Positions 1 to 64,000 of a stretch of DNA of 64,000 nt are shown here, one piece after another; within the stretch, counting starts at the first letter, position 1, and every line of letters begins with the position of its first letter. Source of the stretch: Pseudomonas graminis (lineage in GTDB: Bacteria > Pseudomonadota > Gammaproteobacteria > Pseudomonadales > Pseudomonadaceae); assembly GCF_013201545.1 (NCBI RefSeq), contig NZ_CP053746.1:4974501-5038500 (forward strand), given 5' to 3'. A model generated the notes under the pieces. That model ran no database searches and had not been told where the DNA came from. It saw only the letters and a list, made by a program, of their open reading frames with translations. Both the position numbers and the translations under genes were made by a program.

Positions 1-224
1 GCCGTGGCCGTTGCCGTGGCCGTTGCTTTTGATCTTCATACGCAGGAAGTCCAGACGACACCCATCGCGACTTGGGTGCAGGCTGGACGGAGGTCCCGCG
101 GAGTGGGCCGAGCCGCATGGATGCGGCGAGAGTGCCGTCAGGACATGGATGTCCGTTCGGCGCGGGCCCACGGAGCGGGACCGGAGTGAAGGTATTCCGA
201 CGAAGGAGGAACCCAACCAGGAGC

Positions 225-254
225 AAAGCACCCTTGGTTACTTGGGGTGCTTTT
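225..254 (+). terminator. Rho-independent-type terminator hairpin
   Basis: AAAGCACCC (225-233) pairs exactly with GGGTGCTTT (245-253) around an 11-base loop and runs into a short T tract. This fits termination of plus-strand transcription entering from the left edge. The T tract is short, so activity is inferred. Confidence 0.5.
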
Positions 255-278
255 CCAAGTAACTCGCCGAAGGCGAAA

Positions 279-298
279 CGTCTGCCCCCAGGCAGACG
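279..298 (-). terminator. Stem-loop just downstream of the TonB receptor gene
   Basis: CGTCTGCC (279-286) pairs exactly with GGCAGACG (291-298) around a 4-base loop, 20 bases after the receptor stop codon. There is no clear T run on the minus strand, so it may be an mRNA 3'-end stabiliser or a weak terminator. Confidence 0.35.
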
Positions 299-318
299 CT
301 GTTGATGTTAAGAGCGGA

Positions 319-2535
319 TTACCAGCGAAACGCGACGGTCCCGAGCACGGTCCGCTCTTCGCCCCAATAACACCGACCCGCGTTATTGCAGCCGCTCACA
401 TACTCCTTGTCGAACAGATTCTTCGCATTCACATCCACCGACCAATGCTTATCGATGTCATACCCCACCAATGCATCCACCAGCGTCACATCACCCGTCT
501 TCAACTTCCCGTACAGCGTCGGCGCGGTATACGCGAAAGTATTATCGAAATAACGCACCCCGCCACCCACATGGAAACCGCTCATCGGACCATCAAGGAA
601 CCGATACGTCGCCCACGTACTCGCCTGATTACGCGGTATGCCGGTCAACTGATGATCCTTGAACAGCGAACCCGCTGTGTCCTTGGTCACGCGGGCATCG
701 GTGTACGTATACGAAGCCGTCAAACTGAGGTTCTTCGTCACATCGCTGTTCATCTCGAGCTCGACGCCCTTGGACTCGCTCTTGCCGACCTGACGGCTGA
801 AACCGGTGCTATCGGGCACGACGTCGTCGGTTTTGGTGAGATTGAACACCGCCGCGCTGAAGGTCGTGTTCCAGCCCCTCGGCTCATACTTCAGACCCAT
901 CTCGTACTGCTCGCTCTTGATCGGATCGAACAGCCCTCCGGTCGGACTCGACGACTGCTGTGCCGGGGTAAACGCAGTGGAATAACTGACATACGGCGAC
1001 AAGCCGTTTTCAAACTGGTACATCAATCCGGTTTGCCAGCTGAACTCGTTATCCCATCCATCCAGATCGGTGCCGGCAACGGCAGCACTGCCCGCCCGCG
1101 CGGCGCTGGCGCGGTTACGGTATTCACTGTGCACCCAGTCCTGGCGGCCGCCCAGCAGGAAAATCCAGTTGTCATACTTGCTTTGCAGCTGCGTGTAGGT
1201 GCCATACATGTGCTGGTCGAGTTGCGAGTTCTGCACGTATTGCGTGGTTCTCGGAGGAACCGACGAAAACACCGGATTGAAGACGTTGTAGGTTCCGCCG
1301 AGCCCTGCATTCCAGTCCTGATTGAACGAGGTGCGGTCGTAGCTCACGCCCAACAACAGGGTGTTATCCAGGGCACCGGACGTGAAGTGGCCTTCAAACT
1401 GGTTGTCCACCGAGTAGGTGACCGATTTATTGTCGCGGTCGTACGCCGTGCTGCTCAGCGTGCTGCCGAAGCCGCGGTTGTTCAGGTTGTTCGGCCAGGT
1501 CTCGTGACGGTCCAGACGCGATTCCATGAACCGCGAGTTCTGGCGGAACTGCCAGGTGTCGTTGAGCTGGTGCTTGAACTCGTAACCCAGGGTCCAGGTT
1601 TCCCGCTCGAAGTCGTCCCAGTTCGGGTTGCCATTGAACTGGTCCTTGCCGATCTTGCCGTTGACGTTGTTCAGCAAGGTGCCTGCGGCGGGGTAGCCGA
1701 GCAGCAGCTTGGTGCGGTCGCGCTGGTAGGACGAGAGCAGGGTCAGCGCGGTGTCTTCGTCGAAGTTGAAGGTCATCGACGGCGCGATATAGATGCGGTC
1801 GTCCGGTACTGAATCGACCTGGGTGTCGGCGTTGCGGCCGAGCATGACCACGCGGCCGAGGACGCGATTGTCGTCGGTCAGCGGGCCGGAGACGTCGAGG
1901 GACAGCTGGCGGCGGTTGTTGCTGCCGTAGGTGAATTTGGCTTCGCCCTGGGCGGTTTCGGTCGGGCGCTTGCTGACCAGATTGACCAGACCGCCCGGTG
2001 CGTTTTCGCCGTAGAGGATCGAGCTCGGGCCACGGAACACTTCGGTGCGCTCCAGGCCATAGGGTTCGGTGGTGGTGTCGTAGCGGTTGCCTTGCAGACG
2101 CAGGCCGTCCTTGAGCAGGCCGTAACCGTAGTCAGTGGCGTTGTAGCCGCGAATGGAGAACAGGTCGCCGGCGAGTCCGTCGCCGACGGCGAATGGCGGG
2201 GCGAAGATACCAGGGACGTAACCGAGAATGTCGGTCAGGGTTTGCGAGCCCTGATCCTGAATGCGCTGGCGTGTCACCACTGACACCGAGCGCGGGGTTT
2301 CCGACAGCGGTGTGCTGGTCTTGGTGCCAGCCGTGCTGTTTTTCACCTGATAGCCAACGGTTTGCTCCCCTTCGGGTGCTTCCCCGGTGACCATCGAATT
2401 CTGCAGTTCGATGGTGGCGCCCTGCTCGGCCTTGGCCGGGGCATCCGCGGCCCAGGCCGCGCCATGGCAGGCGACCGTTGCGACCAACGCTGCCAAGGCA
2501 TTGACCTTGAATTGACCCTTGTTATTGCTCGCCAT
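319..2535 (-). CDS. TonB-dependent siderophore receptor
   Basis: Outer-membrane TonB-dependent receptor of 738 residues, probably for uptake of the ferric lipopeptide siderophore made by the adjacent NRPS genes. An N-terminal signal peptide ends near AAWAADAP. A plug domain follows (SETPRSVSVVTRQRIQDQG, then RIRGYN-like and VFRGPSSILYGENAPGG motifs), and then a long beta-barrel ending in the aromatic C-terminus AFRW typical of outer-membrane proteins. There is no N-terminal secretin/STN signalling domain, so unlike FpvA it should not signal to an anti-sigma factor. The ATG at 2535 is chosen because GGGAGGGGGAG lies just upstream; a longer frame to 2571 has no such site. A Fur-like box lies upstream. 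The ligand is inferred from context only. Confidence 0.88.
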   Translation of the reverse strand: MASNNKGQFKVNALAALVATVACHGAAWAADAPAKAEQGATIELQNSMVTGEAPEGEQTVGYQVKNSTAGTKTSTPLSETPRSVSVVTRQRIQDQGSQTLTDILGYVPGIFAPPFAVGDGLAGDLFSIRGYNATDYGYGLLKDGLRLQGNRYDTTTEPYGLERTEVFRGPSSILYGENAPGGLVNLVSKRPTETAQGEAKFTYGSNNRRQLSLDVSGPLTDDNRVLGRVVMLGRNADTQVDSVPDDRIYIAPSMTFNFDEDTALTLLSSYQRDRTKLLLGYPAAGTLLNNVNGKIGKDQFNGNPNWDDFERETWTLGYEFKHQLNDTWQFRQNSRFMESRLDRHETWPNNLNNRGFGSTLSSTAYDRDNKSVTYSVDNQFEGHFTSGALDNTLLLGVSYDRTSFNQDWNAGLGGTYNVFNPVFSSVPPRTTQYVQNSQLDQHMYGTYTQLQSKYDNWIFLLGGRQDWVHSEYRNRASAARAGSAAVAGTDLDGWDNEFSWQTGLMYQFENGLSPYVSYSTAFTPAQQSSSPTGGLFDPIKSEQYEMGLKYEPRGWNTTFSAAVFNLTKTDDVVPDSTGFSRQVGKSESKGVELEMNSDVTKNLSLTASYTYTDARVTKDTAGSLFKDHQLTGIPRNQASTWATYRFLDGPMSGFHVGGGVRYFDNTFAYTAPTLYGKLKTGDVTLVDALVGYDIDKHWSVDVNAKNLFDKEYVSGCNNAGRCYWGEERTVLGTVAFRW

Positions 2536-2620
2536 CCGAACTCCCCCTCCCTTTGATATCACACGGGGCAATGCCCCAAAATTGGCCGCTTATGTCAAAA
2601 AAGCGTGAAAATGTAACAAA

Positions 2621-2639
2621 GAACGTTTCTCATTACCAT
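2621..2639 (-). promoter_or_regulatory. Fur-box-like site upstream of the TonB receptor
   Basis: On the minus strand the site reads ATGGTAATGAGAAACGTTC, preceded by GATAAGA. It shares the TTCTCATT core (plus strand) with the two other candidate Fur boxes in this locus. It lies about 90-100 bases before the receptor start. The match to the 19-bp Fur consensus is partial. Confidence 0.55.
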
Positions 2640-2648
2640 TCTTATCGC

Positions 2649-2690
2649 AAAAAAAGGGCGAAGGGCCATCGCTGGTCCTACGCCCTGTTT
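2649..2690 (-). terminator. Strong terminator for the NRPS/aminotransferase operon
   Basis: On the minus strand AGGGCG...CGCCCT pairs, with an additional AGG/CCT segment after one mismatch, followed by a run of seven T. It lies 22 bases after the aminotransferase stop codon and separates that operon from the receptor gene. Confidence 0.8.
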
Positions 2691-2711
2691 CAACGCTGTT
2701 ACAACAAGGGT

Positions 2712-4134
2712 TTAACGGTGTTTAACAGCCGCTGAAACGGCGGCGGCAAAGATGTCGCCGATCTGGTCGATCTGCGCGGCGGTGACGATCAGCGGTGGCA
2801 GGAAACGGATGACCGACGAGTGCCGCCCGCCCACTTCGATGATCAAGCCGCGCTGCAGGCATTCACGCTGGATGGTCGAGGCCATCGCACCGCTGTGGGG
2901 GAAGTGGCCGAGGGCGTCGGGGAGGCCGTCGAGATCGACCATTTCCACCCCCAGCATCAAGCCCATGCCGCGCACATCGCCCATCTGCGGGAAGTCCTTC
3001 TGCAATGAGCGCAGGTGCCCGATCAGGCGCTCGCCCATGGCGGCGGCGTGCAGGTCCAGCTGCTGTTCGCGGACGATGCGCAGCGTGGTGGACCCGGCCA
3101 CCATCGCCAGCTGATTGCCACGGAAAGTGCCGGCGTGGGAGCCCGGTTTCCACACGTCCAAGGACTTGTTGTAAACCACCACCGCCATGGGTTGGCTGCC
3201 GCCGATGGCTTTGGACAGCACCAGCACGTCCGGGACGATGCCCGCGTGTTCGAAGGCGAACGGCTTGCCGGTGCGGCCCACACCACACTGGATCTCGTCG
3301 AGAATCAGCGGCACCCCGGCGTCGCGGGTGATGCGGCGGATTTCCCGCAGCCAGTTGGCCGAGGTCGGCACCACACCGCCCTCCCCCTGCAGGGTTTCCA
3401 GAATCATCCCGGCCGGCGGCAACACGCCGCTCTCCGGGTCAGTCAGCTGGTTCTCGATGTAGTGCAGGCCGATGCGCTCGCCCGCTTCGCCACCGACGCC
3501 GAACGGGCAGCGGTAGTCGTAGGGAAACGGCAGGAACTGCGCGCCGCCGGCCATGCCGTCCAGGTAGGTCTTCGGCCCGAGGTTGCCCATCAGCGCCAGC
3601 GCGCCCTGGGTCATGCCGTGGTAGGCGCCGTGGTAGGCCATCAGGTTGCTGCGCCCGGTGGCCGTGCGCACCAGTTTCAGCGCCGCTTCCACCGCATCGG
3701 TGCCGGCCGGGCCGCAGAACTGAATGCGCGCGTCCTTGGCGAATTCCGCCGGCAGCAGGGCGAACAGCTCGTTGATGAAGTCGTCCTTGGCTTCGGTCAT
3801 CAGGTCCAGGGTGTGCAGCGGACGCTGACCGTCCAGGGTGGCGCGCATGGCCTGGATCACCTCGGGGTGGTTGTGCCCCAGCGCCAGGGTGCCGGCGCCG
3901 GCCAGGCAATCGATGAACCAGCGCCCTTCGCTGTCCTGCACGTGAATGCCCTGGGCGCGCTTGAGTTCCAGGGGGATGCGCCGCGGGTAGCTGCGCGCGT
4001 TGGATTCCACGGCGGCCTGGCGCTCCAGTCGCGGGGTCGGCGCAAAGCGGTAGTCGGCGTTGGCCACGGCGGCGTCCGGGCTGCTCGACAGCGCCTCGCT
4101 GTGGCGGGCGGCAATCGGCGTCACGTTGTGTTGG

Positions 4135-4142
<8 letters not shown>
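2712..4142 (-). CDS. Diaminobutyrate--2-oxoglutarate aminotransferase (PvdH-like)
   Basis: PLP-dependent class III aminotransferase of 476 residues, close in length to PvdH. It should convert L-aspartate-4-semialdehyde to L-2,4-diaminobutyrate (Dab) with glutamate as amino donor. Visible family features include CGPAGTDAVEAALKL, the YHGAYHGMT segment, the LILDEIQCGVGRTG motif with its PLP-ring Asp, and the PLP lysine in VLSKAIGGSQP. The ATG at 4142 overlaps the end of the NRPS gene by 8 bases, with AGGAG just upstream, so it is translationally coupled; the longer upstream frame lies inside the NRPS gene and is not used. Module 2 of the synthetase carries a Dab-type A domain, which explains why this gene is in the operon. 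Confidence 0.88.
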
Positions 4143-20318
<16,176 letters not shown>

Positions 20319-20319
<1 letters not shown>

Positions 20320-23300
20320 CAGTTGCTTTCCTCCAGCTCATTCATTAACTCGTCCAGGGCATCGAGCCGGTCGAGTGTCAGGGTCTGCCCCTGCAAGGTG
20401 TCGATCAGCGACGCCTGGGCGGCGACGGTGGTGGCTTCGAAAGCCTGGGCCAGCGGGATGCTCACCCCAAGGCGCTCGCGAATGCGCGACAGCAGCCGCG
20501 TCGCCAGCAACGAATGGCCACCGAGTTCAAAGAAGTTGTCGTGGCGGCCGACCTGCTCAACCTTCAGCAGGCTCTGCCAGAGTTCGGCGAGGACTTCCTC
20601 ACGCTCGCCCTGTGGCGCTTCGAACACGCGTTCTTCCAGGCTCGGCGCCGGCAGCGCCTTGCGGTCGAGCTTGCCGTTGGCGTTGCGCGGCATCTGCGCC
20701 AGCACGACGATGTGCGCCGGCACCATGAACGCCGGCAGGGTTTGCGACAGCGCGGTTTTCAGCACGTCGCTGGACAACGCCTGCTGCGCCTCGGCGACCA
20801 CGTAGGCCACCAGTTGTGGGCCATGGGCCGTCGGTTGCGCGCTGACCACGGCGTCATGCACCGAGGGTTGCGCCAACAGCAGGTTTTCGATTTCGCCCAG
20901 CTCGATGCGCTGGCCGCGGATCTTCACCTGGAAGTCCGCGCGGCCGACGTATTCCAGCGCGCCGTCGGCGTTCCAGCGGGCCAGGTCGCCGCTGCGATAC
21001 AGCCGCGCACCGGTTTCGCCGAACGGATCGGGCAAGAAGCGCTCGGCGGTCAGTCCAGGTCGGGCAGCATAGCCACGGCCCACACCAACGCCGCCGATGT
21101 ACAGCTCGCCCACCACGCCCGGCGCGGCCAGTTGCAGGTTGGAATCCAGCACGTACAGGCAGTTGTTGTCGGTGGGCCGGCCAATCGGCATGTTGGCGTT
21201 GAGGGCGGGTGCGGCGGTCAGGGTGTGCAGCGCGACATCGTCGGCGCACTCCGCCGGGCCGTAGGCGTTGACCAGCGGCACTTCGGGGTAGCGGGCAAAC
21301 CAGCGCGCGGCGAGGTCGGTGGTCAGCGCTTCGCCGGTTGGCAGCAGCCAGCGCAAGGCATCGAGCCGCTGGGGCGCGACCACGAGCATCGCGTCGATCA
21401 CCGCCGGCACGCACTCCAGCACGCTGACCTGATTGGCAGCGACTTCCTCCAGCAGGCGTTGCGGGTCCTGCACCACGGGGTCGGGCAAAATCTCCACGCG
21501 CCCGCCGAACAGCGGTGCGGTGAGGAATTGCCACACGGAAATGTCGAACCCGGTGGCAGCGGTCTGGGCAATCACATCGCCCTCGCCCAGCCGCAGGTAC
21601 GGCAGCTTGGACATCTGGTTGTTGAGCATGCCGCGCTGGTTGACCATCACCCCTTTTGGCTCGCCGGTGGAGCCGGAGGTGTAGATCACGTATGCCAGTT
21701 GCTCGGCTGTCGCGTAGCGGCCCGGATTTTCGTCAGCGAGCAGATCGGCGCCAGTCAGCACGTCCTCAAGCACCAGCACACGGGGCGTGGGTTCGGCCAG
21801 CGCAACAATCGCCTCGACCTGGGGCAGACACTCGCGGGGCGTCAGCAATACCGGCGCGGCGCTGCTCACCAGCATGCGCGCACTGCGACCGGCCGGGTGA
21901 CGATCATCCAGCGCCAGATAGGCTGCACCGGCCTTGAACGCGCCGACGATCATGCTCAACAACGGCAGGCCGCGCGGTGCGAACAGCGCCACCACGTCAT
22001 CGCCCTGCACGCCCGCCGCGATCAGGCCGTGACCAACGCGGTTGGCCTGACGATTGAGTTCGCGGTAGCTCAGGCTTTGACCCTGACAGCGCGCCACTTC
22101 CTGGGCCGGATGGGCCAGCACCCGCGCCTCGAAACGCTCCAGGTAGCTGATGTCGTACCAGTGCTTTTGCACCGGGCCGAGCCCTTGGGCCAGCAACTGC
22201 TCGCGCTCCGTTTGCTCAAGAATCTGCAACTGACTCAGCGTCTGCTGCGGGTTGTCGATCAACTGCGTGAGCAGACGACGGAAGTGGCCGACCAGCGTGC
22301 CCATGTCGGCGTCGTTGAAGTGCCGGGTGTCGTAGGTCAGCTGCAGTTGCAGGGATTCACCCGGCAGCAACACCACGGTCAGCGGGTAGTTGGTGTGGGT
22401 GCGGTTGGCCAGCGGCTTGATGCGGTATTCGTTCACGGCCTGCTGCACCTCGGCGCCCAACGGAACGTTCTCGAAAACAAACAGGCTGTCGAACAGCGGC
22501 TGACCGCGAGGGGTGTCGGCGAGCAGCTGAATGTCGGCCAGGGACAGGTGTTCGTGCTGGCGCATGTCGGCGTTCTGCCCCTGCAATGCATTGAGCAGCT
22601 CCAGCGCCGAGGCGCCCATGCCCGGCCGGCGGATGCGCAGCGGCAAGGTGTTGATGAACAGCCCCAGCGCGCCTTCGATGCCTTCCAGCTCGGTCGGACG
22701 ACCGGCCACGGTGACGCCGAACAGCACTTCGTCGCGGTCGGCATGGCCCATCAGCAACAAGGCCCAGGCGGCCTGCACGAAGGTGTTTGTCGTCAGGCGA
22801 TGCTGACGGGCTTGTTCGGCCAGCTTCGCAGTCTGCTCGACACCCAGCGCCAGAGTGACGTCGCGCATCTGCGCTTCACCATGCGGACTGTTGCGGTACG
22901 GCAGCGGCGTGACGTCGGTGAAGCCGGCCAGCGCGTTGCGCCAGTAATCGCGGCTCACCGCTTCGTCCTGCTCGGCGAGCCAGGCGAGGAAGTCGCGGAA
23001 CGGCCGCGCCGGCGGCAGGCTGACCTGACGACCTTCGAGGAACCCGCGGTAATGGGCGAAGAATTCAGTGAGCATCAGCCCCCGGCACCAAGCGTCGATC
23101 AAGGCGTGGTGGTGGCTCTGAACGATGCGGAAATCCGCCTCGCCGAACTTGATCAGGCGCAGGCGCAGCAACGGCGCCCGGGCGAAATCGAAGCCCTGCT
23201 CGCGCTCGCTTTTCAGCAGGTCATCAAGCTCCGCTTCGGCGGCGGTGCGGGACAGATGGCTGAGGTCGATCAGTTGCACCGGCGACGGCACGCGACGCAT

Positions 23301-26300
23301 GACAATCTGACGCTGCACCCCGCTTTCCAGGCCGTGAAACGCCGTGCGCAACGCCGGGTGGCGCTGCACCACTTGCTGCCAGGCGAACTTGAACGCGTCG
23401 AAATCCACCGGGGCGCCAACGTCGTACTGGTCCTGCATCAGGTAGATGCCGTTGCCCTGCTCCAGCAGGCTGTGCAGCAAAATGCCCTGCTGCATGGGCG
23501 CCAGCGGCAGGATGTCTTCGATCTCCCGCGCGGGGATGCCCAGCCCGTCGAGCTGGGCCTGATTCAAGCCCGCCAGCGGGAAATCCGACGGCGTCAGGCC
23601 GGCGTTGTTTTCGTCGCCGCAATGGGCTATCAGCTGCAGCAGCTGTGCTTTATAGAGCGCGACCAGTTGCTCGATGCTGTCGCGGCTGAAACGTTCGCGG
23701 CTAAAGGTCCAGTCCAGCTGCAACTGGCCGTCGCGCACCTGACCGTCGAGCGCCAGGGCATTGGCCAGCGGCCCTTGGGGGTCACGCAGACTCCCCGGCG
23801 TGCGGCTCGACAGGGAGAACAGCGCGCCCTCGCTGTCGTCGAAACGCCCGAGATAGTTGAAGGTCACGCCCTGACCGGTCAAATCCGGCAACTCTGCGCC
23901 GGCCAGGTATTTCAGTACGCCATAGGCGAGCCCTTTTTCCGGCACGGCGCGCACAGCTTCCTTGACTGCCTTGAGTGTCGCGATCGCGTCATCCGCCGCG
24001 TCCAGCGCCAGCGGGTACAGGCTGGTGAACCAGCCGACGCTGCGGCTCAGGTCCAGGTTGCCAGTAGCGTCCTCGCGGCCATGGCCTTCGAGGCTGATGA
24101 CGTGGCGACGACGGCCGCTCCACTGCCACAGCGCCTGGGACAGCGCCGCCAGCAGCAGGTCGTCGATGCGCGTGCGATACGCCGCCGGGGCTTCGCTGAG
24201 CAGGCGACGGGTGTTAGCTGCGTCGAGGGTCAGGTGCAGGGTTTCGCTGTCGCCAACAAGGCTTTGCACCGACGCATCGCCGGGCAGGATGGCATCGGCA
24301 GCGTTCAGCCCTTGCCAGTACGGCAGTTGTTGTTGCAGCTCAGGGCTGCGCGCCAGGCTGCTCAACGACTGCGACCAGGCCTGGAAGCTGGCGGTTTTGT
24401 CAGCCAGGGCCACGCTCTTTCCAGCCGCCAGTTGGCTGTAAGCCAGTTGCAGGTCTTCCAGCAGCACCCGCCACGACACGCCGTCCACGGCCAGGTGATG
24501 GATCGCCAGCAGCAGCCGTGCTTCGCCTGACGCCAGGCGCCCATGGACCACCCGCAGCAGCGGACCGGTGTCGATGTTCAGGCTGCGCTGGGCTTCGTCG
24601 TTGAGCGAATCGAGGTCATCTTCGCGGCTCAGTTCGCAGGTCCACAGCACGCGCTCGGCACTTTCGCTGTCGCGATAACGCTGCTGCCACTGGCCTGCAT
24701 CATTCTGATGGAAGCTCAGACGCAGGCTGTCGTGATGGGCCAGCACGGCGGCGAGGGCCTGCTGCAGCATTGCGGTGTCCAGCGCTTGGGGCACGTCGAG
24801 CAGCAGCGACTGGTTCCAGTGCTGACGCTGGGCGACCGGCAGGCTGAAGAAGCGAGCCTGAATCGGCGTCAGAGCAAACTCGCGGGGTGCGACGGCTGCC
24901 GTGACAGGCGCGGCGGCAGGCTTGGCTTCGGCCACCGTGGCGACCTGGGCGAGTTCGGCGATGGTCTGTTTTTCGAACAGCTGCTTGGGTGTCAGGCGAA
25001 TGCCCTGACGACGAGCACGGGCGATGATCTGCAGGCTAAGAATCGAATCGCCGCCGAGGGTGAAGAAGTTGTCATGACGACCGACCGCCTCGACGTTCAG
25101 CGCCGCTTGCCACAGCGCTGCGAGTGCGGCTTCGACCCCTTCGTGGGGCGCTTCGAAATCGTCGGAGGTTGTGGTCGGCGTCGGCAGCGCGCTGGCGTCG
25201 AGCTTGCCGTTGGCGGTCAGCGGGAAGGCGTCGAGGGTCAGGATGTGGCTGGGCACCATATAGTCCGGCAGGCTTTGCGCCAGCTGCGCGCGCAGCGACT
25301 CGCCGTCTACGGTGGCACCACTTGTTACCAGCACATAAGCGATCAACTGACCGCGATCGTCGACGCGCACATGGGCGTCACGAACGCCGTTCAGCTGGCG
25401 CAGGCGCTGGGCAATTTCACCCAGGGCCACGCGGTAGCCGCGCACTTTGACCTGATCGTCGCCACGGCCGAGGAATTGAACCTGCCCGTTGGCCAGCAAG
25501 CGCACGCGGTCGCCGCTGCGGTACAGCCGCGCACCGCTGCCGCTCGGGTCCGGAATGAAGGCCGCAGCGGTCATGGCCGGACGCTGGTGATACCCCCGCG
25601 CCAGCCCCGGCCCGCCGATGTACAGCTCACCGATGTCGCCCTGCACCACCGGCTGCAAGTGGTCGTTGAGAATCAGCGCCACGGCGTTCGGCAGCGGCCG
25701 GCCGACGGGCACGCTGTCGCCCACCGACTCTTGGAAAGCCTCATTGCTCAGCACGCCGACGGTGGTTTCGGTTGGGCCGTAGTGGTTGATCACCCGGCAG
25801 CCGGGCTTCAAGCGTTTCACCTGAGCCACCAACTCCCACGGCAGCGCATCGCCGCCAAGGATCAGCGCGTGTTCAGGCAGCACATCGACGGCATTCGTCG
25901 CCTGCAACAGGCCGTTCAAATGGGTCGGCACGATCTTCAGCACGCCGACCTTGTGCTCGGCCATGTAAGCGGCGAAGCGGTCGGCGTCGTTGGTACGGTC
26001 GGGGCTGATCAGGTGCAGCGAACGCGCCGAGCACAGCGCGCCGAACAGCACGGTGTGGCCCAGATCGGCGCCGACGGTGGAAACCATCGCCATGCTCGCC
26101 TCGGGGGCCAGATCAAGACGGGCGAGCAAGCCTTGCACGTAATCGGCCAAGGCGCCGTGGCTGATGACCACCCCTTTTGGCGTGCCACTGGTGCCGGAGG
26201 TGTAGATCAGGTACGCGGCTTGATCGGCGTGGGGGCGCAGGTCCGTGGCTCGCGCCGGCAACAAGCGCCACGCGGCATCGGCAGCCACGCTGATGACGTC

Positions 26301-29300
26301 GCCATGGAAGTCACCCGGCGCAGCCCCATCGCTGATCAACGCGCTTGCGCCGCTGTCGGCCAGGACAAATGCCTGACGCTCGGCCGGCCATTTCGGCTCC
26401 AGCGGCACATAGGCGGCACCGCTTTTGAGCACCGCCAGCAGGCCAACGACGAACTCCAGGGAGCGCTCAAGCAGAATGCCGACGCGGCTTTCCATTCCCA
26501 CACCCGCTTGGCGCAGGTGCTGCGCCAATTGATTGGCCTGGGCATCGAGCTCGGCAAAAGTGGCGCTGCGCTGTTCGTCTTGCAGGGCCAGACGATTCGG
26601 CTGTGCATGGACGCTGGTATTCCACAGGCTCAGCACATCGGTGGCCGGGAACACCGCGGTTTCGGCAGCGATGGATGACGGCTCGGCACCGATCTGCAGA
26701 TCAGCCAGACGCACCTGAGGTTGCGCCACCACTTGCGCGCAGATCCGCAGCAGGTCGCCGGCAAGACCGGCGATGCGCAGTTCGTCGAACAGGTCGCAAG
26801 CGTAGGTGAACACCGCCTGAATACCGTCGGCGTCGTCGGTGATGTCCAGCCCCAAATCGAAGTGCGCCGAGTAGTCGTCGAGCTGATTGACGTCCATGCG
26901 CACGCCGGCCATTTCAACGTTCTGTGGCAGCGGGAACTGCTGGGTGAATTTCACCTGGCACAGCGGGTTGTGGCTGAGGTTGCGCGACACGCCGAGGGCT
27001 TCGACCAGTTGCTCGAACGGCAGGTCCTGATGGTGTTGCGCGCCCAGCGCGGTGTGGCGCACGGCCTCAATCAGCGTGCTGAACGACTGTTGCGGCGACA
27101 CCTCGCTGCGCAGCACAAGGGTGTTGACGAACAGCCCGATCAGCCCTTCGGATTCGGTGCAGGTACGCCCCGCCACCGGCACGCCGACGCGCAGATCGGT
27201 CTGGCTGCTGTAGCGCTGCAACAGGGTTTTGTAGGCGGCAAGCATGACCATGAACAGGGTCGCGCCGTGGCGGCTGGCGAGGTCGCGCAGGCCCTGGCTC
27301 AAGTCACGGTCGAGGGCGATGGCGTAACGGGCGCCGCGATGGCTTTGCTGGGCCGGACGGAGGCGGTCGGCAGGCAGGTTCAGAACGGTCTGGGCATCAC
27401 CCAGTTGCTCACGCCAGTAGGCCAGCTGTCGCTGCCCTTCCCCTCCGGCCAGACGCTCGCGCTGCCAGGCGGCGAAGTCGGCGTATTGAATCGGCAGCGG
27501 CGGCAATGCCGGCTCTGCCCCCTGAGTGTGGGCGCTGTACAGCGCGGCGAACTCCTTGAGCATGACCTGCACCGACCAGCCGTCGGCGATGATGTGGTGC
27601 AGCACCAAAACCAATTGCTGCCGGTCTGGGGCCAGTCGCACGTTGAGCACGCGCCACAGCGGGCCGTTCTGCAAATCCATTGGCTGCTCGACGGCCGCTC
27701 TGGCCAGCTCGGCCAACGCTGCCTGCGGATCGGTGTCCTCACTCAGGTAATGGCGTTCGATCAGCACCGGGCTCGGGGCGTGAAGGCGCTGCACCAGTTG
27801 TTCGTTGGCGTCGATGGCGAAGGTGGTGCGCAGGCTTTCGTGGCGGGCGGCCAGGCCATCGAAACTGCGTTGCAGCGCGGCGTCATCCAGCGCGCCGTTC
27901 AGACTCAGCTGGCCGCACAGGTGATAGGCGCTGCTGTCCGGTTCCAGTTGCGCAAGGAACCACAGGCGCTGCTGGGCAAAGGACTGCTCGGGATCGGTGT
28001 CGCGGGAAATACGCGGCACGCCCGCTGAGGCTTCGGCACTGCGGCCGTGGGTGGAGACGTGCGCCGCTACGTGGGCGTTGAAGGCGCCGAGGGTCGGGTG
28101 CTCGAACAGGTGCGCGGGCTCAAGTGTCAGGCCCAGCTCACTGTTCAGGCGCGACAGCACTTGCACCACGCCGACCGAATCACCGCCACGGGCGAAGAAG
28201 TGGTCGGCGGCATTCAGGTCGCTTTTGCCGAGGACTTCCTGCCACGCGGCGACGACTTCCGGCAGCAACAGCGAAGCCTCAAGCGAGGCGTTCGCGCTGT
28301 CAGCACCAAGCACGCGGCCGTCCTGCCAGATCGCGAAGCTGTCGAGGCTGCCGTTCTGCCAGCCGCTGCGGCAGGCGGAACGTTGCAGCTTGCCGCTGGT
28401 GGTGCGCGGCAGTGCGCCCGGCTCCAGCAGCACAATGACTTTCGGCGCCACCAGAAACAGCTCGGACACCGCGTCGCGCACCGCTTCGCAGATCATCGGC
28501 GGCTTCATCAGGCGGCGCACGTTGCGGCTGATTTCCAGGGCCAGGCCGACGCCTTCCACGCCCTGCTCGTCGGTCACCGGGAAGGCGGCGATGCGCCCGC
28601 GACGCAGCAGCTCGACGCTCTTCTCCAGCGCCTGCTCGATGTCCTGGGGGTAGAGGTTCTGGCCGTTGAGGATGATCAGATCCTTCAAGCGGCCGGTGAT
28701 GAACAGCTCGTTGTCGCGGGCAATGCCCAGATCGCCGCTGCGCAGCCAGCGCTGGCCGTCTTCCTCGACGAAGGTCTGGGCGGTGGCTTCTGCGTTCTGC
28801 CAGTAGCCCTGGGCGACACTCGGCCCGGCAATCCAGATCTCGCCCACGTTGCCCGAGGCGAGGGGCTGCAGCGTGGCCGGATCGACAATCTTCAGGTCGT
28901 GATCGGGCCGACACCAGCCGCACCCCGGCAAACGACTTTTCGAATTCTGGTTGGCAAACACCGCCTCGGCGGCCTCACCGGCGGCCAGCTGGCTGCCGTC
29001 AAAATGCTTGATGCCGAACGGCCTGTCGCGCTCGGCGGCGCTCACGTACAGGGTCGCTTCGGCCAGGCCATAGCTCGGCGTCAGGGCGCGGCGGTCGAAG
29101 CCGGCCGGCGCAAAATGCTCACTGAAAGCATCCAGGGTGGCGATGCGGATGGGCTCGGAGCCGGAAAACGCCAGGCTCCAAGGGTCCAGCTTCAGGCCTT
29201 TCACGGCGCTGGGTTTGATGCGTTCGACGCACAGGCGATAGGCGAAATCCGGGCCACCAGAGAAGGTCCCGCCGTACTGACTCATCGCTTCCAGCCAGCG

Positions 29301-30053
29301 CGCCGGGCGGCCGAGGAAATAGTTCGGCGACATCAGCGTCAGCGTGCCGCCGTAGTACAGCGGCAACAGCAGGCCACACATCAGGCCCATGTCGTGGTAC
29401 AGCGGCAGCCAGCTGACCCAGCTCTCCACCCCTGAATCGGAGACAAAATGCCGGGCCATGGCGACTTCGTTGGCCATGAGGTTGTCGTGGGAGACCATCA
29501 CGCCTTTCGGTGCGCTGGTGGAGCCCGAGGTGTATTGCAGGAAGGCCAGCGAGGCGGTGTCGATCAGCGGCGCCAGAAACCTTGCGTGGCCGTCGCTGAT
29601 CTCCTCGACGGCAGCGAAACGCCCGCCAGCGGGCATGAACGGCTGCAACAGGTGCTGGAATTTATCCAGATCTTCCCGACGCCCGATGACCATCTGCGGC
29701 GCGGCGTCGTGGAGGATGCCGGTGAGCCGGTCCAAGTGCGTCTGCCGGTTGTATTCGGGGGCGAAGGCCGGTACGGCGATGACTTTGGCATACAAACAGC
29801 CGAGGAACGCCGCCGCGTAATCCGCGCCGGTCGGCAGGATCAGCACGCAACGCTCACCGCCCTGCACGCCCAGGTGTTGCTGCAGGTGCGCGGCAATCGA
29901 GCGCGCCTTGGCATCCAGCTGGGCATAGGTGGTCAGCAGCGGCGGCTGGTCCTCGTGGACGATGTGTCGAAGGGCAATCCGGTCCGGCTGGGTCTGCGCA
30001 TAAAAGCCCACCAGTTCGGGAAAATGCGCGGCCTGATCTCGTATGGATTTCAT
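20319..30053 (-). CDS. NRPS with fatty acyl-AMP ligase loading domain (acyl - D-Asp - Dab)
   Basis: Initiating synthetase of 3244 residues. Order with approximate residues: fatty acyl-AMP ligase ([11 protein letters not shown] ~178), ACP (GGDSVGVVQ ~625), C (HHIIADGW ~820), A (~1150-1640), PCP (~1668), E ([10 protein letters not shown] ~1855), D-accepting C ([10 protein letters not shown] ~2315), A (~2650-3130), PCP (GGHSLLATR ~3180). My pocket code for the first A domain is DLTKIGHVG, close to the known Asp code DLTKVGHIG. The second reads DIWELTADD, a Dab-type code as in PvdL. The chain is therefore N-acylated D-Asp-L-Dab. The layout resembles PvdL without the chromophore Tyr module. No C-terminal thioesterase is present, so the chain passes to the next protein. 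The ATG at 30053 with AGGTGA upstream is preferred over an upstream in-frame TTG. No fused Asp beta-hydroxylase domain is visible. Confidence 0.92.
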
Positions 30054-30182
30054 TCTTTCACCTGTTTGTATCGGCAAGGCTCAACCCGCAGGCAGCGCGA
30101 AGGCGGCCCACAACGTTGTGAGAAAAGAGTGGGTGGCCGCTGACGACCACCGCTATGACGGGCTTTGTTTATCGGCCCGGGC

Positions 30183-31529
30183 TTAGCGCGCCAGCTTGAG
30201 TGCCACGCGCGGCTCGGTCTGCACCTGCAACGACCCATGGGCAGAGCGCGCCGAGCACGGTTGCGCCTGATCGCCGAAGATCGATTCGACGACCTCCTGG
30301 GAGCGGATCGCCAGCACCGACAACAGCGTGTCGCTCAAACCGTGGCTGTCTTCGCAGCAACCCTGGAGAAAAATGCCGGCCTCGCTGCCGGGGCTCAGGG
30401 GCAAGCGATAGTGACGGTCGACATTGGCGCCCTGGATGTATTCCTGAATGCCCGAGAGCAGTTCCAGGTGGTAGTCGCGGCGGTAACCGGTGGCGAGCAC
30501 GACAACGTCGAAGGACTCGCTGTGCATCTGGTCATGGGGCGCGTCGCGCAGGAACAGCTCGATGCCGTCGGCGGCCACTTCGGCGTGCACCACTTCGCGG
30601 TTGGTGAGCATGCGGTGACGCTCTTCGCCGCGCACCTTCTGCTGGTACATGCGCTGGAAAATCGTCTCGATCAGGTCGGTGTCGACAACTGAATAGTTGG
30701 TGTTGCGGAACTCGTCGAACAGCGCGACGCGACGCTCCTGGCTGTGATTGAAGATCGTGTCGGTGAACGACGGGTTGAAGATCTGATTGACGAAGGGGCT
30801 GTCATCGGAGGGCTTCAGCGCGCTGCCTCGAATCACCAGGGTGGCCTCGACGTTGTCGAAACGCGAGGCCAGGTCTTCGAAGATTTCCGCCGCGCTCTGA
30901 CCGCCGCCGACCACCGCCACGCGCACCGGGCCGGGGCGATTGGCGAGGAGCTTTTCGATGCCGCCGCGATAGCCCGCAGAGTGCAGCACGCGCGCATCTT
31001 CAAGGCCGTCGAAGGCCGCCGGCGCCTGGGGAATGCCGCCGATGCCGAACACCAGATTGCGCGCGCGGCGGCGTGAGACTTCACCGTTCGCATCGCGGGA
31101 CAGCACGTCCATGGCGACAAAGCGGCCGTCTTCGAAATGCGGCTCCACCGACATCACCTCGGCGCCGTAATGGGCTTGATCGGTGAAGTGCGAGGCCGCC
31201 CAGGTCAGGTAATCGGTGTATTCCTCGCGGGTCGGAAAGAAGGTCTTGAGGTTGATGAAGTCCTGCAGGCGGCCGCGCTCGTTGAGGTAGTTAACGAAGG
31301 TGAAACGGCTGGCCGGATTGCGCAGGGTCACCAGGTCCTTGAGGAAGGAAATCTGCATGGTAGAACCGTCGATCAGCATGCCTTCGTGCCAGTTGAACGC
31401 CGGCTTTTTCTCGAGGAAACACACGTGGGGCGCCAGACCGCTGCGCTGTGCATGCTCCCGGGTGGCGATGGCCAAAGCCAGGTTCGACGGGCCGAAACCG
31501 ATGCCGATGAAGTCGTAGACGAGTTCCAT
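30183..31529 (-). CDS. L-ornithine N5-monooxygenase (PvdA-like)
   Basis: FAD- and NADPH-dependent N-hydroxylating monooxygenase of 448 residues (PvdA is about 443). It should convert L-Orn to N5-hydroxy-L-Orn, the hydroxamate precursor. It has the FAD motif GIGFGPSNLALA (~9-20), the QISFLKDLVTLRNP segment that is highly conserved in PvdA, the NADPH motif VVGGGQSAAE (~205) and the C-terminal VLATGYRR. The start is the ATG at 29 residues before DFIGIG-type PvdA alignment would fail: the ATG at 31529 directly precedes ELVYDFIGIG and has GAGAGGGAAG upstream, while the longer frame to 31619 adds 30 residues unlike the family. Lysine as substrate cannot be excluded. It is preceded by an iron-starvation box and a Fur-like box. 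Confidence 0.87.
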   Translation of the reverse strand: MELVYDFIGIGFGPSNLALAIATREHAQRSGLAPHVCFLEKKPAFNWHEGMLIDGSTMQISFLKDLVTLRNPASRFTFVNYLNERGRLQDFINLKTFFPTREEYTDYLTWAASHFTDQAHYGAEVMSVEPHFEDGRFVAMDVLSRDANGEVSRRRARNLVFGIGGIPQAPAAFDGLEDARVLHSAGYRGGIEKLLANRPGPVRVAVVGGGQSAAEIFEDLASRFDNVEATLVIRGSALKPSDDSPFVNQIFNPSFTDTIFNHSQERRVALFDEFRNTNYSVVDTDLIETIFQRMYQQKVRGEERHRMLTNREVVHAEVAADGIELFLRDAPHDQMHSESFDVVVLATGYRRDYHLELLSGIQEYIQGANVDRHYRLPLSPGSEAGIFLQGCCEDSHGLSDTLLSVLAIRSQEVVESIFGDQAQPCSARSAHGSLQVQTEPRVALKLAR

Positions 31530-31629
31530 GCTTCCCTCTCGTAAGGCGCGATGCGCGATCGACTCCGGCAGGCCGAACGACCAGGTCGCTGGCGCCGGAT
31601 GGCCGTTCACGCGCATCAAAAATGTTTAA

Positions 31630-31648
31630 GACTGATTCTCATTAACAT
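31630..31648 (-). promoter_or_regulatory. Fur-box-like site upstream of the N-hydroxylase gene
   Basis: The minus strand reads ATGTTAATGAGAATCAGTC, a good match to the central part of the Fur consensus (AATGAGAATC). It sits immediately downstream of the -10-like CGT of the iron-starvation box, where Fur would also block the promoter directly. Confidence 0.6.
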
Positions 31649-31649
31649 G

Positions 31650-31674
31650 ACGACTGAAGCTGACGGCTGTTTAG
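31650..31674 (-). promoter_or_regulatory. Iron-starvation (PvdS-type) promoter upstream of the N-hydroxylase gene
   Basis: On the minus strand CTAAAC (31674-31669) is followed by exactly 16 bases and then CGT (31652-31650). The established PvdS recognition pattern is TAAAT-N16/17-CGT, so this differs at one base of the -35 element. It lies about 120 bases before the ATG. It is the likely promoter of the hydroxylase-NRPS-NRPS-aminotransferase operon and the likely target of the PvdS-like sigma factor at 33433-34014. Confidence 0.6.
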
Positions 31675-31692
31675 TCCCGGTCGCCGAAAAAC

Positions 31693-33387
31693 TTACAAAG
31701 CCTTTACAGTTTTGAGCTGATACGCGGCGCCGATCTCTTCCACCGCGTCGCGGCTGGCGTTTTCGCGGCGATCACCTTGCAGCTCGCTGAGCTGCCCGGA
31801 CTCCATCTTCACCAGGCGGTCGGCGAGGTCGAAGTACTGGTCGTCGTGGCTGATGGCGAACACCGTGACGCCGGCCTTTTTGAACATCGGCAGCAGCTCG
31901 CGGTAGAAGAAGCGGCGGAACAACGGGTCCTGGTCGGCGGCCCATTCGTCCAGCAGCAGAATGTCGCGTTTCTCCAGCAGCGCCAGCATCAGCGCCAGGC
32001 GTTTGCGCTGCCCCTGGGAAAATCGGGTGTCGAGCAAATGCCCATCGGCGAGCTGCACCTTGTGCTTCATGTGCAGCTTTTCCAGCCAATGCTCGACGTC
32101 AGCCACGTCAGCGTTTTGCCCATCGGGCCCGAGCAGTTGGGCAAACAGGTGGAAGTCCGTGAACACACTGGCGAACAGCTGACGATAGGCCAGCCAGTCG
32201 GCTGAACCGATGACCTGGCCGTCGATCAGAATCGTCCCTGCCGACGGTCGATACAGGCCGCTGAGCAAGCGCGCCAGGCTGGATTTGCCGCTGCCGTTGC
32301 CGCCCATAAGGAACACGGTTTCGCCCCGGCGCAGGATCAGGTTGACCGGGCCGACATCGAAACCGGGCTCGTCGCCCTGGGGCGCATAGTGGTATTCGAC
32401 GTCACGCAGTTCGAGGGTCTGCCAGTGACCGGCGATATGGCTCGGGGCGACGTCGAAGCTTTCGTGATGGTCGGCCAGGGCCAGCGACTCGACTTTATCC
32501 AGCGCCACGCGCCCGGAGATCTGCGCCGGGATCGCCGCCACCGCCAGCACCAGCGGCGTGCGCATGAACAGCACGGTCAGCGCATAGGTCGCCGCCACTT
32601 CCGTCGGCGCCCAGCCCAGGCCGTTGGCCAGGTAAAACGCCAGGCCAATGGTGCCGAGGACCATGATGTTGGCCCAGTTGCTGGCCAGTCCGTGATAACG
32701 GTCGGCCAGGGTGAAATGCTCTCGGTAGCGCTGGGCGGCGACGTCGAAGGTTTCTTCGTACAGACGGCGCGCGCGGTCGCGGTTGAGGGTCAGCTCTTTG
32801 CGCCCGTCGATCACCCCTTGATAGCTCTGATAGAGCTTGTCTTCGGACTCACGCAGCGCGCGGATGTGGGCGTTGAGTTTACCCACCAGCAGCCAGCCGA
32901 CCCCCAACGTGAACGCCATCCAGCACAGCGTGGTGATGAACAGCGACGGCGACAGCCAGGCCAGGTAACTGAACGACGCGACGCTGAGCACCGAGCCGTA
33001 GATCAGGTCCGGCAGCTGTACGAAGGCCATGGTCACCGCGCGAATGTCGCTGGACAGGCTGGCGAAGATCTTCGCCCCGCCGATGGATTCGATGCGCTCG
33101 ATGTTGGTGTCCAGCAGGCGCTTGACCATCACCCGACGCAGGCCATAAACGAACCGGTGACCCAGCGCGGTCAGCGACAGCGACGCCCCGGACGCCAGCG
33201 CCAGCAGCACGGCGAGCATCAGGCCGAATTGCCACAGCGCGGTGCCGAGGCCGTCGTGACTGCTGATCATGCGTTGGTTGACGAAGGCAATCACGCCGAC
33301 GCTCAACAGCCCGCTGCTGACGCTCAGCAGCAGCACCATCGCAAGCGGCCAGCGGTATTGCTGGAAGACCAGACGAACTAATTTCAT
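31693..33387 (-). CDS. Cyclic-peptide-type ABC exporter (PvdE/SyrD family)
   Basis: Fused membrane and ATPase ABC half-transporter of 564 residues. The first ~300 residues contain about six hydrophobic segments. The ATPase domain has Walker A GGNGSGKSS, the unusual signature FSQGQRKRLAL and Walker B DILLLDEWAADQDP, all characteristic of the PvdE/SyrD cyclic-peptide exporter family. It probably moves the acylated siderophore precursor from cytoplasm to periplasm. GGAG precedes the ATG by 6 bases. It lies 45 bases after the sigma-factor gene and is probably co-transcribed with it. Confidence 0.88.
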   Translation of the reverse strand: MKLVRLVFQQYRWPLAMVLLLSVSSGLLSVGVIAFVNQRMISSHDGLGTALWQFGLMLAVLLALASGASLSLTALGHRFVYGLRRVMVKRLLDTNIERIESIGGAKIFASLSSDIRAVTMAFVQLPDLIYGSVLSVASFSYLAWLSPSLFITTLCWMAFTLGVGWLLVGKLNAHIRALRESEDKLYQSYQGVIDGRKELTLNRDRARRLYEETFDVAAQRYREHFTLADRYHGLASNWANIMVLGTIGLAFYLANGLGWAPTEVAATYALTVLFMRTPLVLAVAAIPAQISGRVALDKVESLALADHHESFDVAPSHIAGHWQTLELRDVEYHYAPQGDEPGFDVGPVNLILRRGETVFLMGGNGSGKSSLARLLSGLYRPSAGTILIDGQVIGSADWLAYRQLFASVFTDFHLFAQLLGPDGQNADVADVEHWLEKLHMKHKVQLADGHLLDTRFSQGQRKRLALMLALLEKRDILLLDEWAADQDPLFRRFFYRELLPMFKKAGVTVFAISHDDQYFDLADRLVKMESGQLSELQGDRRENASRDAVEEIGAAYQLKTVKAL

Positions 33388-33432
33388 GAATGACTCCGGG
33401 CAGTGAAAACGAAAGACATGACGCGGCGATGC

Positions 33433-34014
33433 CTAGAGCTCGCCGAGCCGCGCGCGGCAGTGAGAGAGGGTGTCGCGCAGGAGGAAATTGACCATGGTCG
33501 GCGAGGTGCCGATGACCTTGGCCACGTCGCGCTGGGTGTAGCCCTGGATCTGGCTGAGGTCGAAGACAATGCGCATGCGTTTGGGCAATTCGTTGAGCGC
33601 ACCGACCAGTTGATCGAGGGACTCGCGGCCCGCCAATACACGCTCGGGGGACACCTCGAAACGTATCTGCTCTTCCTGCTCGGCTTCAGCGCCGTGGTTG
33701 CGTTCAAGACGCTGGCGGCGAAGACGGTCGATGGACAGATTGCGCACAACGCGAAACATGTAGCGTGCAGGCTCCGCCGATGCGAGGTCGCTTTCGAGCA
33801 TCTTCACGAAAGCGTCCTGCACCACGTCTTCGGCGCGAGCGCGACAGCCGAGGAATTTTGCCGCCAGCCGCAACAGCGCTTCGCGGTGGGTGTTGTAGGT
33901 GCCCATCAGCGCGTCGAGGCGCGGGTCTCTCGCGCCACGGGTGGCGCCAACACACGGTGAGCCGACCCGGGTGGGGTGGCCCGTTGCAGGGCGAAAATCC
34001 ATCTTGTTCGACAT
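33433..34014 (-). CDS. ECF sigma factor, PvdS-like iron-starvation type
   Basis: Extracytoplasmic-function sigma factor of 193 residues (PvdS is 187). Region 2 shows CRARAEDVVQDAFVKML and FRVVRNLSIDRLRR. Region 4 shows LPKRMRIVFDLSQIQGYTQ and VIGTSPTMVNFLLRD, very close in pattern to PvdS (SPTLVNFMIRDALVHCR). It should drive the siderophore genes under iron limitation. No FecR-type anti-sigma gene is next to it. A Fur-like box lies 31 bases upstream. The start is uncertain: the ATG at 34014 and an in-frame ATG four codons later are both possible. Confidence 0.88.
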   Translation of the reverse strand: MSNKMDFRPATGHPTRVGSPCVGATRGARDPRLDALMGTYNTHREALLRLAAKFLGCRARAEDVVQDAFVKMLESDLASAEPARYMFRVVRNLSIDRLRRQRLERNHGAEAEQEEQIRFEVSPERVLAGRESLDQLVGALNELPKRMRIVFDLSQIQGYTQRDVAKVIGTSPTMVNFLLRDTLSHCRARLGEL

Positions 34015-34044
34015 CCCTGGTTACAAAGGAACGCGAAGGATAAC

Positions 34045-34063
34045 GCAAACGATTCTCATTGCA
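34045..34063 (-). promoter_or_regulatory. Fur-box-like site upstream of the sigma factor gene
   Basis: The minus strand reads GCAATGAGAATCGTTTGC, with the same AATGAGAATC core as the site before the hydroxylase gene. It suggests Fur represses the sigma factor when iron is sufficient, as for pvdS. Confidence 0.6.
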
Positions 34064-34205
34064 ACGTAGGAATTTTCCCACAAATGTGCAAAGCCAGTCC
34101 TGTCGATCATGACTCCTCGAGCAAGGGTTGCTCAACATCGACGCTAGAGCTAAAGGTGGATGGGCATGTGAACAGTGATAAGCAATGTCGTAAGAGTCGC
34201 TGACG

Positions 34206-35594
34206 CTACGGACCAATTTCAAGCGAGTTCCCAATACTAGCCCTCCCTATGGCAGTAGCGATCCGTAGATGAGACAAATTCAAGTCAACAATATCTTCAA
34301 AGCTTTGTTCTGCAAGTGTTGAGTAGGTCTCGGTAGACTGGAGCACTTCGGCTAGCGAGCCAACGCCAGAGCGGTAGCGTCCCTCAATGATATTTAGCGA
34401 TAAGAGAGAATTCTGGACCAGATGGCCAGATTGCTCTATGCGCTTTCTTGCGCCCATTAATTCTTGGTAGTCAGACCATAGTTTTGCGCGAACTGTTTCT
34501 TCGATGAATTCTGCCTCAATCAGCCGAATGTTTGCTTGTTGAGCCGCTCGTTCCATTAACATTCGGCGCTTTCCCCATGGATCAAGAGGTATATTCAAAC
34601 TAAACATAATTGCATTGTGATTGTTGTTTCTGTTTCCAGGCAGAACGTCAGACTTATAGACCCGGCTATTAGAAACATTTGCTGCCAGCATCACTGTAGG
34701 CCTGCCCGATGCTCTTTCACTTTCGACAACATGTAACGAAGCCTGAACCCGCGCCCTCGCAGCTTTGATTTGAGGGTTAAATTCTTGGGATAACTCTAAA
34801 AGCTGGTCTAAGTCGGAAAAAATGTCTCGAGTGAACGTGTCTCTGATGTTTTCTTGGAGTTGGATCTCTACCGAAGAGTGACATCCTATCAGCGTCGCGA
34901 GATGGCCTGTCTTTTTGCTGAATATCACGCGTGCCCTATTCACATCTGCGACAGATTTGTCGTAGGCGATTTTTGCCTTAAGGGCATCAGAGTAAGGCGA
35001 CAATCCTTTTTTGAAGTGCGCATCGGCAACAGCTAGACTTCGTTCCAATACATCTGAAACCTGCACATAGGACCGCAATCGATTCTGACTTAACAACACG
35101 TCATAATATAAAGCTGCTGACTGAAGCAATATATCATTAGAAACCACTGTCCAATGCCAGAATTTAGCCTCGTCAAGCGCTTTGTAGTGATCCACGTTAG
35201 CACGTCGGGCACCTGAGTCGAATAGCAACCAACGGGCAGAAAGCTTCTGCGATATTTCAGCCGTTCTGTTTTTAGGTGGGCCAGCATTATAGCTGGTATT
35301 TAAAGAACTTACAGTGGAATCAACTGAGTAATTAAGCTCTGGGTAATAATCCGACTTCGCGATGGTTAGATTTCGCCTACTTTGGTCGAGTTCAACAAGC
35401 GCAATACGGCGATGTGAACTGCTCCCCATACTCAAAAGGAGAACCTCCTTCAATGAGAGAAGTTTCAGACTTACATCTGAAGGACACTTGGGATGTTGAT
35501 ACCCAAGCTCAGTAAGCATCGCTATTGGGGAAGCGTTGAGCGCTCCAACAAATGAAATTAAAATCAGACCAGCTAAAAAATTCAACTTGTTCAA
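34206..35594 (-). CDS. TolC-family outer-membrane channel of the microcin exporter
   Basis: Outer-membrane efflux protein of 462 residues with an N-terminal signal peptide (hydrophobic run LNFLAGLILISFVGAL) and two TolC-type halves. Long helical stretches such as QNRLRSYVQVSDVLERSLA and the repeat-like GRYRSGVGSLAEVLQSTE are typical of the OEP family. It is the last gene of the AT-rich operon, 40 bases after the ABC exporter gene. A dedicated channel would complete a three-part type I secretion system; enterobacterial microcin clusters instead borrow the chromosomal TolC. The start is a TTG at 35594 with AGGA upstream. AT-rich composition contrasts with the flanking siderophore genes. Confidence 0.82.
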   Translation of the reverse strand: MNKLNFLAGLILISFVGALNASPIAMLTELGYQHPKCPSDVSLKLLSLKEVLLLSMGSSSHRRIALVELDQSRRNLTIAKSDYYPELNYSVDSTVSSLNTSYNAGPPKNRTAEISQKLSARWLLFDSGARRANVDHYKALDEAKFWHWTVVSNDILLQSAALYYDVLLSQNRLRSYVQVSDVLERSLAVADAHFKKGLSPYSDALKAKIAYDKSVADVNRARVIFSKKTGHLATLIGCHSSVEIQLQENIRDTFTRDIFSDLDQLLELSQEFNPQIKAARARVQASLHVVESERASGRPTVMLAANVSNSRVYKSDVLPGNRNNNHNAIMFSLNIPLDPWGKRRMLMERAAQQANIRLIEAEFIEETVRAKLWSDYQELMGARKRIEQSGHLVQNSLLSLNIIEGRYRSGVGSLAEVLQSTETYSTLAEQSFEDIVDLNLSHLRIATAIGRASIGNSLEIGP

Positions 35595-35634
35595 GCCAAA
35601 ATTCCTATCCTTTCACCGGCATAGCGCCTGCGTG

Positions 35635-37740
35635 CTATGCCTTAAAGTTATGTTTTATGGCACCTTCTTCGAGAATCACAACGCGGTTAGCCGCCGCTAT
35701 TGCCTGCGGTCGATGAGCCACCATAACTTTCGTTATATGCGACAAGCTTAAAGCTTCATTAACAAGGAACTCGTTAGCTATATCTAAATGACTCGTCGCC
35801 TCATCTAAAAAAAGAATCGACGGCTGTTTATAAAAAGCTCGCGCAAGCATTACACGCTGGCGCTGCCCGCCTGATAGAGCTACTCCCATGTCGCCTACAA
35901 GAGTTTGGTACCCCATCGGCAACTTGATGATATCTTCGTGAATGGCGGCAAACTTAGCAGCATCTACGACTTTCTCCTCATCAAATGAAGGATCGAAAAA
36001 TGTAATATTTTCAAAAAGCGATCCAGCGAACAAGACGTCATCTTGAAATACGCAGGAAGAGATTTTTTGAAGTGAGAGCCCATTAGTGACATCAATGCCA
36101 TTGAGAAGTACATGCCCCTCAGTGGGCCGCAACAAGCCCAACAAAATGTTAAGAAGCGTGCTCTTACCGCTGCCGGACGAGCCGGTTATGGCCAAAAAAT
36201 CGCCAGCCTTAATGGTGAGATTCAAGTTTCTTAATATCCATGGCGATGAGCTGTCATAACGGTAACTCAAGTCACGCAGCTCAAGCAGATCAAATTTAAA
36301 CCCGCTAGGTTCTGCGCAGGATAATTGAACCGAATCTGGCTCTGACAGCACGATGTCTGACAACCTCTCTACTTCAAGGCGCATCACACAAAGCTCCAGC
36401 ACTTTATCGATCAGGCTTACCAATCTTGCACCAAACTGAACTCTGTATGAATTGTAGGCAGTTAATACGCCAATTGAAAAAAAACCCGCCATTACCATCT
36501 CGGCCCCTATCCATAAGGCAATAATGTGCTCTAAACCACCTATAAGACCAGTAGCTTGCTGGTAGCACAAGTTCAGACGGTGAGATTTAGTACCAGCGTT
36601 TACCTGTCTCACATATAAGGCAACCCACGATGAGTGTCGATCACCTTGTCGACCAAATGCTTTGAGCGTTCTAATTCCGCGCAATGACTCAATCAAGTTA
36701 GTTTCCTGTCGTGTCGCGCATGCAATATGCTGAGCAGTCGCAGTTTTTAAAGGTGCAAACCAGAAAAAACGCAACGCGCAGTGCGCCGACGCTGCAGCAA
36801 CACTTACAAGGGCGAGCCCGGCGCTGTAATAAAACATCATTACAATAGTAACAAGCGCCATGAAACCATCCAAAATTGATACTAAAAATCCCGAGGTCAG
36901 AGTTTGCTGAATAGCGTTCACACTTCCAAATTTTGATATTAAATCACCCAATGAACGATTTTGAAAAAAGCTTATCGGTAACCTCATTAGATGATCTAGG
37001 ACGTTAGAACGCCATTGAACTCCCGCCAACGTACTAAAATACATAACCATCCACTCGCGCGCGAACTTGAGAGCCTGTTGTATTAATAACAAAAAAATGA
37101 ACGCACCCGCAAGGGTGGGCAGAAACTCATTATCATTATTTAGTATAATGTGATCTATCAACCACTGAAAATACAATGGACTTATGATCATTAGCAATTC
37201 AAGCACAAAAGATATTATCAGGATTTGCGTTAAAGACCCCCCAAGACCAATGAAAGACGCCTTTAAGTGTTTCAGAGATAGCCTTTCGCGACGACTTACT
37301 CTTTGGAAGTCCAGTTTTGGCCAAAGTTCTAATGCAACACCGGTAAAACTCTTTGACAGTAATTTAATGGGGAGACGCTCTACACCTTTGACAGGATCGC
37401 AAATGACTGCGCCCTTTTCAGTCACTGACTGCAGCACTACAAAATGATTGAATTTCCAGTGAAGAATGCAAGGCATACTAAGCTTCCTCAATTCAGGAAG
37501 CGAAACGCTCAGTGCCCTACTTCCTAATTTTTCAGCTGCTGCTACCTCGATCAAATGTCGTAGGCTTACGCCTTGATTAGACGAACCGTACTTGCCCCGC
37601 ATTTCATTGAGCTGCACGCAGTTGCCGTGATAATTACTGATCATTGTTACACAGGCCAAACCGCACTCGGAGATTTCAGACTGATAAACGATTTTAACTT
37701 TTTTCTTAGCGCTAAACACTAAACTCTCGTAGACACTCAT
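35635..37740 (-). CDS. Peptidase-containing ABC exporter (C39, MchF/CvaB type)
   Basis: Bifunctional exporter and leader peptidase of 701 residues. The N-terminal C39 domain keeps its catalytic set: Q20 and C26 in YQSEISECGLAC, H99 in KFNHFVVLQ and D115 in CDPVKG. Six membrane segments follow (~160-440). The ATPase has Walker A GSSGSGKS (~520), signature LSGGQRQR and Walker B SILFLDEAT. It should cleave the microcin leader after the Gly-Ala pair and export the mature peptide with ATP. It overlaps the adaptor gene by the 4 bases ATGA, indicating translational coupling. Confidence 0.92.
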   Translation of the reverse strand: MSVYESLVFSAKKKVKIVYQSEISECGLACVTMISNYHGNCVQLNEMRGKYGSSNQGVSLRHLIEVAAAEKLGSRALSVSLPELRKLSMPCILHWKFNHFVVLQSVTEKGAVICDPVKGVERLPIKLLSKSFTGVALELWPKLDFQRVSRRERLSLKHLKASFIGLGGSLTQILIISFVLELLMIISPLYFQWLIDHIILNNDNEFLPTLAGAFIFLLLIQQALKFAREWMVMYFSTLAGVQWRSNVLDHLMRLPISFFQNRSLGDLISKFGSVNAIQQTLTSGFLVSILDGFMALVTIVMMFYYSAGLALVSVAAASAHCALRFFWFAPLKTATAQHIACATRQETNLIESLRGIRTLKAFGRQGDRHSSWVALYVRQVNAGTKSHRLNLCYQQATGLIGGLEHIIALWIGAEMVMAGFFSIGVLTAYNSYRVQFGARLVSLIDKVLELCVMRLEVERLSDIVLSEPDSVQLSCAEPSGFKFDLLELRDLSYRYDSSSPWILRNLNLTIKAGDFLAITGSSGSGKSTLLNILLGLLRPTEGHVLLNGIDVTNGLSLQKISSCVFQDDVLFAGSLFENITFFDPSFDEEKVVDAAKFAAIHEDIIKLPMGYQTLVGDMGVALSGGQRQRVMLARAFYKQPSILFLDEATSHLDIANEFLVNEALSLSHITKVMVAHRPQAIAAANRVVILEEGAIKHNFKA

Positions 37741-39011
37741 CTAATATCCAAATCGCGCTTTCTATAAAAAGGTTCTAAGAATAGTTCGTATAATCGTTGT
37801 TTAGGCCTCATCAAATTAGCCTGCACCGTTAAGCCCGCCTTTAATTGATAGCGCACGTCATTAACAGTGATAGATTGATCTTGCAGTGCAACACGAATCA
37901 AGAAGAAATCGCTTTTTGCGCTTGCTCCATCAACATAGTGGCGACCTGCTGAGTTATAAGGATTGGCGGTAGAGCCCGTTACAGATATTACCCTTCCCCT
38001 TCCAAACCCATAGTGCTGATAAGGATAAGCATCAAACCGCAGTTCGACCTCGTCCCCCGCCGTTACGAAGCCCACTGCAGAACTTGAGGCATATAGCACC
38101 GCTTCCATTGTTGAATGCTCAGGGACAAGGGTTAGCACTTCACCGCCCACCAGCACGGACTGGCCGACGCCAACAGAAATGGAACTGACAACCCCGGCTA
38201 CTGTTGCAGTAACTGGAAAATCCCGCTCATGATCTTTTTGTCTAGCGCTGTTAGTGATTACACCCAACTGCCTTCTGAGTGTTGAGATTTGAGTTCCAAG
38301 GTTAACGACAGCTCGCCTACTTTTTTCACGCAACTCATCTGCTTCAATATCGACAGCTGTCGTTTCACTCCGCAATCTCTCACGACGCTGAAGCTGAATA
38401 TTATATTCTGTTTTTTTAATCTGAACCTGCTCTACAGACACATAACCTTTTTTTAATAATTCACTATACCTACTGACCGCGTTTAAGCTTACCGCCAAAA
38501 GCTGATTTTGACTATTAATCTGGCTTTCAATACGAGCGGCTTTCTCTTTAAGCCTGCTCAGTGACTGTGGCAGCGCACTAGCCTCGTGGGCCGACTGAAT
38601 TTCCAGTTGATTGATTTCCGCCTGAAGTAGCTCAATGCTCTTAGCCAACCCATCAACCTCCGCCTTGATAAGTGGTTTCTTATCTAAATCGTATCGTTCA
38701 CTCGAAACCACAAACAAAACGTCCCCTTTTTTCACCACACTGCCTACTTCGACATGTCGCGCTACGACTAACCCAGCTCTCGCGGGAGTGATTCTTATCA
38801 GGCCTTTCTCAGGTAGAATTTCACCCACCACCAGAGTTCGCTTATTGAATGTACCTACTCCAAATAAGACAATTAAAGCCGCCACTACTAGCATGCTAAA
38901 AGTCACTACATACTTAAATGTTATAGGGCGTACAATCAATATTTCGCCTACTTCAAGTGCATTGAAATCCTTGACTGCCTCCGTTCGAAATAACCCTGCT
39001 CTTGGATTCAA
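37737..39011 (-). CDS. HlyD/CvaA-family periplasmic adaptor (MchE type)
   Basis: Membrane-fusion protein of 424 residues. A single transmembrane helix near residues 34-54 is followed by a biotinyl-lipoyl-like half (ARAGLVVARHVEVGSVVKKG), a coiled-coil hairpin (~90-230), the second lipoyl half (VTATVAGVVSSISVGVGQSV) and a beta-barrel. It would link the C39 exporter to the TolC-like channel. The start is a TTG at 39011 with AAGGTG six bases upstream. It follows the acyltransferase gene by 43 bases. Confidence 0.88.
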   Translation of the reverse strand: MNPRAGLFRTEAVKDFNALEVGEILIVRPITFKYVVTFSMLVVAALIVLFGVGTFNKRTLVVGEILPEKGLIRITPARAGLVVARHVEVGSVVKKGDVLFVVSSERYDLDKKPLIKAEVDGLAKSIELLQAEINQLEIQSAHEASALPQSLSRLKEKAARIESQINSQNQLLAVSLNAVSRYSELLKKGYVSVEQVQIKKTEYNIQLQRRERLRSETTAVDIEADELREKSRRAVVNLGTQISTLRRQLGVITNSARQKDHERDFPVTATVAGVVSSISVGVGQSVLVGGEVLTLVPEHSTMEAVLYASSSAVGFVTAGDEVELRFDAYPYQHYGFGRGRVISVTGSTANPYNSAGRHYVDGASAKSDFFLIRVALQDQSITVNDVRYQLKAGLTVQANLMRPKQRLYELFLEPFYRKRDLDIR

Positions 39012-39054
39012 CTCAGCACCTTAGATACGCCTCCAAAATATGCATTCAACGTTG

Positions 39055-39525
39055 CTAGGCAGAAATTATCTCAGACGAAAAGCCAGATTTGCCACTGCGA
39101 ATTATTTTTCGAGGTACCAATCTTACATCCCTTCTTACCCAGGAAATGTCATCACCCCTAAAACGGCAACGAATATCTTGTATTCCTGCACTAAGATCGC
39201 CATATGGAAAGCAAAAGTCTATGATCCATAGGCTACTCCCCTCATTCCATTCGGAGGGATGAAGCATAAAATCAGCGTCATTGATTAATCTACTTGATAC
39301 CTCATCACTTAATAAAGCCCAGGTATAATATCCTCGAACGTCGCCAAAACCTGAGAATATAAAGGCTATCTGCTGATGTAATATTGCTGGTTCGATCCAG
39401 ATCTTCAAAGCCAGTACCTGCGAAAATCTGTAGGTAGGTGAGTTGGTAATCAGCATGACCGCATAGCCAAGGTCGTGCGCATGCCTAACAACCGCAGTAT
39501 TACTTGTCGAATTGCAGTAAGTCAT
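39055..39525 (-). CDS. HlyC-like acyltransferase (MchD/MceI position)
   Basis: Protein of 156 residues resembling toxin-activating acyltransferases (RTX-C/HlyC family). The segment GYYTWALLSDEV...WIIDFCFPYGD aligns with HlyC AYCSWANLSLEN...WFIDWIAPFGD. D103 matches the functionally required HlyC Asp92. The position of HlyC His23 (SPLHR) is Tyr32 here (SPTYR), so the usual catalytic His appears to be replaced. In enterobacterial class IIb microcins the homologue MceI works with MceJ to attach a siderophore to the C-terminal serine. The ATG at 39525 overlaps the previous stop (ATGA) with AGGGG upstream, so the longer frame is rejected. The acceptor substrate is unknown. Confidence 0.78.
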   Translation of the reverse strand: MTYCNSTSNTAVVRHAHDLGYAVMLITNSPTYRFSQVLALKIWIEPAILHQQIAFIFSGFGDVRGYYTWALLSDEVSSRLINDADFMLHPSEWNEGSSLWIIDFCFPYGDLSAGIQDIRCRFRGDDISWVRRDVRLVPRKIIRSGKSGFSSEIISA

Positions 39526-41216
39526 CTTGCCACCCCTACTAACCACGGGAGATAAAATTTATAGCAATCATATGCGATGGCTTTAAGATGGCCAAAAGTT
39601 ATCATACGATCAAAGCCCTCCGTTCTAGTCACACCGTCAATTGTGATTATAAATAGATTATCGCTCCCCTTGTAGACAATCTTGGGCGAAGCCGGCCAAA
39701 CTATCTGTTCATAAAAACACGAACGACCGAACAAAAAATCCCCCTCACAAACTTTCTCATCAACATAGTGGGCTATCCAAGACATATCACCCCGGCCAGG
39801 CTTATTAGAATAGCGCAGCATCTCATTCATCTTCTGACTAACGACGATCTGTTCCCTGCACTGAAAAGCTCTTACTATACTAGTGTTTAGGAAATACAAA
39901 AAAGATTCCAATCGGTATCCCTTTAATAGACAGTATTCAGCTAGCTCATTCCTTAAATTGTGTTTATTTGAACTTAACTTGTCTGACGCGCAACTATCCA
40001 CATACGACATGAGACTCCTTTTCAGCTGGGCTATCGATCCCTCTTCAAAAAAAATTAACAGCAGCACTTTTCCTAATGAGCTGATCTTGGCACCCCCTAG
40101 GTATCCGTCATCTCCAGCTTTGAAACGACGAGCTGTTTCTATTTCTAGTAGTAGAGTGATAGATTCAACCACCACCCTCCCATTCAGACCATCCGACAAC
40201 ATGCCCTGATCTAGCCCTAAAAGGTTGAGCAAAGCGCTGAACAGAATAGTTTTCGATTTCTCCGCATATAGGCGTTGAACGTCTCTTCGTACCTCCGCCG
40301 TCAATCCTGCACAGCCAGCACAATACTTTTCACAGTTATACGCAACGTCAACAATGGCTGCGATAAGTACCATATCTTGATTTTTTAGCTCGCGATCCCA
40401 TACAAAGGTTGTCGATTCAGACGCTGGAAGGATATCTACTGTGCCGAAATCTAACAAACGTCCTTCAATAGTCAAGTTAGATGGTGACGCGGTATGCACA
40501 AGCCGCCTGATTTTGAGTTCTGCATACTGAACTAAGAACCGTTGCACCAGCTCGAACAATCCATGTCGTATATCACGCATCGCGCCAATTCCGGCCCGAT
40601 CTAATGCACAACCAGTTTTAGTATAGGGCAGGTAAGCTGCTAGTTTCTGGACCGAGACTTTCACACGTTCAGCATCAGCTAACCCACCTAAGCGAGACTT
40701 GAAATAGATCGCCCGTTGGAAATGTGCTAATCTCAGATGCTGAGACCTTAACATCAAACTGTAAATTTCATCTTCGACCCCACCTGAGGGCAAAGCAAGT
40801 AGATGCTCAATATCTACTACACCATAAGGCAGTATATTTTTAAATATTCTTGACCATACGATTTCACAAACAGCACTCTGCAACGTTAATTTTCCGTCTA
40901 ATTGAGAAATATCGTACCCGTCTCCTATCAAAGGAGTAAGTCCTATCCCCTTCACCTGAAGCTGATTCCCGATCCCGCATCGCCCACCACCTCCGTTGTG
41001 GAGTATCCCGCTTCCTCCGTAGCGCTCTGCGTAAAATACCTTATGCGTTTCTGCCCGTGTGGTGGCTTCGACCACATATGCATACGCGTTCAACAACTGT
41101 TTTTGCCGACGTGAACTTATTTTTTTTTTGCTAAAAACCAGTTTGGCCGATGGCACAAATGAGGCTGAGAAAGGCACCAATAATTCAGGCAGTTTATCCA
41201 CTATGTTTAGAACCAT
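39522..41216 (-). CDS. SelO-like protein in MchC/MceJ position
   Basis: Protein of 564 residues. The N-terminal half follows the SelO (YdiU, protein adenylyltransferase pseudokinase) pattern: a glycine-rich segment YGGSGILHNGGGGRCG, LQVKGIGLTP (Lys89 matches the ATP-binding Lys), SAVCEIVW (Glu118 matches the Lys-pairing Glu), and SNLTIEGRLLDFG (Asn247 and Asp256 match the metal-binding Asn and Asp, with the same 9-residue spacing). The SelO catalytic Asp just before that Asn is Ser246 here. Size and place match MchC/MceJ, the partner of MchD/MceI in siderophore-microcin clusters. By inference it could activate the microcin C-terminus with ATP. It is preceded 6 bases upstream by the immunity-like gene, with a weak ribosome binding site. 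Confidence 0.72.
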   Translation of the reverse strand: MVLNIVDKLPELLVPFSASFVPSAKLVFSKKKISSRRQKQLLNAYAYVVEATTRAETHKVFYAERYGGSGILHNGGGGRCGIGNQLQVKGIGLTPLIGDGYDISQLDGKLTLQSAVCEIVWSRIFKNILPYGVVDIEHLLALPSGGVEDEIYSLMLRSQHLRLAHFQRAIYFKSRLGGLADAERVKVSVQKLAAYLPYTKTGCALDRAGIGAMRDIRHGLFELVQRFLVQYAELKIRRLVHTASPSNLTIEGRLLDFGTVDILPASESTTFVWDRELKNQDMVLIAAIVDVAYNCEKYCAGCAGLTAEVRRDVQRLYAEKSKTILFSALLNLLGLDQGMLSDGLNGRVVVESITLLLEIETARRFKAGDDGYLGGAKISSLGKVLLLIFFEEGSIAQLKRSLMSYVDSCASDKLSSNKHNLRNELAEYCLLKGYRLESFLYFLNTSIVRAFQCREQIVVSQKMNEMLRYSNKPGRGDMSWIAHYVDEKVCEGDFLFGRSCFYEQIVWPASPKIVYKGSDNLFIITIDGVTRTEGFDRMITFGHLKAIAYDCYKFYLPWLVGVAR

Positions 41217-41222
41217 TTATTA

Positions 41223-41453
41223 CTAACCGGCCCGACTATGGGCTTTGAAAAAAGCGAACAACATAGGCGATACCACCATCACAACTGTGCCTGCCACTAC
41301 CAACTTGTCCACACCAAATACGCCGTCATTGAATATCGTCATTAATACTATCAGTGAAAACACCAATGAAGACGTTGACCAGGCTTGAATGACAAATTTA
41401 CGTCTCTCTTGATCTGTCATTTTAGCTGTTTTATCTCTAATGAAATGTTCCAT
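41223..41453 (-). CDS. Small two-helix membrane protein, probable microcin immunity
   Basis: Protein of 76 residues with a charged N-terminus and two predicted membrane helices (WSTSSLVFSLIVLMTIF and LVVAGTVVMVVSPMLFAFF) ending in a basic tail. Small hydrophobic immunity proteins of this kind (such as MchI) lie next to class IIb microcin genes. The ATG at 41453 has AAGGTGG upstream; a GTG two codons earlier is less likely. It follows the microcin gene by about 50 bases, with a hairpin between them. No sequence-specific signature proves immunity; the call rests on size, topology and position. Confidence 0.62.
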   Translation of the reverse strand: MEHFIRDKTAKMTDQERRKFVIQAWSTSSLVFSLIVLMTIFNDGVFGVDKLVVAGTVVMVVSPMLFAFFKAHSRAG

Positions 41454-41471
41454 AATCACACCACCTTGGTA

Positions 41472-41493
41472 AGGGACCCATGTTAAGGTCCCT
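41472..41493 (-). promoter_or_regulatory. Hairpin between microcin and immunity genes
   Basis: AGGGACC (41472-41478) and GGTCCCT (41487-41493) form a perfect 7-bp stem with an 8-base loop in the gap after the microcin stop codon. There is no T run. It may protect the precursor mRNA 3' end or attenuate downstream expression, so that more precursor than enzyme is made. Confidence 0.45.
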
Positions 41494-41505
41494 ACAGTCG
41501 CCGAC

Positions 41506-41742
41506 TTATGATTTTGCTGCGCTATTTATTTCTTTACCAATGCTATATCCCACCGCAAATGATGCTCCTAATGCGCCTCCAGCTATTGCGCCTGCAGCTG
41601 TCCCGACGCCCGGAATTCCAGACCCGATTCCAGCGCCAAGCGCAGCGCCGGCGCCAGCCATGTTTGCGGCAAGACCAGCTGCATCGGCTAGCCCATCCGC
41701 CCCCGTAATCAAGTCTATCTCGTATGCCGTTAATGGCCTCAT
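41506..41742 (-). CDS. Class IIb-type microcin precursor
   Basis: Precursor of 78 residues. The first 15 residues, MRPLTAYEIDLITGA, match the class IIb double-glycine-type leader (compare the MchB leader beginning MREITESQLRYISGA), so C39 cleavage after Gly14-Ala15 is predicted. The 63-residue core is very rich in Gly and Ala with many small-xxx-small motifs (GAGIGSGIPGVGTAAGAIAGG), has no Cys and ends in NSAAKS. It therefore keeps a C-terminal Ser but lacks the long Ser/Gly tail of enterobacterial siderophore-microcins. GGGAGGAAGG lies just before the ATG. It heads the operon of modification, immunity and export genes. Activity and modification are inferred. Confidence 0.82.
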   Translation of the reverse strand: MRPLTAYEIDLITGADGLADAAGLAANMAGAGAALGAGIGSGIPGVGTAAGAIAGGALGASFAVGYSIGKEINSAAKS

Positions 41743-41959
41743 GTCCTTCCTCCCTTCGGGAAATTGTACGAATTAAGATTTTATCCTTAACATAAGTTTT
41801 AGCTGAGGTTTTTAATCGGTTATTTACAACCAGTTCCTCAGTCAGGCTCAGTCAGCATCTTCGCAACGTGAGCTAAACTATCTATATTCTGGTAAGTCTG
41901 CTACAGACTTCCTCACTACATACAAAGACAAAATACACATGCTTTGTAGTTCTCGCCGT
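41743..41959 (-). promoter_or_regulatory. AT-rich leader upstream of the microcin gene
   Basis: This 217-base gap should hold the microcin promoter. It contains AT-rich stretches such as TATGTTAAGGATAAAAT (minus strand) and a small inverted repeat GGTTGTAAATAACC. I found no convincing Fur box or PvdS-type box here, so iron control of the microcin gene itself is not supported by this segment. Confidence 0.3.
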
Positions 41960-42175
41960 TCAAGCGGACATTTTTTTGAGCCAGCTTATTCTTCTGATAG
42001 ATCCCTGCATATAGTAATACGCCTCTAATTCCTGCCTTTCCTCACCTAATATGCGCTCCAATTCTAAGCCACTTCTACGAAGCAATGCTTGCCCAACGGA
42101 GTCATTATGCGAATTACCACTTTCAAACACCCCCGCTGCTATATGTGACCAGCACCTACGCCTATGTGTAGTCAT
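41960..42175 (-). CDS. Small hypothetical protein upstream of the microcin gene
   Basis: Open frame of 71 residues starting MTTHRRRCWSHIAAG and ending SWLKKMSA, basic at both ends with an acidic, helical middle (ELERILGEERQELEAYY). AAGGTGG precedes the ATG. It has no membrane segment or double-glycine leader. Its place ahead of the precursor gene recalls mchX in the MccH47 cluster, but I cannot claim sequence similarity. It may be a regulator, a second small factor or a chance frame. Confidence 0.4.
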   Translation of the reverse strand: MTTHRRRCWSHIAAGVFESGNSHNDSVGQALLRRSGLELERILGEERQELEAYYYMQGSIRRISWLKKMSA

Positions 42176-42226
42176 CTGTCTTACCACCTTGTCTTTATTG
42201 AAACCATCGAACAGGCCTTTCGAAAA

Positions 42227-42270
42227 ATATTAACAAAGGGAGCTTTAGAGTCAATCAATAATTATCGAAA
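42227..42270 (-). promoter_or_regulatory. Possible sigma-70 promoter with an overlapping Fur-like half site
   Basis: On the minus strand TTGACT (42254-42249), 16 bases, then TAATAT (42232-42227) form a plausible promoter for the small gene at 41960-42175. Just upstream, TTTCGATAATTATTGATTG contains GATAAT-like hexamers that could be a weak Fur site. Both matches are partial. Confidence 0.3.
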
Positions 42271-42639
42271 TCCCGGCACAATTTTTTTTCAAAAATCCTG
42301 AAGACGTCGTTAATTACCTGCTAGTTACCCTGAAACCACGGGGCGAAGTTTGATTCCCCTCCCCCAACCATTACCCGATAGTGGTAGAACTCATTACTTC
42401 GCCATTTAAATCCTTCAACTGCATTTTTAGACATTATTTAGAAATCCTGTCTCGGCGGGATAAATGTGGCAACGATGGTTAAACGTTTCAGCTGTGAATG
42501 CTTTTTTCCCGACATATAGACGTGAGAGGGCTCCGCATGACTGGCTTGCAGCTAAAGGACCTATGTCTGCCAGAGTCGATCGCTATGCTCAACCGTCACC
42601 TGGCGCGCGCAGCGTCTCTGCTTGCGCAGCGTTTTAATA
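42271..42639. other. Intergenic junction between AT-rich block and host-like sequence
   Basis: Base composition returns to GC-rich across this stretch. No tRNA, integrase, insertion sequence or clear direct repeat is visible. A 50-codon plus-strand frame beginning at 42537 behind GAGAGGG runs antisense into the nudK end; I do not recognise it and it may be a gene remnant. Confidence 0.4.
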
Positions 42640-43227
42640 CTAGACATCCAGCTGCACCAATTTCAGCGCGAGATACTGCAGGAGCATGATGGTCTTGCCG
42701 TCGTTGATTTCGCCGCTTTCCACCATGGCGATGGCCCGCTCGAAATCCAGCTCCAGGACTTCGATGTCTTCGCCCTCCTCTTCCAGCCCGCCGCCGTCGC
42801 TGACCCGATCATGGGGCTGGTATTCGCCGATGAAAAAGTGAATGCGTTCGGTCACCGAACCGGGGCTCATGAAGGCGTCGAAGATCTTCTTCACCGAACG
42901 CACGACGTAGCCGGTTTCTTCCTCGGCTTCCATGCGGATGCGCTCTTCAGGGCTGGCGTTGTCCAGCAATCCTGCTGCCGCTTCGATCAAATAACCGCTG
43001 TGGCCATTGACGAAGGCCGGCATGCGGAACTGGCGGGTCAGCACCACGGTGCGGCGTTCGAGGTTGTACAACAGAATCGTCGCGCCATTGCCCCGGTCGT
43101 AGACCTCGCGGGTCTGGGACTGCCAACTGCCGTCACGGCGTTGCAGCTCGAAGCTGTATTTCTTGAGCACGTACCAGTTGTCGGAGAGGAGTTGTTCATC
43201 GGTGATGCGGATGGGGGTGGAAGGCAT
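42640..43227 (-). CDS. nudK: NudK-type Nudix hydrolase (GDP-mannose pyrophosphatase family)
   Basis: Nudix hydrolase of 195 residues (E. coli NudK is 191). The Nudix box region reads [26 protein letters not shown] in pattern, with the metal-binding EAEEE-TG core. Upstream [20 protein letters not shown] and the following [16 protein letters not shown] are typical of the ADP-ribose/GDP-mannose pyrophosphatase group. It would hydrolyse GDP-mannose or related nucleotide sugars. The residue before the first Nudix Glu is Met where the general motif has Arg. GC-rich, host-like composition. Confidence 0.8.
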
Positions 43228-43307
43228 GGTGGTCCTTATGGGTAGGGGGTTAGCTGGATTGGGCTTGGACTGGGGCAGCTACCGAGGATTAGGCAATGAC
43301 GCAAACC

Positions 43308-43401
43308 TTGTAGGAGTGAGCTTGCTCGTGAAGAGGCCGGTACATCCGCCACATCTCCGGCGGCTGGAATGCCATCTTCGTGAGCAAGCTCACTCCCACA
43401 A
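43308..43401. repeat. REPIN: inverted pair of REP palindromes
   Basis: TAGGAGTGAGCTTGCTCGTGA on the left and its inverted counterpart ending CTCACTCCCACA on the right flank a ~45-base spacer. This is the REP doublet type common in P. fluorescens-group genomes. Confidence 0.85.
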
Positions 43402-43493
43402 GGGCAGCGTTTGCCTTGCGAAAGCAGCGCGTCAGAAAGATGGGCTCTGCTCAATCATGACCACACCAGAGATGTATCAGTTGCCGCAAATCC

Positions 43494-43586
43494 TGTGGGA
43501 GCGAGCTTGCTCGCGAAGGCCTGGGTAAATCCGCCGCATCTTCAGCGCCTGAAATGCCGTCTTCGCGAGCAAGCTCACTCCCACAT
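43494..43586. repeat. REPIN: second inverted pair of REP palindromes
   Basis: TGTGGGAGCGAGCTTGCTCG and its inverted copy CGAGCAAGCTCACTCCCACA flank a spacer similar to that of the neighbouring element, about 90 bases away. The two form a tandem REPIN cluster. Confidence 0.87.
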
Positions 43587-43736
43587 TACCTGCATGCGCC
43601 ACTTCATCTGCGTTCCTGGCAAAACCCCGAACTATTGTTTCCATCGATTGCCAACATAGTCACGAACGCCGTTCTGTTTGCCTGTGCAAATCCGGATGAT
43701 GGCGGCACTGATTAACCAGACAAGGATTTGCCCGCA

Positions 43737-43814
43737 ATGTCCATCAACATGACCATTCTGTTGACCCTTATCGTTTCGTTTTCCATCGCCCTGGCCGGCG
43801 TGGTGCATATCTAA
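43737..43814 (+). CDS. Very small hydrophobic peptide, hypothetical
   Basis: Twenty-five codons encoding a single hydrophobic helix (MSINMTILLTLIVSFSIALA then GVVHI). AAGGA lies about ten bases upstream. It could be a small membrane peptide, but a frame this short may be chance. I do not recognise a family. Confidence 0.35.
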   Translation: MSINMTILLTLIVSFSIALAGVVHI

Positions 43815-43884
43815 CGCTTTCGCGCAGACCTGCAGTCAGCGCCGAAGCCCGATCCGGTACGCCAGACCGGGCAACAGTCGCTGA

Positions 43885-44811
43885 TCATTCGTAGAAAGCT
43901 GCCACCGTCTCCTTGCTGCCGACAAAAAAGCTGTCGGCGACGATGCGCAGCGGCTGCAGGTCCAGATCGCTTTTGCCCGCGTCGATCAGGCGCGCGAAGT
44001 GCCCGTACATGGCCGGGTACTCGCCCTCCTCCGAAACGCTCTGCGCCACGCCGTCGATGCTGACCTGCGCGCCGCCCGCGTCCAGTCGCATCACACCTTC
44101 GTCGCAATGCAACTCAATGCTCCACTGCTCGTTGACGCTGTGATCGAAATCCAGTTCGGCAACCACCTGAACGTTCTCACCCGAGCGCATCTGCAACGAC
44201 GCCGCAATCGGCGACTGGCAGTTGCTCGGCACGCTGAGGTTCGCCGATTCGACGAACAGCGCGCGGGGCAGCAATTCGGTCACGATCGACAACGCATTGA
44301 TCCCCGGATCGAACACCCCCAGCCCGCCCGCCTGCCAGATCCACGCCTGGCCCGGGTGCCATTTGCGCACCTGCTCTTTCCAGTCGATCCGCACCTGCTT
44401 AAGGGTCTTGCCCTCCAGCCATTGCACTGCGTTGCGCACGCCCGGGGCGAAGCGTGAATGCCAGGCGAACAATCCGCTGACACCCGCCGCATTGACCTCG
44501 TCGATCAGGGCGAGCGCTTCGCCCAGGGTCGAGCACGGCGGTTTTTCCACCAGCACGTGTTTGCCAGCCTTCAGCGCCTGTTCAACCAGCGCAAAACGCC
44601 CTTGGGGCGGGGTGCAAAAGGCGATGGCGTCCACCGCCGGACCTTCTGCGAGCAGCTCAGCCAGAGAGCTGAAATTGGGCACGCCCGGACAGCGCTGACC
44701 CAGCGTCGCCACCGCCACCAGCTCAAAGCGGTCACTGGCGTGGATGGCCGGCACGTGCTGGTCCTGGGCGATCTTGCCGTAACCCACCAGCCCTAAACGA
44801 ATCGGATGCAT
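43885..44811 (-). CDS. Gfo/Idh/MocA sugar dehydrogenase (D-galactose 1-dehydrogenase-like)
   Basis: NAD(P)-dependent oxidoreductase of 308 residues. It closely follows my memory of P. fluorescens D-galactose 1-dehydrogenase: LGLVGYGKIAQDQHVPAI Rossmann motif, VDAIAFCTPPQGRFALV, HVLVEKPP with the catalytic-region Lys, LFAWHSRFAPGV, and KWHPGQAWIW followed by GGLGVFDPGINALS. It oxidises an aldose at C1 to the lactone. AGGAG precedes the ATG. It lies downstream of xylR in the same orientation, so it may act on L-arabinose, galactose or xylose in the pentose context. Confidence 0.8.
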   Translation of the reverse strand: MHPIRLGLVGYGKIAQDQHVPAIHASDRFELVAVATLGQRCPGVPNFSSLAELLAEGPAVDAIAFCTPPQGRFALVEQALKAGKHVLVEKPPCSTLGEALALIDEVNAAGVSGLFAWHSRFAPGVRNAVQWLEGKTLKQVRIDWKEQVRKWHPGQAWIWQAGGLGVFDPGINALSIVTELLPRALFVESANLSVPSNCQSPIAASLQMRSGENVQVVAELDFDHSVNEQWSIELHCDEGVMRLDAGGAQVSIDGVAQSVSEEGEYPAMYGHFARLIDAGKSDLDLQPLRIVADSFFVGSKETVAAFYE

Positions 44812-44877
44812 CGATGACTCCTGTGATGTTGTCGTTGTTATGACAGACGCGTCCCAAACGGGGCGCCCTAAAGCAAA

Positions 44878-46065
44878 TCAATGAATCGGTGCTGCTTCGC
44901 CCTGCTGAAATTCGCGGGGAGTGCAGCCGAATTCCCGGCGGAACACCGTGTGCAGGTATTGCGCGGATTTGAAGCCGCAGTTCTGCGCGATCTCGGCGAT
45001 GGCCGCGTCACCGTGTTTCAGCCCTGACGCGGCGGCCGTGAGTTTGAAACTCAGAATCTCGTCGTGCACGCTGCAGCCGCGCTCCTTGCGAAAGTGCGAT
45101 TCCAGCGAAGAACGGGAAATGCCGACGTAGCCCGCAACCTGGGCAGTCTTGATGCCCTGGCACGCGTACTGGCGAATGAAGTGCAGCGCCTGCATGACAT
45201 AGGGATTACCCAACGGCTGATGCAGGCTGGAAGCCTGAACGTTGATGGCCTCGGGCGGCACCAGAATCTGGCGGGCCGTCGAGGGCATGCCGTGGAGCAT
45301 CTGGTGCAGCAACTGCGCCGCCGTTCGCCCCATGCTTTGCGTGCCCTGGGTCACCGAACTGAGGGGCACGCGCGTGAGGGTGCGGGTCAGCGGGTCGTTG
45401 TCGATGCCGATCAGCGCAACCTGCTCGGGCACCGCAATGCCCGCCGTCAGGCACGCCTGCAGCAACTGACGCGCGCGGGCGTCGCTGACGGCGATGATGC
45501 CGATGGGTTTGGGCAGGCTTTGCAGCCAGGTGATTTGCTGCTCCACGGCGCTGTCCCACATCGGCGCGCTGGTGCTCAGGCCGCGATAGACCTCGCCGTG
45601 CAAACCATCGCGCTGCAACAGCCGGCGGAAGGCTTTCTCACGTTCCTGGGCCCAGCGATTGCTCTGGGCTTCCGGCAGGCTGAAACAGGCGAAGCGCGTC
45701 AGACCGGCTTCGATCAGGTGCTCATACGCCAGTCTGATCAGTGCGAAATTGTCCGTGGCGACGTAGGGAATGTGTTTCGGATAGGCCCGCTCGTCCTCGT
45801 AGGAACCGCCCACGGCCACCACCGGCAAAGTACTTCCGGCCAGCGCCTCGCCGATCAGCGGATCATCGAAGTCGGCAATGATGCCGTCGCCCTGCCAGCG
45901 CTCGATGCCTTTGAGCCGGCAGAGAAAATCTTCTTCCAGAAACAGATCCCAGGAGGCCCGGGTGCTGCTCAGGTAGTTGCCGATGCCGGTGATGATGCCG
46001 CGGTCGTAGACCTTGCCGCCGTTGAACAACAGCGCGATGCGGTGAGCGGGCGGGACGGTTTTCAT
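44878..46065 (-). CDS. xylR: Xylose operon regulator XylR (AraC family)
   Basis: Transcription regulator of 395 residues. The N-terminal ~280 residues form a LacI/periplasmic-binding-protein-like sugar sensor (RIALLFNGGKVYDRGIITGI, LIGIDNDPLTRTLTRVPLSS). The C-terminal ~100 residues form an AraC helix-turn-helix pair (VAGYVGISRSSLESHFRKE and IAEIAQNCGFKSAQYLHTVF). It is divergent from xylA and should activate xylAFGH when xylose is bound. The ATG at 46065 has GGGAAC upstream; the 21-residue longer frame lacks family similarity. Confidence 0.9.
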   Translation of the reverse strand: MKTVPPAHRIALLFNGGKVYDRGIITGIGNYLSSTRASWDLFLEEDFLCRLKGIERWQGDGIIADFDDPLIGEALAGSTLPVVAVGGSYEDERAYPKHIPYVATDNFALIRLAYEHLIEAGLTRFACFSLPEAQSNRWAQEREKAFRRLLQRDGLHGEVYRGLSTSAPMWDSAVEQQITWLQSLPKPIGIIAVSDARARQLLQACLTAGIAVPEQVALIGIDNDPLTRTLTRVPLSSVTQGTQSMGRTAAQLLHQMLHGMPSTARQILVPPEAINVQASSLHQPLGNPYVMQALHFIRQYACQGIKTAQVAGYVGISRSSLESHFRKERGCSVHDEILSFKLTAAASGLKHGDAAIAEIAQNCGFKSAQYLHTVFRREFGCTPREFQQGEAAPIH

Positions 46066-46133
46066 TATTGTTCCCAGGGCCTGTGAAACGAGTCGGCACA
46101 GACTAGGCCTGCGCCGGGGGAATCTCAATACTC

Positions 46134-46160
46134 AAAATCGAACACCGAGTTGGTGATTTT
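46134..46160. promoter_or_regulatory. Possible XylR operator in the xylR-xylA divergent region
   Basis: The 189-base gap between the divergent genes contains nested inverted repeats: AAAATC...GATTTT and CACC-5-GGTG. Position suits a XylR binding site, but the sequence has not been compared with known operators. Confidence 0.3.
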
Positions 46161-46254
46161 CGCAATCGGCGCCGACGAGGCCGTTGCTAGTATCGGGAGC
46201 AGCCAAGAACAACAACGTGCAGAACGCCGCCGATAAAACAATAAGGAAACCCCG

Positions 46255-47571
46255 ATGCCCTGCTTCCCCGATATCGACACCATCCGTTACGAAGGCCCCG
46301 GCAGCGAGTCGCCCCTCGCCTTCCGCCATTACGACGCCGACAAAATTATCCTCGGCAAGCCCATGCGCGAACACCTGCGCATGGCCGCGTGCTACTGGCA
46401 CACCTTCGTCTGGCCGGGGGCCGACATGTTCGGCGTCGGCACCTTCAAGCGGCCATGGGTCAAACCGGGGGACGCCATGGAGCTGGCGCGTTTGAAAGCC
46501 GACGCGGCCTTTGAATTCTTCTCCAAACTGGGCATCGACTACTACAGCTTCCACGACACCGACGTCGCCCCCGAAGGCGCCAGCCTGAAAGAGTACAGCC
46601 ACAACTTCGCGCAGATGGTCGACGAACTGGAACGCCATCAGGAACAGAGCGGCATTCACCTGCTGTGGGGCACCGCCAACTGCTTCAGCAACCCACGCTT
46701 CGCGGCCGGTGCCGCAAGCAATCCGGACCCGGAAGTGTTCGCCTTCGCCGCCGCCCAGGTGTTCAGCGCGATGAACGCGACCCATCGGCTCAAGGGCTCG
46801 AACTACGTGCTGTGGGGCGGTCGCGAGGGTTACGAGACGCTGCTCAACACCGACCTCAAACGCGAACGCGAACAGCTGGGACGATTCATGGGCATGGTGG
46901 TCGAGCACAAACACAAGATCGGTTTTACCGGCGACCTGCTGATCGAGCCCAAACCCCAGGAGCCTACCAAGCACCAGTACGATTACGACACGGCCACGGT
47001 GTTCGGCTTTCTGCAGCAGTTCGGTCTGGAGAAGGAGATCAAGGTCAATATCGAGGCCAACCACGCCACCCTCGCCGGCCACAGTTTTCACCATGAAATC
47101 GCCACGGCGGCGTCCCTCGGCATCTTCGGCAGCATCGACGCCAACCGCGGCGATCCGCAGAACGGCTGGGACACCGATCAGTTTCCCAATAGCGTCGAAG
47201 AGCTGACTTTGGCCACCTACGAGATCCTCAAGGCCGGCGGTTTCAAAAATGGCGGCTACAACTTCGATTCCAAGGTACGCCGGCAGAGTCTCGATGAGGT
47301 CGACCTGTTCTACGGCCACGTCGCGGCCATGGACGTGCTTGCGCTGTCGCTGGAGCGGGCGGCGGCGATGATTCAGGACGATAAGCTGCAGGCGTTCAAG
47401 GACCAGCGCTACGCCGGCTGGGACCAGCCGTTCGGGCGCGCCGTCCTGTCGGGAGATTTCAGCCTGGATGCCCTGGCACAGCACGCCATGGACAACGAAC
47501 TCAACCCGCAAGCCGTGAGCGGCCGCCAGGAAATGCTCGAAGGCGTGGTGAACCGGTTTATCTATCCCTGA
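46255..47571 (+). CDS. xylA: Xylose isomerase
   Basis: Sugar isomerase of 438 residues, the usual length for class II XylA. It converts D-xylose to D-xylulose in the cytoplasm. Family landmarks are visible: [27 protein letters not shown] with the catalytic His, [16 protein letters not shown] (metal ligand Glu), [17 protein letters not shown] and [20 protein letters not shown] (metal ligands). AAGGAAA precedes the ATG. It heads the xylAFGH operon. No xylulokinase gene is in the window. Confidence 0.97.
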
Positions 47572-47646
47572 CAGCAGGCGCCCGCGATCCCCATGCAGGA
47601 CCGGCGAGGTCATCACCAAATCCGCTGGATGGACGCGATGCTTTTC

Positions 47647-47739
47647 GTAGGACCGGCTTTAGCCGGGAAGAGGCCAATGCGTGCAACATCCATCTTGCGG
47701 TGTGACGCCAACAGCTTCCCGGCTAAAGCCGGTCCTACT
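47647..47739. repeat. REPIN of a second REP family between xylA and xylF
   Basis: GTAGGACCGGCTTTAGCCGG and its inverted copy CCGGCTAAAGCCGGTCCTAC flank a ~50-base spacer. The palindrome differs from the GGGAGCGAGCTTGCTCG type found elsewhere in this window. Its hairpin could stabilise or separate the xylA and xylFGH messages. Confidence 0.85.
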
Positions 47740-47871
47740 AAGGGAATAGCGTTGGTTACATTCTCACGACAATTCCCTGCTCGCGGCGCGCGGCCAGTAT
47801 CTACAGTTCCACCGGCAAACCCATACATGCTCGAAAAGTGTCTCTAAACAAAAATAACAGGACGCAACCCC

Positions 47872-48873
47872 ATGAAGAGTTTCAAGACCACCCTGCTCGC
47901 CAGTGCCCTGGCCCTGCTCAGCCTGCCCGTCATGGCCGATTCGGCCCATCCGAAAATCGGCTTTTCCATTGATGACCTGCGCCTCGAACGCTGGTCCCGG
48001 GACCGCGACTACTTCGTCGCAGCGGCAGAAAAAATGGACGCCAAGGTGTACGTCCAGTCCGCTGATGCCAACGAAGGCAAACAGATTTCCCAGATCGAAA
48101 ACCTGATCTCCCGCGGCGTCGATGTGATCGTCATCGTGCCGTTCAACGCCACCGTGCTGACCAACGCCGTCGCCGAAGCCAAGAAGGCCGGCATCAAAGT
48201 GGTGTCCTACGACCGGCTGATCCTCAATGCCGACATCGACGCCTACATCTCCTTCGATAACGAAAAGGTCGGCGAAATGCAGGCGGCCGGCGTGCTCAAG
48301 GCCGCGCCCAAAGGCAATTACTTCCTGCTCGGCGGCGCGCCCACCGACAACAACGCCAAGGTCCTTCGCGAAGGCCAGATGAAAGTGCTGCAACCGGCCA
48401 TCGACAAGGGCGACATCAAGATCGTCGGCCAGCAATGGGTCAAGGAATGGAACCCGACCGAAGCCCTGAGCATCGTCGAAAACGCCCTGACCAAAAACAG
48501 CAACAAGATCGACGGCATCGTCGCCTCCAACGACGCCACCGCCGGCGGCGCGATTCAGGCCCTCGCCGCGCAGAAGCTGGCCGGCAAGGTGCCGATCTCC
48601 GGGCAAGACGCCGACCTGGCAGCCGTCAAACGGGTGATCGACGGCACCCAAACCATGACCGTCTACAAACCGCTGAAACTGATCGCCTCGGAAGCGGCAA
48701 AACTGTCGGTGCAACTGGCGCGCAACGAGAAGCCGACCTACAGCTCGCAGTACGACAACGGCACCAAAAAGGTCGACACCATCCTCCTGACCCCGACGCC
48801 GCTGACCAAGGACAACATCGATCTGCTGGAGAAGGACGGGTTCTACACCAAGGATCAGATCGCGGGTAAGTAG
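47872..48873 (+). CDS. xylF: D-xylose ABC transporter substrate-binding protein
   Basis: Periplasmic sugar-binding protein of 333 residues with a signal peptide (TTLLASALALLSLPVMADSA). Mature sequence has IGFSIDDLRLERWSRDRDYF, SRGVDVIVIVPFNATVLTNA, VSYDRLILNADIDAYISFDN and GIVASNDATAGGAIQAL, all typical of XylF. It delivers xylose to XylGH. Confidence 0.95.
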   Translation: MKSFKTTLLASALALLSLPVMADSAHPKIGFSIDDLRLERWSRDRDYFVAAAEKMDAKVYVQSADANEGKQISQIENLISRGVDVIVIVPFNATVLTNAVAEAKKAGIKVVSYDRLILNADIDAYISFDNEKVGEMQAAGVLKAAPKGNYFLLGGAPTDNNAKVLREGQMKVLQPAIDKGDIKIVGQQWVKEWNPTEALSIVENALTKNSNKIDGIVASNDATAGGAIQALAAQKLAGKVPISGQDADLAAVKRVIDGTQTMTVYKPLKLIASEAAKLSVQLARNEKPTYSSQYDNGTKKVDTILLTPTPLTKDNIDLLEKDGFYTKDQIAGK

Positions 48874-48988
48874 TCTTCTCAATTTGCCCGCCGTCTCAGC
48901 AAATACGAGGCCGTGAGAGCTGCTGTGTAAAAACCAGTGCGGGCGAAGCTTGATCCCTCACTGGCTTGCTTCTGCGCGAGATCCCGAA

Positions 48989-50581
48989 ATGTCCGATTAC
49001 CTGCTGCAAATGAACGGCATCGTCAAATCCTTTGGCGGCGTCAAGGCGCTCAATGGCATCGACATCAAGGTGCGGGCCGGCGAATGCGTCGGCCTGTGCG
49101 GTGAGAACGGCGCCGGCAAATCGACGCTGATGAAAGTCCTCTCGGCGGTCTATCCCCACGGCACCTGGGAGGGTGAAATCCTCTGGGACGGCCAGCCGCT
49201 GAAGGCGCAATCCATCAGCGAAACCGAGGCCGCCGGGATTGTCATCATCCACCAGGAACTCACCCTCGTCCCCGACCTGTCGGTGGCCGAAAACATTTTC
49301 ATGGGCCACGAACTGACCCTGCCGGGCGGGCGCATGAATTACCCGGCGATGATCCACCGCGCCGAAGCCCTCATGCGCGAACTGAAAGTGCCGGACATGA
49401 ACGTGGCCCTGCCGGTCTCGCAATACGGCGGCGGCTATCAGCAATTGGTGGAAATCGCCAAGGCGCTGAACAAACAGGCGCGCCTGCTGATCCTCGACGA
49501 GCCCTCTTCGGCCCTGACCCGCTCGGAAATCGAAGTCCTGCTGGACATCATTCGCGAGCTCAAAGCCAAGGGCGTCGCCTGCGTCTACATCTCCCACAAG
49601 CTCGATGAAGTCGCCGCCGTCTGCGACACCATCTCGGTGATCCGCGATGGCAAGCACATCGCAACCACGGCCATGGCCGACATGGACATCCCCAGAATCA
49701 TCACGCAGATGGTCGGCCGCGAGATGAGCAACCTCTACCCCACCGAACCGCACGCCGTCGGCGAGGTGATTTTCGAAGCGCGCCATGTCACCTGCTACGA
49801 CGTCGACAACCCGAAACGCAAGCGCGTGGATGACATTTCATTCGTGCTCAGGCGCGGGGAAATCCTCGGCATCGCCGGGCTGGTCGGGGCCGGCCGCACC
49901 GAACTGGTCTCGGCGCTGTTCGGGGCCTACCCGGGGCGCTACACCGGTGAAGTGTGGCTGGACGGCAAATCCATCGACACGCGCACCCCGCTCAAATCCA
50001 TCCGCGCAGGGCTGTGCATGGTCCCCGAGGACCGCAAGCGTCAGGGCATCATTCCCGACCTGGGCGTGGGCCAGAACATCACCCTCGCCGTGCTCGACAG
50101 CTTCGCCCACCTGACCCGGATCGACGCCGAGGCCGAACTGGGCAGCATCGACAAGGAGATCGCGCGCATGCACCTGAAGACTGCGAGCCCGTTCCTGCCG
50201 ATCACCAGCCTGTCCGGCGGCAATCAGCAAAAAGCCGTGCTGGCGAAGATGCTGCTGACGAAGCCGCGGGTGCTGATTCTCGACGAGCCCACCCGCGGCG
50301 TAGACGTTGGCGCCAAATACGAAATCTACAAACTGATGGGCGCGCTGGCGGCCAGCGGCGTGTCGATCATCATGGTGTCGTCGGAGCTGGCCGAAGTGCT
50401 CGGCGTCTCCGACCGGGTGCTGGTGATCGGCGAAGGCCAGCTGCGCGGGGATTTCATCAACCAAGGTCTGACCCAGGAACAGCTGCTCGCGGCCGCACTC
50501 AGCCAGTCCGCGGACTGCCTGGCTGCGACCGACAAAAACAATAACGACCGACCCGGTGCTGTGGGAGACGCGCGTCAATGA
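48989..50581 (+). CDS. xylG: D-xylose ABC transporter ATPase (two ABC domains)
   Basis: Cytoplasmic ATPase of 530 residues with two ABC domains. The first has Walker [10 protein letters not shown] and Walker [13 protein letters not shown]. The second starts near residue 265, has the degenerate P-loop GLVGAGRTE usual for sugar importers, signature [13 protein letters not shown] and Walker [17 protein letters not shown]. It overlaps xylH by 4 bases (ATGA). The ATG at 48989 fits the family start; the frame extends 13 codons further upstream without support. Confidence 0.95.
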
Positions 50582-51714
50582 ATCAACTCAAGCAACTGTT
50601 CACCCGCTACAAAATGCTCGCGCTGGTGATCGCCATCGCGGTCATCTGGCTGTTCTTCAGTTGGGAAACCGACGGAGGCTTTCTGACGCCGCGCAACCTG
50701 TCCAACCTGCTGCGGCAGATGTCGATTACCGGGATTCTCGCCTGCGGCATGGTGCTGGTGATCATCAGCGGTGAGATCGATCTGTCGGTGGGGTCGTTGC
50801 TCGGCCTGCTCGGCGGCGTGGCGGCGATTCTCGACGTGGTGTACCACGTGCCGCTGCCGCTGAACCTGTGCATCGTCGCCGGCTGCGGGCTGTTGATCGG
50901 TCTGGCCAACGGCTGCATGACGGCGTACCTGCGCATCCCGTCATTCATCGTCGGCCTGGGCGGCATGCTGGCGTTTCGCGGGATTCTGCTGGGGATCACC
51001 GGCGGCACCACCATCGCGCCGGTGTCGCCGGAACTGGTCTACATCGGCCAGGGTTATCTGCCGCCAATGGTGGGCATCGTGCTTGGCGTGCTGCTCTTCG
51101 CCCTGACGCTGTTCCTGACCTGGCGTCAGCGCACCAACCGCGCATTGCACGGGCTGGCCGCCCACTCGCTGGCACGGGATGCAGTGCGGGTGGTGGCGAT
51201 CGGTGCCGTCCTGGCCGGGTTCGTCTACACCCTGAACAGCTACGACGGGATTCCGGTGCCGGTGCTGCTGCTGTTGGTCCTGCTTGGGGTGTTCAGCTAC
51301 ATCACCAGCCAGACCGTGTTCGGCCGACGCATCTACTCGGTGGGCAGCAACATGGAGGCCACGCGCCTCTCCGGCATCAACGTGCAGGCCGTAAAGTTGT
51401 GGATCTTCGGCATCATGGGTGTCATGTGCGCCCTCGCCGGCCTGGTCAACACCGCACGCCTGGCCGCGGGCTCGCCGTCGGCGGGCAACATGGGTGAGCT
51501 CGATGCCATCGCCGCCTGCTTCATCGGCGGGACCTCCATGCGAGGCGGCTCGGGCACCGTCTACGGCGCCTTGCTCGGGGCCCTCGTCATCACCAGCCTC
51601 GACAACGGTATGTCCATGCTCGACGTCGACAGCTACTGGCAGATGATCGTCAAGGGCAGCATTCTGGTGCTGGCGGTGTGGGTCGATGTCAGTACCCGGG
51701 CTGGGCGGCGTTAA
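50578..51714 (+). CDS. xylH: D-xylose ABC transporter permease
   Basis: Inner-membrane permease of 378 residues with about ten hydrophobic segments. It shows [21 protein letters not shown], the family motif of BPD_transp_2 sugar permeases, plus [28 protein letters not shown] near the C-terminus in the usual EAA-like position. It is translationally coupled to xylG and completes the xylose importer. Confidence 0.95.
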
Positions 51715-51807
51715 GTGCAGACACCTGAATGTCTGTATTGGAAGCGAAATGGGTGGGAGCGAACGGAGGAGGCGCGTACGACCGAATGACCGCGTCGGAC
51801 ACGACCC

Positions 51808-51836
51808 TTGTGGGAGCGAGCTTGCTCGCGAAGAGG
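51808..51836. repeat. Single REP palindrome downstream of xylH
   Basis: TTGTGGGAGCGAGCTTGCTC followed by GCGAAGAGG is a single copy of the REP type also found at 43.3-43.6 kb. The inverted partner is absent, so it is a singlet. Confidence 0.8.
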
Positions 51837-51883
51837 CGGATACAGTCCTGCAGTAACAGAGCTGTATCCGCCCTACCAAGCGG

Positions 51884-54154
51884 TTAACGCGCGGTGATTT
51901 TCCACGCGCGGTGGATTTTGCCGTTGCGCGCAAAGTCCGGGTCGACGGTGTGCTGGGTGATTTCCTCTACCGCGTAACGCTCCACCAGCGTCTCTTCGAG
52001 CTGGAATTTGCGGAAGTTGTTGGAGAAATACAGCACGCCGCCGGGCGCCAGGCGCGCCATGGCCAGGTCGATCAGTTGCACCTGATCGCGCTGCACGTCA
52101 AACACGCCTTCCATGCGCTTGGAGTTGGAGAACGTCGGCGGGTCGATGAAGATCAGGTCGTACTCTTCACGACTGGCCTCCAGCCACACCATCACGTCGC
52201 TCTGCTCCAGACGGTTCTTGTCCGAGAAGCCGTTCAGCGACAAATTGCGACGCGCCCAGTCCAGATAGGTTTTCGACAGGTCGACGCTGGTGGTGCTGCG
52301 CGCGCCGCCCTTGGCCGCGTGCACGCTGGCGGTCGCGGTGTAGCAGTAGAGGTTGAGGAAGCGCTTGCCCGCCGCTTCGCGCTGGATGCGCATGCGCATC
52401 GGCCGGTGATCGAGGAACAGACCGGTGTCCAGGTAATCGGTGAGGTTGACCAGCAGCTTCACGCCGCCTTCGTTGACCTCATTGAACTTGCCCTGGGCGC
52501 TCTGGCGCTCGTACTGCTTGGTGCCGCTCTGGCGTTCGCGACGCTTGACCACCACGCGGCTCTTGTCGATGCCCAGCGCCTGGGGAATGGCTGCCAGGGC
52601 GTCGAACATGCGAATGGACGCTTTTTCCGGATCAATGGACTTCGGCGCCACATACTCCTGGACGTGGACCCAGTCGTGGTACAGGTCGATGGCCATGGCG
52701 TACTCGGGCATGTCCGCATCGTAGACGCGGTAGCAATCGATCGCCTCGCGCTTGACCCATTTGCCCAGCGCCTTGACGTTCTTCTGCAGGCGGTTGGCAA
52801 ACATTTGCCCGCCTTCGCTCAGGCGCGGTTGCTCAATGACCGGCGCAGGTGCGGGCGTCGGCTTGATCGGGTTGCCGTTCTTGTTGTACTGGCGCTCCGG
52901 GGCGATGTCCGGCGTCTGGTCATAAGCGGCTTGCTCACGCTCGGCCTGACGCTGCTCCGGGGTGCGACGCTCGCCGGTCACGAACTGATCCGGCAGCACT
53001 TTGATCAACAGCAGCTTGCACGGCAGTGCGCCGTTCCAGAACGCGTATTGCTTGTGGCTGCGAATGCCCATGCGCTTGCCCAGATCGGGCGCACCGGTGA
53101 ACACGGCCGCTTCCCAGTTCAGGCAGGCCTGACGCAGGCGCTCACCGAGGTTCTGGTAGAGGTACAACAGGCTGGCTTCGTCGCCAAGACGCTCGCCGTA
53201 AGGCGGGTTGCAGATCACCAGACCGGTCTGGTTCTGGTCGGGACGCGGCTCGAAGGTCGCCACTTCGCCCTGGTAGATCTTGATCCACTCGCTGAGGCCG
53301 GCGCGCTCGACGTTGTTGCGGCCCGGCTGAATCAGCCGCGGATCGGCTTCATAACCACGAATCCACAGCGGCGGCTTGGCCAGACCCGCTTGCGCACGTT
53401 CCAGCGCTTCGTCATGCAGCTTGCGCCAGATCGCCGGCACGTGGCCCAGCCAGGCGGAGAAACCCCAGCGCTCGCGCTTGAGGTTGGGCGCGATGTCGGC
53501 GGCGATCATCGCGGCTTCGACCAGAAAAGTACCCACGCCGCACATCGGGTCAGCCAGCGCGCCACCCTCAGCGGCAATGCGCGGCCAGCCCGAGCGGATG
53601 AGGATCGCGGCGGCCAGGTTTTCCTTGAGCGGCGCGGCGCCCTGCTGCAAACGGTAGCCGCGCTGGTGCAGGCTGTGGCCGGACAAGTCCAGGGACAGAA
53701 TCGCTTCGCCCCGGTCCAGACGCAGGTGCACGCGCAGGTCAGGATTGAGTTTGTCGACCGAGGGGCGTATGCCGTCTGCCGTGCGCAGGCGGTCAACAAT
53801 GCCGTCTTTAACCTTCAAGGCGCCGAAATGGGTGTTATCGATGCCCGAACCGTGACCGCTGAACTCAACGGCCAGCGTGCCTTCCGCCTCCAGATGGTCC
53901 GCCCACTCGATGTCGTGAACCCCGTGATAAAGGTCCTCGGCGTCTTTCATCGGGAAACGCTTGAGCACCAGCAGCACCCGGTTCGCCAGACGCGACCACA
54001 GACACAGCCGGTAGGCGGTTTCCATGTCGGCGGTGCCACGGATGGCGGAAGTGTGTTCGCGGGTTTCCTCGAGACCAAGGGCGGTGGCTTCCTCAGCCAG
54101 CAAGCCTTCGAGGCCTTTTGGGCAGGTGAGGAAAAGTTCGTAACGGTCCGACAT
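51884..54154 (-). CDS. rlmL: 23S rRNA methyltransferase RlmKL
   Basis: Bifunctional methyltransferase of 756 residues that makes m2G2445 and m7G2069 in 23S rRNA. It has an N-terminal THUMP region (ELFLTCPKGLEGLLAEEA), an RlmL half with the VICNPPYGERLGDE motif (~375), and an RlmK half with NLYCYTATASVHAAKGGA and IFIDPPTFSNSKRM (~680). The ATG at 54154 begins MSDRYELFLTCPKGLE as in orthologues; the 56 extra upstream codons are not supported. Confidence 0.94.
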   Translation of the reverse strand: MSDRYELFLTCPKGLEGLLAEEATALGLEETREHTSAIRGTADMETAYRLCLWSRLANRVLLVLKRFPMKDAEDLYHGVHDIEWADHLEAEGTLAVEFSGHGSGIDNTHFGALKVKDGIVDRLRTADGIRPSVDKLNPDLRVHLRLDRGEAILSLDLSGHSLHQRGYRLQQGAAPLKENLAAAILIRSGWPRIAAEGGALADPMCGVGTFLVEAAMIAADIAPNLKRERWGFSAWLGHVPAIWRKLHDEALERAQAGLAKPPLWIRGYEADPRLIQPGRNNVERAGLSEWIKIYQGEVATFEPRPDQNQTGLVICNPPYGERLGDEASLLYLYQNLGERLRQACLNWEAAVFTGAPDLGKRMGIRSHKQYAFWNGALPCKLLLIKVLPDQFVTGERRTPEQRQAEREQAAYDQTPDIAPERQYNKNGNPIKPTPAPAPVIEQPRLSEGGQMFANRLQKNVKALGKWVKREAIDCYRVYDADMPEYAMAIDLYHDWVHVQEYVAPKSIDPEKASIRMFDALAAIPQALGIDKSRVVVKRRERQSGTKQYERQSAQGKFNEVNEGGVKLLVNLTDYLDTGLFLDHRPMRMRIQREAAGKRFLNLYCYTATASVHAAKGGARSTTSVDLSKTYLDWARRNLSLNGFSDKNRLEQSDVMVWLEASREEYDLIFIDPPTFSNSKRMEGVFDVQRDQVQLIDLAMARLAPGGVLYFSNNFRKFQLEETLVERYAVEEITQHTVDPDFARNGKIHRAWKITAR

Positions 54155-54597
54155 GAGTATTCCAGAGCCTTGGGCTATAGCGGCCGGACAACGCATTGTC
54201 CGGCCCGATTGCAACAGACGCCTTTCAGGGAGGACGCCTGCGCGGCACACAATTTGTGCCTGTCCCTCGCACCGATACATTTCGAGTGCGACGGTCCGCC
54301 AGCACGTGAGCGCTGACGACAAATGATTAAAAAACGCTATTCAGCACGACGGCGGCGGCAATAAAAAGTCACATCGCTGACCCTTCGTCGTTTTTACACC
54401 GGCTGCCAACGGCCAGCACTCTCAATTGCGAAACACTTGCACTACCACGTGAAAGCCCCGTTTTGAGGGGGCTCTCTGTCAAAATACCGCTGAAACGGAT
54501 CAGCGCTTATGGTCGTAATGCCTGAATGGTTACGTTCTTATGACAAAACGATCATTCACAGCGTACCGCTCATTGGTTAGAAATCACCCAAGGTCAT
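54155..54597. other. Divergent intergenic region between rlmKL and rmf
   Basis: Should contain the promoters of both divergent genes. A hairpin AGCCCC...GGGGCT at 54454-54473 is visible without a T run. No open frame here has coding support. Confidence 0.4.
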
Positions 54598-54685
54598 CGC
54601 CGCAACGGCGGTGGCATCAAGCCCGCGACGCCGGCAGCGGGCCGCTAACGGCAGAAGATTTTCTGCCGGACCTCAACCTGAGGTC
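54598..54685 (+). ncRNA. Structured 5' leader of rmf (rmf RNA motif candidate)
   Basis: Four consecutive stem-loops precede rmf: CGCCG/CGGCG near 54598-54610, CCCGC/GCGGG near 54622-54641, CGGCAGAA(54649-54656)/TTCTGCCG(54661-54668) with a GATT loop, and GACCTCA(54669-54675)/TGAGGTC(54679-54685). A conserved 'rmf RNA motif' upstream of Pseudomonas rmf genes has been described from comparative genomics; I identify this as that element by position and structure only. Confidence 0.6.
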
Positions 54686-54724
54686 TCCAGGGACATTACA
54701 GTCAACAAACGAGGGCAACACCCT

Positions 54725-54940
54725 ATGAGAAGACTTAAGCGTGATCCGATGGAAAGAGCATTTTCGCGCGGATACCAGTACGGCGTATCCGGTAAATCCC
54801 GTGAGCTTTGCCCATTTACTCTACCGTCAGTGCGTCAAGCCTGGATCAATGGCTGGCGAGAAGGACGCGGCGACAACTGGGACGGTATGACCGGCACTGC
54901 GGGCATTCACAGACTCAACGAACTTCACGCGGTCGGCTGA
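54725..54940 (+). CDS. rmf: Ribosome modulation factor
   Basis: Basic protein of 71 residues that dimerises 70S ribosomes to inactive 100S particles in stationary phase. The segments KRDPMERAFSRGYQYGVSGK, CPF and RQAWINGWREGRGDNWDG are the conserved RMF core. GAGGG precedes the ATG. The frame is open further upstream but that part overlaps the structured leader. Confidence 0.95.
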   Translation: MRRLKRDPMERAFSRGYQYGVSGKSRELCPFTLPSVRQAWINGWREGRGDNWDGMTGTAGIHRLNELHAVG

Positions 54941-55052
54941 CGCAACCCTCACGTTACAGCCTGACCTAAAGCTTCTTGAACCAACGTTTTTAAAACATCT
55001 GACCGCTTCACCGTAACCACGCACGTCCCACCCGGGCGGCGGGCCAAGGCCC

Positions 55053-55084
55053 AAGAGGGGTTCCAGTCGGAACCCCTCTTTTCG
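55053..55084. terminator. Terminator between convergent rmf and pyrD
   Basis: AAGAGGGGTTCC (55053-55064) and GGAACCCCTCTT (55069-55080) form a perfect 12-bp stem with an AGTC loop followed by TTTTC on the plus strand. It lies just after pyrD's stop on the other strand, so it may serve both genes. Confidence 0.9.
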
Positions 55085-55094
55085 TTTCAGATGA

Positions 55095-56117
55095 TTATCG
55101 AGGCATTGCTGCGATAGCGTCCACCGACTGGCGAATCAGCGCCGGCCCCTTGTAGATGAAGCCCGAATAGATCTGCACCAGACTCGCCCCAGCGGCGATT
55201 TTCTCGGCCGCGTGCCTGCCCTCGGTGATGCCGCCAGCCGCAATGATCGGCAAGCGCCCACCCAACTCAGCGGCCAACACCTTGACGATGTGCGTGCTCT
55301 GCTCGCGCACTGGCGCGCCTGACAGGCCACCCGCTTCATCGCCGTGGGGCAGACCTTCAACGCCCTTGCGGCTGAGGGTGGTGTTGGTCGCAATCACCGC
55401 GTCCATCCCCGACTCCAGCAACGCGCTGGCCACCAGCACGGTTTCTTCGTCGCTCATGTCCGGGGCAATCTTGATGGCGAGCGGCACGCGCTTGCCATGG
55501 ATCTGAGTCAGCGCATCCTGGCGCACCCGCAGGGCTTCCAGCAGTTGCTTGAGCGAATCACCGAACTGCAAGCTGCGCAGGCCCGGTGTGTTGGGCGAGC
55601 TGACGTTGACGGTGATGTAACTGGCGTGGGCGTAGACCTTGTCCAGGCAGATCAGGTAGTCGTCGACAGCCCGCTCGACCGGAGTGTCGACGTTCTTGCC
55701 GATGTTGATGCCCAGCACGCCGTTGTACTGCGCGGCCTGCACCCGGCTGACCAGATTGTCCACGCCCAGGTTGTTGAAGCCCATGCGATTGATGATGGCA
55801 TCCGCCTGGGGCAGACGGAAAATGCGCGGTTTCGGATTGCCCGGCTGCGGACGCGGCGTGACGGTGCCGATCTCGACAAAACCGAAGCCCAGCTGGGAAA
55901 AACCATTAATGGCCGCGCCGTTCTTGTCCAGCCCCGCCGCCAGCCCGACCGGGTTGGGGAAGCGCAGGCCCATGACGGTCACCGGCAATTGCATCGGCGC
56001 CTTGTTGAACAGGCCGTTGAGCCCCAGACGCCCGCCCGCGCCGATCAGGTCGATGGACAGGTCGTGGGAAGTTTCCGGGGAGAGTTTGAACAGTAACTGG
56101 CGGGCCAGGTTATACAT
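55095..56117 (-). CDS. pyrD: Dihydroorotate dehydrogenase (quinone), class 2
   Basis: Membrane-associated FMN enzyme of 340 residues that oxidises dihydroorotate to orotate in pyrimidine synthesis. Landmarks: [53 protein letters not shown] with the class 2 catalytic Ser, and [12 protein letters not shown]. The N-terminal helix region [16 protein letters not shown] is typical of class 2 membrane docking. The ATG at 56117 matches family length; the longer frame adds 57 unrelated residues. Confidence 0.96.
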
Positions 56118-56389
56118 GGGCGGGCGCGGCTCGTTTGCGGCTGGGATCAGCGGCGGATTATAAACGCCGCTGCAGGGGAGCGCGAGGCATGTCGAGAACT
56201 TTGCTGGCACCCCCGCTCGCCGCTGGCATATCGCTTGCTTTAATCCTTGCATCGACTCGATCCAACGGCGGAGCGAGACACAGGACAATGACGTCGCTGT
56301 CGCCCCGGTTCAACCTGGGCGAGGCGACGTTTTTTTTGGACGATCGGCAGCGCTGTAAGCCGCTTCGGCCTCCACGCGGAATGGCACTC

Positions 56390-57598
56390 ATGAACCACAC
56401 GCTCACCCCCTCGCTGACGTGGGTCGACGGCAGCGATGCACCCGAACTGGCCAGCGTCGACCTTGGCTTCATGGCGCTCACCGACAGCGCCTCGCTGATC
56501 GTCGCCGCGACCCAAGGCTTCGCCCAGCCCTATGGCCTGCACATCAACCTGCACCGGCAGACGTCGTGGGCCAACCTGCGCGACAAACTGGTGAGCGGCG
56601 AGCTGCATGCGGCCCACAGCCTCTACGGTCTGGTCTACGCCGTCCAGCTGGGGCTGGCCGGACCGGCGAAGGACATGGCGGTGCTGATGGGGCTGAATCA
56701 GAACGGTCAGAGCATCAACTTGTCGCGGTCGCTGCAAAACGCGGGCGTGACCACTCCTGATGCACTGGACCGGCGCACGCACCAAAGCGACTCAAAACTG
56801 ACCTTCGCCCAGACCTTCCCCACCGGCAATCACGCCTTGTGGCTGTATTACTGGCTCGCGAGTCAGGGCATCCATCCGTTGCGCGACGTCGACAGCGTGG
56901 TGGTGCCGCCGCCGCAGATGGTCGAGCACTTGCAGGCCGGACGCATCGACGGCTTTTGCGTCGGCGAGCCGTGGGGTGCCAGCGCGGTTCAGCAGAACCT
57001 GGGCTTCACCCTGGCGACGTCCCAGGCCATCTGGCCGGATCACCCGGAAAAGGTCCTGGCCTGCAGCTTGGAATTCGCCGAGCAGTACCCGAACACAGCA
57101 CGGGCGCTGGTGATGGCCGTGCTCGAAGCCAGTCGCTTCATCGAAGAGAGCGCTGACAACCGGCGCAGCACCGCGCAATTACTCAGCGCCGCCGAGTACG
57201 TCAATGCACCGGTGGGCACCATCGAATCGCGGCTGCTCGGCGAATACGACGACGGGCTCGGCAACCAGTGGCACGACCACCACGCCATCCGCTTCCATGG
57301 CGACGGTCGGGTCAACATGCCCTGGCTGTCCGACGGCATGTGGTTCATGACCCAGTTCCGCCGCTGGGGTTTGCTGCGTGAAGACCCGGATTACCTCGGC
57401 GTCGCCCGCGGCGTCCAGCAATTGGGGCTGTACAGCCAGGCCGCCGAGGCGCTGGGCATTGCCGTACCGCCTTCGCCCATGCGCAGCAGCCAGTTGATCG
57501 ACGGCAAAATCTGGGACGGCAGCGACCCGGCGCGTTACGCCCGCAGCTTCAAGCTGCACGCGCTGGCCGATTCCGCCCCCGTTCATGCTGATCGCTGA
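56390..57598 (+). CDS. nasS: Nitrate-sensing protein NasS (NrtA/CmpA-like)
   Basis: Soluble protein of 402 residues from the nitrate-binding NrtA/NMT1 family without a signal peptide. Motifs include VDLGFMALTDSASLIVAATQG, RQTSWANLRDKLVSGELHAAH, FPTGNHALWLYYWLASQGI, and GRIDGFCVGEPWGASAVQQ. In nitrate assimilation NasS binds nitrate and releases NasT. The start is uncertain: ATGs at 56381 and 56390 are both possible, and I chose the second because family members begin near NHTLTPSLTW. It precedes nasT by 12 bases. Confidence 0.9.
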   Translation: MNHTLTPSLTWVDGSDAPELASVDLGFMALTDSASLIVAATQGFAQPYGLHINLHRQTSWANLRDKLVSGELHAAHSLYGLVYAVQLGLAGPAKDMAVLMGLNQNGQSINLSRSLQNAGVTTPDALDRRTHQSDSKLTFAQTFPTGNHALWLYYWLASQGIHPLRDVDSVVVPPPQMVEHLQAGRIDGFCVGEPWGASAVQQNLGFTLATSQAIWPDHPEKVLACSLEFAEQYPNTARALVMAVLEASRFIEESADNRRSTAQLLSAAEYVNAPVGTIESRLLGEYDDGLGNQWHDHHAIRFHGDGRVNMPWLSDGMWFMTQFRRWGLLREDPDYLGVARGVQQLGLYSQAAEALGIAVPPSPMRSSQLIDGKIWDGSDPARYARSFKLHALADSAPVHADR

Positions 57599-57610
57599 GG
57601 AGACGCCACC

Positions 57611-58186
57611 ATGCTGCGAATCCTGCTGATCAACGACACGCCCAAAAAGGTCGGGCGCCTTAAGGCCGCGCTGACCGAAGCCGGTTTTGAGGTGATCGAC
57701 GAATCCGGGCTCATCATCGACCTGCCCGCCCGGGTCCAGGCCGTGCGTCCGGACGTGATTCTCATCGACACCGAATCGCCGGGCCGTGACGTGCTGGAGC
57801 AAGTGGTGCTGGTGACCCGCGATCTGCCGCGCCCGATCGTGATGTTCACCGACGAGCACGACCCCGTTGTGATGCGCCAGGCGATCAAGTCCGGGGTCAG
57901 CGCCTACATCGTCGAAGGCATCCACGCACAACGCCTGCAGCCGATTCTCGACGTCGCCATGGCCCGCTTCGAAAGCGATCAGGACCTACGCGCGCAATTG
58001 CACGCCCGCGATCAGCAACTGGCAGAACGTAAGCGTATCGAGACGGCGAAAGGCCTGTTGATGAAGATGAAGCAGTGCAACGAGGAAGAGGCCTACACCC
58101 TGATGCGACGTCAGGCCATGAGCCGGCAGCAGAAGCTGATTCAAGTGGCGGAGCAGATCATTGCCATGAGTGAACTGCTGGGCTGA
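57611..58186 (+). CDS. nasT: ANTAR-domain antitermination regulator NasT
   Basis: Response-regulator-like protein of 191 residues. The N-terminal receiver domain (LRILLINDTPKKVGRLK, VILIDTESPGRDV) is followed by a coiled coil and a C-terminal ANTAR RNA-binding domain (RKRIETAKGLLMKMKQCNEEEAYTLMRRQAM). Free NasT binds two-hairpin leader RNAs and prevents termination. The target is directly downstream, ahead of nasA. Confidence 0.94.
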   Translation: MLRILLINDTPKKVGRLKAALTEAGFEVIDESGLIIDLPARVQAVRPDVILIDTESPGRDVLEQVVLVTRDLPRPIVMFTDEHDPVVMRQAIKSGVSAYIVEGIHAQRLQPILDVAMARFESDQDLRAQLHARDQQLAERKRIETAKGLLMKMKQCNEEEAYTLMRRQAMSRQQKLIQVAEQIIAMSELLG

Positions 58187-58274
58187 GCCTTCCTTTCCGG
58201 GCCGCGCCTGCTTATTCAGTCCAGACCGCGGCCCGTCGCTCATTTGGCCCACGTATTGCTAAGTAGAACCAACA

Positions 58275-58353
58275 GGTAACCAACGGCGGTTGCCCACTCA
58301 CGACAAAGACGTCGCACCCCTTCGCGAAAGCGCACAGGGCTGCGGCGTTTTTT
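58275..58353 (+). promoter_or_regulatory. NasT-type antitermination leader of nasA
   Basis: Two hairpins with six-base loops are visible. P1: GGTAACC (58275-58281), loop AACGGC, GGTTGCC (58288-58294). P2: CGAC (58301-58304), loop AAAGAC, GTCG (58311-58314). Both loops have A at position 1 and G at position 4, the known ANTAR recognition pattern. The 3' arm of P2 is also the 5' arm of a terminator, GTCGCA(58311-58316) pairing with TGCGGC(58341-58346) through an inner CCC/GGG and a CGC-GAAA-GCG tip, followed by TTTTTT. P2 and the terminator are mutually exclusive, so NasT binding should allow read-through into nasA. Confidence 0.85.
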
Positions 58354-58478
58354 CGTTTTTGCCCTGAACACATCGGGGCGGGTGGAGTACCGGTCTGGTG
58401 CTTCACCTGCAAGACCTGACCCGTAGCGGTGCGAGCAACCTCTCGACCGAACGCGAATCCCTGCAGATGAGGTGTTAG

Positions 58479-59690
58479 ATGAACACGAGTTTCTGGAAAG
58501 CCGGCCATAAACCGACACTGTTCGCAGCGTTCCTGTATTTCGACCTGAGCTTCATGGTCTGGTACCTGCTCGGTCCCATGGCCGTGCAAATCGCCGCCGA
58601 TCTGCACCTGACCACCCAGCAACGCGGCCTGATGGTCGCAACGCCGATTCTGGCGGGCGCCGTGCTGCGTTTCATCATGGGCATGCTCGCCGACCAGCTT
58701 TCGCCCAAGACCGCCGGGATCATCGGCCAGGTCATCGTCATCACCGCGCTGCTGGGCGCCTGGCAGTTGGGTATTCACAGCTATGAACAGGCGCTACTGC
58801 TCGGCGTGTTCCTCGGCATGGCCGGCGCGTCCTTCGCCGTGGCGCTGCCGCTGGCCTCCCAGTGGTACCCGCCGCAGCACCAGGGCAAAGCCATGGGCAT
58901 CGCCGGTGCCGGCAATTCGGGCACCGTGTTCGCGGCCCTGATCGCACCCGTACTCGCGGCCAGCTTCGGCTGGAACAACGTGTTCGGTTTTGCCGTGGCG
59001 CCGCTGCTGTTGACCCTCATCGCGTTCTCGCTCATGGCAAAGAATGCCCCCGAACGGCCCAAAGCCAAATCCATGGCTGACTATTTCAAGGCCTTGGGCG
59101 ACCGCGACAGCTGGTGGTTCATGTTCTTCTACAGCGTGACCTTCGGCGGCTTCATCGGCCTGGCCAGCGCCCTGCCCGGCTATTTCAACGATCAATACGG
59201 TTTGAGCCCGGTGACCGCCGGTTACTACACCGCCGCCTGCGTCTTCGGCGGCAGCATGATGCGGCCACTGGGCGGCGCCCTCGCCGACCGCTTTGGCGGG
59301 ATTCGCACGCTGTCAGGCATGTACGCCGTCGCCGCGATCTGCATCGCCGCCGTGGGTTTCAACCTGCCCAGCTCATGGGCCGCACTGGCGCTGTTCGTCG
59401 CGGCCATGCTCGGCCTGGGCGCTGGTAACGGCGCGGTCTTTCAACTGGTGCCGCAACGTTTTCGCAAAGAGATCGGCGTGATGACCGGCCTGATCGGCAT
59501 GGCCGGCGGCATCGGTGGCTTCCTGCTGGCCGCCGGGCTCGGCGCGATCAAGCAGAACACCGGCGAGTACCAACTGGGCCTGTGGCTGTTCGCATTCCTT
59601 GGCGTGCTGGCCTGGTTCGGCCTGATGAACGTCAAGCGTCGCTGGAGAACCACCTGGGGCTCGGCCGCCGTTACCGCCGCCCGCGTCTAG
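58479..59690 (+). CDS. nasA: Nitrate/nitrite transporter NasA (NarK family MFS)
   Basis: Inner-membrane transporter of 403 residues with twelve predicted helices. Both nitrate-signature motifs are visible: GIAGAGNSGTVFAALIAPVL and GLIGMAGGIGGFLLAAGLG. RFIMGMLADQLSPK is the MFS loop motif. It imports nitrate for assimilation. GAGGTG precedes the ATG. Expression is probably controlled by the NasT leader. Confidence 0.93.
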   Translation: MNTSFWKAGHKPTLFAAFLYFDLSFMVWYLLGPMAVQIAADLHLTTQQRGLMVATPILAGAVLRFIMGMLADQLSPKTAGIIGQVIVITALLGAWQLGIHSYEQALLLGVFLGMAGASFAVALPLASQWYPPQHQGKAMGIAGAGNSGTVFAALIAPVLAASFGWNNVFGFAVAPLLLTLIAFSLMAKNAPERPKAKSMADYFKALGDRDSWWFMFFYSVTFGGFIGLASALPGYFNDQYGLSPVTAGYYTAACVFGGSMMRPLGGALADRFGGIRTLSGMYAVAAICIAAVGFNLPSSWAALALFVAAMLGLGAGNGAVFQLVPQRFRKEIGVMTGLIGMAGGIGGFLLAAGLGAIKQNTGEYQLGLWLFAFLGVLAWFGLMNVKRRWRTTWGSAAVTAARV

Positions 59691-59693
59691 GCC

Positions 59694-61394
59694 GTGAGTG
59701 TCGATCAGCCGATTCCGGCAGTTGCTGCCAGAGCGAACGGCTTGCAACTCCGCGTCGCCGAGTTCAGCGCCACCGGGCCCAGGGCGGAAAATCAGGATGC
59801 CATTCGCGTGGTCACTCCTGCTCCGGCGCTGGCCGCCAGCAAGGGTTATCTGTTCGCCCTCGCTGACGGCGTCAGCCAGTGCGCCGACGGCGGCCTGGCA
59901 TCCCGCGCCACGCTGCAAGCGCTGGCAATGGACTACTACGCGACGCCGGAAACCTGGAGCGTCGTCCAGGCCCTCGACCGCCTGCTGCTGGCACAAAACC
60001 GCTGGCTGCTGGCCAATGGCTTGTTGACCACCCTCAGCGCCCTAATCCTGCGCGGGCGTCGCTTCACCCTCGCCCATGTCGGCGACTGCCGCGTGTACCG
60101 CTGGCATGCAGGGCTGCTCCAGCGCATCAGCCAGGACCATGTCTGGGAACAGCCGGACATGCAGCATGTGCTGAAACGGGCGCTGGGCCTGGATCAATAC
60201 GTGGTCATGGATTATCGGGACGGTGAACTGCGCATCGGCGAGCGGCTGCTGCTGGTCAGCGACGGCGTGTGGGCAACGCTGGGCGATGACCGAATCGGTT
60301 CGATTCTCAACGAGCAGGCCGATCTGGACACGGCCGTCAGAACGCTGGTCAACGCCGCGCATCTGTCTGGCAGCGCCGATAACGCCAGCGCCTTGATGAT
60401 TCAGGTCGATCAACTGGGCTCGGACAGCCTGGGCGAGACGCTGTTGCAACTGCAGCAGTGGCCAGCTCCACCCTTTCTCAAGGCAGGCCAGATGTTTGAA
60501 GGCTGGCAGGTCGAAACGCGTTTGAGCGACTCGCGACAATCGCTGCTCTACCGCGTACGCGACAGTCAACAGCGACCGTGGTTACTGAAGACGCTGCCGC
60601 CCTCACGGGTTGACGAGGCCGGCGCGGCGGAGGCCTTGCTGCTCGAAGAGTGGTTCGTGCGTCGCGTCGCCGGTCGCTTCTTTCCCGAGCTTCACCCCCT
60701 CGGCCAGCGCCAGCATCTGTACTACGTGATGCGCGAGTATGCCGGCCATACCCTGGCTGACAGCTTCGATCAGGAAGGGCCGATGGCGCTGTCGCCGTGG
60801 TTGAATCTGGCCCGGGAACTGATCGCTGCCGTCGGTCTGCTGCACCGGCGCAACATCATTCACCGTGACATCAAGCCGGAGAATGTGCTGCTTGAGGAGG
60901 CGGGAGGTGTGCGCATTCTGGATTTCGGGCTCGCCTACAGCCCAGGTCTGTCAGTGGATCAAGCCAGCGACGTGCCCGGCACGCCCAGCTTCATGGCGCC
61001 TGAAGCTTTCGAAGGCGCAGAACCCAGCCCTGGTTTCGACCTGTATGCCGCCAGCGTCACGCTGTATTTCCTGCTGACCGGTCACTATCCCTACGGCGAA
61101 GTCGAGCCCTTCCAGCGCCGGCGCTTTGGCAATCCGTTGCCCGCCAGTCGTTACCGTCCAGATGTGCCGGAATGGTTGGACCAGCATCTGCAACGCGCCC
61201 TGCAGGCTGATCCGCTGAAGCGCTTCGAAACCGCCGAGCACTGGCTCGTGCACTTTAAACAGGGCGAGCTGACGCCGCGGAACCAACGTACTACGCCGCT
61301 GCTGGAGCGTGAGCCGCTCAAGGTCTGGCGCGCAGTCGCACTGATCTCGCTGATGATCAATCTGGTTTTGTGGGTGTTGCTGTTCAAACGCTAG
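59694..61394 (+). CDS. PP2C phosphatase - Ser/Thr kinase fusion protein
   Basis: Membrane-anchored bifunctional protein of 566 residues. Residues ~18-245 form a PP2C-type phosphatase (ENQDAIR, FALADGVSQC, HVGDCRVYR, LLVSDGVWA, SADNASALM metal-site motifs). Residues ~265-530 form a protein kinase with LLKTLPP, the catalytic loop HRDIKPENVLLE, DFGLAY and the APEAF motif. A single C-terminal membrane helix (AVALISLMINLVLWVLLF) anchors it. The start is GTG at 59694, three bases after nasA. The same gene follows nasA in P. aeruginosa. Its target is unknown; a role in nitrate uptake or metabolism is suggested by location. Confidence 0.9.
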   Translation: MSVDQPIPAVAARANGLQLRVAEFSATGPRAENQDAIRVVTPAPALAASKGYLFALADGVSQCADGGLASRATLQALAMDYYATPETWSVVQALDRLLLAQNRWLLANGLLTTLSALILRGRRFTLAHVGDCRVYRWHAGLLQRISQDHVWEQPDMQHVLKRALGLDQYVVMDYRDGELRIGERLLLVSDGVWATLGDDRIGSILNEQADLDTAVRTLVNAAHLSGSADNASALMIQVDQLGSDSLGETLLQLQQWPAPPFLKAGQMFEGWQVETRLSDSRQSLLYRVRDSQQRPWLLKTLPPSRVDEAGAAEALLLEEWFVRRVAGRFFPELHPLGQRQHLYYVMREYAGHTLADSFDQEGPMALSPWLNLARELIAAVGLLHRRNIIHRDIKPENVLLEEAGGVRILDFGLAYSPGLSVDQASDVPGTPSFMAPEAFEGAEPSPGFDLYAASVTLYFLLTGHYPYGEVEPFQRRRFGNPLPASRYRPDVPEWLDQHLQRALQADPLKRFETAEHWLVHFKQGELTPRNQRTTPLLEREPLKVWRAVALISLMINLVLWVLLFKR

Positions 61395-61522
61395 TACGGA
61401 CTTAGTCGTTTAAGGGCACCGACTTAGATGGATCCACATTGATGCAACTCTCTTGGCTTAGACACCTAGACAGCGAATTCTCAGGCGAAAGGATCGCAGC
61501 CAGGGTTAAATCGCAGGCAAAG

Positions 61523-61548
61523 AAAAACCCGGCCGAGGCCGGGTTTTT
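61523..61548. terminator. Bidirectional terminator between kinase gene and oprF
   Basis: AAAAACCCGGCC (61523-61534) and GGCCGGGTTTTT (61537-61548) form a perfect 12-bp stem with T runs on both strands. It lies 16 bases after the oprF stop codon. Confidence 0.92.
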
Positions 61549-61564
61549 CGTGAAGCGAGGCTAA

Positions 61565-62599
61565 TTACTTAGCTTGGGCTTCTACTTGTGCTTCTACGCG
61601 ACGGTTTACAGCGCGGCCAGCGTCAGTTGCGTTGTCAGCAACTGGACGGGATTCGCCGTAGCCAACCGAGTTTACGCGGTTAGCGCCAACACCGTACTGG
61701 TTAACCAGAACTTGCTTAACGGCGTTTGCACGACGCTCGGACAGCTTCTGGTTGTAAGCGTCAGGACCGACGGAGTCAGTGTGACCTTCAACAGTGGTGG
61801 TGGTTTGTGGGTACTGCTTCATGAAGTCAGCCAGGTTCTTGATGTCGCCGTAGCTGTTTGGCTTCACAACCGACTTGTTGAAGTCGAATTTAACGTCCAG
61901 CTCAACGCGAACGACTTCAGCAACAGCTGGGCAGCCGTTAGCGTCTACAGTCACGTTTGCAGGGGTGTCAGGGCACTTGTCAACGTTGTCGCAAACGCCG
62001 TCGTTGTCGCTGTCGGAGCACACTTCAGCTACTGGAGCCGGTGCTGCTTCAACTTTCTTCGAACCGCCGCCGAAGTTCACACCGATACCGACGCTTGGCG
62101 CCCACTCGGTGTCGCCCTGGTCGATGTTGTACTGAGCTTCAACGCCAGCACGGGCATAGAAGTTGTCAGTGAAGTACAGCTTGGCACCGCCGCCGATGTT
62201 GGCGAAGGTGGAGCGGTTACGACCGTTGCTGCCGTTCTGATCGATGCTCTGATCGGAGAAACCAGCCGAAACGTACGGACGCAGCATGTCGCCTGGGTTG
62301 TTGAAGTGGTACAGAGCGTCCAGAGCGGTGTTCGCGCCCTTGATGTTCTGGCCATTGTCGCTACGGACGTTGTGCACTTCGTCATAGCCCAGACGCAATT
62401 CAACGTCGTCGGTCAGGAAGTAGCCAACAGAACCGCCGAACAGGTTGCCGTCGTTTTTGAAGTTACGAGCGCTGTCGAACTGTTCTTTCTTGGCGAAGCC
62501 TTCGATTTCGACTGCGCCTTGGCCTTGAGCCAGAGCGCCGAACGAAGTTGCGGCAACAATAGTACCAATGGCCAAGCCCAAGGTGTTTTTCAGTTTCAT
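61565..62599 (-). CDS. oprF: Major outer-membrane porin OprF
   Basis: Porin and peptidoglycan anchor of 344 residues. It has a signal peptide (TLGLAIGTIVAATSFGALAQ), an eight-stranded N-terminal barrel (~25-185), a proline/alanine and Asp-rich linker with four Cys (VCSDSDNDGVCDNVDKCPDT and NGCPA), and a C-terminal OmpA domain (VEGHTDSVGPDAYNQKLSERRA). The synteny cmpX-sigX-oprF is as in P. aeruginosa. In that species sigX and other sigma factors control oprF. Confidence 0.97.
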   Translation of the reverse strand: MKLKNTLGLAIGTIVAATSFGALAQGQGAVEIEGFAKKEQFDSARNFKNDGNLFGGSVGYFLTDDVELRLGYDEVHNVRSDNGQNIKGANTALDALYHFNNPGDMLRPYVSAGFSDQSIDQNGSNGRNRSTFANIGGGAKLYFTDNFYARAGVEAQYNIDQGDTEWAPSVGIGVNFGGGSKKVEAAPAPVAEVCSDSDNDGVCDNVDKCPDTPANVTVDANGCPAVAEVVRVELDVKFDFNKSVVKPNSYGDIKNLADFMKQYPQTTTTVEGHTDSVGPDAYNQKLSERRANAVKQVLVNQYGVGANRVNSVGYGESRPVADNATDAGRAVNRRVEAQVEAQAK

Positions 62600-62706
62600 C
62601 CGTTAAATCCCCATCTGGTGATTGTAAAGCAGTCCCCCTTAGCGAGAGACAACTCGTCGGCAAGTCTATCAGAACTTGCCTGCTCGTTAGAGATATTTGC
62701 ACCGAG

Positions 62707-63297
62707 TTAAGTTTCGGTAACGCCTGCAAATTTCTCACGTAATTTATCAAGTGCCCGCTTGTAACGCATTTTCGTGGCACTCAGGCCCATGTGCATGATG
62801 TCTGCGATCTCCTGAAATTCCAGCTCTGCGACAAATCGTAGCACCAGAATTTCCCTGTCAATCGGATTCACATGCACAAGCCAACGATCAAGCCCGCCCT
62901 TTTCTTCTGGTTTTGGCGTCTTTTCTTCCGACGCTTCCTCGAGGGGGTCAAGACTCAAAGCGTCCAGCAACCGACGCTTTCGCCGCTCCTTCCTGTACTG
63001 CGTGATGCATTCGTTGTACGTGATGCTGTAGAGCCAGGTTTTGAACTTCGATTTACCCTCGAAGTTCTTCAAGCCATACAACACCTTAAGCATCACTTCC
63101 TGACAGACATCATCAGCATCGCGATCGTTCCCCAGATACCGTGCGCAGACGTTAAAAAGTGTCCGCTGGTAACGACGCATCAGCTCCTCATAGGCACGCG
63201 TCACATGAAACAGCTCGGCGTGCGAACGCGCAACCAGCTCCTCATCGGAGAGCTCGCGTGGGTCGTAGCGCAGAGAGGGCGATTGAGCGTTATTCAA
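62707..63297 (-). CDS. sigX: ECF sigma factor SigX
   Basis: Sigma factor of 196 residues, the same length as P. aeruginosa SigX. Region 2: RYDPRELSDEELVARSHAEL, YLGNDRDADDVCQEVMLKVL and FKTWLYSITYNECITQYRKE. Region 4: LRFVAELEFQEIADIMHMGL followed by SATKMRYKRALDKLREKF. The start is taken as the TTG at 63297 (NNAQSPSLRYDPREL follows), because it gives the family length and N-terminus; the longer frame to 63366 adds 23 unrelated residues. It controls envelope and fatty-acid genes and oprF in relatives. Confidence 0.94.
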   Translation of the reverse strand: MNNAQSPSLRYDPRELSDEELVARSHAELFHVTRAYEELMRRYQRTLFNVCARYLGNDRDADDVCQEVMLKVLYGLKNFEGKSKFKTWLYSITYNECITQYRKERRKRRLLDALSLDPLEEASEEKTPKPEEKGGLDRWLVHVNPIDREILVLRFVAELEFQEIADIMHMGLSATKMRYKRALDKLREKFAGVTET

Positions 63298-63386
63298 AAC
63301 AAGTCGTGCCGACAGTCGGATAGATGTCCGCCGCACCCGGGAATCGCCCGGGTTTTGCGGCGGCATACATTAGCAGATTCGCCGGC

Positions 63387-64000
63387 TCAACGGCTGCTCA
63401 CTCGCTGGTCGAGGAGGATCCGGTTGGACAAAGACACCAGCTCCCCTTCCTCGGTCAGCAGGGTGGTCTTCACCGTGCCAATTTCTTCGATCTGCCCTTC
63501 GACCTCACCCACACGCACTTGTTGCCCTACCTGGTACAACTCACGTACATAAATTCCTGCGAGGATCTGGCTCGCGATTTCGCGGCTGCCGAGCCCCATG
63601 GCCAGCGCAACGGCCAGACCAACGGTAATCAACGCAATAACAATCACATGGTTCAGCAGGTCGGTTTTGACCTCGAGCTGACTGATCGCTACCGAAATAC
63701 TGATGATGATCACCAGCCACTGGGCGATTCGCCCCAGGCCGGCCGAGTAATCCAGCCCCACCCCTTCGGCGGCGCCCCGCACAATACCGTTGACCAGTTG
63801 CGCCAGCAATACACCCACTAGGAGCACCAGCGCGGCGCCGAAAACTTTCGGCAGGTACAGCGCCAGCATGTCCAGCGTTGCCGACACCCGCTCCAACCCG
63901 AGCGATTCTGCCGCCGACACCAGAAAAATCAAGAGCACGAACCAATACACAATCTTGCCGATCAGCGTCGAAATCGGGACTTGAACCCCCGCGCGGCTGA
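63387..64000 (-). CDS. cmpX: CmpX-like mechanosensitive-channel-family membrane protein (5' end outside window)
   Basis: The visible ~204 residues are the C-terminal part; the frame stays open to the window edge. Hydrophobic segments (WFVLLIFLVSAAE, FGAALVLLVGVLLAQLV, WLVIIISISVAIS, IALITVGLAVALAMGLG) are followed by a small soluble beta domain (QVGQQVRVGEVEGQIEEIGT). This TM-helix/MscS-like protein is encoded upstream of sigX in Pseudomonas, which supports the name. Confidence 0.88.
   Translation of the reverse strand, partial: SRAGVQVPISTLIGKIVYWFVLLIFLVSAAESLGLERVSATLDMLALYLPKVFGAALVLLVGVLLAQLVNGIVRGAAEGVGLDYSAGLGRIAQWLVIIISISVAISQLEVKTDLLNHVIVIALITVGLAVALAMGLGSREIASQILAGIYVRELYQVGQQVRVGEVEGQIEEIGTVKTTLLTEEGELVSLSNRILLDQRVSSR

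Follow-up and report, generated by a model that had tools for sequence, protein, structure and literature searches.

Class IIb microcins, as described in the accessible parts of two publications (PMC11634061; PMC10233263), carry enterobactin or a derivative thereof, and their hosts are Enterobacteriaceae. In the case of microcin E492, the proteins MceI and MceJ reportedly link glucosylated enterobactin to the C-terminal Ser84 (available sections of PMC6071977) and are reported as necessary for siderophore attachment (available sections of PMC6071977 and PMC3281104). MceJ and MceI are the counterparts of MchC and MchD, which are encoded in the microcin H47/M cluster (mchB, mchI, mchC, mchD, mchE, mchF) of Escherichia coli Nissle 1917. 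Outside the Enterobacterales, the GA-leader microcin Mcc17978 of Acinetobacter baumannii has been reported, with siderophore receptors as its entry door; the mobile element Tn6552 carries both the Mcc17978 genes and the fimsbactin siderophore system (PMC10333792, partial text). The Mcc17978 locus comprises genes for an exporter, HlyD, a cupin-like protein, and the microcin; neither "MchC" nor "acyltransferase" is mentioned anywhere in the main text (PMC10333792).

Formomarinobactin is a hydroxamate lipopeptide siderophore specified by the locus fmbA-K of the Pseudomonas lutea group, with fmbH-K being split off in P. abietaniphila (PMC13037486). The word "microcin" does not occur in the main text of that paper. 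We analyzed a stretch of 64,000 nucleotides from Pseudomonas graminis (contig NZ_CP053746.1, positions 4,974,501 to 5,038,500; "the window"), in which a microcin-type cassette is found in addition to such a locus. Coordinates refer to the window, and all genes discussed below are on its minus strand.

A cassette inserted upstream of fmbA

The gap between the genes for a NUDIX hydrolase (42640..43227) and FmbA is 117 bp in four close relatives versus 8,625 bp in the window. The additional sequence (34073..42663) has a GC content of 44.7%, compared to 64.6% and 61.4% in its flanks, and its right edge coincides with the final codons of the NUDIX hydrolase gene. The cassette is a clean insertion upstream of fmbA and was likely acquired horizontally. 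A search for terminal repeats at the insert ends found none. The cluster is missing from the closest relatives examined and is thus an insert rather than a stable trait of pseudomonads.

The seven predicted ORFs are all present, in place and on the minus strand. ATGA overlaps, of which several had been announced, do exist, but there are only two (MchC/MchD and HlyD/C39). At the head of the cassette is a further small ORF (41960..42175, 71 aa from the ATG at 42175), which has no relative at E ≤ 1e-3 among the ORFs of 31 compared loci. Promoter and terminator scans yielded scores at shuffle level. A Fur consensus scan of the cassette gave nothing above shuffles: the best match in the 921-bp upstream region was 12/19 (shuffled median 12), no outstanding Fur box was seen upstream of the precursor gene, and the best match in the entire window (15/19) is inside the C39 exporter gene. 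Fur control of the cassette was dropped, as these scans performed no better than shuffles. A Fur-box-like sequence with a weak score is located next to fmbA (ca. 34039-34063).

Precursor peptide and putative immunity protein

The precursor (41506..41742, 78 aa) has a 15-aa leader of the double-glycine type, MRPLTAYEIDLITGA, which ends with GA (encoded at 41698-41742) and resembles the MchB leader. The core comprises 63 aa, 35 of which are Gly or Ala; no Cys is present (class IIb: fewer than two). A relative with 44% sequence identity is P0005. The NCBIfam model for the E492 group of microcins scores only 10.7 bits (cut-off 50). A Ser-rich C-terminus, which is a class IIb feature according to the available part of PMC11634061, was not found in the precursor: its tail (GKEINSAAKS) ends with Ser and has two Ser among the final five residues, with no Ser run, unlike the Ser/Gly-rich tails of the Nissle microcins. 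As this hallmark is missing, attachment of a siderophore at the C-terminal Ser is only hypothetical. Across loci, the last precursor residue varies (S, A, T, K, or G).

A small hydrophobic ORF begins 52 bp past the precursor stop codon, within the 200 bp expected for a class IIb transmembrane-type partner. Position and hydropathy (two hydrophobic stretches) suggest that it codes for the immunity protein (41223..41453; ORF listed from a GTG at 41459), for which no family match above cut-off was obtained. The Nissle H47/M cluster likewise has 15-aa Gly-Ala leaders and a small hydrophobic immunity gene adjoining the precursor gene.

The modification proteins

Both proposed modification proteins proved to be homologous to their Nissle counterparts by BLASTP, as had been expected, and are encoded beside the precursor. 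The MchC/MceJ-type protein (39522..41216) shows 34% sequence identity over 350 aa to MchC from the microcin H47 cluster (E 1e-46), and the MchD/MceI-type protein (39055..39525; ORF listed from a GTG at 39546) shows 43% over 89 aa to Nissle MchD (E 4e-26).

A SelO (pseudokinase) fold, which had been proposed for the MchC-type protein, is backed by its predicted structure but not by its own sequence. With a threshold of E 0.001, Foldseek retrieved nine PDB chains (7e-11 to 4.5e-9, TM-score ca. 0.5-0.6), eight of which are named SelO/YdiU and one uncharacterized. In contrast, a Pfam scan reported no family at E up to 1, and a sequence-profile search against PDB sequences did not retrieve SelO. 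Two MchC relatives match SelO weakly, with 19.7 bits (under the cut-off) and 25.7 bits (over it). Residues K89, E118, N247, and D256, which would be nucleotide-site residues by analogy with kinase families, are invariant in 25/25 sequences.

The MchD-type protein has the HlyC fold (Pfam HlyC, 1.8e-15; best Foldseek match of the predicted structure ApxC, 4whn, E 2.9e-9), and Asp110 is conserved in 23 of 24 sequences. The catalytic His of the ApxC/HlyC lysine acyltransferases was not found in the MchD-type protein, which has Tyr at the aligned position (Tyr 20, His 2, Ser 1, and Phe 1 among 24 sequences).

Export genes

The HlyD-family periplasmic adaptor (37737..39011) is MchE-like (22% sequence identity over 420 aa), and the C39-peptidase ABC exporter (35635..37740; Pfam Peptidase_C39 5.2e-32, ABC_tran 4.6e-31) is MchF-like (37% over 679 aa). 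This is the exporter/adaptor pair of class IIb clusters, including that from strain Nissle 1917. The cassette also codes for a TolC-family outer-membrane channel (34206..35594; Pfam OEP, 2.5e-35), whereas no TolC gene was found within the 23 kb fetched for the Nissle cluster. The predicted distinction from enterobacterial clusters is borne out: two pseudomonad TolC queries matched none of 15 enterobacterial loci. However, an own TolC-type channel is usual among pseudomonad clusters and not special to this one. At two loci (L007 and L010) among those of P. thivervalensis, P. lactis, P. antarctica, and P. mediterranea, an SbmA-like gene adjoins the TolC gene.

Siderophore genes in the window and in the genome

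The cassette holds no siderophore gene, contrary to the view that it carries all needed genes. It adjoins, unlike the Nissle cluster, a hydroxamate-type siderophore locus. This locus starts with fmbA (ECF sigma factor, 33433..34014), which is followed by fmbB (PvdE-like ABC exporter, 31693..33387), fmbC (ornithine/lysine N-monooxygenase, 30183..31619), and two NRPS genes, fmbD (20319..30077, starter region and two modules) and fmbE (4135..20319, four modules and a thioesterase). The last two genes are fmbF (diaminobutyrate-2-oxoglutarate transaminase, 2712..4418, true start probably internal) and fmbG (TonB-dependent siderophore receptor, 319..2571, scoring best with FhuA/FoxA models, under their equivalog cut-offs). 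The start region of FmbD, where a FAAL is expected, gave an AMP-binding-type match. From their specificity codes, the modules are presumably of the Asp and Dab types in FmbD and of the Ser, OHOrn, Ser, and OHOrn types in FmbE. The gene order fmbA-G and the presumed adenylation-domain pattern Asp-Dab-Ser-OHOrn-Ser-OHOrn are those of the published formomarinobactin locus (PMC13037486). Genes resembling fmbH-K are split off, at 3.81 Mb, as in P. abietaniphila (PMC13037486).

The genome was searched for NRPS, EntE, IroB, and IucA/C. The search for NRPS condensation domains gave nine, every one of them in FmbD or FmbE; pyoverdine was therefore rejected as a partner. IucA/C was not found. EntE had no convincing match (best 28%) and IroB scored only 22.6 bits (25% sequence identity over 121 residues), and a catecholate partner was also rejected on these two results. 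Microcin E492 needs the glucosyltransferase MceC, the homologue of IroB, and the Nissle cluster is ca. 15-25 kb from iroN and iroB. Because the IroB match is so weak here, glucosyl-enterobactin chemistry as it stands probably does not apply.

MchC loci in other genomes

An MchD-type match is present in 24 of 27 MchC loci, and in Albitalea, MchC and MchD are fused in one ORF. Siderophore-type genes were detected near MchC in 12 of the 27 loci (EntF-type NRPS in four, two-gene NRPS in three, IroB in five). In the fetched flanks (at most 10 kb), siderophore-gene queries had no match at the other 15 loci, including seven of the eight named pseudomonad loci, so that the adjacency to fmb could be due to chance. 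In the sample, 27 genomes of the genus have an fmbB-like gene; MchC is carried by the one analyzed here and by none of the other 26. The protein database contained four MchC matches, including the protein itself; a plasmid search returned 21 records (15 from Salmonella), none with 80% query coverage. One related locus was seen among viral contigs.

The proposed survey of other Pseudomonas confirmed that similar gene sets recur, but their order differs. As the same set recurs in other genomes, it is more than a chance assembly. P. gessardii (L009/L017/L026) has an ent-mch cluster with the same kinds of genes, including its own TolC: entC-E-B-A-F-mchC-mchD with a precursor, the HlyD, C39, and TolC genes being divergent. 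Its precursor tail is Ser-rich and its MchC groups with the enterobacterial ones. P. thivervalensis, P. lactis, P. antarctica, and P. mediterranea have matches for precursor, MchC, MchD, HlyD, C39, and TolC, with another gene order, another MchC clade, and no siderophore-gene match nearby. In the MchC tree, the window protein and P0002 form their own clade, apart from the catecholate-linked clade.

Proposed product and alternative explanations

If the MchC/MchD-type pair attaches an endogenous siderophore, formomarinobactin (a non-catecholate, without a glucosyl step) is the likeliest partner, because fmb holds all condensation domains found and the other siderophore enzymes are absent or unconvincing. 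From the sequence data we lean, with moderate confidence, towards the prediction that the cassette directs the synthesis of a microcin-type peptide of 63 residues, the C-terminal carboxyl of which the pair likely couples to the formomarinobactin predicted next door. In its SelO-type site, MchC would spend ATP on activating the C-terminus of the peptide, and MchD would pass the peptide on to the siderophore, at an amine or a hydroxyl group, e.g., of one of its two serines. Once trimmed after Gly-Ala by the C39 exporter, the conjugate would leave the cell by way of HlyD and the TolC-type channel that the cassette itself encodes. The conjugate would enter formomarinobactin-importing competitors through TonB-dependent receptors (Trojan horse), while the two-helix small protein would protect the producer. 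By analogy, the Acinetobacter precedent makes a microcin that travels with a siderophore system less surprising. Points that speak against this reading are the missing Ser/Gly-rich tail, the low score with the E492-group model, the lack of an outstanding Fur box upstream of the precursor gene, the Tyr at the HlyC His position, the MchC loci without siderophore-gene matches, and the lack of MchC in the other fmbB-type genomes.

It is less probable, though to be taken seriously, that MchC/MchD of a class IIb-type microcin adds something else, such as a lipid, a xenosiderophore, or a small molecule of a different kind, and that the position next to fmb is accidental. The pseudomonad loci without a siderophore-gene match (7/8), the variable precursor C-termini, and the separate clade of the window MchC are consistent with this; the siderophore-linked loci (12/27) and the restriction of condensation domains to fmb, with EntE/IroB unconvincing and IucA/C not found, argue against it. 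We consider it improbable that the microcin is unmodified and class IIa-like, with MchC/MchD as a chaperone- or immunity-type partner or a relic, and siderophore receptors still being the door as for Mcc17978. The lack of a Ser-rich C-terminus and of the HlyC catalytic His in MchD would fit, as would Mcc17978, which works without a gene that the paper names MchC or acyltransferase (PMC10333792). The invariant MchC site residues, the conserved MchD Asp, the intact reading frames of both genes, and the reported requirement for MceI/MceJ in siderophore attachment (available sections of PMC6071977 and PMC3281104) speak against it.

An RTX-type or NHLP-type exporter cluster, in which an exported protein would be acylated on lysine in the manner of HlyC, would account for the Pfam HlyC match and for NHLM_micro_ABC1 as the best NCBIfam model of the ABC protein, but the score of this model (451 bits) is below its cut-off (853). 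Ten scanned proteins lack Pfam matches to RTX or nitrile hydratase-leader families. Given the BLASTP homology to MchC/D/F and the replacement of the HlyC His by Tyr, we rejected this very improbable assignment. Low GC and the single carrier among 27 fmbB-type genomes might indicate a decayed or silent insert without product, to which we give hardly any credence, as seven frames are open, starts overlap, and conserved residues are kept.

Implications

We propose tentatively, and with some reservation, that MchC/MchD may be a siderophore-swappable ligation module. Its lineages would have been matched with glucosylated enterobactin, with Ent-type catecholates that lack the glucose, with products of other two-gene NRPS systems and, in the present case, with a hydroxamate lipopeptide. 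The cassette would then code for the first microcin with a non-catecholate, membrane-anchoring siderophore and no sugar linker, acquired by insertion into the locus for that siderophore. If this is true, the substrate question for MceI/MceJ becomes directly testable through lineage comparison, and it would be explained why pseudomonads were missed by searches demanding a Ser-rich tail. One enzyme pair could weld ribosomal peptides to unrelated siderophores, which would point to Trojan-horse uptake by importers of marinobactin-type siderophores.

The mch-type cluster

The inserted minus-strand cassette (34073-42663) is a real mch-type cluster. All seven ORFs of the original prediction were recovered at their positions in the ORF listing of the window, and its domain assignments (Pfam, NCBIfam) and its description of the precursor leader and core were upheld. 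Overlapping ATGA starts, said to be several, proved to be two, at MchC/MchD and HlyD/C39. The cassette is headed by an extra small ORF (41960-42175) without relatives among the ORFs of the 31 loci compared, and it includes the TolC-type gene (34206-35594).

By BLASTP against the mch proteins annotated in E. coli Nissle 1917, the SelO-like and HlyC-like proteins were identified as MchC (34% over 350 aa, E 1e-46) and MchD (43% over 89 aa, E 4e-26), as had been predicted; the HlyD adaptor and C39 exporter correspond to MchE (22% over 420 aa) and MchF (37% over 679 aa). The best named microcin match of the precursor, to the NCBIfam E492-group model, reaches 10.7 bits, far under the cut-off of 50.

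Distribution of MchC loci

MchC matches were found in six of the 398 genomes of the genus sample, including the window genome. MchD adjoins MchC in four of the five other carriers (G268, G210, G143, G236). In the fifth, G026, the MchC-like ORF (L011:7930-9654) neighbours a FecCD-type iron-uptake importer and a prolyl oligopeptidase-type gene, with neither MchD nor a C39 exporter in the stretch read. A wider, pattern-based scan of one genome per species (84,980 species) yielded 27 MchC loci, by name 8 from Pseudomonas, 15 from Enterobacterales, and 4 others; G143, G210, and G236 occur in both sets. MchD lies beside MchC in 24 of these loci (tblastn), and a weak BLASTP match adds L043. An MchC relative (34%) is also encoded on a viral-collection contig (L119, IMGVR_UViG_2660238352_000015).

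The cassette had been predicted to be set apart from enterobacterial clusters by its own outer-membrane channel. The gene is present, and two pseudomonad TolC queries matched nothing in the stretches fetched for the 15 enterobacterial loci, several of which were short or truncated, or for the 4 others. The same queries matched inside 6 of the 8 Pseudomonas stretches; in the seventh locus (P. gessardii, L017) TolC lies just beyond the stretch, and the eighth (L036), without a match, stops at a contig end. Because TolC matches recur in this way, an own channel is usual in pseudomonad clusters and not peculiar to the window cassette. An SbmA-like transporter gene was seen beside the TolC gene in two other pseudomonad loci (L007:16657-17784, L010:10335-11576) and, by eye, a similar one in L008.

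The MchC/MchD pair

K89, E118, N247, and D256 are invariant in all 25 aligned MchC-type proteins (window, the protein-database relatives P0002 and P0003, and those of 22 loci, the set of 27 less L034, L040, L043, L044, and L046). The AlphaFold2 model of the window MchC (mean pLDDT 82.5) has nine PDB structural matches at E < 0.001, eight chains named SelO/YdiU and one named uncharacterized, which backs the SelO fold of the original prediction; a profile search against PDB sequences did not recover SelO. According to PMC3281104, MchC is already known as a distant SelO relative, with carriers including Cellvibrio, Vibrio, and Xanthomonas.

The MchD model (pLDDT 82.6) matches ApxC (4whn, E 2.9e-9). 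The position aligned with the catalytic His of ApxC is occupied by Tyr in 20 of 24 proteins, that of the window among them (His in 2, Ser in 1, Phe in 1), the alignment covering the window and 23 of the 24 MchD-bearing loci (L039 left out). The HlyC-type Asp is kept in 23 of the 24. Because the His position is mostly Tyr, lysine acylation of the HlyC kind by MchD is unlikely despite the HlyC-like fold. In Albitalea terrae, a single 1098-aa ORF (L041:2241-5537) strings together an MchC-type part, an HlyC part (3.6e-25), and one of erythromycin-esterase type, and this fusion fits MchC and MchD being a working pair. The same locus holds a second MchC-MchD pair.

Insertion beside the fmb locus

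Seven genes directly downstream of the cassette, on the same strand, have the order of the published formomarinobactin genes fmbA-G (PMC13037486). An fmbB-like DNA match (E <= 1e-100) was found in 27 of the 398 genus genomes, including that of the window, and none of the other 26 is one of the genomes with an MchC match. The seven most similar fmbB-positive genomes were compared at the insertion site. In four (fmbB 94-95%), the fmbA-side match stops at 34072 and the NUDIX-side match restarts at 42664-42674, with 74-84 bp between the two. NUDIX stop and fmbA start are separated by 117 bp in each of the four; the distance is 345 bp in G152, 396 bp in G195, and 8,625 bp in the window. The seventh, G068, has no NUDIX match within 2.4 kb; between fmbA and a MocA-type gene (L111), where the six other relatives have the NUDIX gene, lie about 2.4 kb unmatched to the window, which we put forward as a further case of DNA inserted or replaced at this site.

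Because its GC content is 44.7%, against 64.6% and 61.4% in the flanks, the cassette is probably a recent horizontal insert. No repeats were found at its ends, and the insertion left the putative Fur-box-like sequence of fmbA in place. In a FastTree tree of the 25 MchC proteins, the window and P0002 form a group (support 1.0) that is distinct from the main Pseudomonas clade (support 1.0); P. gessardii belongs to neither, its MchC grouping with enterobacterial sequences. Because these three sit apart in the tree, Pseudomonas is taken to hold MchC from at least three lineages.

Siderophore capacity of the genome

Adenylation domains 1 and 3 of FmbE are 93% identical, and domains 2 and 4 are 98% identical. 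By adenylation specificity codes, the fmb pocket residues presumably read Asp, Dab, Ser, OHOrn, Ser, OHOrn. The series so read is the one given for formomarinobactin (PMC13037486), in a paper whose main text does not contain the word "microcin". An MbtH gene, a dioxygenase-like gene (weak matches), a formyltransferase-like gene (PurN model, 4.7e-9), and FhuF are grouped at 3.81 Mb; a split of this kind is reported for P. abietaniphila, and P. bohemica is reported as a formomarinobactin non-producer (both PMC13037486). The 5.52-Mb genome yielded nine NRPS condensation domains, all of them within the fmb locus. A genome search gave no IucA/C, nothing for IroB above one 22.6-bit, 25% match, and a best EntE match of 28%. 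G020, labelled as the same species, has only short fmb matches and is about 80% identical to the right flank of the window over the aligned part.

Siderophore genes at other MchC loci

Siderophore-type genes occur in the fetched flanks of 12 of the 27 MchC loci; in the other 15, including 7 of the 8 pseudomonads, the queries found no match within flanks of at most 10 kb a side, which weighs against a link between the two. An EntF-type NRPS directly precedes MchC in four loci (P. gessardii, Serratia rubidaea, S. ureilytica, S. nevei), IroB lies in the flank of five, and a two-gene NRPS directly follows MchD in three (L023, L027, and L030, from Photorhabdus asymbiotica, Intestinirhabdus alba, and S. 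bockelmannii; domains verified for the last). The two-gene pairs may make siderophores.

In P. gessardii, genes for isochorismate synthase, DHB-AMP ligase, isochorismatase-ArCP, DHB dehydrogenase, and a C-A-T-TE EntF-like NRPS are followed by mchC and mchD, then by an ORF that looks HTH-like by eye and a precursor whose tail is SSDDSKSSDSQSGT. The contig (G143:C115; L017, L009, L018) joins a complete enterobactin-type operon to mchC-mchD, with exporter and TolC. By eye only, conjugative-element (ICE)/recombinase-like ORFs flank it on one side and IS66-like ORFs on the other.

Precursor tails and proposed function

Pseudomonad precursor tails vary: SAAKS in the window, and RNISSS, RLSNGS, ESGGA, GGGGGK, GNRGG, GGGGAA, GIMGIMA, and GGMGS elsewhere; that of P. 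gessardii is Ser-rich with Thr as last residue. Clearly Ser-rich, Ser-terminated tails occur in L021, L022, L025, L042, and L047 among the 15 enterobacterial loci, the remainder having other tails or no clear candidate by the pattern used. P0005, the one protein-database relative of the window precursor (44%), shares the segment ALGASFAVGY and differs in the tail. A survey using the criterion described in PMC11634061, a Ser-rich tail ending in Ser, would leave most pseudomonad precursors unscored.

Within open-access PMC, a scope that takes in few preprints and no subscription papers, no title or opening of an abstract pointed to a Pseudomonas siderophore microcin, and no paper combines "marinobactin" and "microcin". 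According to PMC10333792, an Acinetobacter microcin shares its element with the system for the siderophore fimsbactin, so that there is a precedent for the two moving together. The MceI/MceJ complex attaches salmochelin to Ser84 of MccE492 (PMC6071977). In the window, MchC would activate the peptide carboxyl group in an ATP-dependent step, MchD would pass the peptide to a presumed acceptor group on formomarinobactin, C39/HlyD/TolC would carry the product out of the cell, and a receptor would provide entry into the target. The predicted core has an average mass of 5417 Da; with the published formomarinobactin ions of m/z 874.7-932.7 (PMC13037486) read as singly protonated, and one water lost, adducts would weigh about 856-914 Da and conjugates near 6273-6331 Da. 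A P. rhodesiae mutant in a formomarinobactin receptor was made in that study. Gene content, homology, predicted folds, the insertion, and the finding of no other NRPS in the genome are the directly supported parts. Because the window precursor lacks the Ser-rich tail, one defining feature of class IIb, and conjugation is only putative, we hold back from assigning the cassette to this class. Most likely, it works like class IIb with a new siderophore partner, to which the peptide would be putatively conjugated.
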